64,000 nt of DNA from Buxus sempervirens. Lineage: Eukaryota; Streptophyta; Magnoliopsida; Buxales; Buxaceae. Shown one piece after another: positions 1-64,000 of this stretch; position 1 is the first letter of the stretch; every line of letters begins with the position of its first letter. The stretch spans positions 1,742,976 to 1,806,975 of the forward strand of contig OX387187.1 of NCBI GenBank assembly GCA_947561395.2, in the 5' to 3' direction. A program made the position numbers and the translations under genes. Below the pieces are notes generated by a model. It made no database searches, had not been told where the DNA came from, and saw only the letters and a program-made list of their open reading frames with translations.

Positions 1-1365
1 TCTGTCGACGAAATCCCTTCTGCAAGACAACCCTTTAGATCAAAACCACCCAATCTTACAGGATATAACATTGTGGATTCGTTCTACAATAGGTGGGTTA
101 ACTCCATAACACCAGAAGATGATGTCTTATGGGATTCTACCAACTTAGGCCATATTCTGCTCATCCCTACCATCCCCTTTAAATGGGAAATTATTGAGGC
201 TTTGATTGGACATTGGGAACCGCAATTAAATCTCTTTTGGTTTTGGGATAAAGAGATGACCCCTGCAGTTAAGGAGATTGAAACCATTCTTAGCTTGAGA
301 TTTTTAGAAAAAGTGGTGAACCCGCTGCTAAAGCCTAACTACAAGAAAGAAGCTTTTACTTTTCCGGGCATGGGGAAGAAGGACCTAAGGGAATCTGACT
401 CCCTACTGACCCTATTCAAGCCTTTTTTGACTGAAAAACTTCTAAGGAGTGAAAACACCCAAGCTCGGTTTAATGCCTTGACATTGATGGTGGTTAATCA
501 ACTACTTTTCCACGAGATGATGATGAGGTGGACTTGGCTCTTATCTCAGTTATATGCCAGGTTAGGGAACGGGAGAGATTGGCCCCTATGATCTTGGCAG
601 GGATGTATCAGGCATTAACTGACTGCTATTTTAGGAAGAAGAAACGCTTTCTTGCATGTGCTCCTATCTTGCAGGTAAGATATGATTCCCCCCTATATTT
701 TTTTCTTTTTTTTTCTTCTTTTTCTTCCTTCTTTTTTTTTCTTTTTCTTTTTACAACCTTCTTGTGAAGCTAAGATAAATTAAAATACTCCCTCTTTTTG
801 TAGCTTTGGTTGCTTGACCACCTGAATCAAATTGTGATGATTGATCGCCGCTTTTCCACAAGAATGAAAGTTCTTGTTCTGATGAGTAACCGGAGATGTC
901 CTAACATCCAAGGCGGCAAGCCGGGTTGGTTCACCTTCTTGGGAACTCTTCAGGATGACTAGGTGAGATGGCCTGACACTTATTAGACAAATCCCAAGAC
1001 AGTGATCAGCTTCAGAGACAGAAACTTCATGGTTCTAGTAGGCTTGAAATCTGCTGTTCTTTATCTTCCTTTGAGGGTCCTTCGGCAGCTTGGAGGAACT
1101 CAGGGGATCATAATCCCAAATGGATATGAGGACTTCTTGGGACCACTTACACCAGCCACCATGGGGCTATGTGCTCGGTTGATGAAGGAATGGTCCTATG
1201 TGCGCTTCATGAGGAGCCCAGTCTTTTCTAAGTCACATGTGAAGGACTACCTTTTCTGGATTAGAGAGCAGGTTCAGAGTCATGCCTCAGTACCAGAGGA
1301 TCCTCCTACTATTCCTGCACCCACTTATGAAGACATATTAGCTTCTGAGAGAGCATCCCACAAAC
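1..1365 (+). pseudogene. Element A antisense gene, DUF7745 family, first part
   Basis: Runs opposite to A's gag-pol, which is on the minus strand. The window opens inside its N-terminus. The protein resembles the plant DUF7745 family: a segment around MTPAVKEIETIL, then a stretch close to LERLAPMILAGMYQALTDCYF, and a later block with LKSAVLYLPLRVLRQLGG. A GT-AG intron fits 675-803; element B has the matching intron at the same protein position. The function of DUF7745 is unknown; the family is often found in plant retroelements. The gene is split by solo LTR G and resumes at 11802. It is a broken fossil with a few breaks. Identity as DUF7745 comes from memory of the family pattern, not from a search. 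Confidence 0.75.
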
Positions 1366-1639
1366 TGTAAAACCCCAACCCGGATTATATCTTAATTATT
1401 AAAATTAATTATCTAAAGTGTGATTATTAGAATAACTAAGTACTTGTGTTATGAAGATGAGGTAGATGTGGATTATTCTTGAGGATTTAAGGAAATCAAA
1501 TTGAACTTTATGAAGGTTATTAAGGTAAGCTTAGTTAGTATTATGTCTTAATTTCAATTGGATAAGGTATCTTTCAATTAGATATAGTGAATTGAAAATC
1601 AAATTCTAAAAAATTAGAGTTAAGTGTACCACAAAGTAT

Positions 1640-2982
1640 CTCCCAAGTATACTTAAAGTACCTTCCAAGTGTATCCAAATTTCCATCCAAATGTAACCAA
1701 GGTACCTCTCAAATGTACCCAAACCCAAAGTATCCCCTAAGAACACCCAAAGTAACTCTTAAGTATACCCAAGGTACCCTCCCAAATACCACTAAAGTAC
1801 CTCTTGTATTACTCAAGGTACCCCCATTGTATACCCAAAGTACATTCAAGTATTACACAAGGCACCACCCAAGTGTTACTTGAAGTACCCTCAATTATAC
1901 CTAAAGTATCGCACTTGTATCCCTAAGGTACCCCCTGTGTTTGCCTAAGGTACCCCTCTGATTTACCTAAGGTACCCCATGTGTTTGCCCAAGGTAACCC
2001 TTGTATTACCTAAAGGTACCCCTTTGTTTTACCTAAGGTACCCCACATGAATACCTAAAGTACCCCACTGTATTGTCTAAGGTACCCCATTTGAATACTT
2101 AAAGTACCCCCTAATTATACCTAACGTACCCCCTTATATTGCCTAACGTACCTTACTCATATTGACTAAGGTACCCCACATATATACCTAAAGTATCCTT
2201 AGTATTACCTAAGGTATCTCCTTGTATTGCTTAAGGTACGGCACTTGAATGCCTAAGGTACTCCACATGTATACCTAAAATACCCCCTAGTATTACCTAA
2301 GGTATCCCCCTTGTATTGCCTAAGGTACCCCACTTGAATGCTTAAGGTACCCCACATGTATACCTAAAGTACCCCCTAGTATTACCTAAGGTATCCCCCT
2401 TGTATTGCTTAATGTACCCCACTTGAAGGGCTAAGGTACCCCTTTTATATAGCCAAGGTACCCCCTTTGTTTAACTAAAGTACCCCCTATATAAGTAAGG
2501 TACCTCCATTGGTTTTCCTAACGTACACCCCCTTATATAGCTAAGGTACCCCCTTTTATATAACTAAAGTACCTCCAATATACCTAAGGTACACCCCTTA
2601 TATTATCTAGGGTATACACTCTCCTTGTATCACTTAAAGGTACCCCCTCATATAACTAATGTACACTCCTTCTATAGCTAAGTACCCCTCCTCAATATAA
2701 CTAAGGTACACCCCCCCTAAGCTCATCTAAAGTTTACCCCTAAGAATGACCAAGGTAAATCCCTTGAAGCATCAAGGTACCGCCTCAAATAACTAAAGTA
2801 CCCCCTCATATAACTAAAGTACCTATTGTGTTAACTAAGGTACACCCCCAAGCATCCCTAAAACGTACCCCTTGAAGTGGCTAAGGCAAACCCCCTTGAA
2901 ACACCAAGGTACCCCCACTTAATACCCAGGGTACCCCCCTCAAATAACACGAAGGTACCCCCTGGTATGCCTTAAGTACACC
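1640..2982. repeat. 22-bp GGTACC minisatellite inside G
   Basis: About 55-60 degenerate copies of a 20-23 bp unit of the form CCTAAGGTACCCC plus about nine variable bases. The palindromic core GGTACC is kept in most copies. A higher-order pattern of roughly four units (about 88-90 bp) is visible around 2230-2410, where a block is almost repeated. The array ends just before the insertion point of solo LTR H. No coding potential is seen. It is an internal expansion of the LTR, since the other large LTRs in the window lack it. Confidence 0.9.
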
Positions 2983-4337
2983 CTAGGTGTAACACCCCGG
3001 TTCCGGGTCCATTCCCAAACCCGAGGTGTTATGGTAATCAAACAAAGCAACTAAAGAAACTGGACAATTTAAAACTTTTTCTAACTTTATAATCAGAGTA
3101 AATGCGGAAACTAAAATTCAAATTCTCTTTATTAATCAATATCCATGATATACAATGTTTTCAATTCCATGAATAAACCTACAACTACCCATCTACGATT
3201 AGCCCAAGCTTTGACGTCCTTGCCAAGAGTACCTGAAAAATGGGGTGAAACCGCAGTGAGAATAAATGTCAACAAGTAGCAAGGTGCATGCTGTAAAACA
3301 GTCCATAATTTTGCAATACTAGTCATGAGGTGAAAGATAAAACCAAAACCACAATAATACGATAATACAATAATAACAAAACACCAATCCAAAACAAACA
3401 CTTGTGACCAATAGGACTCATGAACTGAAACCACTTAGTAAGAATATTCTTGCCCCCAAAGTTCGCCACATCACGACTTACATGATAGATGGAGCCCACA
3501 CCTATAGTCACTACCATCTCCTCTGTCAACCATCAACGCGGACCATCCACACATGGGTTGGCGAGTACAATCCAGTCCAAATAAAATCCCATCATAGGTA
3601 CCGCTTCCGCGGAGGCCATACCAATCCGATCAAAGATTAATGGACTCACAACAAACACATCTAATACCAGTGCAAGTGCAAGTCACAAGTGATCCTCAAG
3701 CACAGCCAAATCATAGCTCCAAAGTGCGAGTCACAAGTAACCTACCAACATGACCAATATAAAGCTCGTGAAAGTCGGTCTCATACTCATTAAAGCATGC
3801 AGATGGTAACCTGAAAATAAAACAACACCGTTTACCGATAGCAATCTCGACTTATGACCAGGCCGCACCTGCAGCGGTCTCGGATTGCTGCCTACGTCCC
3901 CCGCACATACTTACGACGGACCGCATACTGGGGAGTTCCGAACAAGAATAACTTACCAGCCAATTCCCTTTCACTTCCTAGCTAAGCTATGGATCCATAC
4001 TAAGCATTGCCCACTAGACACAACTCACAATCAAAACCTTGAATAACTCGATAACATATCAATGAAATTGTGAAACCCACACGACAGTGGAAAAACCAAA
4101 CCAGGGAATGGACATACTTCTCAATAACACCCACCAAAAAGACAGAACCATATCTGTATACCAAATCCACCCATGCGGTAAAAAATAAAACAGGCACCAT
4201 GCCTTGTCACACTGTAAGCACCTTATTTTTGCACCCTTGGAATTGCTGAAAATGAAAACCCTGGCAGAAATTCAAACCCCGAGGGGACAAAAGGTTGACT
4301 TTTTGATCAAAAGAAATTTGGCCACCTTGCTTTATAT

Positions 4338-4660
4338 CATTGGATAGAGAATCCCGACACAGTTCCAACGCAACTGAGTTTGCAGGAATCGGAGTCCGGA
4401 TGAGGGTTCTGCGGGCGGTCAAACTTGAGCGGAGCCAAAAGTTGACTTTCCGCTAAAATCCGATCCAGAGGCCTACCCCTAGGTCATTGGATAGAGAATC
4501 TCGACACGGTTCCAACGCAACTGAATTTGCAGGAATCGGAGTCCGGATGAAGGTTCTGCGGGCGGTCAAACTTGAGCAGAGCCAAAAGTTGACTTTCCGT
4601 TAAAATCCGATCCAGAGGCCTACCCCTAGGTCATGGGATAGAGGGCTCTGATACAATTCT
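4338..4660 (+). repeat. Tandem repeat of about 145 bp in LTR F
   Basis: Two and a half to three units, each starting near TCATTGGATAGAGAATC and holding the segment GGAATCGGAGTCCGGATGA. The same triplet of units is present in solo LTR D at about 39238-39560, so the duplication predates the split of the two copies. No coding function is proposed. Confidence 0.8.
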
Positions 4661-4988
4661 AACGCAACTGAGTTTACCCAGATCGGAGCCCGGATGAAGA
4701 AAATATGAGCTGACAAAATTCCCAAGCAGCAAAACCGGCAAACTGCTCACGTGGCAAAAAGGTGCACACGTGGCGAGTTGCGCAGGAAAATATCTAGGGG
4801 ATCAAATCCGTAAATATCCAAATATACGAAATATCCCAGGGACTAAATCTGTAAAAATTCGAGAATATCGGATTAAATTGAAATTGGCCAGGGACTAAAT
4901 CTGAATTTTTCAGATTTTCCGACCGGCGAGCGGCGGCATTAAATGATTTCTCATCATTTTGCCACTCGCGCGGACGTGGCAAGCGAGT

Positions 4989-5060
4989 ATCCGCTCAGCG
5001 CAAGCTGAGTGGATCCCCTTTTTTTAAGGTCGGCGGATACCCCTGTATTCGTCTATAAAA
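4989..5060 (+). promoter_or_regulatory. Hairpin and TATA box of LTR F
   Basis: An inverted repeat at 4989-5014 has arms ATCCGCTCAGC and GCTGAGTGGAT around a four-base loop, with one mismatch. TATAAAA follows at 5054-5060. The related LTR D has a longer and nearly perfect inverted repeat in the same place. Promoter function is inferred from position and the TATA motif only. Confidence 0.6.
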
Positions 5061-5714
5061 GCCGAGGCAGCATTCAGTCATAGGGGGTTTGGATTTTAGG
5101 GTTCAAAAAATTTTTGGTTGGAGGTTTTCGAGCTTGTTTCTTTCTAGGTTGGCACGACTCTGCCGGATTTCATTTCCCTCTTCCCCACTCTACCTGGTTC
5201 GAGACCCCGCCCCTTCTCTTCCTCTTCTTCCTCATCAAACCCGAAGAAGAGCTTACTGCGGGCGTGGAGAGGTGCTGCTCCGACAGTTGCTCGAGCTCCA
5301 AGGTCCAGCACACCCTGCAAAAGAGTGAAACCCAGGTGATGTTCCCAGTGACCTCTTGTCCAAAATAAATAAGTCTGCGATATTTTGTTTCTAGCATTTT
5401 GTTCTTCACTTCATTGCTTGTTTGATTCAAAGAGGGAGCATGTTCCCCATGATTTCTCCATCCCTTGTATCCTGATAAATCCCCCCCGCCCCTTTCCCTT
5501 CTTCATTTATCCATGTTCTGTTAGGGTTTTGCTTTCGGTTTTGTAGGGTTGCAGAGAGATTTGAGTGATGAGTGGTGAGGATATGTTAGGTTAGATTAAT
5601 TTTGAGCTGTGTTCGAGGGTCTCTCAGGAGTCTGGGGAACACTTGGGAGGGCTTACAGAGTTTAAAAAACGATCAGAAATGGAGTTCGGGCAAAAAACCC
5701 AGAATATCGGGTTT

Positions 5715-5998
5715 CGAAGGGGTATGCGCTGAGCTCTGCGAGCTCAGCACACCCAAAATTAAGTGGGCTGATCGTTTTTCTGGGCATCCACCGAGCTTGC
5801 GCCCACTTCCCTTTTTGGATGCGCTCAGCTCGCGCTCACTTAATTTTTGGATGCGCTCAGCTCGCGCTTACTTAAATTTGGATGCGCTCAACTCGCGCTC
5901 AGCTCGCACTCACTTAAATTTGGATGCGCTCAGCTCATGCTCACTTAAATTTGGATACGCTCAGCTCGCGCTCACTTGATTTTTGGGTGCGCCCACTT
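5715..5998 (+). repeat. GCGCTC-rich inverted and direct repeats in LTR F
   Basis: First a hairpin with arms GCTGAGCTC / GAGCTCAGC near 5724-5745. Then about five units of roughly 31 bp like GGATGCGCTCAGCTCGCGCTC followed by an AT-rich spacer. LTR D keeps the first hairpin (about 40704-40740) but has no expanded array. Related GCGCTCACTT motifs occur in LTR I at 61070-61310. Confidence 0.8.
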
Positions 5999-5999
5999 C

Positions 6000-6395
6000 A
6001 CCTTTACCTTAAAAAATCCCAAAAATGCCCTTTACCTTAAAAAATCCCGAAAATGCCCTTTACCTTAAAAAAATCCAGAAAATGCCCTTTATCTTAAAAA
6101 ATCCCGAAAATACCCTTTACCTTAAAAAAATCCCGAAAATGCCCTTGACCTTAAAAAATCCCGAAAATGCCCTTTACCTCAAAAAAATCCCGAAAATGCC
6201 CTTTACCTTAAAAAAATCCCGAAAATGCCCTTTACCTTAAAAAAATCCCGAAAATGCCTTTTACCTTAAAAAAATCCCGAAATGCCCTTTACCTTAAAAA
6301 ATCTCGAAAATGCCCTTTACCTTAAAAAATCCCGAAAATGCCCTTTACCTTGAAAAATCCCGAAAATGCCCTTTACCTTGAAAAATCCCAAAAAA
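6000..6395 (+). repeat. 28-29 bp tandem repeat in LTR F
   Basis: About 14 copies of a unit like CCCTTTACCTTAAAAAATC followed by CCGAAAATG. The unit length allows an open frame of about 70 codons, but this is a repeat artefact, not a gene. LTR D has only a single related unit near 40920, so the expansion is private to F or its close relatives. Confidence 0.9.
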
Positions 6396-8157
6396 TCCCT
6401 CCCCTTTGACCCAGTATAATGAGCCAGTCTCTCCTTGATAAATATCAATTTCGATCTCTTTCTGTGATGTATATTCTGTAACTTTTGCTAGACATGGGTG
6501 GCATTCCTAAATCAAGCCAAATGAGCCAAAAGGGTTTTCGGGTCACCCGGAAACCCAATATGGGACTTGGACCTCCGGTCCAACTTGATTTCCAGTGGGC
6601 CTTCCAACGGGGCCTACCCGGCCCAATAAACATAATGAAAGGTATGCATGCAACTTAATCAAGATAAGTAAAATTAACTGATCAAACCGGGTGGGCCAAA
6701 CCTAAGGCGGTCCACCCGAACCAGATTAGTGAATTGATGCATGAAATGCGTGGTTTGGCCGAGACCAAGGGCAAGGGCCTACCGGGCCCGCCAAAGCCCA
6801 CCAACCGAACCAAGGAAGGGTGCAAACCCTAACTTCTGGTAACTTGGGCTTACAAGCCCAGATTTGGACTATGGGCCCCAAGCCCAGTGTCCAACTCACT
6901 TTGACAGATTAAAAAGATAAATCCAATAAAATTACTCGGACACCAGGTGGGCCCACCTAAGGGGCCCACAAACCAATCCGGCCCACCTTTGCATGGAAAA
7001 CACTTAAACTTCAAATCTGAACCTAAAGTAAAATCAATTGAACTAACCAAAGCCCAAAGGGCCTCTCAGGCTAGACTGAGGCCCACAAGGGTACATGGGC
7101 TTGGCTAAGCCCACCAAAGACACCATGGGCCTTCCAACGGGGCCCACCCAACCAGACTTAGATCACTTAATTAATCAAGATAAAAGCAATTAAAGGGACC
7201 CACACCACTCAGGTGGTCCCGCCAGACTTAATCAAACTGCATATTGGATTAGGAATCGGGTGAGACCAAAATAAGCTGACTCAAACCAGGATAAACCTAA
7301 GGGACCCGTCACCCGACGGGGTGGACCGGGGTGTCTATGGACTTCCCCGGACCACAACCGAGACCGTACTTAGAATCTCAAAGCCGCAGACCAAAAGCCC
7401 TAATAGACAAGGCTAGGCACCCAGGTGTCCGCCTGTACCCCATCAGGCAGTGGCGACTCCGAACTTTCCCGTGCCGCGTTTCCGACGCGCGCACATACAC
7501 CAGTGACCCAAAACCATTACTAGATGTACCAAGTCCTATGTCCAAACACCAGGTTTCAACAGCAAAATAATCCAAAGACCACGATGTTAAACCAAAATAT
7601 ATTCAAAATAACCATTGAACAGTTCTTAAACAGAGTTCCATGTCATTCAATAAGATAATTACGAGAGTATACACAATTCTAAATAAAAGGTTTAGATTTG
7701 AGTCGTGTTAGTGTGAGCATACTTAGTTTATTGTTCTAATTCAGTATTCAGGTTATTCTTTGTTTCTTACAAAGTTTACTCCTAATCCTACACTTTGGTT
7801 CATCCTAAAATCTTTACTTTTAAATCCAACTAATACCCTAAATCTCCAAAACCTTTAGGTTTTGTTATTGATTCTTTCCATAAGTTAATTTAAGTCTATT
7901 ATAATTTGTTAAACTAGGCTTCATACCTAGAATCCTAATGAAAGTGGTTTGAGGGCATATGGTTTACCCTAACTAGTCTTCATTGATTCCTAATACATTT
8001 ATTGTCCCAAATAATTATTCTTTTATCCGAATTTAATTCCGTTACTTCCTACATCTCAAATTACCCTATTTACAGGTGTTGCAACATTAAGATTCCAAGA
8101 AAAATCATTAGAAATTGAATCTGGGCACGAATCCCAAGTTTAGAAATTTCTGATAGT

Positions 8158-8254
8158 CAGTCGCTCGGGCGACTGCTCTAGCGGTTGGGTTTCTGGTTCT
8201 GTTATTTTTCAAAGGCCTATCGCCTGAGGAAACACTCGAGCGATGTATCGAGTG
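8158..8254 (-). repeat. GC-rich dyad cluster in LTR H
   Basis: Perfect short inverted repeats: CAGTCGC / GCGACTG with a 4-base loop (8158-8175), and CACTCGA / TCGAGTG with an 8-base loop (8233-8254). Between them lie further CG-containing half-motifs. The surrounding sequence is AT-rich, so the cluster stands out. Confidence 0.6.
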
Positions 8255-10076
8255 CTCCGACTAATAACACCAGATTTCTTAGTTGCGGAAATTTTCTAAC
8301 TTTCTAAGTCAATTATTAATTTATTTTAATTCTAAACATCTATTTTCCATCCTAAATTAGTTATGAGACAGCCCTAAACTAATCCCATCATCTTTCTACA
8401 TATCCTTAGTTTCTTTCTAAGTTAAAATCGCCTTGATCAACCTTTTCTTGATTTTCAAAAGAAAGATAAATCACCAAACAATTTTTTATAAACAAATAAG
8501 CTTTTCCCATGAAATCCAACTTAAAAAACAATACGATCAAACATCAAAATCATGAGAAAACATGCAGTTCTTCCAGTTTCAAGTGTTTGCTAATTGCCTT
8601 ATGATGAACCTAGAATTTTTAGCAACTTCGCTTGTGCCCGATTTTGGAGCTTTACCGCACCCCTTTAGACTACTCCAATTAAAATCTCCACCGTTCAGTT
8701 GGAATTCTCTCATGAGTAGAACAAAACCCTAAAATATCAACCCATTCCAACGGTTGGATGTTCCTTGCTCGCCGTTCGAAGTTGGCTAGTCGGCCATCTC
8801 TGCAACTTCTCTTCTTTCTAATTCCCTCTTTCTTCTCTCTTCTCTCCTTCTATTTTTGGCTCCTAACACTTATGCACGAATTTCCCTCTTCTTCTAACTT
8901 GTTTTCAAAACCTAAAACACTCTTTAAACCTCTCTTTTATGGGCTCCCTACTAGTCCAACTCTAATTAGGTTTAGCTTATTATGATATACTTAGTGTATT
9001 CCCTCTTCTACCCTTATCCTTAATTTAACTCCTTTAACTCTCTTTTAAAGGATCTCCTAATTAATTTTCGTGCTTAATCTTATTCCTAATTTTAAATTGA
9101 TCTTAAAATTTTATTATTCACTTAAATTACCTATATTTTGGACCCTAAATAGTATAATTACCATTAGGCCCTTGTTCTACCCCTTTAAGCCTTCATTTCA
9201 TTATTTTACATCCTACTAAGCTAAGATTTTGTCTAGTTGAATTTGTTAACTAAATATCTAATTATCTTATTTTCTTTCATGAATTTAACAAATTAAAATG
9301 ACCAAATTACCCTTCCTCTTTAAATTCCTATTTTAACCTTTATATCTCTCTTTAATTCTCCTACCATTTTTTTCTTTAATATTTCCTCCATAATTTATCA
9401 TTTAATTATTTATTTTATTCTTAAGAAAATCTAGGGTTTTACACTAGGGTTTTAATTTAATAAAAGCTTTGTTTAGGGGCAGATTTGAAAGACCAAAAAC
9501 TTGGGCTTATAAAATGATACCCCAATTTCTATTCTAAGTGTTTTTGAGAACATTTTCTCTTGTCTTGGTCGTATAGAACAAGAGGGAAAGTGTGGGAGCT
9601 TGCTTGAAAGCTTCAAGATGAAGAAGAAGAAGGAGAGAAGAGCCTGAAGAGAAGTTTGCTTCTCCATTAACAAGTAAATAGCAAACCCTTCAAACAAAAT
9701 GTATTACAAAATCCATATTCTCTTTCTAGGTTTTAGTTTACTTGATGAAATGATCTTGCATGATGGTTTTTACTTCAAAAATTCGTAGGGTTTTGGTTGT
9801 ATGATAATCTTGTTTAGTTTTCTATTGATTTGCTATGGATTTCCACTCACATTGATCATATTTCGGATTAGGGTTTGAGTTTGGTATTTTGAATGATGAT
9901 TTATGGGTTGGATTTGTGTTCATGTGGATTTGGGATGAATATTTGTTTTGGAAAGTTTTTTAAAGCATTTTGGGATGTTTTATGATCATCATATTTGATG
10001 TTGGAAGTATTGGAAATGATTTACATGAGTTTTGTGTTGAAAATAGTCAAAAATAGTTGAAAACCCGACCTGGCGA

Positions 10077-10290
10077 TTAATCCTGAGCTAAAACCCCTAA
10101 AAATCAGTCCCTGTTATTCTAATCACGGCTCAGGATTAACCTGGACGATTAATCTAAAACCTTAGTGCGCAAACGTCCAAAAGGGACGCGCGCACGTTGC
10201 CTTGCCTATTATCTTAATGCCCGAACGTTTCCCTGTGTATTAGAATAACACATCCAACCTCAACGTCCGCGCGTTGAGCCTATTTTTTTC
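10077..10290 (+). repeat. Dyad cluster in LTR G
   Basis: A 12-bp inverted repeat (TTAATCCTGAGC at 10077-10088 and GCTCAGGATTAA at 10128-10139) is followed by ACGTCC / GGGACG and CAACG / CGTTG type half-motifs rich in CG. It lies about 570 bp downstream of G's TATA-like motif. No family of known sites was recognised. Confidence 0.55.
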
Positions 10291-10904
10291 TTAGAATTCT
10301 TCACCTTTTTCTCCCCAACCCTTTTCCAAACAACCTAAGCCTCTTACACAGTACCCTTATTACATGAAAGACATTAAAGTAAATGTCCTGTGTATTTTTT
10401 GCTCCATTTACTTAATTAAATGTCCTGTGTATTTTTTGCTCCATTTACTTAAGTCTTTACATGTAAATAAGGTTTTACCCCCCATTTGGAACCAATAAAA
10501 ATACTCTCAAGGCCCAATTCCCAACCAATAAAAAGTCAACTTTCCAGTTCATGCCTAAATTTCCAATTTTTCCGATTTTCATAAAAGGTCACTTTTTGAG
10601 TTTGACACCCAAACGAGTGATTTAGAAGCCCAGAAAATTCTAGAAGATTTGTTTACCCTCCACTAGACTACAACCAGAATTGGAGCCCGAAACTCCTTGT
10701 AGGTTTGTCTAGAAAAATTATACACTGAAAAGTCAACGTTTTTAACCAAACTTAGAATATTTTTTAGGTCCAAAACTTTTCGTCTCGGAATCCATTGATT
10801 TTTGGTAGGTTGACCTTATTAGGAATCCTAAGACTATCCCATCATCCAAAATGTATTTTGAGGATTTTATGGTATTCGTTTTGATTGATTTGGGATTTCA
10901 TAAA

Positions 10905-11128
10905 TCGGGGCAGTGTAGAAGTACTCCACTTGGCCTTGATTTGTCGGGAAACGTAGAAGTACTCCCCTTGGCCTTGATTCATCAGGTAGTGTAGAAATAC
11001 TCCACTTGGCCTCGATTCATCGGACAGCGTAGAAGTACTCCACTTGGCCTTGATTCATCGGCAGTGTATAAGTACTCCGCTTGGCCTTGATTCGTCGGCA
11101 GTGTAGAAGTACTCCACTTGGCTTTACT
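10905..11128 (+). repeat. 38-bp tandem repeat in LTR G
   Basis: Six units of the form TCGGCAGTGTAGAAGTACTCC followed by a segment like ACTTGGCCTTGATTCA. Units differ by a few substitutions and by one to two bases in length. No open frame of interest is present. Confidence 0.85.
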
Positions 11129-11801
11129 CTTGGATAGTGGTCATTAATCTGATTAGGATATTTGCCTTGGAATTGTTGATTTTATTTCATGAATTATACG
11201 ATTGAGATTTTGAATTTGAATTACACTTTACATCTGATTGGCTTGTTTTGATTTACACTTGGTAATACATATTTGTGAATATTATCATGATGTTACAAAA
11301 TTGCATAAACTGTTTCTCTGCATGCATGTTTGCTTCTTACTGGGACTTTATGTCTCACGCGTGCTTTGTTTTACCGGATTTGTTTTTAGATCCACTTGGT
11401 GAGTCACATACCGGGGCAAATATAGAGGGTGAGCTTCAGTACAGGCCAGAGGACTACTACCACCTATAGTAGGGTTCTCTTTATGATGTAGTATTTTGTT
11501 TTGGAAAATTGTACATGCGATGTAAATATTATTTTTGGGAGTTATAAACTTGTGAGCAATTAATTGCCTTAGTTGTATTTTGTTCACACAGATATCATGT
11601 GTTTTGGAGATTATAATACATGTGATGATTTTGTTGGATGGAAATTTTATTCCATGCTTCTTTAGCTTATGCACTCTGATGATTACGATGTAATTGCCCG
11701 TGTTAATTGTGTCAATCAGCCTCTATTAGGCCCAAAAGTAGGTCTCGGATACGGGTTGGTGCCGTGATAGGGTAAACCCGGATCTGGGGAGCTACACAAA
11801 T

Positions 11802-12132
11802 GGCTTCAACAAATTTGGGTACGAGAGGCCCAAGAACTCAAGATATGAGGCCTTGATTTGGAGAGGCAGATTGAAGAACAGGCTTCTCGCCATTTTGCTT
11901 TGGAAAAGAAGCTTGAGGAGCAGAGGTTGGCCCGCCGCTTTGAAGTCTGAGTGATACGGCAGAAATACCAGGATGCCTTAGCTAGCCTTAGAGGTATGAG
12001 GATCAAGCAGGCACTTTTAGATGAGGTCATCTCTTTTTTAGTGATCCGGATGCAGAGGGAGCTTCTGAGATTATTGCAGATCAGGCAGCTCGGATTCGGG
12101 AGCTTGATGAGCTGCTAGGGGATAGGGATTAG
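11802..12132 (+). pseudogene. Element A antisense DUF7745 gene, last part
   Basis: Continuation of the gene at 1-1365 after the G insertion. It encodes a charged, probably coiled-coil tail rich in Glu, Gln, Arg and Leu. Element B has the same tail at 48598-48900 (minus). The gene ends at 12132. It is a fossil, broken, and read on the strand opposite to A's gag-pol. Confidence 0.7.
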
Positions 12133-13117
12133 CTCCTTTTATTGCATTTTTTTCTTTTTTTTCACACCTTTGTATCAAAGCAAACTCCAATAGTGGACAG
12201 ACAAAGGATTTTACTCAAAAATAAGTTTTTATACTATTGGCCTCAAAATTCTCAGATGCTTGTAAAAACCAAGGTTTTATAAATAAAAAAAGTATTTAAT
12301 TTCTCATCACTGGCCAAAATATAAATTTTTTTTTAAGTTTGGTCCAAAACACTTAATCACACATAATTAAAGGAATTGAAATCAAGTTAAATAATGAAAA
12401 GGATGATTCAAGCAATAAGGAGAGATCAAATCTGTCTATCCTAGGACCCTTAGAGTTATCCCCAAATGACTTTTCTTCCAGAATTAACCCCGTTATTCCC
12501 AGTCCGTTCCATCTTCAGTGCTTATACTACTTTCACTTCAAGCTTGGACAACATGATCAACTCAACCTCTGATTCCATTTTTTTTTCTTTTTTCTTCTTT
12601 TTTTTCTTTTTTTTTCTTTTTTTTTCTTTTTTTTTCTTTCCAATATTGCACCTAGCGCCAGTTACGGTTTTCACTAGGGTCGACTTTTGCATTCCGTCAT
12701 CACCAATCTTTTACTCTGAGAATTGAAAGAATATACTAAAATCACCAAGGACTTAAAAATAGGACGAAACGAAGGCTAGGCTTAGTTTATGAAAAAAAAT
12801 GTATTAAAGGCTCAAAATATTCCAAACATGGAAATAGGTCAACTGAACTTACAATCATGATTAATATGATCCCCATTCCCCAAACTTTGTTCATTCCTTT
12901 TCTTTTTGCACTTGGCTTTCATTTACCACTATTCCTTGCTTTTTTTTCATTTTTTTTCTTTTTGTTTTTGCCCCAATTTGCTTTGCCCCAGTATAAAACT
13001 GTAATTCCCAGTTTAGGTTTATCAAAGAAACGAACAGGCTCGACTTGGCTAGACTAGGGATTAAAATTTTGGGAAATAAAGAAAGATAGCCTCGAATCAT
13101 TTCCTAGTAATATTTAA
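12133..13117 (-). other. Element A spacer between integrase and antisense gene
   Basis: Non-coding spacer. It contains pyrimidine runs on the plus strand (12145-12165, 12575-12640, 12940-12970), so polypurine runs on A's sense strand. The same spacer is found in B (47652-48597) and C (about 30600-32110), including a conserved block around GGCCAGTGATGAGAAATC. No gene is seen. Confidence 0.75.
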
Positions 13118-14361
13118 TCAAGAAAAATACCTTTTTACTGCATCAGAGTTAATCGGCTCAGGAAAATCTTTTCCGTCCATTTCTGTTAAGATGAGTGCAT
13201 CCCCTGATAAGACTTTCTTGACAACATAAGGTCCTTCCGAATTTAGCTTAAACTTACCGCGAGGGTCTTCCAAAAATGGTAAGATTTTCTTTAAAACCAA
13301 ATTTCTTTCTTGGAAAGTTGTGGGCTTCACCTTCTTATTGTAAGCCCTGGCATTCTCTTCTGGTACAACTAGCCATGACAAAGCGCCTTCAAACGCTTTT
13401 CCTCTATTAGATTGAGTTGATCATGTCTTGACTATATCCATTCAGCTTCTTCTAACTCTGCTTCCATTAGCACTCTCAGTGATGGAACTGCTTCCATTCC
13501 ATAAACTAGGGAATACAGGGTTACCCCAGTAGAAGTCCGGATTGAGGTTCTGTAGGCATGTAGAGCAAGCGGTAGCATTTCATGCCAATCTCCGTAACTT
13601 ACTACCATTTTCTGAATTATTTTCTTTATATTCTTGTTTGCTGCTTCTACTGCCCCATTCATCTTTGGTCTGTACGGAGCTGACTTGTGGTGAGTGATCT
13701 GAAACTGCTCACACATCTTCTTCATATCCTTATTCTTAATGTTTGAAGCGTTGTCTGATACTATGGCATTTGGCAGACCATAGCTGCAAATGATGTTGTA
13801 CTTAAAAAATTTAAGAACATGGTTACTTGTGATATTTGCATACGAAGCTGCTTCAACCCACTTGGTGAAATAATCAATTGCTACCAGAATAAATTTGTGC
13901 CCATTTGATGCCTTTGGGGAAATCATGCCAATGATGTCTATGCCCCACATGAAGAAAGGCCGTGGTTAGTTCATGTTGTGCAGCTCACTTGGTGGTGCAT
14001 GCTTGTTATCAGCATAGATTTGGCATAGATGACACATCTTAACATGTACATAGCAATCGTGCTCCATCATTGACAAATAGTATCCCAATCGCAGAATCTT
14101 CTTCGCAAGCATATGCCCATTCGTATAGGGTCCACAGACTCCTCCATGTACAGTTTCAATCAACCTTTCTGACTCAGCCTTAGCAACACATCTGAGTAGG
14201 ATATCATTATGTGACCTCTTGTATAACTGCCCACCACTTAGTAAGAATTGTCCTGCTAATCTCTGTATTGCCCTTTTCTCAGTAGAGGTAGCACCTTCTG
14301 GCAGACTCTGATCATTCAAGAAATTCTTGATATCTTGAAACCATGGTACTTCTTTTGGCAC
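13118..14361 (-). pseudogene. Element A integrase region
   Basis: Part of a Ty3/gypsy polyprotein. In order: an HHCC zinc-binding segment (near VHGGVCGPYTNGHM and CHLCQIYADNKHAPP), then the catalytic core with WGIDIIGMISPKASNGHKF, the IVSDNASNIKNK segment and the [13 protein letters not shown] segment carrying the D, D and E positions, then a basic C-terminal segment. It inserts element cDNA into the genome. Neighbours are RNase H upstream and the spacer plus antisense gene downstream. It is a broken fossil with a few breaks. Confidence 0.9.
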
Positions 14362-14388
14362 TCCTTCTAGAACACGACAGTAAGCCGG

Positions 14389-15402
14389 TTAATCTCTAAC
14401 CTCGACTTCTAGCGGTTTGATGTCTATTCCTTCTGGAACACTGATCATTGAAGCCAATGTAGCCAAAGCATCTGCAAATTGATTCTTGGCCCTTGGCATA
14501 TAGCTGAAGGAAATTCGAATAAATTTGGTGCTTATTTCTTCCAAATACTGGTGATAAATTCGAATAAATTTGGTGCTTATTTCTTTGGTTTTCCATTCAC
14601 CAGTTGTTTGGAAGATGATAAGACTCGAATCCCCATATATGTCAAGTTCCTCTACTTCATGGTCTAGAGCAGCCTGCAGCCCAATTATACATGCTTCATA
14701 TTCTGAAATATTGTTTTTGGACTGGAATCTCAGCTTTACTGTGATTGGGATATGTGACCCATCTGGCTTGACCAAAACTGCCCCAATTCCATTTCCATTC
14801 ATGTTTGCGGCCCCATCAAAGAACATCTGCCAAGAGCTTTCACTTTCCTCTTCTTCAGTAAATAAAACTGCCTCATCAGGAAAATTAGTCTTTAATAGCT
14901 GATAGTCTGGCAAGGGATACTCAGCTAAGTGATCAGCAATTGTTTGACCTTTAATTGCCTTTTGAGTGACATATTTGAGGTCAAATTCAGAAAGCAACAA
15001 CTGCCATTTCGCCGTTCTGCCAGTTAGTGCCGGTTTCTCAAATAGGTACTTCAAAGGGTCCATTCGGGATATCAATAATGTGGAATGACTAAGGAAGTAA
15101 TGCCTTAATCTTTGAGTAGCCCACACTAAAGCACAACAGATCTTTTCCAAAGGAGAATACTTGGCTTCATATTCGGTGAACTTCTTACTCAGATAGTAGA
15201 TAGTCCTTTCCTTTCGGCCCGTCTCATCATGTTGCCCCAAGACACACCCCATTGACGTCTCCAAAACGGACAAGTACAGAATCAATGGTCTTCCCGGAGT
15301 CGGTGGCACTAGTACAGGTGGATTCAGCAAATATTCTTTTATCTTGTCAAAGGCCTGTTGGCAATCATCATTCCAAACCGTTGGATTGTTCTTTCTTAGC
15401 AA
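14389..15402 (-). pseudogene. Element A RNase H and second RNase H region
   Basis: Carries the gypsy-type RNase H following RT (LILYLSVLETSMGCVLGQHD, YEAKYSPLEKICCALVWA). A second RNase H domain follows, with FFDGAANMNGNG, SEYEACIIGLQAALD and IYGDSSLI supplying the acidic D, E and D positions. A dual RNase H is a known mark of the Tat lineage, which includes Ogre and Retand-like elements. Homologous to 45361-46237 in element B. Broken fossil. Confidence 0.9.
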
Positions 15403-16290
15403 CTTGAATATTGGTTCACAGGTGGCAGTGAGTTATGCTATGAACCGGCTGATGTACTGAATTCTTCCTAGGAAACCACGAACTTCCTTCTCTGTTCTGG
15501 GTGGTGGCATTTCAATAATCGCTTTGGCTTTAGCTGGGTCAATCTCTATTCCCCTTCTGCTCACTATGAATCCCAACAATTTTCCTTATGTAGCCCCAAA
15601 GACGCACTTTCCTGGGTTAAGTCGTAAACTGTATTTTCTGAGTCGGTCAAACACTTTTTTCAAGTTGATCAAATGGTCTTCTTCTTTACAGGACTTGGCA
15701 ATCATATCATCTACATAAACTTCCATCTCCTTGTGGGTCATATCATGGAACAGCGCTGTCATGGTTCTCTGATAGGTTGCCCTGGCATTCTTAAGCCCAA
15801 ATGGCATGACAGTGTAGTGGAAGGTACCCCATGGTGTAATAAAAGCTATTTTTTCTTGATCCTCCTTTGCCATCTTGATTTGATTATATCCAGAGAAACC
15901 ATCCATGAATGAGAATAGGCTATGTACAGCAGTATTGTCGACCAAAAGGTCGATGTGTGGAAGTGGAAAATCATCCTTCGGGCTTGCCTTGTTCAGATCT
16001 CTGTAGTACACGCACATCCTGACTTTCTTATCCTTCTTTGGTACTGGAACAATATTTGCGAGCCACTCGAGGTACGTGGAGACTACCAAAAATCCCGCTT
16101 GGAATTGCTTGACCACTTTATCTTTGACCTTCAGTGTCCATTCAGGTTTCAATCTTCTCAACTTTTGCTTGACCAGCTTAACCCCTGGCAAAATTGGTAA
16201 TCTGTGCAAAACCATGTCAGTATCCAACCCTGGCATATCCCGATACGACCATGCAAATACATCTTTATAATCAACCAAGAACCGTGTCAT
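15403..16290 (-). pseudogene. Element A reverse transcriptase region
   Basis: Typical gypsy RT motifs: RDLNKASPKDDFPLPHID, FMDGFSGYNQIKMA, ITPWGTFHYTVMPFGLKNA and EVYVDDMIAKS with the catalytic YVDD. It copies element RNA into DNA. It follows a long linker after the protease and precedes RNase H. The closest relative in the window is 44700-45360 in B. Broken fossil. Confidence 0.92.
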
Positions 16291-17387
16291 TTCATCACAC
16301 TACACATCAGAAAGTCATGCCCCAACCTTCACTATTTTTGGGTCATCTTTGGTCCCTAGATTTATTGAAATGGTCTCCTCAATATTGGGTTGAACACCCT
16401 TTTCATGACACTCCAATTGATATGCAATTTCTTTAGGAGGCTCGTCTTCTTCGACCTTGGTCTCTTCTTCGATCCCCATTAGGTCAAAGTCAAGCACAAG
16501 GTCGAAGTCATATTCAACCTGATTTAATTCCGTTTGCTTATATGGTTCATAAATGGTTTGGACTTTTTTGAAAAATTTAAATTTTCTAGAAAAAATAGAA
16601 AAATCTTTTTGGGTTTTTTGTGAGCCTTCTAAAAAAGCCTTTCCTTAAGACGAAGGCTCATTAAAACCTTCAGGAAAAGGGCCTTCCACTAATGGAGTTT
16701 TTTTTTGGAAGCTATGTCTGTTTGCTCCGCTTCAAAGGTAAGGGGAGTTTCCTCCCAATTGTTCATAATAAATTTTTCTGGAGTAGGAAAAATGGTGCAA
16801 GCCTACCCATCAAGCTCAGAATCCGATGCCATCATCACCGGATGAAATGTACTGCCCTTTTCTGCTGTGGGGCCCAATCTAGATATAACCTCATCTGGAA
16901 TCCTCACTGCTGCCCAATCAATGAAAGGCAGCTCCTTTGCTTCCTCAGTTTTTTCGCCTTCAGTCATGGCGAAGAAAGCCCCACTGTCTTTAGTGAAATA
17001 CTGCTGCTTTCTGGCTGTGGCCCAGGCTCACCCATTGTTTCATTTGAAAAAGACGAGATATAGGGTTGCAAAGTGGGGATATATGGCTTCAAGAAAGGGT
17101 TAGTGTTATGGTATGGAGGTTTTGATTGATCTGTTGGAGGAGATATCTGAATCTTGTGGGAAGATTTTGGGAAAGTTTCCCTTAGATGAGGGAATTTTTC
17201 TTTGCTTTCCTGTTCTGTATCAAATTCTGCCTTCTCCAACCTCTTGGTGTAAACCCCAAACCTGCTTTAGGGGTAAGCTTCTCGGCTCTTATAGGCTCCA
17301 ACCTTCCTTGTAGGTTGACACCCAAACCTTTCCCTGCATGGAAATTGTATTTTCTCAGCACTTTTTCCACCATCTTTTCAGCACAGG
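16291..17387 (-). pseudogene. Element A linker between protease and RT
   Basis: Degenerate coding sequence homologous to 43482-44700 of element B, where it encodes a long acidic and charged linker ending near the RT start. Recognisable pieces include LDFDLMGIEEETKVEEDEPP and a segment ending KYNFHAGKGLGVN. No enzymatic domain is recognised. Broken fossil. Confidence 0.75.
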
Positions 17388-18686
17388 TCATTTTTCCTTA
17401 TCTTGATACCCGCCAAGTATGAAATTGACAGTCTCAAATTGGAAAGAGTGAAATGCAATTTTGTCGACAGTCATCTCGACATTAATGAAGGGTACATCAG
17501 GTGGCACTATTGGAAGTATCAAATTCTCAGCTAGGACAGTTATCACCCTTTGTCCTCTTATATACTTCACCCTTTGGTGAAGAGTAGATGGTATTGCCCT
17601 AGCCGAGTGTATCCACGGTCTTCCTAGGAGCAGATTGAAAGCTGCTGGAATATCCATCACTTCAAATGTGATGTTAAAGATATTGGGTCCAATAGTGACC
17701 GACAGTTTAATCTTCCTTAGGGAGTATGTCTTAGAGCTATCAAAAGCCCCTACAATCCTCCCATTTTGTTTGATCTTGGATTGATCCAGACCAAGTTTGG
17801 CAAAAGTGATTAATGGGCAGACATTTAAGGCTGACCCATTGTCAATTAAAACCCGTGCTATCATACTGCCCTTACAAAGCACAGTGATGTGCAAAGGGTC
17901 AACATGATAACACCCACCTGGGTTTATCTCACTTTTTGAAAAACTTATCACATTGTGAGACAAGATTTGGCCAACCATTTTGCCTAACTGGTCTGGATCA
18001 ATAGCTTTGGGCACATGTGCATTCTGAAGCACCTTCAATAATGAATCCCTATGCTTTTTAGAATTCAACAAAAGTCCCAGTATTGAAATCTGGGCCGGGA
18101 CTTTGTTCAACTGATTGACAATATTGAATTCACTCTTTTTTATTATTTTTATAAGATCAGCTGTCTCATTTTCAGCCACCTGGGGAGTGTCTTCCCCTGC
18201 TTTTGCTTTTCCTTTCAATTTTGTTTTCTCTTCATCTTCTTTTCTTTCCTTTTCAACTTCCAATTCTTTTTCCTTTCCCTCTTCTCTTACACACCTTCTA
18301 GATCTCATCATGAGGTTCACCTCCTCCTGGTTCTGCCCCACAACCACTTGAACTGTGATAGTGAATCCTTCATTGTAGTTCCATAGCATAGCTGATTCTG
18401 AGTAACTAGGCTTTGGAACATTTATCACAAGGGAAGGAAGTTTGGACTTGGATGAAAAAGCCTGGGTAGAAGGAATATCTACAACCAAGGGTGGGAGTTG
18501 CCTTGGTTGAAGCGATTTTGAAGGTAAAGGAAATGATGAGGTAATTGAAGTGGCGAGGTGGTCACAGTTGATGACCAAGGGTGACTTTGATGGATTGGAG
18601 GGAGAACAAGTGGAAGGATTGCAGTTGATAACCAAAGGAGGCCTTGCTGTACTTGTTTGGGTCATGAGGGAGGAAACCCAGTCCAA
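17388..18686 (-). pseudogene. Element A protease region
   Basis: Contains an aspartic protease signature, ARVLIDNGSALNVCP, followed by FEVMDIPAAFNLLLGRPWIH, the usual second motif of gypsy proteases. Upstream is a low-complexity linker rich in Ser, Pro and Lys. The protease releases the mature proteins from the polyprotein. The counterpart in B is 42777-43430. Confidence 0.88.
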
Positions 18687-18746
18687 GGAGGAGTTAATAT
18701 GCTCAACAACACAATCATTTCTTTTGGAAATAACATTAATTTTATC

Positions 18747-20102
18747 TCATCTTTTTCCTTGGTAGAAATGGACTTTGACCGAAGTCCCTATGGGAGCAAT
18801 CAACTGAGATGGGTCAAAAGTTTCTTGAATGGAAAAGATGGCTGCAACTGAGTTGGATGGGCCCGCCCCATTGTGATAAGGCAATGGATTCTGCCCAATG
18901 TCATTTCCGGAAGGGGTGGATGCAACTGTATTGAAGGATAAGGCTTTCTGATCCAACAGGTCCTGAACAGCATGCTATAAAGGCTAGCAGTTGTCAGTAG
19001 GGTGTCCTGGTGCACCCATGTGAAAATCACAGGTGACCGAGGGATCAAAATTCCTCCCTTTAGATGCATTTGGGTTCGGCTCCTTCAGGGTTACCTAGCC
19101 TACCTTCAGTAATGTTGGTAATAGCTGGGACAGTGTTACGGGAATAGGAGTGAAGACTCTATTCCTTCTTGTTGCCATCCATGCATCTCTCTCTTCCTTA
19201 GTAAAAGCCATCTTCTGATTTTCAGGCACAGATGGAGAGAAATTGGTGGTAGTCTGACCCACTAGATGATTGTAAAAAGGCTGCCCCAGTGTGCTAATGA
19301 AGGTTGAAATCATCTCTGGCTCCAACATAGGTGGTCTAACCTGAGAAGCAGTCTCCCTCCACCTCTTGGCATATTGCCTCACAAATTCGTCTTTATTTTT
19401 GCTCATCCTCATCACATCATACCTATCTAGCATGATCTCGGAATTGAACGTGTATTGGGCTAAAAAGGCGTCAGCCAGATCCTTCCATCTTCTGATCTTC
19501 CCATGGTCTAGTGTGGCAAACCACCTCAGCGCAGATCCAGTCAAACTCCTCTGGAAGAGTTGAATCAGAATGCCGTCATCCCTGCCAAATTGGCATAGAG
19601 TCCCACAATAGAGCTTCAGATGGCTCATAGGGCAGCCAGTGCCATCATATTTTTCAAAGTCTAGGCACTTGAATTTGGCTGGTAGGCATATATCTAGGTA
19701 TAGACACAAGTCTTCAAAGTTGGTCCCTCCATAACTGTTCACCTCTTTTACTTCTCTCAGTTCTTCCTGAATCATCTCCAGCTTATACAAGAATTTCCTT
19801 TCCATTTCCTCCCTCACTCTTTCTTTTTCCTTCTCCTTCTCAGATTCAACACTGTCCTCCCTAATCAGTATAGGTTTAGGGACAGGTTCAAAAACGGGTT
19901 CAGGAATAGGTTGAGCTGGAGGTGGAATGTTGGTTTGAGGTGGAGGTACTTAGTGAGAAGTTGAGGCTTGGTTCTGGGCTTGGGCTTGCTAGGCCTGAAT
20001 AGCCAGTAAGTTTTCCAGCATTTGGGCGAGCCTCGCCACTTGCGCTTGCGATTGAGCAAAGTCCTGAGTAGGAACATCAACCTGATTCTCAGTAAGATCC
20101 AT
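18747..20102 (-). pseudogene. Element A gag region
   Basis: Starts at the ATG at 20102, shortly after a splice-acceptor-like site. It holds the retrotransposon gag core with YDGTGCPMSHLKLYCGTLC, LTGSALRWFATLDHGKIRRW and MISTFISTLGQPFYNHLVG. Toward the C-terminus lies the CDFHMGAPGHPTDKC-like knuckle found in Tat elements. It forms the virus-like particle. Homologous to C's gag (28234-29946). Broken fossil with a few breaks. Confidence 0.88.
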
Positions 20103-20257
20103 TGTGCGAGCCTTTGATCTGGTCACGGGAGCAATGATTGCAATTATAATGGTACCTGGTGAAAAAAAAAATAAAGAAAATGTCAGCCCCAATTTATATC
20201 TCATTCACACACCTATGAATGCATGTATGCAGGTTAAGTGAACACGAGCTTGGACCT

Positions 20258-20289
<32 letters not shown>

Positions 20290-20327
20290 TTTATTATATT
20301 ATTTTTTTGTTTATTTTGAAGAATTGT

Positions 20328-20900
20328 TGGAATATTTTAGGGCTTCCAACATATCCCACAAGATATGCATTGGATGGTACAAAAAGACCATCCAAAAAGT
20401 TGTTGGAATATTTTAGGGCTTCTAACATGTCGCACAAGATATGAATTGGTTGGCACGAAAAAAGACTATCCAAAGAGTTATTGGAATATTTTAGGGCTTC
20501 CAACGTCCCACAAGATACGATTTGGTTGGCACGAAAAAGGCCATCCAAAAAGTTGTTGGAATATTTTAGGGCTTCCAACCTCCCACAAGATATGACTTGG
20601 TTGGCATGAAAAAGGCCATCCAAAAAGTTGTTGGAATATTTTATGGCTTCTAACATCCCACAAGATATGACTTGGTTGGCACGAAAAAGGCCATCCAAAA
20701 AGTTGTTGGAATATTTTAGGGCTTCTAGCATCCCACAAGATATGACTTGGTTGGCACGAAAAAGGCCATCCAAAAAGTTGTTGGAATATTTTAGGGCTTC
20801 CAACATCCCACAAGATACGATTTGGTTGGCACGAAAAAGGCCATCAAAAAAGTTTTTGGAATATTTTAGGGCTTCCAACATCCCACAAGATATGATTTGG
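20328..20900 (-). repeat. 75-bp hairpin repeat in A leader
   Basis: About seven and a half units of 72-78 bp. On A's sense strand each holds GTTGGAAGCCCTAAAATATTCCAAC-type sequence: arms GTTGGAA and TTCCAAC around a loop starting GCCCTAAAA. The same hairpin occurs once at the gag end of the arrays in C (about 28013-28037) and B (about 38106-38131). The long open frame through the units is a repeat artefact. Confidence 0.9.
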
Positions 20901-20904
20901 AATT

Positions 20905-21128
20905 AAGGCTTCCAAAGCCTCCTGAAATTACTCAGGCTTTTAGGAGCCTATGAAGGGTTCTAGAATCACGCAAGCTTCTAGGGGCTTATGAGGATAAAGA
21001 TCTGAAATTTCAGGCTTTCAGATGCCCACAGAAATTTTGGTTAAAAATCTGAAATTCAAAGGCTTTCAGAGGCCTACAGAAATCTTGGTTAAGAACCTGA
21101 AATTCAAAGGCTTTCAGAGGGCCATGTA
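20905..21128 (-). repeat. Degenerate hairpin units in A leader
   Basis: Four to six degenerate units related to the CTGAAA-GCCTTTGAA-TTTCAG hairpins of B and C. One unit on the sense strand has arms ATCTGAAA / TTTCAGAT, another CTAGAA / TTCTAG, so the stems differ but stay paired. Confidence 0.75.
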
Positions 21129-21578
21129 AAAAAAAATTTCTGTTTTTTTTTTTTTTTACCTTTTTGATTTTTTAGACTTTTGATTTGATTTTTTCTTCTT
21201 CTTTTTTTTTTTTTTGTTTTTATTTTTGAGATTTCTTATTCAAGAACAGATTTTTAAATTGAATTGTTCTTATCAAACTTCGGAGATTTAAAAATGATTT
21301 GAAATTCTTTTTCTCATTTTTCTATTAGATTGCACTTCAAGAATGTGTTTTGCCACATATTTTCCTTTATCACTTCCACTCTTTCAGTTAAGTTACCTGT
21401 TCAACTTAGGTAAAAATTTTATAAAAAAAAATGCTTAACCCTTTAATTTGAGTGAGTTTATAAGGATTTGTATGTTTTTTACTCTTATTAAAGTATTTAT
21501 CATCTTTTATATCACTTAAGAGGTTAAAAGAACCAAGTTTGTTGGCAAAAGTTGCTGAAATAGCAATAAAATCCGTAA

Positions 21579-21683
21579 AACCGCATATATAGTGCGGACT
21601 AGCCATGTCCGCATTTAAAATGCAGTCAGGCTATGTCCGCAAATAAAATGCGGATATCCCATGTCCACAAATGAAATGCGGTT
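21579..21683 (-). promoter_or_regulatory. 7+7 half-site array, A leader
   Basis: Fifteen consecutive 7-base blocks (105 bp): eight half-sites alternating AACCGCA/GTCCGCA type with TGCGGAC/TGCAGTC type, separated by seven 7-base spacers. Register is exact throughout. A's half-site differs from the TACGGGC/GCCCGTA used by B and C. Function is unknown; see findings. Confidence 0.85.
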
Positions 21684-22310
21684 TACAGACGGAATTTCAC
21701 TGTTTTTGCTTTTTAAGTGATTTTAATGATTTTGATTGCACATCCAAACATATGGTTCACATTAACAAGCTTCTAGACTGTCCCAAAGTGGACTTTGACT
21801 CTATATTCACAAAAACAAAAAAACATGGGAACACATGTTCCCTCCAAAATTGGACACCAAACTTATGAATTTTGGACTTTTGGTTGCCTCCAACATGGAC
21901 TTTTGGGTAGGATGACTTCTGAATAGAGTTTACAAAACTTCTCCTATAGGCCACACCAAACTTAGGATACAAGCCTCTTTGGGAAAAATTCCATCCCAAA
22001 CACATGGACACCATGGTACTTACCTTACATGATATGAAGATAATTCTAAAAGAAAACCATGATATCACCTTGTTACCTTATGTTTACCTTCAATATGGCA
22101 TTCATATCATACCTTGGCCTTGTGAACCATGCAACCGGCCCCTCAATTACAAACCCATTTCCCCATCGTAATTGTTTACTTTAGCTCAAAAACGTGTATC
22201 TTCACCTTCAAGCGTATGGGCTTTGGGTTTTGGTTTAATGGCAACTTAGATCTCAAGCCTAGTAATGACCAGAATCAAAGATCCACAATGTCATCACGTC
22301 ATTAGCCTAA

Positions 22311-22417
22311 AGTTCTAAGGTGAATGTTTTCACTTTCGTTTTCCGAAGTAACGACCTCGTTGCGCCAAGCTACACACATTCGGGTTCAACTTCCTATAGG
22401 TAATGGGTAGGCTGTGC
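22311..22417 (-). other. Conserved leader block, A copy
   Basis: About 105 bp nearly identical in the three leaders (A here, C 26018-26124, B 36541-36645). On the sense strand it includes CCTATAGGAAGTTGAACCCG, AGCTTGGCGCAACGAG and GAAAACATTCACCTTAGAAC. It is conserved far better than its surroundings. It may be a structured or packaging element; this is inference. Confidence 0.8.
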
Positions 22418-22984
22418 AAAAGATTTAAAGTGCTCAAGTGCATTTGAAATATAAGGACACATTTATAACGTCCCAGTCCCTTGCCGCTCTTTTTCGTAGC
22501 CAAGCACACTTTTTTCACAAACCAAGGCATATATGAAATCATATTGGAAATAACTAAACACAAGCAAACAAGATACCAAAACACCCAAATATACTTATGA
22601 CTATTATATACCCAAAAATATCATACATGCATGTTATCATAATATACAAAAACAATTAATCGTGCAAACATGCTTGACCACCCAAAATACCCACTAAATT
22701 CTTAGATTTCATGCTCATAGCTTTGATGTTCAAAACATAGCATTAAACCCCCAAATTAAAGCATGCTATAGCAAAATCATGGTTTAGCCAAAACAAGCCT
22801 CCCATACACATGTTTCTAGAAACAATTCTAAAAATTAGATTTGAACATGTTTCTACCCCCATGAATTTTTAACCAATGAATCAGATTTTAAAACAAATCA
22901 AACATGCTCCATAACACAAAATAGCAAGCATTACAAATAAAACAAAACATGAACAAACTCAAAACATGGCTTAAATCCACAATG

Positions 22985-23002
22985 TCCCCAGTGGAGTCGC
23001 TA
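22985..23002 (-). other. Primer binding site of A (tRNA-Arg)
   Basis: The plus strand reads TCCCCAGTGGAGTCGCTA, which matches the 3' end of a plant tRNA-Arg (TCCCCAGTGGAGTCGCCA, from memory) at 17 of 18 bases. It sits two bases from the end of the 5' LTR, the same spacing as in B, C and E. A tRNA-Arg primer fits the Ogre/Tat lineage. Confidence 0.88.
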
Positions 23003-23004
23003 GT

Positions 23005-23745
23005 TGTAAGACATGGAAAATCAATCTAGTGACTTCCTATCATCACACGAGCTCAATCAAAATAACATGGAGTTGCCACCATTCCTTTTTAAGGTGTGAA
23101 TGGACACCCAAAATAATCAAATAAAAAATAATAAAAGAAAACAAATTAGAGTAAAAATAACTCTAATTCAAAAAGTAAACCAGAGATGGGTAATGAGATT
23201 AGGTTATGAAGAGGGGAAGGTGTTAGGCACCCCCATTCATCCACGCAAGGTGGTTGCCAAGTATTGTTCATGTTTTTAAAAAGGCTTGCTAATAAAAATC
23301 AAAACAAAAGAAAAAGGAAAAGATTGTATGGCTTATTTCCATGTGAATGATTCAATTAATAAAAGAATGTATGGCTTATTTCCATGTGAATGATTCAATT
23401 AATTCTGAATCCTTCTTATGAAAATAAGAGCCATTTCTTAGGCTTCACGATTGACTAAAATCAAGATAAAACAAATCTAAAGTAAAAATTTCAGAAATCT
23501 GGCTTTGAGTTAAATCCTTGAAATCTAAGAATAAAATAGGAAAATATTATTTTTATAAAATATTGAAGAATTGAATCTGAACCATCCAGAGCATAGATCT
23601 AGCCCATATTTCTCATTAGATAAAAAAAAAAAACAAAACCAAAAATACCCACGTTGATGAAAAACATCAAAAAGGGAGAGCTGAGATTGTAGGGTCTTCT
23701 TTTAAGAATGAAAAATGACTCAAAAACCAACTCATGAAACCATAG
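23005..23745 (-). repeat. Element A 5' LTR, part next to primer site
   Basis: Reverse complement of the 3' half of the family LTR. It ends CTTACA at the primer-site side and is cut at 23745 by insertion of B. The other part lies at 57313 onward, which joins to it across the CATAG duplication. It diverges more from B's and C's LTRs than those do from each other, so A is older. Confidence 0.88.
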
Positions 23746-24577
23746 TGTAGACACCCCAAATTGCACTACAAAAGGAGAAAATAATTGAAAACATGTAATT
23801 GGGGTTTAAAACAGGTCAAAAATACATAAAATCTGATCAAGCATGCATTGCCCGTATTGTACTTGCAAGCTAGTCACGCCCGAATTTTGTATACGGGCAC
23901 GCAGTCCCTGTAATGCAAATGCGTACACCACTTGCTCGCAATACATTTACGGGCACATTAAATTTGTGCGAATTTGATCTTTGCTCGATTTCTGAGCCTT
24001 ATCTTTAGTCTAATATATCTCTTGGTGAGCGAATTTGTTTATTTATTCGTTCGAAATATCCTTGTTGGCCATGGATGGGCATTATCCCTATTTTTAACCC
24101 AATCTGGTGGAATCCTGGTATATCCTTCTGGACCAGCCTTACCCTTGGGTTTGCCTATAAATAGAGGACTTCTCCTCAAGCAAAGGGCCACGAAATTTTT
24201 AAGTCTAAGGAGCTCCAAGTGAAGAGAAGAATCCCTGCTGCTCTGCTTGCTCAATCCAGGTAAGTCCTTTTTCCCTTTTATTTTCTATCTTCAATTCTAG
24301 AAATAATAGGATCTTCTCCATTGCTGTAGAATAAGGCCTTCTTTTATTCTGTATTCCTAAACTTGTCCCTAAGTACCTCAAGAGTCACTCTAGCCGTAAA
24401 ACGTGAAGAGAGAGCTATGGGAAAGGGGAACAGGTGGATCCCTAGAATAGAACCCCATAGTCTGTTTTTATCCTTTCTTTTAGAATAAAACCTTTGATTG
24501 TATTTGTATCACTAAACCTATCTCTAAGTACCTCAAGAATCCTCTCTAGTCGTAAAACGTGAAGAGAGAGCTAGGGG
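23746..24577 (+). repeat. Element B 5' LTR, first part
   Basis: Starts TGTAGACACCCC. Holds a 7+7 half-site array at 23850-23954, a TATA box TATAAATAG at 24156-24164, and a strong splice-donor match CCAG/GTAAGT at 24259/24260. It is cut at 24577 by element C. Confidence 0.93.
23850..23954 (+). promoter_or_regulatory. 7+7 half-site array, B 5' LTR
   Basis: Fifteen 7-base blocks (105 bp) in exact register, beginning GCCCGTA and ending TACGGGC, with spacers such as TTGTACT, TAGTCAC and TTTTGTA. It lies about 200 bp upstream of the TATA box. Confidence 0.85.
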
Positions 24578-25510
24578 TGTAGACACCCCAAATTGCACTA
24601 AAAATGAGAAAATAATTGAAAATATTAATTGGGATTTGAAACAGGTCAAAAAAAGTGTAAAATCTGGCCAAACTGGTTTTTAAATTCTCATTTTTAAACT
24701 GTTTTTCATTATTGAGAGAAGACCCTACGGTCTAAATTCTCCCCTTTTGGTATTCTTCATCAACGTGGGTATTTTTGGTTTTGATTTTCAGATTTAATGT
24801 GAAATTTGGGCTTTATCTATGCCCTGGACTATTCAAGTTCAATTTTGAAATATTTTATAAAAATCATATTTTTCTAGATTTCTAGAATTTGACTTGAAGC
24901 CAGATTTTTTGGATTTTTCACCTTAAATTGATTTTATTTTATTTTATTTCAATTTTGTTTTGATCATGAAACCCTAGGAATGGTATGATCATATTTGAAA
25001 GTTCTGGATCAATCAGACTATTCATATGAAAAAACCATATATTTTTGCCCTTTTTTGTGATTTTGTGTGATTTTTATAGCAAGATTTTTCCTTTATTTTC
25101 AACATGAACAATACCTGGCAACCACCTTGTGTGGATGAATAGGGGTGCCTAACACCTTCCCCTGTTCATAACCTAATCCACTTACCCATCTCTGGTTGTT
25201 TTTTTTAGGAGGGATATTTTGCCCTAAAATTTGCCTTTTGTGCTTATTTAATATTTTGGTGTCCATTCACACCTAAATTGAATGGTGGCGACTCTTTGTT
25301 TAATATAATCCCGTGAGATGATTGAGGAAATCATTAGATTGATTTTTTCCCATGTCTCACAACTTATTTTGCCCTAAAATTTGCCTTTTGTGCTTATTTA
25401 ATATTTTGGTGTCCATTCACACCTAAATTGAATGGTGGCGACTCTTTGTTTTATTTAATCCCGTGTGATGATTGAGGAAATCATTAAATTGATTTTTTCC
25501 ATGTCTTACA
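24578..25510 (+). repeat. Element C 5' LTR
   Basis: Starts TGTAGACACCCC and ends ATGTCTTACA, followed by AC and the primer site. It is about half the length of C's 3' LTR. Its 3' end carries the 150-bp tandem duplication also present in the other LTR. Confidence 0.9.
25217..25510 (+). repeat. 150-bp tandem duplication at end of C 5' LTR
   Basis: Two copies starting at GCCCTAAAATTTGCC (25221 and 25371) and each ending near CATGTCTCACAAC or CATGTCTTACA. The 3' LTR has the same pair (about 34757-35050), so it was inherited by both LTRs. B's LTRs have a single copy. The first copy includes the ACAACT of the LTR/primer-site junction. Confidence 0.88.
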
Positions 25511-25512
25511 AC

Positions 25513-25530
25513 TGGCGACTCTGCTGGGGA
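25513..25530 (+). other. Primer binding site of C
   Basis: TGGCGACTCTGCTGGGGA, two bases after the LTR end. It is complementary to a tRNA-Arg 3' end of the TCCCCAGCAGAGTCGCCA type. B has TGGCAACTCTGCTGGGGA at 36034-36051 and E has the same at 62777-62794. Confidence 0.85.
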
Positions 25531-26017
25531 ATTGTGGATTTAAGCCTTTTGGTGTTTTTGTTCATGTTTTTGATATTTTTGGATTTGCTTGCTATTTGGT
25601 GTTCTTAAGCATGTGGGATAGGTTGTAAATCTGATTTATTGCTTAAGAATTCATGGGGGTAGAAACATGCTTAATTCTGATTTATAGGATTGTTTCTAGA
25701 AACATGCGTAGGGGAGGTTTATTTTGATAAACCATGCTTATTTCTTGCTGTATTTTAATATGCATGTTCTAATTTTCAGCATGCTTTCTATGGTGTATTT
25801 TGGATATATAATATGAGCATATGTTGACATGATTTGGATGATTTTTATGAGCATGTTTAGGTGCTATAGGATTGCTTTATTTACTTGTTTATTTTAAATA
25901 TGCTTTCCTATTATGCCTTGGTTTGTTTATGCATGGCTGCGAAAAGAGTGGCAAGGGTTTGGGACGTTGTGAATGTAACCTATTTTTACAATGCACTGTG
26001 CACCTTTTATTTTTACA

Positions 26018-26124
26018 CAGCCTACCCTTAACCTATAGGAAGTTGAACCCGAATGTGTGTAGCTTGGCGCAACGAGGTCGATACTTCGGAAAGCGAAAGT
26101 GAAAACATTCACCTTAGAACTTTG
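26018..26124 (+). other. Conserved leader block, C copy
   Basis: Counterpart of 22311-22417 in A and 36541-36645 in B. Includes AGCTTGGCGCAACGAG and ends near CACCTTAGAACTTTG. The GAATGT and ACATTC segments about 55 bases apart could pair. Confidence 0.8.
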
Positions 26125-26733
26125 AGCTAATGATGTGATGATAACGTGGATCTGGGATTCTGGTCATCACTAGGCTTGAGTGCTAAGTTGCCATTAAGCC
26201 AAAACCCAAAACCCCTACGCTTGAAGGTGGAGTTACACATTTTTGGCTAAAGTATACAATTACGTGGGGATATGGGTTTGTATGATTGTGGGAAGGCCGT
26301 ATGCATGGCTTACAAACCAGGGCATAATGCGGATGCCATATTGAAGGTAAACAAGGTAACAAGGTAATCCTATTGTTTTGCATTATTTTCATGTTATAGG
26401 GGTGTCATGGTGCCCATTGGTTCGGGATAAAATTGGTCCCAAAATATGCATGTTTTTAAAATTGGTACAGCCCATAGGAAGAGTTCTTAACTCTGTTTAG
26501 AATCAATCCTACCCTATGTTCACACAAGAGGCAACAGAAGGGTGCCAAATTCTTGAGTATGATGTCAATTTGGAGGGTATATGTGCCCTCCTACGCATGG
26601 GTTTTAGCAAAAAGGCCAAGGTCCACTTTGGGACAGTTTAGAAGCTCTGCACTGGGTGAACCGTATGTTTGGATGAACAATGAAAGTGATCAGACCATGT
26701 AAAAACTGGAAAAACATAACAGGGTTCCGTAAA

Positions 26734-26865
26734 ACCGCATTTAGTACACGGGCTGGGCCTGACCGTATTAGTTATACGGGCTAGGCTCGCCCGTGTTTTC
26801 CATACGGTCACGGCTTGCTCGTAATCTGAATACGGGCAGGGCTGGACCGTACTGTGTATACGGTT
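26734..26865 (+). promoter_or_regulatory. 7+7 half-site array, C leader
   Basis: Ten half-sites (AACCGCA, CACGGGC, GACCGTA, TACGGGC, GCCCGTG, TACGGTC, GCTCGTA, TACGGGC, GACCGTA, TACGGTT) alternating in orientation, with 7-base spacers and at most one 1-base slip. Function unknown. Confidence 0.85.
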
Positions 26866-26994
26866 TTCTCGGAATATTCAACTTTAATCAGTTTTTCCCA
26901 CTAAAATATTCTTTTAACCTTTAAATAATGATAAAGGGAAACAAGTTTGAATAAAATGCTTCAAAAAAAAAAACAAACAAAATAATTAAAAGAA

Positions 26995-28040
26995 AAAAAA
27001 TGTAAGAGAAAGGTTCCTTGGGCTTCTGAAAGCCTTTGAATTTCAGACTTTTTCAAAACTCTTGGGCTTCTGAAAGCCTTTGAATTTCAGATTTTTCAAA
27101 AATCCTGGGCCTCTGAAAGCCTGTGAATTTCAGATTTTTCAAAAAATCCTCGAACCTCTGAAAGCCTTTGAATTTCAGACTTTTTTTCTCAAAAACTCCC
27201 TGGGCCTCTGAAAGCCTTTGAATTTCAGACTTTTATCAAAAATCCCCGGGCCTCTGAAAGCCTTTGAATTTCAGATCTTTTGGGCCTCTGAAAGCCTTTG
27301 AATTTCAGACCTTTTTTCTTTTGGGCCTCTGAAAGCCTTTGAATTTCAGAACTTTTAGGCCGTCTAAAAGCCTCTGAATTTTAGACAATCATCTTTTGGG
27401 CCGTCTAAAAGCCTCTGAATTTTAGACAATCATTTCTTTGGGCCGTCTAAAAGCCTCTGAATTTTAGACAATCATTTTTTTTTGGGCTGTCTAAAAGCCT
27501 CTGAATTTTAGACAATCATTTTTTTGGGCTGTCTAAAAGCCTCTGAATTTTAGACAAATCATTTCTTTGGGCCGTCTATAAGCCTCTGAATTATAGACAC
27601 ATATCCTTTGGGCAGTCTAAAAGCCTCTGAATTTTAGACAATCATATCCTTTGGGCCGTCTAAAAGCCTCTGAATTTTAGACAAATCATTTCTTTGGGCC
27701 GTCTAAAAGCCTCTGAATTTTAGACAATCATTTTTTTGGGCCGTCTATAAGCCTCTGAATTATAGACACATATCCTTTGGGCCGTCTAAAAGCCTCTGAA
27801 TTTTAGACAAATCATATTCTTTGGGCCGTCTATAAGCCTCTGAATTATAGACACATATCCTTTGGGCCTCTGAAAGCCTTTGAATTTCAGACTTTTTTCA
27901 AAAATATCCCTGGGCCTCTGAAAGCCTTTGAATTTCAGACTTTTCCCAAAAATTTCTTTGGGCCTCTGAAAGCCTTTGAATTTCAGATTTTTTTCTCTTT
28001 TTGTGGGACCTGTTGGAAGCCTTAGAATATTCCAACAATT
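26995..28040 (+). repeat. Hairpin tandem array in C leader
   Basis: About 23 units of 35-50 bp. Each holds a hairpin with a GCCTTTGAA or GCCTCTGAA loop. Stems are CTGAAA/TTTCAG in the outer units, GTCTAAAA/TTTTAGAC in the central block, and GTCTATAA/TTATAGAC in three units near 27570, 27746 and 27827. The last unit has GTTGGAA/TTCCAAC. Units keep pairing despite changed stem sequence. Open frames inside are artefacts. Confidence 0.9.
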
Positions 28041-28233
28041 CAAAAAAAAAAAAAAAAGGAAAAGAAGCAAATAAAGAAAGAAACAAATCCAAACTCGTGT
28101 TCACCCAGCTTGCACATAGGCATACATAGGCATGTGAATGAGATTAAATTGGCACTAATATTTTCTCTTTATTTTCCAGGTACCAAGTACACTTGCAACC
28201 ATAGCTCCTGTAATCAGATCAAGAGCTTGCGCC

Positions 28234-29946
28234 ATGAATCCCATTGAGACTGAAGTTGATGCTCCTCACCCAGATATTGTCTTGCTTCAAGAGCAAGTGG
28301 CAGGACTAGCCCGAATGTTAGAGAACATATTGGCCGTACAAGCCCAACAAGTGCAGGCCCAACAAATGCAGGCCTAGAACCAAGCATCAACTTCCAACCC
28401 TGCACCTCCACCCCAAATCAATATTCCACCCCCAGTGCAACCAATTCCTGAACCCATCCATGAAACCACTTATGAACCTATGGTGACCAAGGATGAAACA
28501 GTTGAATCAGAAAAGGTTAAGGAAAAGGAAAAAATGAGGGAAGAAATGGAAAAGAAGTTCATGCAAAGACTGGAAATGATCCAGGATGAACTAAGGGAAG
28601 TAGAAGGGGAAAACAACTTTGGGGGCACCAATTTTGAAGACCTGTGCCTATACCCCCATGTTAACCTGCCGGCTAAGTTTAAATGCCCAGATTTTGATAA
28701 ATATGATGGCACTGGCTGCCCAATGAGCCATTTGAAGTTATACTGCGGGGCTTTATGCCATTTTGGCCGGGATGACGGCATACTAATTCAACTCTTCCAG
28801 AGGAGTTTAACTGGAGCTGCTTTGAAGTGGTTTACCACTTTGGATCATGGGAAAATAAGAAGGTGGAAGGATTTAGCAGATTCCTTTTTGGCACAATACA
28901 GGTTTAACTCGGAGATTATACCAGATAGGTATGACATGATGAGGATGGCGAAGAGAAATGATGAGACCATAAGGCAATATGCTAAAAGGTGGAGGGAGTT
29001 GGCTGCACAAGTCAAGCCACCCGTGGGAGAACCAGAAATGATTTCAACTTTCATCATGACATTGGGGCAACCATTTTATAGTCACTTGGTGGGTCAAACT
29101 ACCACCAAATTTGCTGCCCTAGTGCAAGTGGCAGACAGAATTGAAGATGGGATCAAGTCTGGGAAAATAGCTGATTACTCTGCAGTGTTGAACCAGGAAG
29201 CTTCCACTACTTTCTCTACACAGAAAAAGGAGAATGGTAATGGAAGAATAAAGAATGAAGAAGGGAGAGAAGCAGAAGTGAATATGGTGCAACTTCCCAA
29301 GGAACCCTTTCAAATCAATGCCCATCCACCTCCTATCAAGCCAACCCATCAATTTACTTTGCTGCCTATTCAAATTAATGTCCCTTCTGCACAGCCTGTG
29401 AAGGAGGAAACAGAAGTAAGGAAGAGAAGGGAATTTTCCAAACTGCCTATGAGACAATCTGAACTTTTGCCTACCTTACTTCAGAAGGGTTATGTGGCTT
29501 TGAAGTTGCCAAATCCTCATGCAAGTAAGGGGAAGGGTTATAATTCATCTGCAATCTGTAATTATCATATGAGCACTCCAGGGCACACCACTGATCATTG
29601 CTTGGCCCTAAAGCATGCAATCCAGGATTTGTTGGATAATAACTCTTTATCATTCAATTCAGTCACTCCCATCCCACCTACTGATAACAATGGGGCAGAC
29701 AGCTCAAATGCAATAGGGGCAATTTTCTCTGGAGAAAGAAGATTTGACCCTTCTCAGCTTATCACTCCTATTGGTCAAACAGTCAGGGTTTATCTTAAAA
29801 GAAATGCTCCTGGTTATGAGCAGGAAGGCTTGCCTCACTCAACAGGAGAAAGAAATTATCAGAAAAAGGAAGAAAAGTCAACTTTTGCCTTTGAGAACAG
29901 GGGCAGTTTTCGAACTCCCATGTTCTTTGAAAAGAAACTCCTATAA
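28234..29946 (+). pseudogene. Element C gag
   Basis: Begins at the ATG at 28234, 55 bases after the splice-acceptor-like site. Contains the gag core (YDGTGCPMSHLKLYCGALC, LTGAALKWFTTLDHGKIRRW, MISTFIMTLGQPFYSHLVG) and the later CNYHMSTPGHTTDHC knuckle-like segment. Most of its length is open, over 500 codons. It is the best preserved gag in the window and forms the particle protein in this lineage. It is not followed by pol. Fossil, nearly whole as gag. Confidence 0.9.
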
Positions 29947-32900
29947 GAAGAATGCACATTTCCTGAGGATCCTAAGGAGCCTTGTTCTCAGGAAGTGATT
30001 TCAATAAATGCTCTTCAAAAAAAAAAAAAAAAAGATTTTCCCCTTTAACATTTTTCTAGAAAAAAAAAGTTTTCATCAAGGTCCTTTTACTTATGAATCA
30101 TATCTCTTATTGAATTTCATTGAGTTGAATATGACTTTGACATTGGGCTCAATTTTGAGACCAAAATCGAAGAAAAAGACATTTTATATGAAAATTCAAA
30201 TCTTTTTAAGTGTCATGAGAAGAATATTCTACAAAATTATAAAATGACCAATTTTATGGCCTTTGGAACCAAAGATGACCCACAGTCTTCAACAGAAAAG
30301 ATAGAAGAAGATTTGAAGTTTCTTCATTAGAATACAAAAAGGATCGCACCACTTGCTGATTCGTTCAAGAGGAAGTCGATAATATTGTTTGAAGAAATTT
30401 TGGAGCTTTGCACTTGAAAATATGGGAGAAGATTTGACATTTTCGTTGGAAATAGAATTGGGCATCATCCAAATTCATAAGATTGATCAAAAGGTGAAGA
30501 ACTTGTTCATAACAGAGGTTCTATTTGAAGATGCTTTTATCTTGATAGAAGGTGATTAAGGAAAAAAAAAAAAAAGAGAAGAAAAAATCCTGAGCCAGTC
30601 ATGTAGTACAACTCTACCAAGTCTAAAATTCAAATTTTTCTTAAAATGATAAGAGGCCTTTCTTTCTTATATCCCCAAAAATTTTGAAATCCCTAGTTAG
30701 ACCCTTTGAGCTTGATACATTTTTCCAAGTAACCTAAACTGAGAATTGTAACCCCACACTGGGGCAAATTTATTAAGGCATAAAAAAAAAGGGAATGAAG
30801 GGACAATTATTGAAGTTCAAGAGGGATTTTGAATATGTTTTCAGAAAATGGGGCAAAGAAAAAAAAGAAGAAAAAGAAAGAAAAAAAAAAGAAGAAAAAA
30901 AAGATAATCAAATGCTATTTGGAGAATGTATTCAAAATTGTGAAGAAAAGAATGGAAAAAAGAAGTTCAATACTAGAGAATAAGTTTTAAATGAAGAAAT
31001 CAAATTGAGGGAAGAACTTCATTACTGGGAGCAATTTTGTATTCATTCCAAGGGAAGAAATGCCTTAAAAATTACAATTTCAGTTAACCCATTTGATCAT
31101 ATGGTATTTGAGCCTTTTATTCCTTTTCTTTCTAAACTAACACCAAGCCTTCGTTTCGTCCCATTCATAAGTCCTCTTTGATTAAGAAATTTTGAATTAA
31201 GGTAGCTTGGACCACATAGTTACTGGTGATGAAAGGAAAAAAAAAAAGAGAAGAAAAAGAAAAAAGAAAAAGGAAAAAATGAAGGAAATGTAGTGAAAAC
31301 CCGGAAGGGCGCTACATGGCAAATAATCAGCTATCTACAAGAAGGAAATCGTCAGAGAGGAAAGCCCAGAATTGGCATAGATCCAGGTGAAGTCCTCATG
31401 TTGGTGGTTATTTTGAGATACAGTCACTCTTCAAATGATTGAAGAAAATTCTCTTTTCAAGACTGAAGCAACATAATCAAAACTATGGTATGAAGCATCT
31501 GTGAACAAGCTGATGACCGTCAAAATTGCCATTAGGAAATTATTGCTGAAGGTGAAGTCATAAATTCTCATATCATGGATACAATGGAGAAACAATTGCT
31601 CTTCAATTAGATGAAGGGAAATGTCTTTCTAGACTGGGGCAAAATAGTCAGATTGAAAGAGTCGTCATATCTGGAGCATCAATTGACAAGCCGATGGTCA
31701 TGGGAATGATTTTAAAGGTTCCGAAGGCTTATTTTGGTCTTTCTTCATTTTCTGAAATAATCTTCTCATTATTCAACTTGATTTTAATTCTTTTGGACTA
31801 TATAATAATAAGTGATTGGATCATTTTTTCAAAAAATATAAAAACACAAAAAAGCAAAAAATATATATATATTTTTGGCCAGTGATGAGAAATCAAATAC
31901 TTTTTCATAAAACTTCTGTTTTTACAAGCATTAGAGAATTCTGAGACCACTAGTATAAAACATATTTTCTTATGTTTGCATTTGCATTCTTCTATTAGGG
32001 TTTCTTTTTGGCAAAGGTAAAAAAAAAAAAAAGAAAAGAGAAAAAAAAAGAAAAAAAGAAAAAAAGAGAAAAAGAAAAAAAGAGGATCATCTCTACTGAG
32101 GGGCAAATACTTCTTCAAATAATCAAAACCGGGGCATGTTCAGTGTCTTTCCTTCTGGGTTTTCATTGGAATGAATTCCAACATCTGGAAGAAGCAATCA
32201 AGCTTTAGTCTTCGAATTTGAAAGAAAAAAGAAGCTTCGAAGCAATGGCATGTGTTCTTCATTAAACAAGGGTTCCCAATTCTTCAATCATGAAGAAGGA
32301 TTTTACTGGGGCAGCAAGAAGGCATGAAAGACAGATCATAGGTTGTAAAGGGCATGAGATTAGATCAACAGATCATGATCCATCAATCAAGATGAGGGCA
32401 TTCACTTGGGCACTTAAAAACCATGAAGACAGGTTATGGGCAGTAAGGGCACATACATCGTTATTGAGAGAGCAAGAAGATAAAGAAGCAAAAGCAAGTT
32501 CCAAAATATTCAAGCACAGGTTCGGGCATCAAATGGCACCCAGGTATATCAAATAAGAAAATCAATCAGGAAAATTCAAAAAGTGAAAAACATTAAAATC
32601 AATTGAATTTGCAGTGGTCAATTTTAAATCCACATTCTTTTCAAAAATTGTTTGTCTTAGATTTCTTTTCATAGCCACGAGAGCTCCAAGAAATCTGAGA
32701 TAAGGAAGAGACGCCACCCCACTTCAAGCAGGGGTTTCATTGGCTATCTTCGAATCCATATTTTTATCATTTCTTTGTTTGACCAAAGCAAGTTCTATTA
32801 ATGAGATGTTTTTCAAATGTGTGATTTTGAGTTGTGTCTGTTCTTTGCTGTTCATTGTGCTACAACTGCAGGCCACCCAGAAAAATTGTCTTTTTCATCA

Positions 32901-33213
32901 TTTTCTCCACACTTTTCAGGAGATCAATGTTTATATTAGTTGTAAGTTGCAAGGATTGCCACCTTACCCACTTTTATTTAAAAATTTTGTCTCAAATCTC
33001 ACTTCATAGCCCACAAGTGCTCAGTGAGAGGAGAGAGGAGGATTTGGCCCTTAAGCTGAGGGACTTCTTAGCAAATCTTCCACAATCAATTTCGTTTTTT
33101 ATAAAATCATCCATTGGATCCTTGCAAAATGCAATTGGTTAGACAAAAGTCTCAGAAAGTGCAATTGGTGGGTCTTTTTTGCTCTCTGCTTGTAATTGGT
33201 TCCAATTACCAGC
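29947..33213 (+). other. Element C post-gag spacer
   Basis: No enzyme gene. The first part (about 30040-30290) is a degenerate match to the acidic linker of B near 44260-44520. Then comes the post-pol spacer shared with A and B, with GAAA-type polypurine runs at 30560-30585, 30860-30905, 31235-31285 and 32015-32085. The part at 32870-33227 matches the 3' region of B at 55160-55499. Small open frames are purine-run artefacts. Confidence 0.8.
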
Positions 33214-33223
33214 AAAGAGGGGG
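33214..33223 (+). other. Polypurine tract of C
   Basis: AAAGAGGGGG four bases before the 3' LTR. Element B has the same tract at 55486-55495. It is the usual plus-strand primer of LTR elements. Confidence 0.85.
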
Positions 33224-33227
33224 CAGC

Positions 33228-35050
33228 TGTAGACACCCCAAATTGCACTAAAAATGAGAAAATAATTGAAAATATTAATTGGGATTTGAAACAGGTCAAA
33301 AAAGTGTAAAATCTGGCCAAACTGGTCATGACCGTATTTTGTTTACGGTCTGGTCATACCTGCAGTTGATATACGGTCACGGCGTGCCCGTATTAATAAT
33401 ACGGGCAGGGCGCGCCCGTAATATATATACGGGCACAGGGGTCTTTGTGCGAATTTTACCTTTTTTATTTTTGAGCCTTATCTGCACCCAAATATCTCTC
33501 TTGGATAAGCGAATTCTCTTATTTATCTGTTCGAATTATCTCATTTATCCTTGTGGATAAAGGATTGGCATGATCTTGTGTTTAACTCAAACTGAAACTC
33601 TATCTTGCCAAATCTTGGACCAACCATGCCCTTGGGTGTGTCTATAAATAGAGGCTCTCTCCTCTAGCTAAGGGCCACGAAAATTTGAAGTCCAAGGAAT
33701 TCTAAGAAGCTCCAAGAGAGGAGAAAGAACTCCTGCTGCTCTGCCTGCTCAATCCAGGTAAGTCCCCTATCCCTTTTTATTTTCTGTCTTCAATTCTAGA
33801 AGTAATAGGATCATCTCTATTGCTGTAGAATAAGGCCATATCTGTTTTTTTGTATACCTAAACTTGTCTCTAAGTACCTCAAGGGTCTCTCTAACCGTAA
33901 AACGTGAAGAGAGAACTAGGGGAAAGGGGAACAGGTGGATCCGTAGGGTAGACCCCCATGTGCTATAATCTGTGAGATGTGGCTGTTTTAAATATCCTTA
34001 TCATGTTTTAATGCTTTTTATGATGTATCTGAATGAATAACATGAATCTATGATGTTTATAGCATAAGATCCCCACTTTTTGATAAAATTTGGATTTTTC
34101 ACATATTTGCACCTACAGCACTGTTTTCGTGATTTTTGTGGTTTTAGGCTAGGATCTTGGATTTATCATGATCAATATGATAGATCTGAATCCAGAAGCC
34201 TAAAAGTAAATTCTAGGGTTTCATGAGATGGTTTTTAAACTGTTTTTCATTATTGAGAGAAGACCCTACGGTCTAAATTCTCCCCTTTTGGTATTCTTCA
34301 TCAACGTGGGTATTTTTGGTTTTGATTTTCAGATTTAATGTGAAATTTGGACTTTATCTATGTCCTGGACTATTCAAGTTCAATTTTGAAATATTTTATA
34401 AAAATCATATTTTTCTAGATTTCTAGAATTTGACTTGAAGCCAGATTTTTTGGATTTTTCACCTTAAATTGATTTTATTTTATTTTATTTCAATTTTGTT
34501 TTGATCATGAAACTCTAGGAATGGTATGATCATATTTGAAAGTTCTGGATCAATCAGACTATTCATATGAAAAAACCATATATTTTTGCCCTTTTTTGTG
34601 ATTTTGTGTGATTTTTATAGCAAGATTTTTCCTTTATTTTCAACATGAACAATACCTGGCAACCACCTTGTGTGGATGAATAGGGGTGCCTAACACCTTC
34701 CCCTGTTCATAACCTAATCCCCTTACCCATCTCTGGTTTTTTTTTTAGGAGGGATATTTTGCCTTAAAATTTGCCTTTTATGCTTATTTAATATTTTGGT
34801 GTCCATTCACACCTAAATTGAATGGTGGCGACTCTTTGTTTAATATAATCCCGTGAGATGATTGAGGAAATCATTAGATTGATTTTTTCCCATGTCTCAC
34901 AACTTATTTTGCCCTAAAATTTGCCTTTTGTGCTTATTTAATATTTTGGTGTCCATTCACACCTAAATTGAATGGTGGCGACTCTTTGTTTTATTTAATC
35001 CCGTGTGATGATTGAGGAAATCATTAAATTGATTTTTTCCATGTCTCACA
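33228..35050 (+). repeat. Element C 3' LTR
   Basis: 1823 bp. Holds a 7+7 array at 33330-33434, TATAAATAG at 33643-33651, splice-donor match CCAG/GTAAGT at 33757/33758, and the 150-bp end duplication. Ends ATGTCTCACA. Confidence 0.93.
33330..33434 (+). promoter_or_regulatory. 7+7 half-site array, C 3' LTR
   Basis: Fifteen 7-base blocks, exact register. Several neighbours are perfect inverted pairs: GACCGTA/TACGGTC, GCCCGTA/TACGGGC twice and TACGGGC/GCCCGTA. Confidence 0.87.
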
Positions 35051-35055
35051 AGGGG

Positions 35056-36031
35056 AAAAGAGAACAGGTGGAGCCGTAGGGTAGACCCCCATGTGCTCTA
35101 ATCTGTGAGATATGGCTGCTTTGAATATCTTGATCATTTTTTAATGGTTTTATTTTGAATCTGAATGAATCATATGAATCTATGATGTTTATAGCATGAG
35201 ATCCCCACTTTTCTCTAAAATTTGGATTTTTCACATATTTGCACCTACAGCACTGTTTTCGTGATTTTTGTGATATCAGGCTAAGATCCTGGATCTATCA
35301 TGATCAGTATGGTAGATCTGGGTTCAGAAGCCTGAAAGTAACTTCTAGGGTTTCATGAGGTGGTTTTTGAATCCTTTTTCATGTTTGAAAGAAGACCCTA
35401 TGGTCTAAGTTCTCCCCTTTTGATGTTCTTCATCAACGTGGGTATTTTTGGTTTTGATTTCTTGATTTTATTTGAAATTTGGGCTATATCTATGTCCTGG
35501 ACTGTTCAAATTCAATTCTGCAATATTTCATAAAAATCATATTTTTCTAGATTTCTAGAATTTAACTTGAAGCCAGATTTTTGAAGTTTTCACTTTATTT
35601 TGGTTTTATTTGATTTTCTCTCAATTTTATTTTAATCATGAAACCCTAAGAATGGTATGATCATATTTGAAAGTTCTGGATCAATCAGGCTATTCGTATG
35701 AAAAAAACCATACACTTTTGTCTTTTTGTGATTTTTCATGATTTTTGTAGCAAGCCTTTTTTCTTTGAAAAACATGAACAATGCCTGGCAACCACCTTGT
35801 GTGGATGAATAGGGGTGCCTAACACCTTCCCTTGTTCATATCCTAATCCCCTTACCCATCTCTGGTTGTTTTTTTTAATAGGGTTATTTTTACCCTAAAT
35901 TTGCCTTTTTGTGATTATTTGATATTTTGGTGTCCATTCACACCTAAACAGAATGGTGGCGACTCTTTGTTTTTTAACCAATCCCGTGTGATGATCAACA
36001 AGTCATTGAATTGATTTTTCCATGTCTCACA
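35056..36031 (+). repeat. Element B 5' LTR, second part
   Basis: Continues B's LTR after element C and ends CATGTCTCACA. With 23746-24577 it gives 1808 bp, equal to the 3' LTR. Contains the internal GGTGGCGACTC motif near 35956. Confidence 0.92.
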
Positions 36032-36540
36032 ACTGGCAACTCTGCTGGGGAACTGTGGATTTCAGCCTTTTGGTGTTTGTTCATGTTTTTTATGTTTTTG
36101 TTTTGCTTGCTATTTTGTGTTCTTAAGCATGTGGGGTATGTTTTAAATTTGATTTATTGCTTAAAAGCTCATGGGGGTAGAAACATGTTCAATTCTGATT
36201 TATAGGATTGTTTCTAGATGCATGCATAAGGGGGGTTCGTTTTGCTGGACCATGCTTATTTCTTGCTATATTTTAATAATAGCATGTTTTGATTTTCAGC
36301 ATGTTCTCCATGATGTATTTTGGGTGTATAACATGATCATATGTTTGTAAGTTTGGATGATTTTTGTGAGCATGTTTAGGTGCTACAGGATTGTTTTGTG
36401 TATTTTGTTTGCTTTAAATATGCTTTCCTATTATGCCTTGGTTTGTATATGCATGGCTACGAAAAGAGTGGCAAGGGTTTGGGACATTGTGAATGCACCC
36501 AATTTTTACAATGCACTGTGCACATTTTATTTTTTACACA

Positions 36541-36645
36541 GCCTACCCATAACCTATAGGAAGTTGAACCCGAATGTGTGTAGCTTGGCGCAACGAGATC
36601 GATACTTCGGAAAACGAAAGTGAAAACATTCACCTTAGAACTTTG
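36541..36645 (+). other. Conserved leader block, B copy
   Basis: Near-identical to the blocks in A and C, containing AGTTGAACCCGAATGTGTGT and GAAAACATTCACCTTAGAAC. Confidence 0.8.
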
Positions 36646-37253
36646 GGCCATTGATGTGATGATAACGTGGATCTGTGATTCGATTCTGGTCATCACTAGG
36701 CTTGAGTGCTAAATTGCCATTAAGCCAAAACCCAAAGCCCCTACGCTTGAAGGTGGAGATACACGTTTTTGGTTAAAATACACAATTACGTGGGGATATG
36801 GGTTTGTAATTGAGGGAAGGCTGTTTGCATGGTTTGCAAGCCAAGGCATAATGCGGATACCATATTGAAGGTAAACAAGGTAACAAGGTAACCTTAATTT
36901 CAGCATTACTTTCATGTCATAGGGGTGTCATGGTGTCCATTGGTTTGGGATAAAATTGGTCCCAAATAGGCATGTTTCCTAAAATTGGTGTAGCCCATAG
37001 GAAGAGTTTTTAACTCTGTTCAGAATCAATCCTACCCAATGTTCATACAAGAGGCAACCAAAGGGTACCATACCCCTGAATATGGTGTCAATTTGGAGGG
37101 AACATGTGCCTTCCTAAACATGTATTTTTGCAAATAGGTCAAAGTACACTTTGGGACAATTTAAAAGCCTAGCAAGGGTGAACCGTATATTTGGATGAGC
37201 AATCAAAGTGATCAAATCAGGTAAAAACTGAAAAAACAGAAAAGAGCTCCGTA

Positions 37254-37386
37254 AACTGCATTTATTACACAGGCTCAGCTCGCCCGTATTGGTTATACGG
37301 GCTAGGCTCGCCCGTGTTCACTATACGGTCACGGCTCACTCGCAATTTAAATGCGGGCAAGGCCGGACCGTATTGTATATGCGGTC
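37254..37386 (+). promoter_or_regulatory. 7+7 half-site array, B leader
   Basis: Nineteen 7-base blocks (133 bp) in exact register, ten half-sites from AACTGCA to TGCGGTC. GC-rich spacers (TAGGCTC, ACGGCTC, AAGGCCG) alternate with AT-rich spacers (TTGGTTA, ATTTAAA, TTGTATA). Confidence 0.88.
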
Positions 37387-37519
37387 TTCGCGGAAAATTC
37401 AATTTTAATATGTTTTTCCCACTAAATCTTGTTCCTTTAACCTTTAAATGATGATAAAGGGAAATGAGTTTGAATAAAATGCTTCAAAAAAATAAATAAA
37501 TAAATAATGTGAAAAAAAA

Positions 37520-38131
37520 AAATCTTTTGGGCCTCTGAAAGCCTTTGAATTTCAAACTTTTTCTCAAAAAAATCTTTGGGCCTCTGAAAGCCTTTGAATT
37601 TCAGACTTTTTCCCAAAAAAATCTTTGGGGCTCTGAAAGCCTTTGAATTTCAGACTTTTTCTCAAAAACTCTTTGGGTCTCTGAAAGCCTTTGAATTTCA
37701 AATCTTTTTCAAAATATCCCTGGGCCTCTGAAAGCCTTTGAATATCAGACATTTTTCAAAAATATCCCTGGGCCTCTGAAAGCCTTTGAAGTTCAGACTT
37801 TTTCTCAAAAACCTTAGGCCTCTGAAAGCCTTTGAATTTCAGACTTTTTCTCAAAAAATCTTTGGGCCTCTGAAAGCCTTTGAATTTCAAATCCTTTTCA
37901 AAATATCCCTGGGCCTCTGAAAGCCTTTGAATATCAAACCTTTTTCAAAAATATCCCTAGGCCTCTGAAAGCCTTTGAATTTCAGACCTTACTCAAATAT
38001 CTCTGGGCCTCTGAAAGCCTTTGTATTTCAGACCTTTTGCAAAAAAATCCTTGGGCCTCTGAAAGCCTTTGAATTTCGGATCCTTTTCTCTTTTTTTGTG
38101 GGACCTGTTGGAAGCCCTAGAATATTCCAAC
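37520..38131 (+). repeat. Hairpin tandem array in B leader
   Basis: About 13 units of 38-50 bp, mostly CTGAAA-GCCTTTGAA-TTTCAG, and a final GTTGGAA...TTCCAAC unit next to the acceptor. It lacks the GTCTAAAA block found in C. Confidence 0.9.
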
Positions 38132-38322
38132 AATTCTAAAAAAAAAAAAAAAGAAGCAAATAAAGAAACAAATCCAAACTCGTGTTCACCCAGCTTGCAC
38201 ATAGGCATTCATAGGTATGTGAATGAGATTAAATTGGCACTGATATTTGTGTCCTTTATTTTTTTCCAGGTACCAATACACTTGCAACCATAGCTCCTGT
38301 AACCAGATCAAGAGCTCGCGCC

Positions 38323-39115
38323 ATGAATCCCATTGAGAATGAAGCTGATGCTCCTCACCCAGATGCAGCCCTGATTCAAGAGCAAGTGGCAGGACTAGCC
38401 CGAATGCTAGAGAACATACTGTCAGTGCAGGCCCAACAAGTGCAAGCCCAGAACCAAGCATCCACTTCCAACCCAGCACCTCCACCCCAAATCAATATTC
38501 CACCTCCGGTTCAACCTATTCCTGAGCCCATTTATGAACCCAAATCGAAGATGGGATCAGGTCAGGTAAAATAATTGATCATTCTGCTATGGTCAGTCAA
38601 CGGGACTCCAATCTGAAGAAGGGGAATGGCATGAAGAAGAATGGGAATAGGAAGGATGGGGAGGTAAACATGGTACAGCAACCATCAGGCCCTAACAAGC
38701 CCATACAAATCAATATACCCACTCCTTTTCCTACTCCATCTACCCAGGCCCCTATGAGGGTTAATGTTCCAGCAGCACCCTCAGACCAAAAGAGGGCTTT
38801 TACTAAGGAAGAAAGGGATGCCTATTTTGCAGCAAGAAGAAAGGGATGCCTATTTAGGGTTTTCACCCCTATCCCAATGTCTCCATCTCAGTTGCTGCCC
38901 ACTTTATTGCAAGCAGGGTATATTACCTTAAGAGAACCCAATCCGAATGCATCTAAGGGGAGAAATTTTGACTCCTCCACCACTTGTGATTTCCACATGG
39001 GTGCACCTGGGCACCCTACTGACAAGTGTTGGCATTTGAAACACGCCATTCAGGATTTGCTTGACCAGAATACCCTGTCTTTCAATACAGGGGCTCCCAA
39101 TCCTCCCAGAACAGA
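38323..39115 (+). pseudogene. Element B gag, first part
   Basis: ATG at 38323 in the same context as C's gag start (GCCATGAATCCCATTGAG). It holds gag N-terminal and later C-terminal-type segments including CDFHMGAPGHPTDKC. The gag is incomplete relative to A and C. Interrupted at 39115 by solo LTR D; it resumes at 42020. Confidence 0.85.
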
Positions 39116-39237
39116 TGTAAGCACATTATTTTTGCACCCCTGGAATTGCTAAAAATGAAAACCCTGGCAGAAAGTCAAACCCCGAGGGGACAAAAAGTTG
39201 ACTTTTTGATCAAGAGAAATTTGGCCACCTTGCTTTA

Positions 39238-39560
39238 TATCATTGGATAGAGAATCCCGACACGATTCCAACGCAACTGAGTTTTTAGGAATCGGAGTCC
39301 AGATGAGGGTTCTGCGGGCGGTCAAACTTGAGCGGAGGCAAAAGTTGACTTTCTGATAAAATCCGATCCAAGTGCTTACTTCTATATCATTGGATAGAGA
39401 ATCCCGACACGGTTCCAACGCAACTGAGTTTTCAGGAATCGGAGTCCGGATGAGGGTTCTGCGGGCGGTCAAACTTGAGCGGAGCCAAAAGTTGACTTTC
39501 TGCTAAAATCCGATCCAGAGGCCTACCCCTAGGTCATTGGACAGAGGGCTCCGATACAAT
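39238..39560 (+). repeat. Tandem repeat of about 148 bp in LTR D
   Basis: Three units starting near TCATTGGATAGAG (39238, 39388) and TCATTGGACAGAG (39534). Matches 4338-4660 in F. Confidence 0.82.
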
Positions 39561-39893
39561 TCTAACGCAACTGAGTTTGCCCAGATCGGAGCCCGGATGA
39601 AGAAAATATGAGCTGACAAAATTCCCGAGCAGCGAAACCGGCAAACTGCGCACGTGGCAAGAAGCTGCACACGTGGTGAGTTGCGCAGAAAATATCTCGG
39701 GGATCAAATCCGTGAATATCTAAACATTCAAAAGATCCCAGGGACCAATCTGAAAATGTTTGAAAATATCTGAATAAAATAATATTAAATCCAAATATCC
39801 CAGGGACTATATCCTAATTTCTGGATTTTTTAAACAAACGAGCGGTCGCATTAAATGTTTTTAATCATTTGGCCGCTCGCGCGAACGTGGCAA

Positions 39894-39962
39894 GGGGTAT
39901 GCGCTAAGCTTGCGCTCGGCGCAAGCTTAGCGGATACCCCCTTTTCTTCTCTCCTATAAAAG
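39894..39962 (+). promoter_or_regulatory. Large hairpin and TATA box of LTR D
   Basis: Arms of 22 bases at 39894-39915 and 39919-39940 match at 21 of 22 positions around the 3-base loop TCG. The arms start GGGGTAT and end ATACCCC. TATAAAAG begins 15 bases downstream. F has a shorter relative in the same place. Confidence 0.8.
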
Positions 39963-42019
39963 CTGCTCGAGACTTCGTGCAAGGGGCTGGGAAAATTTTG
40001 GTTGGATCATTTTGGGGTTCGAAAATTTTGGTTGGCTGTTTTGGGGGTTTGACATTTTTTTGGCTGGGATTTTCGTTAAGGTCGGCAGTTTTCTTGGGTT
40101 GGGCATTTTCTGGTTTTGGGATTTTTGAAGGTTCGGATTTTTAAGGTGGTCTTGACCACCATCTTCCCCAAAGAAAAAAGTTAGACACCCTTGGTCTCTC
40201 CCTTCCTCTCCTTCCTCGACGAACCCGAAGGAGCTCGTGCTATTGGTGTGAGAAGAAGGAGGCTCCGGCAGCAGCTTGTGAGCTCCAGGGAACCCTTCGG
40301 CCTACTCTACAAAGACCTGGAACCAAGGTGAGCTCTCCATTTTCTTTTGTTTAATATATATATAACTCAGGTTTCCCATGCATCTCTAGCATCTTGCTTG
40401 TCATTGCTTGATTGATTCGAAGGGAGAGCATGTTCCTCCATGAGTTCTCCCTCTCTGTTGTATCCTGATAAAGCACCCAGTTCCCTTCCTTGTATGTTCT
40501 GTTAGTGTTTGGTGTTCGGATTTGTAGGTTTGCAAGGAGGTTTGATCCTCACAACTTAGGTTAGATTAATTTCCAATGGTGTTTAGAAGTCTTCTGGGGT
40601 TCTAAGGATCCCAGAGAGTGATTACAGAGGTTAAAAAAAAAAAAGCTTAAAAACCATTAAAAATGGAGTTCGGGCAAAAAAAACCAAAATATCGGGTTTC
40701 GTAGGGGTATGCGCCGAGCTCTACGAGCTCAGCGCACCCAAAAGGGTGAGCGGATCGTTTTTCTGGGCATCCGCCGAGCTCGACCCCACTTCACTTTTGG
40801 GTGCGCCCACTTCGCCCGCGGATGGTTTTTTTTGCTTTTTTTCGGTCCGCCCACCTCGCCGACCTTGCACCTAGTGTCTGAGGTCGGCGCATACCCCTAA
40901 AAAAGGCCGAATTGCCATATTTTTGAAAAATCCCGGGTACCTCCCCTTGGACCCAGCATAATGAGCCAGTCTCTCCTTAATAAGTGTCAACCTTGTATAT
41001 TTTTCTGTAAATTTTGCTAGATGTAAATGGTATTTCCAAACCGAACCCAATAAACCAATAGGGTTTCCGGGTCACCCGGGAACCCAACATGGGACCCAGA
41101 CCCCCGGTCTGACTTGATTTCTAGTGGGCCTTGCAACAGGGCCCACTTAGCCCGAACCACTCAATTCTGCTTAACTAATATAATTAAAAGATTTGAGTGG
41201 CCCGAACCACATGAGGCCCACCCAAGCCCTATGTGGGCCATGCATGCTTAAAGTAGGTTGTGGTTTAACCGAGACCATGGGCCAGGCCTGTCGGGCCCAC
41301 CAGGCCCACAACACCAAGCAAGGTTAGGGTTTCAAAAACCCTAACCCAGGAAGTCTTGGGCTTTCAAGCCCAAGCCCAGGTAAAGGGCCCCAAGCCCAAG
41401 GCCTGGCCCATTTTTGGAAACCTAAGCAAGATAAACTCAATGAATCACTTGGCTACCATTGTGTGGCCCACTCAGGGGCCCGCAAAGCAATCCGGCCCGC
41501 CTTGCATGAAAATAACTTAATAACCCAACTTGAACTTCAAAATAAAATCAAGTCAAATTGAACCAATGCCCAAAGGCCACACTTGGCCCACCAAGGAACA
41601 TGTGGGCCACACTTGGCCCACCAATGGATACCGTGGGCCTTCCAACGGGGCCCACCCCACCAGACCCAGATCATTCTAACTAAAGAAGATAAAACCAAGT
41701 AAAGGGACCCACACCATTTTGGCAGTCCCGCCAGACTTAAACAAGTGTGCATGCTGGAATAGGAATCAGGTGAGTGAGAGACCAAAGTTGACTCAAACCA
41801 GGGAAACCTATGGGACCCGTCATGTGACGGGGTAGACTGGGGTGTCTACGGACTTCCCTCGACCGCAACCAAGAACTTACTTAGAATCTCTAAGCCGCAG
41901 ACTAGTCTAATAGAAAATCTAGGCACCCAGGTGTCCGCCTGCACCCCATCAAACGGTGGCGACTCCAATTTCCCATCTTTACCCAGTGCGACAAACAGAA
42001 GTCAGGTGCGCACAATAGA

Positions 42020-43430
42020 CATTGGCCAAAACCCTCTGCCTCAACATCATGGGGCAGGCCCATCTAATGTCATAGGGGTCATTTCTTCTGATGAAATAAC
42101 CTTTGACCCATCCCAGTTAATTGCACCAATAGGAACAATGGTCAAAGTTTATTTTGACAAAAGAAATAGCGATAAAGAGGTAAATGTGATTTCAAAAGGA
42201 AATGATCGTGCTGCTGAGGGCATTAGCTCTGCTGTGGACCGGGCCTCCTCCCTCATGGCCCAATTAAATATTGCAAAGCCACCTCTGGTAATCAATTGCA
42301 ATCCATCCACCCATTCTTCACCTACTCTATCAAAACTGCCATTGATCATAAACTGTGACCCTCTCAATGCTTCTGTTACTTCTGTAACCCCTCAACCAAA
42401 ACAATGTCCACCATTGGTTGTAAATGTTTCTCTTACTCAAACTTCATCATCCAAGTCCAAACTTCCCCCATTAGTGATAAATGTCCTTAAGCCTTCTTAT
42501 TCTGAATCAGCTGTACCATGAAATTACAGTGAAGGCTACACCACCACATTTCCTGCAATTGAGGGAGAAAGCAAGAAAGAAGTAAACCTCATGATGAGGT
42601 CAGGAAAATGCACAGGTGAGGGAGAGAAATAGAAAGAAAATGAGAAGGAAGAAGCTGAGAAAGAGAAAAACAAGGGAAAGGCCAAGGTAGGGGAAGATGC
42701 CCCCCAAGTAATTGACAGTGAGGCTGTAGACCTCATTAAAATCATAAAAAAGAGTGAGTTCAATGTTGTCGAACAGTTGAACAAAGTCCCTACCCAGATC
42801 TCAATTCTGGGATTATTGTTAAATTCTGAAAAACATAGGGACTCCTTGTTAAGGGTACTTCAGGGGCCACATGTGCCTAAAAACATTAAACCAGACCAAC
42901 TAAGCCAGATGGTTGGGCAGATTTTATCCCATAATGTCATAACTTTTTCTGAAAAAGAGATCAGCCCATCAGGGTACCATCATGTTGATCCTTTACACAT
43001 AGCTGTGCTCAGTAAGGGTTGCATGATAGCCCGGGTTTTAATTGATAATTGGTCGGCTCTGAATGTCTGCCCGTTAATTACTTTTGTTAAGCTCGGTTTG
43101 GAGCAAAACAAAATAAAACAAAATGGGAGAATCATAAGAGCCTTTGATAGCTCTAAAACACACTCCCTAGGGGAGGTTGAACTGTATATTTTTAACATCA
43201 CATTTGAAGTGATGGATATACCTGCAGCCTTCAACCTACTCCTAGGAAGGTCGTGGATTCATACAGCTAGGGCTATACCATCTACCCTCCACCAAAGAGT
43301 TAAATATATTAGAGGGCAAAAGGTGATTATAGTCCTAGCTAAAAATTTGGTTCCTCCCATGTGGTCCCCTGATGTACCCTACATAAACATGGAAATGACT
43401 GCATACAAGATGGCATTTCACTCTTTCTAG
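42020..43430 (+). pseudogene. Element B gag end and protease region
   Basis: After solo LTR D the polyprotein continues with IGQNPLPQHHGAGPSN, a Ser/Pro/Lys-rich linker, and the protease with ARVLIDNWSALNVCP and FEVMDIPAAFNLLLGRSWIH. Homologous to 17388-18960 of A. Broken fossil. Confidence 0.87.
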
Positions 43431-43481
43431 TTTGAAACTGTTAATCTTATACCTAGGGGGTATCAGGAAAAAGAAGAGAAG

Positions 43482-44711
43482 TTGACTTGTGCTAAGAGGA
43501 TGGTCAAGAAAGTAATAGGAAAGTACAATTTCCACCCAGGAAAAGGTATAGGGATTAACCTGCAAGGAAGGATAGAACCGGTAAAGGTTAAGAAAATAGT
43601 CCATAGAGCAGGATTGGGGTCCAGGCCAAGGAATTGGAAAAGACAGAGGCAGATGGAAGACATAAAATTCCCTCACATCAGGGAAACTTTTCCTAAGCTT
43701 TCTCACATGATTCAACTGTCTCCACCCCAGGATCAGTCCAAACCTCCATATTATAACATCAACCCATTCCAGAAACCTAGGTCCCCAACCTTGCAACCAT
43801 ATATTCTACTTTCACTTCCACAAGCATTGGGTGGGCCTGAGCCACAGGCAGAACAAGGGCATGATTTTTATGAGGACGTTGGAGCCTTTTTTGTCATGAC
43901 TGAAGGCAACCAAGAAGGAGTAGAGGAGCTACCCTTCATTTACTGGGCTGCAGTAGAAGTTCCATCTGGGACAAGCCCTACAGCAGAAGTAGGCGATGCA
44001 ACTCACCCAGTACTGGTGATTTCAGATGTGGACCTTGAGCTTGAGGAGCAGGCTTGTACCCCTGCCCCAGATTCTTTTATTCTGAACAATTGGGAGGAAA
44101 CTCCCCTTACTTTTAAAGCCGCGTTTGTTTGGCAAACAGACATGGCTTTCAAAAAAAAAACTCCATTAGTGGAATGCCCTTTTCCTGAAGGTTTTAATGA
44201 GCATTCATCTTCAAGAAAAGATTTTGTAGAAGGCTCTCAAAAAAAACAAAAAGATTTTTCAATTTGTTCTAGAAAAATTAAATTTTTCAAAAAGTTCCAA
44301 ACCACTTATGAACCATATAAGCAAATGGAATTGGATCAGGTTGAGTATGACTTCGACCTCGAGCTCGACTTTGACCTAATGGGGGTTGAGGAAGAGACCG
44401 AGGACGAAGAAGACGACCCTCCAAAAGAAATCACATATCAATTGGAGCGTCATGAAAAGGGGGTCCAACCCAATATTGAAGAGACCATATCAATAAATCT
44501 AGGGACTGAAGATGACCCAAAAATAGTGAAGATTGGGGTATGCCTATCTGAGGTACAGCGGGATGAAATGATACGGTTCTTATCTAATTATGAAGATGTA
44601 TTTGCATGGTCGTATCGGGATATGCCAGGGTTAAACACTGATATGGTTGTGCATAGGCTACCAATTCTACCAGATGTTAAGCCACGTACCCTGAATGGCT
44701 TGCAAATATAG
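43482..44711 (+). pseudogene. Element B linker before RT
   Basis: Long open linker, basic at first (KYNFHPGKGIGINLQGRIEP), then strongly acidic (near EEETEDEEDDPPKE), ending at the RT border with EDVFAWSYRDMPGLNTDMV. No catalytic domain is recognised. Confidence 0.82.
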
Positions 44712-45360
44712 TGCCAGTGCCAAAGAAGGATTGAAAGGTCCGAATGTGCGTAGACTACAGAGATTTGAATAAGGCAAGCCCAAAAGATGATTTTCCACTT
44801 CCACACATCGACATCTTGGTGGACAACACGGCTGTACATAGCCTGTTCTCATTCATGGATGATTTTTCTGGGTATAATCAAATTAAGATGGCTAAGAAAG
44901 ATCAAGAGAAAACAGCATTCATTACACCTTGGGGTACCTTCCACTACAGTGTCATACCATTTGGGCTTAAGAATGCTGGGGCAACCTACCAATAGGCCAT
45001 GACAGCCTTATTCCATGATATGATCTATAAGGAGATGGAGGTCTATGTGGATGATATGATAGCCAAATCATGTGAAGAAGAAGACTACTTGATCAATTTG
45101 AAGAAGGTGTTTGACTGGCTCAGGAAATACAGTCTCAGGCTTAACCCTGCAAAATGTGTCTTTGGGGCTACATCAGGAAAATTGTTGGGCTTTATAGTAA
45201 GCAGAAGGGGAATTGAGATTGACCCAGCCAAAGCTAAAGCAATCATTGAAATGCCATCACCTAGAATGGAGAAGGAAATTCATGGTTTTCTTGGAAGGAT
45301 TCAGTACATAAGCCGGTTCATAGCACAGCTCACTGCTATCTGTGAATCAATCTTTAAGCT
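44712..45360 (+). pseudogene. Element B reverse transcriptase region
   Basis: Motifs VDYRDLNKASPKDDFPLPHI, FMDDFSGYNQIKMA, TPWGTFHYSVIPFGLKNAG and EVYVDDMIAKS. The LLGFIVSRRGIEIDP segment that closes gypsy RTs follows. Fossil with a few breaks. Confidence 0.92.
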
Positions 45361-46237
45361 TCTGAGAAAGAATAACCCGACGGTCTGGAATGACAATTGC
45401 CAAGAAGCCTTTGACACAATAAAGGAGTATTTATTGAATCCACTTGTGCTAGTACCACCAACTCCAGGAAAACCATTGATTTTATACTTGTCAGTTTTGG
45501 AGACGTCAATGGGGTGTGTCTTGGGACAGCATGACGACACAGGTAGAAAGGAAAGGACGATTTACTACCTAAGCAAGAAGTTTACAGAATATGAAGCAAA
45601 GTATTCCCCTTTGGAAAAGACCTGTTGTGCCTTAGTGTGGGCAACTCAAAGACTGAGGCACTATTTCCTTAGTCACTCCACATTATTGATATCCCGAATG
45701 GATCCTCTAAAATATCTATTTGAAAAACCGGCTTTAACTAGCAGAACAGCAAAGTGGCAGTTGTTACTCTGTGAATTCAACCTCACCTATATCACTCATA
45801 AGGCAATTAAGGGTCAAGCCATCACTGATCACTTAGCTGCACACCCTTTACCAGAATACCAACCTTTGAAGACTAATTTTCCTGATAAGGCAATTCTGTT
45901 TACTGAAGAAGAAGAAGGTGAAAGCTCTTGGCAAATGTTCTTTGATGGGGCCGCCAACATGAATGGAAATGGAATAAGGGCAGTTTTGATCAAACCAGAC
46001 GGGTCACACATCCCAATCGCAGTGAAGTTAAGGTTCCAATGCACAAACAATATTGCAGAATATGAAGCATGCATAATTGGATTACAAGCAGCTTTAGACC
46101 ATGAAGTGGAGGAACTTGACGTATATGGAGATTCGAGTCTTATCATCTTCCAAACAACTGGTGAATGGAAAACCAAGGATCGCAAACTGATCCCCTATCA
46201 CCACTATTTGGAAGAAATAAGCACTAAATTTACTTGA
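45361..46237 (+). pseudogene. Element B RNase H and second RNase H
   Basis: Same pair of domains as A: LYLSVLETSMGCVLGQHDD with YEAKYSPLEKTCCALVW, then FFDGAANMNGNGI, EYEACIIGLQAALD and VYGDSSLII. Dual RNase H supports Tat lineage placement. Confidence 0.92.
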
Positions 46238-46252
46238 ATTTCCTTCAACTAT

Positions 46253-47651
46253 ATGCCAAGGGCCAAGAACCAATTCGCAAATGCTCTAGCAACATTGGCT
46301 TCAATGGTTAGTATGCCAGAGGGTGTTGATATTAGACCATTGGAAATTGAAGTCAGAGATGAACCTGCTTATTGCCTTGTTCTAGAAGAAACACTAGAAG
46401 AAGAAGTATCATGGTTTCAAGACATTAAGAACTTCCTAAATGATCGGAGTTTGCCAGAAAATGTCACTTCTACAGAGAAAAGAACAATACAGAGGTTGGC
46501 AGGTCAGTTTTTACTACGTGGTGGGCAGTTGTACAAAAGATCACATAACGATATCCTACTCAAATGTGTTGCCAAGACCGAGTCAGAAAGGTTAGTTGAA
46601 ACTGTACATGGAGGAGTTTGTGGACCCCATATGAACGGGCACATGCTTGCCAAGAATATTCTGCGATTGGGATATTACTGGTCGACGATGGAGCACGATT
46701 GCTATATACATGTCAAAAGGTGTCATTTATGCCAAGTGTATGCTGATAACAAAAATGCACCCCCAAGTGAATTGCACAACATGACATATCCATGGCCCTG
46801 TGGGGTATTGACGTCATTGGAATGATCTCTCCGAAGGCATCGAATGGACACAGGTTTATAATTTTAGCAATCGACTATTTCACCAAGTGGGTAGAAGCAG
46901 CTTCGTATGCAAATATCACAAGTAGCCATGTTCTTAAGTTTTTGAAATACAACATCATTTGTTGCTATGGTTTGCCAAGTGCCATAGTATCAGACAATGC
47001 TTCAAACATTAAGAACAAGGACATGAGGAAGATGTGTGAGCAATTTCAGATCACCCACCACAAGTCAACTCCGTACAGACCAAAGATGAATGGGGCAGTG
47101 GAAGCAGCGAATAAGAACATAAAGAAGATCATTCAAAAGATGGTAGTGAGTTTAAAGATTGGCATGAAATGCTGCCACTTGCGCTACACGCCTACAGAAC
47201 CTCAATCCGAACTTCTACTGGGGCAACCCCGTATTCCTTAGTCTATGGGATGGAAGCAGTTTTACCAATAGAAGTAGAAATCCCTTCATTAAGAGTGCTA
47301 ATGGAAGCTGAATTAGAAGAAGCTGAATAGATACAGTCAAGACATGATCAACTCAATTTAATAGAGGAAAAGCGGTTAAAAGCGCTTTGTCATGGCCAAT
47401 TGTATCAGAAAAGAATGGCCAGAGCTTAAAATAAGAAGGTGAAGCCCAGAACTTTCCAAGAAGGAAATTTAGTATTGAAGAAAATCCTACCCTTTTTGGA
47501 AAACCCTCGTGGAAAATTCAAACCAAATTGGGAAGGGCCTTATGTTGTCGAAAAGGTCCTATCAGGGGGTGCTTTCATCTTAACAGAAATGGATGGGAAA
47601 GATTTTCCTGAGCTAATTAACTCTGATGTAGTAAAGAGATATTTTCCTTGA
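46253..47651 (+). pseudogene. Element B integrase region
   Basis: HHCC zinc segment (VHGGVCGPHMNGHM, CHLCQVYADNKNAPP), catalytic core ([47 protein letters not shown]) and a basic C-terminal part (KPRTFQEGNLVLKKILPFLE, GKFKPNWEGPYVVEKVL). Broken fossil with a few breaks. Confidence 0.9.
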
Positions 47652-48597
47652 ATGAATATTACTAGGAAATGATCTGAGGCCATATTTCTATATTTCCCAA
47701 AATTTTCATCCCTAGTCAAGCCAATTTGAGCCTGTTCATTTTTTTTTTTATAAACCTAAACTAGATTTACAGTCTTATACTAGGGCAAGGCCAATAGGGG
47801 CAAAGCCAATAGGGGCAAAAAGAGAAAAAAAAAAAGAAAGGGAAGAAAAATAGTGGCAAATGAAAGCCAAATACAAAAAAAAAGGGAAATGGGATTAAAT
47901 TCATCATGATTGTAAATCCGGTTGACCTATTTTCACACTTAGAAAATTTTGAGCCTTTAATACCTTTTCTTTCATAAACCGAGCTTAGCCTTTATTTCAT
48001 CCTATTCTTAAGCCCTCGGTGATTTTAGTATATTCATTCAACTTTCAGAGTAAGATTGGTGATGACGGAATGCAGAAGCCGGCCTTAGTGAAAACCGTAA
48101 TTGGCACTAGGGGCAATAGGGGCAAAAGGGAAAAATAAAAAAAAGAAGAAGAAAAAAAAAGAATCAAAGGTTGAGTTGATCATGTGGTCCAAGTTTGATG
48201 TCAGCATGAGCACTGGAAACTAAGCAGATTAGTAGGATCAGTCATAAATAAAAAGCCATTTGGGGATGATTCTAAATGTCACAGAATAGACAGATTTGGT
48301 CTCTCCCTATTGCTTGGACTACCCTTTTCATTATTCAACTTGATTTTGATTCCTTTGATTATATGCTATTAAGTGTTTTGGATCAACTTTCAAAACAAAA
48401 AAAAAACTATACTTTGGCCAGTGATGAGAAATCAAATACTTTTTCATAAAACTTCTGTTTTTACAAGCATCTGAGAATTCTGAGGCCAATAATATAAAAC
48501 CTATTTTTGAACTAAATTCTTTATCATTCCACTATTGGAGTTTGCTTTGTATAAAGTTAAGAAAAAGAGAAGAAAAAAAAGAAAAGAGAAAAAGAAT
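47652..48597 (+). other. Element B spacer after integrase
   Basis: No gene. Purine runs on the element-sense strand at 47820-47840, 48130-48165 and 48555-48598. Matches the spacers of A and C, including GGCCAGTGATGAGAAATC near 48416. Confidence 0.8.
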
Positions 48598-50329
48598 CTA
48601 ATCTCTATTCCCTAACTGCTCCTCAAGCTCCCTAATCCAAGCTGCCTGAGTTGCAATGATTCCAGAAGCTCCCTCTGCATCAGGATCGCTCAAAAAGGAG
48701 ATGATCTCATCTGAAAGAGAGTGCTTGATCTTCAATGCCCTAAGGTCAGCCAAGGAATCCTGATATTTCTTCCGCATCGCTCGGACTTCAAAGCGACGAG
48801 CCTGTCTTTGTTCTTCAAGTTTCTTCTCCATGGCAATGCGGCAATACCTCTGCTCTTCAAGTTGTCTCTCCAGATCAATACCCTTTATCCTGAGCTCTTG
48901 TGCTTCTCGTACCTATATTTGTTGAAGCCGCTTGTGGGTTGCCCTTTCAGACTCCAGGATGTCCTCATAAGTAAGGGGAAGAACTGCAAAAGGATCCTCT
49001 GGTACTGGGGCATGACTCTGCACCTGTTCTTTGATCCAGAAATGATAGTCCTTCACATGGGACTCAGAAAAGACTGGACCCCGCAGAAAGCGAACATAGG
49101 ACCACTCATTCATTAATTGAGCATTTAGCCCTATGGTGGCTGGTGTAAGTGGCCCTAAGAAGTTCACATATCCAGTTGGGATCATAATCCCCTGGGTTGC
49201 TCTAAACTGCCGAAGAACCCTCAAAGGAAGATAGAGAACAGCAGATTTCAAGCCTACTAGGACCAGAAGGTTCTTATCTCTGAAGTTGATCACTGTCTCT
49301 GGATTGGGCTGATAAGTGCCATGTCATCTCACCTAATCATCCTGGAGAGTACCCAAGAAAGTGAACCAGCCCTGCTTGCCGCCTTGGATATTAGGGCACC
49401 CCCTGTTACTCATCAAAATAGGAACTTTCAATCTTGGAAAGAAGCGGCGAGTTATCTCTTCAACCTGATTCAGGTGGTCAAGCAACCAAAGCTGCAAAAA
49501 AGGGGAGTATTTCAATTTATGTCAAAAGAAAAGAGAAAAAAAAGAGAAAAAAAGAAGAAAGAAAGAAGAAAAAAAAAGAGAAAAGAAAAAAAAGAAAAAG
49601 AAAAAAAGTAGTATTTATTTCCTTTTTTACCTGTAGGATAGGGGTGCAGGCAAGGAAGCGTTTCTTCTTTCTGAAATAGCAGTCAGTCAGGGCCTGGTAT
49701 ATCTTTGCCAGGATCATAGGGGCCAATCTCTCAAGTTCCCTAACCTGGCAGATAACTGGGATGAGAGCCAAGTCAACCTGATCGTCACCCCGTGGAAAGA
49801 GCAACTGGTTGACCACTATCAAAGTTAAAGCATTAAACCGGGCATCCTTGTCCTCACCCCTTAGAAGTTTTTCAGTCAGAAAGGTCTTAGACAAGGTCAA
49901 CAGTGTATCAGAATTTCCTAAGTCCTTCTTCCTTATACCCAAGAATGTGGAGGCCTCCTTTTTGTAGCTAGGCTTTAGGGGCGGGTTAACAACTTTTTCA
50001 GAAAACCTTAAGCCAAGGATGGTTTCAATTTCTTCTATGGTAGGAGTCATCTCTTTGTCATCAAAACGGAAGAGATTCAATTCAGGTACCCAGTGTCCAA
50101 TCAAAGCTTCAATGATTTCCCACTTAAAGGGAATTTTAGGGATGTGTAGGATGTGGCCTAAGTGGATGGAATCCCAACAAATTTCCTCATCAAGGGTCAT
50201 GGAGTTAACCCATCTATCATAGAAGGAATCCACAACATTTTACCTGGTGAGATTAGGAGGTTTTGATCTAACGGGTTGTCTTGCAGGAGGAGATCCATCG
50301 ACAGAAGAGAAAGGGGCGAGGGAAGCCAT
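48598..50329 (-). pseudogene. Element B antisense DUF7745 gene
   Basis: Start ATG at 50329, end at 48598. Sequence begins MASLAPFSSVDGSPPARQPV, then MDSFYDRWVNSMTLDEE, EMTPTIEEIETILGLRF, NALTLIVVNQLLFPRGDDQV and LERLAPMILAKIYQALTDCY, all in the DUF7745 pattern. A coiled-coil-like tail ends IRELEEQLGNRD. A GT-AG intron fits 49492-49630 and has a strong pyrimidine run. It is convergent with pol. A has the same gene in the same place, so the gene belongs to the element family. Function unknown. Fossil with a few breaks. Confidence 0.8.
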
Positions 50330-50464
50330 GGAAGCACCAAAGAAGCCCAAGAAAGCAAAAAACGAAGAGCTCAGGGAGTTTTCAAACTTTTAAAAATGTC
50401 ACAGTGACGTTCCCCATGAGTTTATATAGAAAATTCAAAAAGGCAGTAAAATCCCAATTTATAA

Positions 50465-50583
50465 TACGAGCATGGCATGTCCGTATAGAGAGTGCGGACA
50501 CACTGTGACCGTAAAAAATTTACGGGCAGAGTGCGCCCGCATTAACATTACGGGCACGGCTTGCTCGTAACATAAATACGGTT
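50465..50583 (-). promoter_or_regulatory. 7+7 half-site array upstream of antisense DUF7745
   Basis: Seventeen 7-base blocks (119 bp) in exact register: TACGAGC, GTCCGTA, TGCGGAC, GACCGTA, TACGGGC, GCCCGCA, TACGGGC, GCTCGTA, TACGGTT. It lies about 135 bp upstream of the ATG at 50329 on the gene's strand. Confidence 0.85.
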
Positions 50584-50803
50584 TCTTTGAAAAAATGCAA
50601 AAAAAAAAATTGGGGAATTTTAATTTCAATGCTTTCCCAAGTTCCACCTGTCCCTACTTTAACATATATCATGCAAGAAAAGCTAGAAATAAAAGAAAAA
50701 GAGCATAAATGAATAAAAATGAATCAAATTTCTTTTATATATATAAAAGTGTACATCAATTTGTCAAAATACAAATACATGTGATGTCCTAATCTAATGT
50801 CTA

Positions 50804-53655
50804 TACAGGTCCACCCCTACGGCCACGGCTACGTCCTCTGCCTCGATCACGGCCTGAAGGTCGCCGGCGCTCAAAAACATGCTGTACAATGCGACAAGCT
50901 GTACTACGGGTCATCCTGCTCAAAATAGACTGAATATCATGCCACATATATAAAGGCACAAGGCCAGCAGTGGGATGATCAGGAGGAACGTACCCTGAAG
51001 TATCTACATATCCCATAGACTCCGCAATAAAATTAGCAGAGACAGGCTCACTCACAGGCTCGGCAGTAGGCATCTCCTCTGTCATAGCAGGCTTCGTGGC
51101 GGGATCAGCAGGAATGGACGCCCCAGGCGCATAAGCATCATGCATAAGCTCTGCAGGCTCAACAAAAGCCTCCTCTATCACCATAGCCTCATCGGTAGGC
51201 TCCACCACAGCGGCATCCCTGGCCGACTCCATATCCATATCAGTAGATGCATCACGAGCGATCTCAAGTGCTGGAGCAGACTCTGGCACATCCTCGGTAG
51301 TAGGAGCAGCAGCAGGTACAACATCAGCCTCGATCTCAAGCTCTGTTGCAGGTGCCTCTACCGATCTAGGAGAGGTCACAAACTCCACTCGTGCCACAGA
51401 GAAAACCTCACCACGAAGGTGCATAGGCACTGATGAAGCAGGTGAAGAAGGGCCGGCTGTGTCGTCCTAAAAATAAGAAAAGAAATTTTAGTCAGAACAG
51501 GATAAGCAGATATAATAACATGAATGGAAAGAGGTGAAAGAATTAACCTGGGTATGAGATGGACCTGCCTGGTCTTATACACCAGAAGGACCTGCTTGGC
51601 CTTATGCTCTGGCAAGCTGTCCCCGGAGGTCTGAAATGGTAATGAAGAGGGTGTCCCACTCAGCAATAGCAGCATCTCGTTGGCACTCTATATCAGCGTA
51701 CCGAGACCAGATCTCTGCCAACTGAGCCTCCTGAAATAGAAAAGAAAGTGTCAGAAAATACCAAGTTCAAATAAAATATAAGAATGGAAGATCAAAAAAG
51801 AGAAGGCATACCGTCATATTGTAGGCCCTGATCACTATCCCTCCAATCTCCATGACTCCGCCACGAACAGGCATAAGTGGCATGAGACACCCAACAAAAG
51901 CTTGCCTGAACCAGGCATCATAGTCACCCCCCTCTAGCAATGTCTCTGCCTCCGTCCAATCTAGGAACTGGGCAGGATCAACAGGCATAGGAGGAAAGAA
52001 GGGGGTAGTATCTGGAGGAATGACAGGAATCCAGGGCTCTCCAACATGCTGATAAAAGAAGCGCTCACCGCAATACCAGATGCTGCCCATCTAACCAATG
52101 AAAAACTAGTAGCACTGATGTCTCTGGTCAAGGGCAAAGGCATCATCTCTGACCGCATGTAGGGCCAGCACCTCATGAATGTCCTCCATCCGGGGGACGT
52201 ACAATTGAAAAACAAAAAGAAGAATATTAGACATGTGATTCAGGAAGGAAAAAAGAGGGGGAGGAAGAATTAAAGAAGCTTACCTCAGACCGATACAGCC
52301 TGTCCAGATGAGCCCGAGCAGACCTAGGACAACTCTTTTTAGAGTCATGCTCTACATGACATCATCTACGAGCCATGAGATATGTCTCCTCCGGCATCGT
52401 AGAGGTAGGGCGGAAATAGGGAATATAAACCCTAGCAAAGAACTGCAAAAAGAAGAAAAAGGGTCAGAAGAATAGAAAAGGAAAAAAGAGAGAGAAAGAT
52501 AAAGAAAGAGAAAATAAATAGGTGTTTCACCTGCAGGAAGGACTAGAAGAATTTGCACCCAACTCCAGCTCCTCGAGAGGTAGAGAGGCCGCTAACTGAC
52601 CGGCGCAGACCAGCCAGAATGGTGCCAAAAATAAGCGGGCCCCAGGCATATCTCCTTGCTCGAGAAGTCGTGTCCTCTGGGAAGAAGCAGGAGCCCATCA
52701 TGTACAAGAAGATGAATCGAAAGGCAAATGGAAAAGCTGCATGACCGGCGGCAAGCTGGCCAAGCTGCCTCCTCCGGAAGGTCTCTCTCAACCAAGTCAG
52801 AGACAACCTAGCTCTCCCTCTATCCGAGGCCTCCGGAGTCAACACAATATATCCAAGATAAGAAGCGATCTCCTCAGCATCCGGCATCACCATCACGGGA
52901 ATAATATCACCAGTCATCCTAATCTCGGTGACAAGCGTGAAGTCAGACGGTCAGATCCCAATCCCAACATCTGGAAAGTGGAAGCTCAACGTCTCTGGAA
53001 AGAACCTCTCGAGCTTCGCAGCAATAAGAGCTCGGTCCAAACGCACATCTGGGATAGTGATGAAGAGGCCGAAACCAAACAAGCCTAACTCCCGGCGGAA
53101 GGCTGAACTGCAGTCTCTGGTAAACCTGATAAAGCTGGCCCAGCTCCCTCGATAATGAGACAAGAGATACTCTAAAGGGATATCCACCCTGATACAAGCA
53201 GAGGGATGAGTCCTCAAGCCATGTAGCAGGACGGTATCCCTAATCTGTGATGCAACTGCCTCAGGGACCTCAACCCTGGTTCGAGCCTCATCTCTGCCAC
53301 GGCCTCCTCTGCGGCCTCCTCTACGGCCCTCATCACGGCCTCCGTCTCTGCCACCACCTCAGCGCCTGCTATGGCTCCTATCTCGACCAGAAGCCTCAAC
53401 TGCCGGCTAAGGAAATAATTGGAAAGAAGAAAGAATCAGGGTGATGAACTTTGTGAAGGAATGTGAAATTTCAAAAAGGTTAGAGTATACCTCTGGGTTC
53501 GCCTCACACGAATCCCCAGAAGGAAGATCTGGGATATCAGAATCGGAATCCCTCTCGGCCCTCAAAGATGAGGCCACATCAACATGATCCCTCCGCACCC
53601 CCGAAGAAGAGGGCTCATCCACAGGATCCCTAGAGGCTGAATGAATGCGGGCCAT
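50804..53655 (-). pseudogene. Second antisense gene of B, plant-mobile-domain-like
   Basis: A likely multi-exon gene on the minus strand, starting at the ATG at 53655 (MARIHSASRDPVDEPSSSGV). A middle part near 52543-52917 resembles the aminotransferase-like plant mobile domain: LTWLRETFRRRQ, FRFIFLYMMGSCFFPEDT, RRYAWGPLIFGTILAGLRRS. Later parts carry WYCGERFFYQHVGEPWIPV (near 52030-52087) and an acidic Ala/Glu/Pro-rich region, and it ends with an Arg/Gly-rich tail. GT-AG junctions fit at several places, for example CCAGAG/GTATAC and CTGCAG/GTGAAA. Whether it is a native extra gene of the family or a captured host gene is open; A's matching region is off the window. Fossil. Confidence 0.6.
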
Positions 53656-55048
53656 CTGCGAGTTCAAAGCAGGGAGATGACTTATTTCTGTGAAATTTTA
53701 TTTGTTCTTCATTTAATCAAGTTTAATTGTTTGCAGGATTGGAAAGTGAAGAGCAAAAAAGGAAAATGCATCAGAAGCACAACCAAATCGGGATTCTCCC
53801 AAAGAGGATTCCCTTCTGTGCTCCAAAATTTTGTTTTGGGACACTTTACTATTTCTTTGTTGTTGTTTTTCTTTTGTGTTATTCTTATACAACAAAAAGA
53901 AAAACGAAAAAAAGAAGAAAAGTGCTTGTTAAAATTTAGATTCTGAGATTGGAATTTATTTTGTCTCTAAGATGTCTAATCATGTATTTTTACTTGGTTT
54001 CAGGATAGTCAAGGCATGTTCAAACTAACATGAAGTTGTGAACAGGAGTTCAAGCCTATTGTGGTAATGGGGAAAATGCCTAACAAAACTAGGCTTGTTC
54101 AGGGATCAGTCCATACCAAGTTATACAAGTGTCCAACTCAAGTTAAGATACAAACAGCATGCTAAGTGAAATTGGGTCACCCAAGAACAAGTCAAAACAA
54201 GGCAAAGCATGATTCATGCACATTTTCTGATTAAAACTAGTAGAAGCGAAAATCAGAGTAATATAGGCAGTTGGTATCAGCAAAACAAGCAAATACAGAA
54301 AATTTGGGGATTCTCAATGCAAGCAGAAAAATCCCCAAAATCCAGCTTGGTTCGGATTGCTACTTACATGTGGAAACAGAGGTCAAAATAAGATACAATC
54401 AAGGCAAGAAATTGCAAATGGGATTTCGGCCTTTGAAGAATTAAATCCAATTCGGTGGCTCATAAAAATTGCACAAAAAGGGGATATCAGCCACCCAAGA
54501 ATTAACCATATAAATGCATTCAAGAGCAGTAAGATTGTACTGCAAAATTCATAAACAAGAGCAAAACAATGCAATAAACATCGGATATCATATGAATTGT
54601 ATGGTTGCAATTTAATCAAAATCAGCATCTTAATGAAATTGCAAAGTATTTGGGAGTTTCGGCCACTCACTTGGTTCAGTCGAAATGGAAGAAATTTGGC
54701 AAGCAAATCAGAAACTCTTACTCTATCGAAGCTTCAAGGAGTGTCCACAGTTGATTGAGGAAATGTGAAGCTCGCAAAGACTTGATCACAGTCGCAACAA
54801 TGAGCAAAGTTCGACAGGGAAAGAAAATTGTCGCTGGTTGAGGAACTTGGAGGTCGCCGGAGAAGATGATTGTTGCCAAAGAAGATGAAGATTGCCGGAG
54901 AGAACAGTGGTTGCCGGAAAAGAGGAGATTCGTTAGAGAGTGAAGATCTGAAGAACCGTAAGAGAAGGTGCGGTCGCAAGGGTTTAGGTCATAAATACGA
55001 GCAGAAATGGAGGAACTGTTCGAGGCCGCGGTTAAGAAGGAAGCCAAA
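53656..55048 (-). other. Upstream region of second antisense gene
   Basis: About 1.4 kb with no recognised gene. 54718-55062 on the minus strand looks like a leader exon: CT-rich with repeats of CGGCGA / CCGGCA type. It lies between the 7+7 array at 55049-55152 and the gene start. AT-rich sequence between may be an intron. Open frames here show no family I know. Confidence 0.45.
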
Positions 55049-55152
55049 ATCCGTAAAAGCAATACGGGCAGCAGGCGCCCGCAAAGGTAATGTGGTCAAA
55101 TGCGCCCGTATTCAAAATACGGGCATGACCTGCCCGCAATGAAAATACTGGC
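55049..55152 (-). promoter_or_regulatory. 7+7 half-site array upstream of second antisense gene
   Basis: Eight half-sites (ATCCGTA, TACGGGC, GCCCGCA, TGTGGTC, GCCCGTA, TACGGGC, GCCCGCA, TACTGGC) in alternating orientation. Spacers are 7 bases except one of 6. Confidence 0.8.
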
Positions 55153-55485
55153 AAAACAGAAAATTGCATTTTTCATTATTTTCTCCACACTTTTCAGGAG
55201 GTTAATGTTTATATTAGTTGTAAGATGCAAGGATTGCCACCTTACCCACTTTTGTTTTTAAATTTGTCTCAAATCTCACTTCATAGCCACGAGTGCTCAG
55301 TGAGACCAGAGAGGAGGATTTGCCCCTTAAGATTAGGGACTTTTCAGCAAATCTTCCACACAAATACTTTTTTCCAAAATCATCCATTTAATCCTTGCAA
55401 AATGCAATTAGTTAGACAAAAATCTCAAAAAGTGCAATTGGTGGGTCTTTTTGCTCTCTACTTGTAATTGGTTCCAATTACCAGC

Positions 55486-55495
55486 AAAGAGGGGG
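55486..55495 (+). other. Polypurine tract of B
   Basis: AAAGAGGGGG four bases before the 3' LTR. The preceding 330 bp match C's 3' region (32870-33227). Confidence 0.85.
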
Positions 55496-55499
55496 CAAT

Positions 55500-57307
55500 T
55501 GTAGACACCCAAAATTGCACTACAAAAGGAGAAAATAATTGAAAACATGTAATTGGGGTTTAAAACAGGTCAAAAACACATAAAATCTGATCAAGCATGC
55601 ATTGCCTGTATTGTACCTGTAGGCTAGTCACGCCCGAATTTTGTATATGGGCACGCAGCGCCCGTAATGCAAATTCAGACACCATTTGCCCGTAATACAT
55701 TTACGGGCGCATTAGATTTGTGCGAATTTGATCTTTGTTCGATTTCTGAGCCTTATCTTCAGTCTAATATATCTCTTGGTGAGCGAATTTGTTTATTTAT
55801 TCGTTCGAAATATCCTTGTTGGCCATGGATGGGCATTATCCATATTTTTAACCCAATCTGGTGGAATCCTGGTATATCCTTCTGGACCAGCCTTACCCCT
55901 GGGTTTGCCTATAAATAGAGGGCTTCTCCTCAAGCAAAGGGCCACGAAATTTTTAAGTCTAAGGAGCTCCAAGTGAAGAGAGGAATTCCTACTACTCTGT
56001 TTGCTCAATCCAGGTAAGTCCCTTTTCCCTTTTATTTTCTGTCTTCAATTCTAGAAGTAATAGGATCTTCTCCATTGCTGTAGAATAAGACCTTCTTTTA
56101 TTCTGTATTCCTAAACTTGTCTCTAAGTACCTCAAGAGTCTCTCTAGCCGTAAAATGTGAAGAGAGAGCTATGGGAAAGGGGAACAGGTGGATCCCTAGA
56201 ATAGAACCCCATAGTCTGTTTTTCTCCTTTCTTTTAGAATAAAGCCTTTGATTGTGTTTGTATCACCAAACCTATCTCTAAGTACCTCAAGAATCCTCTC
56301 TAGCCGTAAAACGTGAAGAGAGAGCTAGGGGAAAAGAGAACAGGTGGGTCCGTAGGGTAGACCCCCATGTGCTCTAATCTGTGAAATATGGCTGTTTTGA
56401 ATATCCTGATCATGTTTTAATGGTTTTATTTTGAATCTAAATGAATCATATGAATCTATGATGTTTATAGCATGAGATCCCCACTTTTCTCTAAAATTTG
56501 GATTTTTCACATATTTGCACCTACAGCACTGTTTTCGTGATTTTTGTGATATCAGGCTAAGATCCTGGATCTATCATGATCAATATGGTAGATCTGGATT
56601 CAGAAGCCTGAAAGTAACTTCTAGGGTTTCATGAGGTGGTTTTTGAATCATTTTTCATGTTTGAGAGAAGTCCCTATGGTCTAAGTTCTCCCCTTTTGAT
56701 GTTCTTCATCAACGTAGGTATTTTTGGTTTTGATTTCTTGATTTAATTTGAAATTTGGGCTATATCTATATCCTAGACTGTTCAAGTTCAATTCTGCAAT
56801 ATTTCATAAAAATCATATTTTTCTAGATTTCTAGAATTTAACTTGAAGCCAGATTTTTTAAGTTTTCACTTTATTTAGGTTTTATTTGATTTTCTCTCAA
56901 TTTTATTTTAATCATGAAACCCTAAGAATGGTATGATCATATTTGAAAGTTCTGGATCAATCAGGCTATTCGTATGAAAAAACCATACACTTTTGTCTTT
57001 TTGTGATTTTTCATGATTTTTGTAGCAAGCCTTTTTTCTTTGAAAAACATGAACAATGCCTGGCAACCACCTTGTGTGGATGAATAGGGGTGCCTAACAC
57101 CTTCTCCTATTCATAACCTAATCCCCTTACCCATTTCTAGTTGTTTTTTTTAATAGGGTTATTTTTACCCTAAATTTGCCTTTTTGTGATTATTTGATAT
57201 TTTGGTGTCCATACACACCTAAACAGAATGATGGCGACTCTTTGTTTTTTAACCAATCCCGTGTGATGATCAGGAATTTATTGAATTGATTTTTTCCATG
57301 TCTCACA
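55500..57307 (+). repeat. Element B 3' LTR
   Basis: 1808 bp, TGTAGACACCC to ATGTCTCACA, with CATAG after it. Contains a 7+7 array at 55604-55708, TATAAATAG at 55910-55918, splice donor CAG/GTAAGT at 56013/56014 and the internal GATGGCGACTC motif near 57233. Confidence 0.95.
55604..55708 (+). promoter_or_regulatory. 7+7 half-site array, B 3' LTR
   Basis: Fifteen 7-base blocks, 105 bp, exact register, GCCTGTA to TACGGGC. It aligns block by block with 23850-23954; substitutions do not disturb the register. Confidence 0.87.
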
Positions 57308-57312
57308 CATAG

Positions 57313-58100
57313 AGATTACTGAAAGGCTTCTGAATCCAGATCTACCACATTAACAATGGCAAATCCAAGATCTTAGCCTAAACGACTAAAAACATCAAAA
57401 AACATAAAAAAAAGGGTGAAAACAATGTAAAAAATCAGAATATATGAAGAAAATGAGATCTAATGCTATGAATAGCATAGATCTATAGTATTCCTCCATA
57501 TTTCATCACCAAATCATCACGCAATCTAAACAAAATACTACAACCACATATTTCTAAGGTTACAGCATATGGGGGTCTGCCCTACGGATCCATTCCTGTC
57601 CTCCTTTCCCCTAGAACTCTTTTAACATTTTACGGCTAGAGAAGATACTCGAGGTACTTGGATTAAGGTTTGGGGTTACAATCACACACAGGCCTTATAC
57701 TACAGAAAGGGAGAAGATTAGAACTATCCTATAAATTAAAACTAGAAAATAAAGAGGATGAGAAGCTTACCTGGACTTGAGAAAGCAAAGAGGCAGGGGT
57801 TCTCTTCTTCACTTGGAGTTCTCTTCTCAGCAATTCTTAGCCACAATTCCATAGCAATTTCACACACACAATCTTCTGCCATTTTCTTGAGGAGAGGCCT
57901 CCTATTTATAAGCAAGAGCAGGGGCAGGGGTGGTCCTAAGAGGTTCTAGAATGTTCCAATCCCATTTTAGAAACATAAATTAGGGCAAAAACGGCCGCAC
58001 GAAACCCTAGAGAGGAGATCAAAATAGAAACAATGCTTAAAAACGAGATTCTAAGAATTCACTCAAAACTACGCGTGTCCGCATTTGATTTGCAGACATG
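57313..58100 (-). repeat. Element A 5' LTR, part beyond B
   Basis: Reverse complement of the 5' part of the family LTR. On the minus strand it has TATAAATAG (57902-57910 on plus) and CCAG/GTAAGC (57770/57771), matching the donors of B and C. A short 7+7 remnant, GTCCGCA-TTTGATT-TGCAGAC, is at 58077-58097. Similarity fades near 58.1 kb, and the LTR start is not found. The right end of A is therefore uncertain. Confidence 0.8.
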
Positions 58101-58859
58101 CCTCTCCTCCTTGACGTTCCTCACGTCCAACCCCTGCCCAGGCTCTGCCACCCCAATACCAAACCTAGAAATACCCATTTTATCCCTAAACTACTGTCTA
58201 ACCATCCCCTTTCACCCTGTGAGCATAAACAACCCAGTGAACCCCTTTCAAAACCGATTCGAGGAATCCATGGAGACGTGGAAGCGCTGCCGAAATTCTC
58301 GGAAAACCCATCACACCTCAACAAAAAGAAGGTAATAGCAAAAGGAGTATTCTGGTAACATTTCATTTACTAAAACATTGAGATTGATTACTTTGTTTAC
58401 TTTATTTACTTTGTTATTTCATTCTCACTCTATCGACTCTTATTTTACATGGGCTTGGGGCTCCCTTTGGTGAAAGGGAGACCCCACTTAAATGGAGGAG
58501 TGCAACCTAATAACTCTAAAAATGAATTTAAGTAAATAATCTTCTCATAATGATCATTTAAGGAGGGGTTTGTCCTCCTCATCATATCTTAATGTACCCT
58601 TACTTCCCCTTTCTTCCATTCTCAATAAGTCCTTATAATAAGCATGCCAAAGGCCAACTCCAGGAAGCAGCAAAGACAATGGGAAATCCTTCCATTCTGA
58701 AGCACTAAAAGAAGAGAAAAAGGCATATTTAAAGCCAGGAGAATGGCTCATGAGCTGCTGTGACGAGGTTGAAACCCAATGAAGAACGTTCAGACCTCCC
58801 AAGAAGATAACAAAATCAGTTCGCATGAAAATCGGCACAAAATTGTGAATTTGGGAGAA
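58101..58859. other. Unassigned stretch
   Basis: No gene recognised. A GC-richer part (58100-58370) has overlapping open frames on both strands of about 80-100 codons with no known motif. A hairpin with 8-base arms CTCCCTTT / AAAGGGAG lies near 58471-58490. It may hold the missing end of A's LTR, the start of E's LTR, or a captured fragment. Confidence 0.4.
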
Positions 58860-58908
58860 AACCGCACTTACAGAGCGGTTTGGACAGAACCGCATAGTGA
58901 GTGCGGTC
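58860..58908. promoter_or_regulatory. Short 7+7 half-site array
   Basis: Seven 7-base blocks: AACCGCA, CTTACAG, AGCGGTT, TGGACAG, AACCGCA, TAGTGAG, TGCGGTC. The half-site type is A's, so this may be displaced A LTR sequence. Confidence 0.7.
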
Positions 58909-58919
58909 AAATTAAAAAA

Positions 58920-59465
58920 AGTGGTTAAAAAGTTGATTTTTTTTGGCCCGTTTGGACTTGACCCGACCCGAACCGGCTTGAACCGACTTCCTGGATAATT
59001 TGGGCTGTTTTAAGCCCATTTGTGGACTGTGGACCTAAATGAGCCCACCAAGGTACCCTGGGCCCACACTTTGACCGGCCCAAACCAGGCCCGTTTTCAA
59101 CAAACGGGCCTAAGGCCATTTGACCCTTGGCTAATGGGCCAAGTCCAAACCTAATAAGCCCTTAATATTCCTAAATAATTTAACAAATAACCAAAAAAAA
59201 GGGTTACCCAATAACCCTATTGGGCCAAAGCCTAACCTTGACAACCCACGGGTCTTCCAACAGGACCCGTATCCTACCCACCTCATCTAAATAAAAACCG
59301 ACCCACCTCATCTAAATAAAAAGATAAAAGGAAATAAAAAGGGGCCCACACCACCAAAGGGTCCCACCAGACCAAACAAAGTGGCATGCTGGCCTAGGAA
59401 TGGTGAAATTGACTCAAAACCAGGGAGACTCGAGGGACCCGTCAAATCGACGGGGCCGGCCGGGG
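58920..59465 (+). repeat. Element E LTR, part left of solo LTR I
   Basis: GGGCCC-rich sequence matching 6900-7330 of F and 41400-41840 of D in its last part (GGGACCCACACC-like block, then GGGACCCGTCAAATCGACGGGG). It is interrupted by I at 59465. The 5' end of this LTR was not located. Confidence 0.75.
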
Positions 59466-61069
59466 TGTAAAACCCCGGATTTTCCTAAAATAAAGTAAAT
59501 GAAATAAGCCTAAATATTGAGAAGATATGTATTAATCCAAGTACATTTTATGGTTAAGATTGATGTGAAGAATAAATAGGAGAATTTTTGGAAAAAGATT
59601 CAAAGGTTAAGTATGGAATTCCAAGGAAAGGGTATTTTAGTCTTTTTCCAATTAGCCAAATTAAGATATTGAGTAAGTAAATAATTATTAGACTTAATTT
59701 GGGTTAGGTTTGCATTTAAATAGCAAATTATTGCTTAAAAGTAGGAAAAAGGGTATATTGGTGATTATGGTTGATGAGAAGCCTTAAGTTTGAGGATAAG
59801 AGGTAGCTTTAGGGTGTTTTAGTAATATTTTAAAATAAGAAATTTAATTTGCACGAAAATAAATTAAAATAAATCCTTCTCTTATATATAATACTTAAAA
59901 GAGGAATTAGAATTAGGGTTAAGATGGGGAGGTTTCCAATTAAGAGTGAGAAGTCTATTTAGAAGGTCTTCTAAACTTAGTAGGACTTCTAATTAAGAGA
60001 GTTTATAAATGGGGAGGTCTAGGAAAAGTTTAGGGTTTTTAGCAAGTCAAAAATAAGGAGGAAAGAGAGGAAAATTCATGCTTGGGCTTGGAAGAAGAAT
60101 AAAGGAAAGAAGAGAAGAGAGAAAAGAGAGGGAAAAAAGGAAAAAGGGAGGTGCTGCAGAGGTCCAACCAGCAGACTTTGAGCGACGATATCCGGAGATC
60201 TAGTCGTTGGATCATCATGAAATTTGGAGGTTATGTTCTATACATGAGATAATTTAATATGAATAGTGAATATTGGATTTGGATGAGTCTAAGGTGGTGC
60301 GAATTAACCCAGAAATTGGTGGAAAACCAGATTTTGGAAGAAAAAGGAGTTGCAGAGATGGCCGACTAGTCAACTTCGAATTGTGAGATAGAAAGATCCA
60401 ACCGTTGGAATGGGCTGCACTTTTAGGGTTTTGTTCTACTCATGGAGAACTTCAAACTGAACGGTGGAGATCGACATTTGAGAAGTTTAGAGGGGTCCGG
60501 TCGAGCTCCAAAAACGGGCACCGAAAATGTTCTGAAAAATCTTGGTTCATCAAAAAGGCAAGTAGCAAACACTTGAAACTGGAGGAATTGCATATTTTCT
60601 TGTGTTTTTGATGATTCATCATATTGGTTCTTAAATTGGATTTCATTGGAAAAGTTGGATGTTTATAAAGTTTCAATTTGGTGATTTGAATCTCTTTTTA
60701 AGAATCAAGAAAAATGTTGTTCATGGGTGGGTTGAATTAGAAAGAAACCCTAGTTAAATTTTAATTACTAATATGTGAGTAGCATCGTTTTAAAACTGAG
60801 GTTTTGTGTTTATTCATGAGTTTATTCGGATGCATGAATGATTTTTGAGTTTCTGGAAGAAGCATGAGTGATATCAGTTTCTGGAAAAACTTCGTCCGAG
60901 CATGAGTTTATTATGACTGAATGAATGATAAATAGAAATATGTTTAGATTAATTTCAAAACTAGTTTGAAAGTGTTCTGGGAAGATTAGGAGACTAAATA
61001 AGTAGTTACAGACCGAAAAAGATTGGCCAGAGTTGGAGATCTGGAAATAACAGAGAGTCAAAAAACACA

Positions 61070-61310
61070 GTGAGCATCCGCTCACTTGGCGCTCACTGGC
61101 GCCCACTTCGGGTAGTGAGTGCGAGATATACTCTTTCTATCCGCCGAGCTTGCGCTCACTTAAATTTCATCCGCTCTTCTCACGCGAAGCTCACGCCCAC
61201 TTCACGCCCACTTCGCGCTCACTTGATTTCGAGTAGGCGTATACCCCAATTTCAACCCCAAACCTATTTGCCAACCTCGCGCTCAGTTCAGGAGGTGAGC
61301 GCATGGTCTA
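61070..61310 (+). repeat. GCGCTCACTT cluster in LTR I
   Basis: Many copies of GCTCACTT, GCGCTCACT and GCCCACTTCG in about 240 bp, with GAGCGC / GCGCTC inverted pairs. It resembles the cluster at 5715-5998 in the unrelated LTR F. Confidence 0.75.
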
Positions 61311-61914
61311 ATAAACTTACCAACTTGTATTTTTGACTAAACCAAAGTGATTTTTGATGATTTGAGGGTTCAACCACTTAACCAATCACTTGTTTGGGAC
61401 TTTAGAATAAATATTACCTATTCAATTAATAGGAGAAAAATTAAGTGGAAATTCTTAGAGGCTTCCAAGACAAATTTTAGGTTATTTGTAAGTGATGTAC
61501 TGGGTACCAAACACTAGGAGTTACTAGTTAGTTTTCTCTTTGTTTATACACTGTACTGGGTAGAATTTATTAAATCCTGGTTTTACTTGTTGGAAAATTC
61601 TGAATGTATTGTAAGGATTTTATTGGTGTGAGTAACTGAGTTTTATTTCAAATTGGCATGTGTTACGAATTTGGGAAAATACTGAAAGTACTTGAGGTAC
61701 TGTCTAGTCCAGAGGGACATGTGGTGAACTGTGTTGAGTTATACATGATGTGGCATGTATGGTTTTATTTTGATGTTGGAATTGAGATTATACGATGATT
61801 TACTGTTTTGGTTTAGCTTGTCCTGGATCCATATCTAAGCTTAGTAATGTGATGGTATTGTTTATTGATGTAATTGCATGGCCTTGTGTGTTGCCACGAC
61901 TGGTGTAGAGCAGC

Positions 61915-62035
61915 CAGAAACCCTGAGTAGGCCTGGTTGTCAATGCAGAAACCCGAGGAGTAGGCATGCATTGGATGACGAAACCCTGAGTAGGCCGTCA
62001 TTTCAGAGTGTCCGAAACCCTGAGTAAGCCGGAAC
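61915..62035 (+). repeat. Short tandem motif in LTR I
   Basis: Four imperfect copies of GAAACCCTGAGTAGGCC at about 30-40 bp spacing. The corresponding position in G carries the 38-bp repeat at 10905-11128. Confidence 0.7.
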
Positions 62036-62577
62036 TGTGTACATGGAGGTGTGGAGTGTCTACTTGGCATGTCAATTAATCAATTCAAACAATAGTCATG
62101 ACATTGACCATTCAATGTTTTATCGGTATTGTTATTGAGATATGTTTTGATAATATTAATGAGATTGGATTTAAACTTTGGAATTATCCTTATTGATGTA
62201 TTTGTTGGTTTAATCGTACACCTCATGACTTATTTTATATAAACATGGACTGATTTCATGCATGCACCTTGCTACTTGTTGAGATTTATTCTCACTCCGG
62301 TTTCTCCCTTTTTTTTTTCAGGTACTCTTGGTGAGGACGTTCAAGTTGTGGGCTAGTTGTAGCTGGGTAGTCTATATAGATGTAGGATTGCTCATATAAT
62401 TGAAATCCTTTTATATTATAATTGTTGATTAATAAAGAGATTTTGAATTCAAGTTTCCGCTTTTACTCTGATTATAAAGTTAGAAAAAGTTTTAAATTAT
62501 TCCACATTTTAGTTGCTTTTGTTGCTTACCATAACATCTCGGGTTTTGGGAATTGGACCCGGAACCGGGGCATTACA

Positions 62578-62774
62578 CGGGGCGTCATCGGACTTCCCCG
62601 GACGTAACCAAGGACTTAGCTAGAACTCTGAAAAGCCGCAGACCAGACTTAGACCAGGATAGGGCAATCACCGTGTCTGCCTGCACCTCTCAGGCAGTGG
62701 CGACTCCAAATGTCCCCAGGTACACACACCCACGTGCGCCCCGTGTGCGATCTAGTCATTTTTAGGTGCGTACA
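62578..62774 (+). repeat. Element E LTR, 3' end
   Basis: Ends GGTGCGTACA and includes GGCAGTGGCGACTCC near 62693-62707. Same family as D and F. Followed by the spacer GC and the primer site. Confidence 0.88.
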
Positions 62775-62776
62775 GC

Positions 62777-62794
62777 TTGGCAACTCTGCTGGGG
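62777..62794 (+). other. Primer binding site of E
   Basis: TGGCAACTCTGCTGGGGA, two bases after the LTR. It is complementary to a tRNA-Arg 3' end with one mismatch. It shows that the D/F/E family are LTRs of a tRNA-Arg-primed gypsy element. Confidence 0.88.
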
Positions 62795-64000
62795 ACCCTT
62801 CAACCCAGTTGGACCCTGGTTATCAAATGAGTCAATCTAGGTGGATATAAGCAGATTTATGAAGTACTTCTTGTCCACATTTAGTGGTTTGCGGAACTTA
62901 TGTAATTATATGGTATTGGGGGATCCTGTCATAAGGATGAGATAATTGCATAAGGAAAGTGGAATTTAAGTGGTTCCCTGTGAGCCTCCACTTACCTGGA
63001 AATCCACCCAGACATTATATTGCATACTGTTCTGTATTCTCATTATAAAAGTGACATTAAGGAACCCTTAATCTGCCCATTATCCGAGAATCACCAAAGC
63101 AGACACCGCACTTGACCCCACTGCACATACAAGCACCTCACTACACTGTGAATGAACTTTAAACTGCGTGGGGTGACATGCACGAAGGAGTCTGCATGGA
63201 TGATCCGAACTGAATGCTGTCTGAATATCTGAATGCTCTTCTTAACCAAAACCTAGACCTCTTTAGCAGCCACCCTTCTTCAAACGAGAAACTTACTTTT
63301 GGGATGGTATTAGCCCTACGCTCCCGTGGCTTGCCGGGGAAAGCAGGGTAAACCCATCTCCTCAGGTTTTTGGACTCCTCAAGCGCCATTGGTTTCTTGC
63401 CTTGGTACGCGAGAGATCTAGTACTTGGCTCAGACCCTTGTAGGCAAACGCCTCGGGCTGGGTATCCTTCCCCACCTACTAATTCTGATAAACCCTGATA
63501 CTGCAAATGTGAATGAATCTGAACTTAGAATGTAAACACGAATGAACAAATATGGATAAAATCAATCAAGGGCATTAACCCCCGCCTTTTTTTGCGTTAA
63601 ATTGAGTGAGATCTAGTCCAAGGGCTGCCTTAGCCCTAAGGAAACCAACCCAATGCATCCGAGTTTTGTGAACTGGCCAGATTAGACAGAAATAAGTCAA
63701 AACAGGGGCATAAAAACCCTAGAGGTAGGATTTCAGCCCACCTGCCGAGCAGCAAACTTGTACCCTCCTTTTGGGTTCCAAACAACCCTAAGGGTGATTT
63801 TCTTTGCAAATTTATTCTTGTAAATTTCGTCCTCGGAAGGCAAGTTGTAAATGTTGTTTTGGGTCCGACACCAGGAGCAGCTGAAAGAACAGATGAAAGA
63901 AAATGCTGACCAAGACCTAGATGTGTTTTACCGAACATTTCATTAAGTCACAGCCCTTAGGATCACACAACTTGAATGCTTGGATTTAATTTCCGTAATT
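62795..64000 (+). other. Element E leader, runs off the window
   Basis: About 1.2 kb with no recognised gene. Gag would lie beyond the right edge. Open frames on the minus strand (63159-63506, 63636-63938) show no known motif and are not called. Confidence 0.6.

Follow-up and report, generated by a model that had tools for sequence, protein, structure and literature searches.

Tandem 21-bp palindromes in Tat-type retrotransposons of Buxus sempervirens: possible operator arrays for a dimeric regulator

Tat-type Ty3/gypsy retrotransposons of Buxus sempervirens carry arrays of 7-base half-sites of the form TRCGGNC, which alternate between the strands at an exact 7-base gap. The arrays occupy four kinds of place: the U3 region, the leader, a region preceding the 3' LTR, and the promoter of an antisense gene encoding a plant mobile domain (PMD/DUF7745) protein, where they lie a short way ahead of the TATA box. 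What repeats is in fact a 21-bp palindrome around an AT-rich centre (GNCCGNA-N7-TNCGGNC), which recurs every 28 bp and is joined to the next unit by a GC-richer linker of 7 bases; each array contains two to seven units. Judged from the sequence, the arrays probably act at the DNA level as protein-binding sites, and we give a probability of about one half to the more specific reading that they serve as operators for a regulator acting as a dimer, which may be the PMD protein itself. The analysis started from a stretch of 64,000 nucleotides, here called the window, and was extended to loci of the source genome, which comprises 676.5 Mb in 247 contigs.

Register and composition of the arrays

The window contains nested Ty3/gypsy elements, and self-comparison fits three of them, named A, B and C (Table 1). 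The two parts of the 5' LTR of element C match the 3' LTR to 95.2% and 96.6%; the stretches matched there have 5 bases in common, which would fit a target-site duplication. The 5' LTR of element B (24578-25511) is shorter than its 3' LTR (33228-35050) and lacks the U3 array, apparently as the result of an internal deletion. Elements A and C possess a second RNase H-like domain beside the RT-RNase H, a combination that we take to be the signature of the Tat lineage and by which both elements are assigned to it. An additional antisense ORF between pol and the 3' LTR, a frequent but not universal feature of Tat elements, is present in C. Element A also contains tandem repeats of around 76 bp with 88-92% identity at 20319-20900, and further tandem repeats of around 90-93% identity lie at 4326-4700 and 6001-6400.

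Table 1. Elements, coding regions and half-site arrays in the window
Feature	Position	Strand	Description
Element A		-	PBS-like site 23002; LTR part 23002-23745; from self-comparison
Element B	~24578-35050		Inserted in 5' LTR of C; PBS-like site 25513; 3' LTR (inferred) from 33228
Element C		+	Lies in LTR of A; 5' LTR 23746-24577 and 35051-36031; PBS-like site 36034; 3' LTR ~55500-57310
RT-RNaseH and second RNase H-like domain (RVT_3/RNase_H), element A	14392..15432	-	Pfam
RT, RT-RNaseH and second RNase H-like domain, element C	44996..46234	+	Pfam
gag-like frame, element B	28378..29943	+	Retrotrans_gag 6.9e-12
Antisense frame, element C	49520..50239	-	DUF7745 1.4e-20; plant mobile domain (PMD) 1.2e-13; antisense to gag-pol
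DUF7745-like frame	1..588	+	Weak match (3.1e-4), below curated cut-off
Leader array, element A	21579..21683 (105 bp)	-	8 half-sites, class II (TGCGGAC); ~1.32 kb past PBS-like site 23002
U3 array, 5' LTR of element C	23850..23954 (105 bp)	+	8 half-sites; 104 bp from LTR start 23746; TATA-like box 24156 ~200 bp downstream
Leader array, element B	26733..26865 (133 bp)	+	10 half-sites, i.e. 5 AT-centred units, class I (TACGG); 1.22 kb past PBS-like site 25513
U3 array, LTR starting at 33228 (inferred 3' LTR of B)	33330..33434 (105 bp)	+	8 half-sites; 102 bp from LTR start
Leader array, element C	37254..37386 (133 bp)	+	10 half-sites; 1.22 kb past PBS-like site 36034
Promoter array of antisense PMD gene, element C	50465..50583 (119 bp)	-	9 half-sites
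Two arrays of 4 half-sites	55049-55097 and 55104-55152	+	6-base spacer between them; ~350 bp before 3' LTR of C
U3 array, 3' LTR of element C	55604..55708 (105 bp)	+	8 half-sites; LTR starts at 55500
U3 remnant, element A	58077		Score 15.3, inside the shuffle range

All arrays named in the first-pass annotation were recovered in place and at full length; the two short arrays in front of the 3' LTR of C were absent from it. The named arrays reach chain scores of 55-74 (raw chains, some of which include weak end half-sites), compared to a maximum of 25 in ten local shuffles of the window. A stricter scan, which compares 7-base blocks at a 14-bp step for alternating complementarity and assumes no motif letters, placed the arrays at 21579, 26747, 33358 and 50465 above the maximum of 50 shuffles and those at 23850, 37254 and 55604 below this threshold. 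Across the whole window and without any motif model, the distances from CCG to CGG peak at 14 bp (24 pairs), followed by 16 pairs at 42 bp, which is three times 14, and the distances from CGG to CCG peak at 14 bp as well (16 pairs; next 10). The fixed 7-base gap, the strand alternation and the 28-bp period described by the first-pass annotation are borne out, and the 14-bp register emerges even without a motif model.

The letters of the motif had to be revised in part. The half-site TACGGGC or TACGGTC is correct for one class of arrays, but not for the array at 21579, which has TGCGGAC. Likewise, the spacers do alternate between AT-rich and GC-rich, with GC contents of 20% for the AT spacer and 49% for the linker in the first 43 arrays collected, but the linker is better described by A-N-G-S-C-N-T than by the proposed ACGGCNN. 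The 311 half-sites of these 43 arrays have the composition T(95%) R C(93%) G(89%) G(95%) N C(78%). Three letter classes occur, TACGG(G/T)C (class I), TGCGGAC (class II) and TNCGGTT (class III); positions 2 and 6 are linked within a half-site (Fisher p = 1.6e-18, kinship of copies not corrected). Arrays of class III with the same 7/7 register were observed outside elements A, B and C at 58860-58908 and in two other loci (L040:4067-4143 and L014:2388-2450).

In the 676 Mb genome, the AT-centred pair GMCCGTA-N7-TACGGKC occurs at 19,345 places and its reversed control at none, and the GC-centred pair TACGGKC-N7-GMCCGTA occurs at 11,813 places and its control at 6. The same half-sites in direct orientation are found at 3 places (2+1) versus 4 (3+1) for the control. 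Triplets of the TGCGGAC type, searched with each gap allowed to vary from 0 to 14, are present 159+170 times (control 0), and 96 of the 100 matches listed have the total length expected for 7+7. The strict inverted orientation and spacing of paired half-sites are therefore found genome-wide. Loci L001-L034 and L046-L075 were fetched by motif, L035-L040 were taken at random and L041-L045 lie around earlier loci; among the six random stretches of 10 kb, one (L040) contains an array, which belongs to class III.

The loci L001-L075 and the window yielded 84 arrays with a score of at least 22 and at least three half-sites (116 were found, 32 of which were contained in others and dropped). Neighbouring pairs are not all equivalent, in contrast to what had been proposed: 81 of the 84 arrays start with a CCG-type half-site and 80 end with a CGG-type half-site, that is, on AT-centred units, and 77 have an even number of half-sites. 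An array is thus almost always a whole number of 21-bp units; the same tally for the first 43 arrays gave 41 starts, 42 ends and 40 even numbers. Strong neighbours within 40 bases are separated by exactly 7 bases in 203 of 231 cases from CCG to CGG and in 140 of 160 cases from CGG to CCG, where the copies are related and counts are not independent events, the GC-side spacing of motif-fetched loci is partly ascertained, as are both sides in class II loci (gaps of 0-14 allowed); no such ascertainment affects the AT-side spacing of class I loci or any figure from the PMD set described below. Neighbours in the same orientation lie at 21 bases in 39 of 74 cases, i.e. with one weak half-site in between. 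In 23 promoters found by protein search, and not ascertained by motif, the 7-base gap is present in 93 of 104 pairs from CCG to CGG and in 58 of 84 pairs from CGG to CCG, with another 7 at 6 bases; the remaining cases were left unsorted, with some half-sites among them due to chance. Linkers one base short (6 bases) were also noticed on the GC side at a constant place within a family (55091-55110, L046, L047, L063 and the 7 PMD-promoter gaps), which indicates that linkers can slip while AT-centred units keep their 7 bases. Loss of phase upon comparison of more copies had been set beforehand as the observation that would speak against the register; the comparison was run and the phase was retained.

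Placement in the elements and association with the PMD gene

Between the LTR start and the U3 array lie 102-104 bp in the window (three LTRs) as well as in L002, L009, L011, L012, L018, L023, L025 and L031, and 92 bp in L043. TATA-like boxes are located around 180-210 bp beyond the U3 array in the window, L011 and L012; L001 and L003 are exceptions, as their arrays adjoin a TATA-like box, in L001 at a distance of 560-700 bp from the beginning of the LTR. In the leader, the arrays follow a PBS-like site at 1.22-1.33 kb (25513, 36034, 23002, L008 and L015), and a third set is positioned around 330-350 bp upstream of the LTR start (55049-55152 in the window, L023, L031 and L043; around 180 in L009). 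Several arrays were assigned to one element by their position within loci of 3-8 kb (L015 and L018 being adjacent loci), and in 9 of 9 elements with at least two scored arrays the majority base at half-site position 2 is common to all of them, a count that left out the 3' array of L043, which has mostly G at this position, and the U3 remnant of element A at 58077.

The fourth place is the promoter of the antisense PMD gene. In element C, the array is followed on the minus strand by a TATA-like sequence, TATATAAA, around 36 bp downstream, 22 bp past a degenerate last half-site; an in-frame stop separates an upstream ATG-initiated stretch from the piece with the PMD domain. The weakly matching frame at the beginning of the window is presumably the antisense gene of element A, because 1-1363 matches 50305-48932. 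Five motif-fetched loci resemble the 50465 region, and in four of them (L014, L020, L024 and L030) an array, a TATA-like box and a PMD-type coding start follow one another in this order, as they do in element C. The coding sequence of L020 is broken off soon after its start, and the fifth locus, L005, retains no coding part; Pfam supports PMD in L024 and L030 and gives no such support for the short piece of L014.

The association was also approached from the protein. A DUF7745 profile search of the genome gave 118 scored matches among 5751 candidates; every third match was taken, and 901 bp upstream of each of these 39 were examined. With the original motif and threshold, an array is present in 17 of the 39 upstream regions and in 0 of 390 shuffles. 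All 17 lie within -424 to -287 of the match start and end 287-306 bp before it, and the TATA box of class I PMD promoters is located 22-23 bp past the array in 14 of 14 cases. When T was allowed at position 7, a post hoc widening chosen after class III sequences had been inspected, arrays were found in 23 of the 39 regions; the weakest of these, L093 (23.9), scores below the top of the 39 shuffle maxima (27.5, L085; 20 shuffles each) and was counted by its same location. Arrays precede 23 of 26 matches that start at profile position 18-20 and none of the 13 that start at 5-11. No array was called for 16 of the 39 sampled genes, namely for 13 genes of another DUF7745 group and for L076, L094 and L113. 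The 13 genes of this group, which lack an array within 901 bp upstream, mostly have open frames of 483-516 amino acids (one of 415), and four of their upstream regions have GATGAAAGA-type repeats in common.

In a tree of 31 PMD pieces, whose bootstrap values are not fully settled, the class I rows and window element C form one clade (99/97). The class II rows (L030; L024 with window element A) form a grade beside class I and not a clade, and the class III rows fall outside the I/II clade (98/99). Three of four array-less rows make up a separate clade (100/100), whereas the fourth, L113, is placed among class III. Class III arrays were seen with PMD genes outside the I/II clade in L089, L093, L104, L106-L108, L110, L112 and L114. 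This link between array class and PMD gene is confounded by descent, as array and gene travel on one element and the elements compared are related. The PMD frames are under purifying selection: among frames of four elements, dN/dS is 0.05-0.33 in five of six core pairs, the sixth being saturated. A protein search with the PMD piece returned 0 of 3714 candidates at E <= 0.001. An AlphaFold model of the piece, built from a four-row alignment, has a mean pLDDT of 44 and thus offers no structural support for DNA binding by it.

Protein binding and its alternatives

Inverted half-sites that vary independently and occur at one spacing, in tandem and just upstream of a TATA box are the pattern left by dimeric DNA-binding regulators. 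A phased protein-binding array, one of two explanations offered by the first-pass annotation, agrees with the strict spacing and orientation throughout the genome, with the promoter-proximal positions and with half-sites that vary independently of their neighbours; binding as such stays a prediction. Each AT-centred palindrome would bind one symmetric protein dimer, and two to seven tandem sites at 28 bp could lead to cooperative, density-dependent binding. The period corresponds to 2.67 helical turns, so that successive dimers would be exposed on different faces of the DNA and three units would complete eight turns. The arrays would thereby mark the places from which the element is controlled: the U3 promoter and the leader, the sequence ahead of the 3' LTR, and the proximal promoter of its antisense PMD gene.

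The most economical trans-acting factor would be the element-encoded PMD/DUF7745 protein or a complex containing it: arrays are present at the PMD promoter as well as at the other control regions, and the shared base at position 2 makes the PMD protein the simplest candidate. We rate the chance that the PMD product or its complex is the binder at slightly below even. It might control its own promoter and the LTR promoter, either as an activator or as an anti-silencing factor. Binding by a protein, its dimeric state, its identity with the PMD product and the direction of its effect are all inferred. It is tempting to speculate about a self-encoded circuit of Tat elements, in which the antisense PMD gene stands under its own operator array, its product binds the matching arrays in U3, leader and 3' region and activates or shields the element, and motif classes and protein clades diverge together; this complete scheme is put forward more tentatively than the identity of the binder.

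The same pattern would follow from linkage by descent. A host factor, the main rival, would explain most of the data equally well. A dimeric host transcription factor could recognize CGG-type half-sites, in which case the arrays would be enhancers copied to each promoter of the element and PMD merely one of the genes so driven. The promoter-proximal placement and the set distance to the TATA box in class I PMD promoters speak for such a factor, and paired half-sites around 7 bases apart are familiar from plants: the VOZ site GCGTNx7ACGC occurs in the literature, and the everted repeats bound by ARF proteins have a similar arrangement. Enhancer repeats in LTRs that are used by host factors are known as well, for instance in Tnt1. 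However, no plant factor with such a half-site was recognized among those considered (VOZ, ARF, LBD and others). Furthermore, the classes follow the lineage of the element at array positions that are not homologous; a factor that evolves with the element fits this more easily, although descent alone could do so too. A host factor might also be titrated by tens of thousands of sites. Overall, we regard a host factor as a serious explanation, to which we nevertheless assign only about a one-in-three standing among the readings considered.

The second proposal of the first-pass annotation, a chain of mutually exclusive hairpins, did not survive. Such a chain in the genomic RNA might serve packaging, dimerisation or a contact between the 5' and 3' ends; a unit can indeed fold into a hairpin whose stem has at most 7 bp and whose loop has 7 bases, and arrays occur both in the leader and close to the 3' end of the RNA. 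However, neighbouring half-sites are no more complementary than half-sites re-paired within the same array. The agreement of AT-side neighbours is 0.819 compared to 0.823 (sd 0.004) after re-pairing (84 arrays, 269 pairs), that of GC-side neighbours is 0.806 compared to 0.815 (sd 0.005; 56 arrays with at least two such pairs, 164 pairs), and no single position covaries by more than 1.2 sd above the null. Under a looser null, position 7 of the GC side did exceed expectation (0.85 versus 0.73; 0.807 versus 0.752, sd 0.013), because that null took in half-sites at array ends, which are members of no GC-side pair; once the null was restricted to half-sites that pair, the values were 0.787 and 0.797 and the excess was gone. 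RNA pairing would favour G.U pairs over A.C mismatches, yet on the sense strand of the element their numbers are equal within error, 64:67 (p = 0.86) and 43:46 (p = 0.83), in the 37 of 43 arrays with an assigned sense, which argues against RNA stems. Moreover, the arrays just upstream of the TATA box of the antisense gene lie outside the transcript driven from it. RNA hairpins were rejected on the lack of covariation, the lack of a wobble bias and the lack of an Rfam match in the window, and we consider them very improbable.

A second repeat in the same leaders, around 130-150 bases past the arrays, behaves differently. At 27014-28000, 37517-38090 and, reversed, 20993-21176, it consists of tandem hairpins of the form stem-GCCTYTGAA-stem, whose stems are of the types CTGAAA/TTTCAG, CTAAAA/TTTTAG and CTATAA/TTATAG, with both sides changing together. 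Among 57 matches (around 19 of them misregistered), the inner triplets are AAA/TTT in 30 and TAA/TTA in 3. This repeat is a candidate for an RNA structure near gag, and the two-sided changes found in it indicate that a covariation signal was detectable.

A functionless minisatellite, in which a palindromic 28-mer was spread and homogenised by slippage and by amplification of the element, would explain the 28-bp tandem period, the variable number of units and the identical units within some arrays (L059 and L073). A simple form of this explanation is disfavoured, since half-sites keep their motif across arrays while spacers vary, and since the arrays of different families occupy matching kinds of location. 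The leaders of B and C point in the same direction, as their half-sites (62/70) match better than their AT spacers (26/35) and GC spacers (21/28; flanks 243/298 and 87/98). The two LTRs of C show the opposite, with 45/56 identical positions in half-sites compared to 27/28 and 19/21 in spacers and 102/104 and 288/300 in flanks, which we read as decay of methylated CpG after insertion. Rapid decay of inserted copies, combined with conservation between families, would suggest selection on active copies. We hold the minisatellite to be a shade less probable even than RNA hairpins.

Equally improbable is a methylation or silencing target, in which dense CG and CCG recruit host silencing, since CG density alone needs no exact alternating 14-bp spacing, even though the nine window arrays are enriched in CG (83 per kb compared to 16.5 outside) and CGG/CCG (62 compared to 9.7 per kb) and the LTRs of C show CpG-type decay; its converse, a device to escape silencing, merges with the operator-array explanation.

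Relation to known systems and biological meaning

Tandem protein sites in the leader of an LTR retroelement are known from the gypsy insulator of Drosophila; however, these Su(Hw) sites are known from one place only, are bound by a host zinc-finger protein and function as an insulator. The BII repeats of Tnt1 are repeated boxes upstream of the TATA box in U3; they are not known to have the alternating palindromic register or copies at the other promoters of the element.

In its logic, the closest system is VANC of the VANDAL transposons, whereas in the anatomy of the element the antisense genes of Grande, RIRE2 and Retand come nearest. In Arabidopsis, VANDAL21 encodes the anti-silencing protein VANC, which binds tandem motifs in the non-coding parts of its own element (Hosaka et al. 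2017, PMC5735166), a system also treated by Sasaki et al. 2023 (PMC10398659). The likeness comprises a transposon-encoded protein, a motif repeated in the non-coding regions of the element, types that differ between related families and a density that is thought to matter (PMC5735166). A repeated family-specific motif in non-coding regions is found in the Buxus elements, too; a system of the VANC type would in addition have a protein that binds this motif and takes away DNA methylation. However, VANDALs are DNA transposons and VANC contains DUF1985, for which Pfam scans of 26 frames gave no match here, the present element encoding PMD instead. The VANC motif YAGTATTAY is not described as a palindrome in that text, unlike the present site (PMC5735166), and binding of VANC was shown by experiment, whereas for the present arrays it is predicted from the sequence.

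The aORF-3R genes of Grande, RIRE2 and Retand are likewise antisense and located between pol and the 3' LTR; a regulatory role has been proposed for them, their function is unknown, and an own promoter was reported for gene23 of Grande (PMC7264820, PMC11963269). According to the parts of these papers considered, they differ in having TRP28 or other domains and family-specific tandem repeats, and those parts do not speak of a palindromic array common to promoter, U3 and leader. An antisense protein with TRP28 (PF04195) is encoded in 97% of the clusters of the Retand lineage surveyed there (PMC11963269); in the Pfam scans of the 26 frames, TRP28 was not detected and the antisense frames gave PMD/DUF7745, smaller or broken frames lying outside the scan.

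PMD proteins of the PMD-A clades are encoded by Ty3/gypsy elements, and it has been speculated that PMDs which MULEs have captured act against silencing (Ikeda et al. 2017, PMC5418596; Nicolau et al. 2020, PMC7156037). These gypsy PMD-A proteins and the host proteins MAIN and MAIL1 resemble the present case in the PMD proteins of Ty3/gypsy, and no cis site is given for a retrotransposon PMD in the portions of these papers seen. The 'DOWN' motif of Arabidopsis, which has been connected with PMD genes (CATGCAGTTT, MORC1 promoter), as quoted there, differs from the array motif. A limited survey of partly accessible open-access literature brought up no such array in print.

The presence of an abundant symmetric site at the promoter of the PMD gene and at the other control regions of the element makes the role of PMD accessible to a simple test of binding. 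Should a host factor turn out to be the binder, the source genome would contain tens of thousands of transposon sites for it. If the PMD protein binds, this would provide a concrete model of self-control for abundant elements, with a bearing on the origin of the silencing proteins MAIN and MAIL1. A self-encoded circuit, if true, would be the LTR-retrotransposon counterpart of VANC in VANDALs, and MAIN and MAIL1 would be host relatives of such a regulator. Taken together, the arrays look like a self-control switch of the element and give a little-understood antisense gene a testable role.
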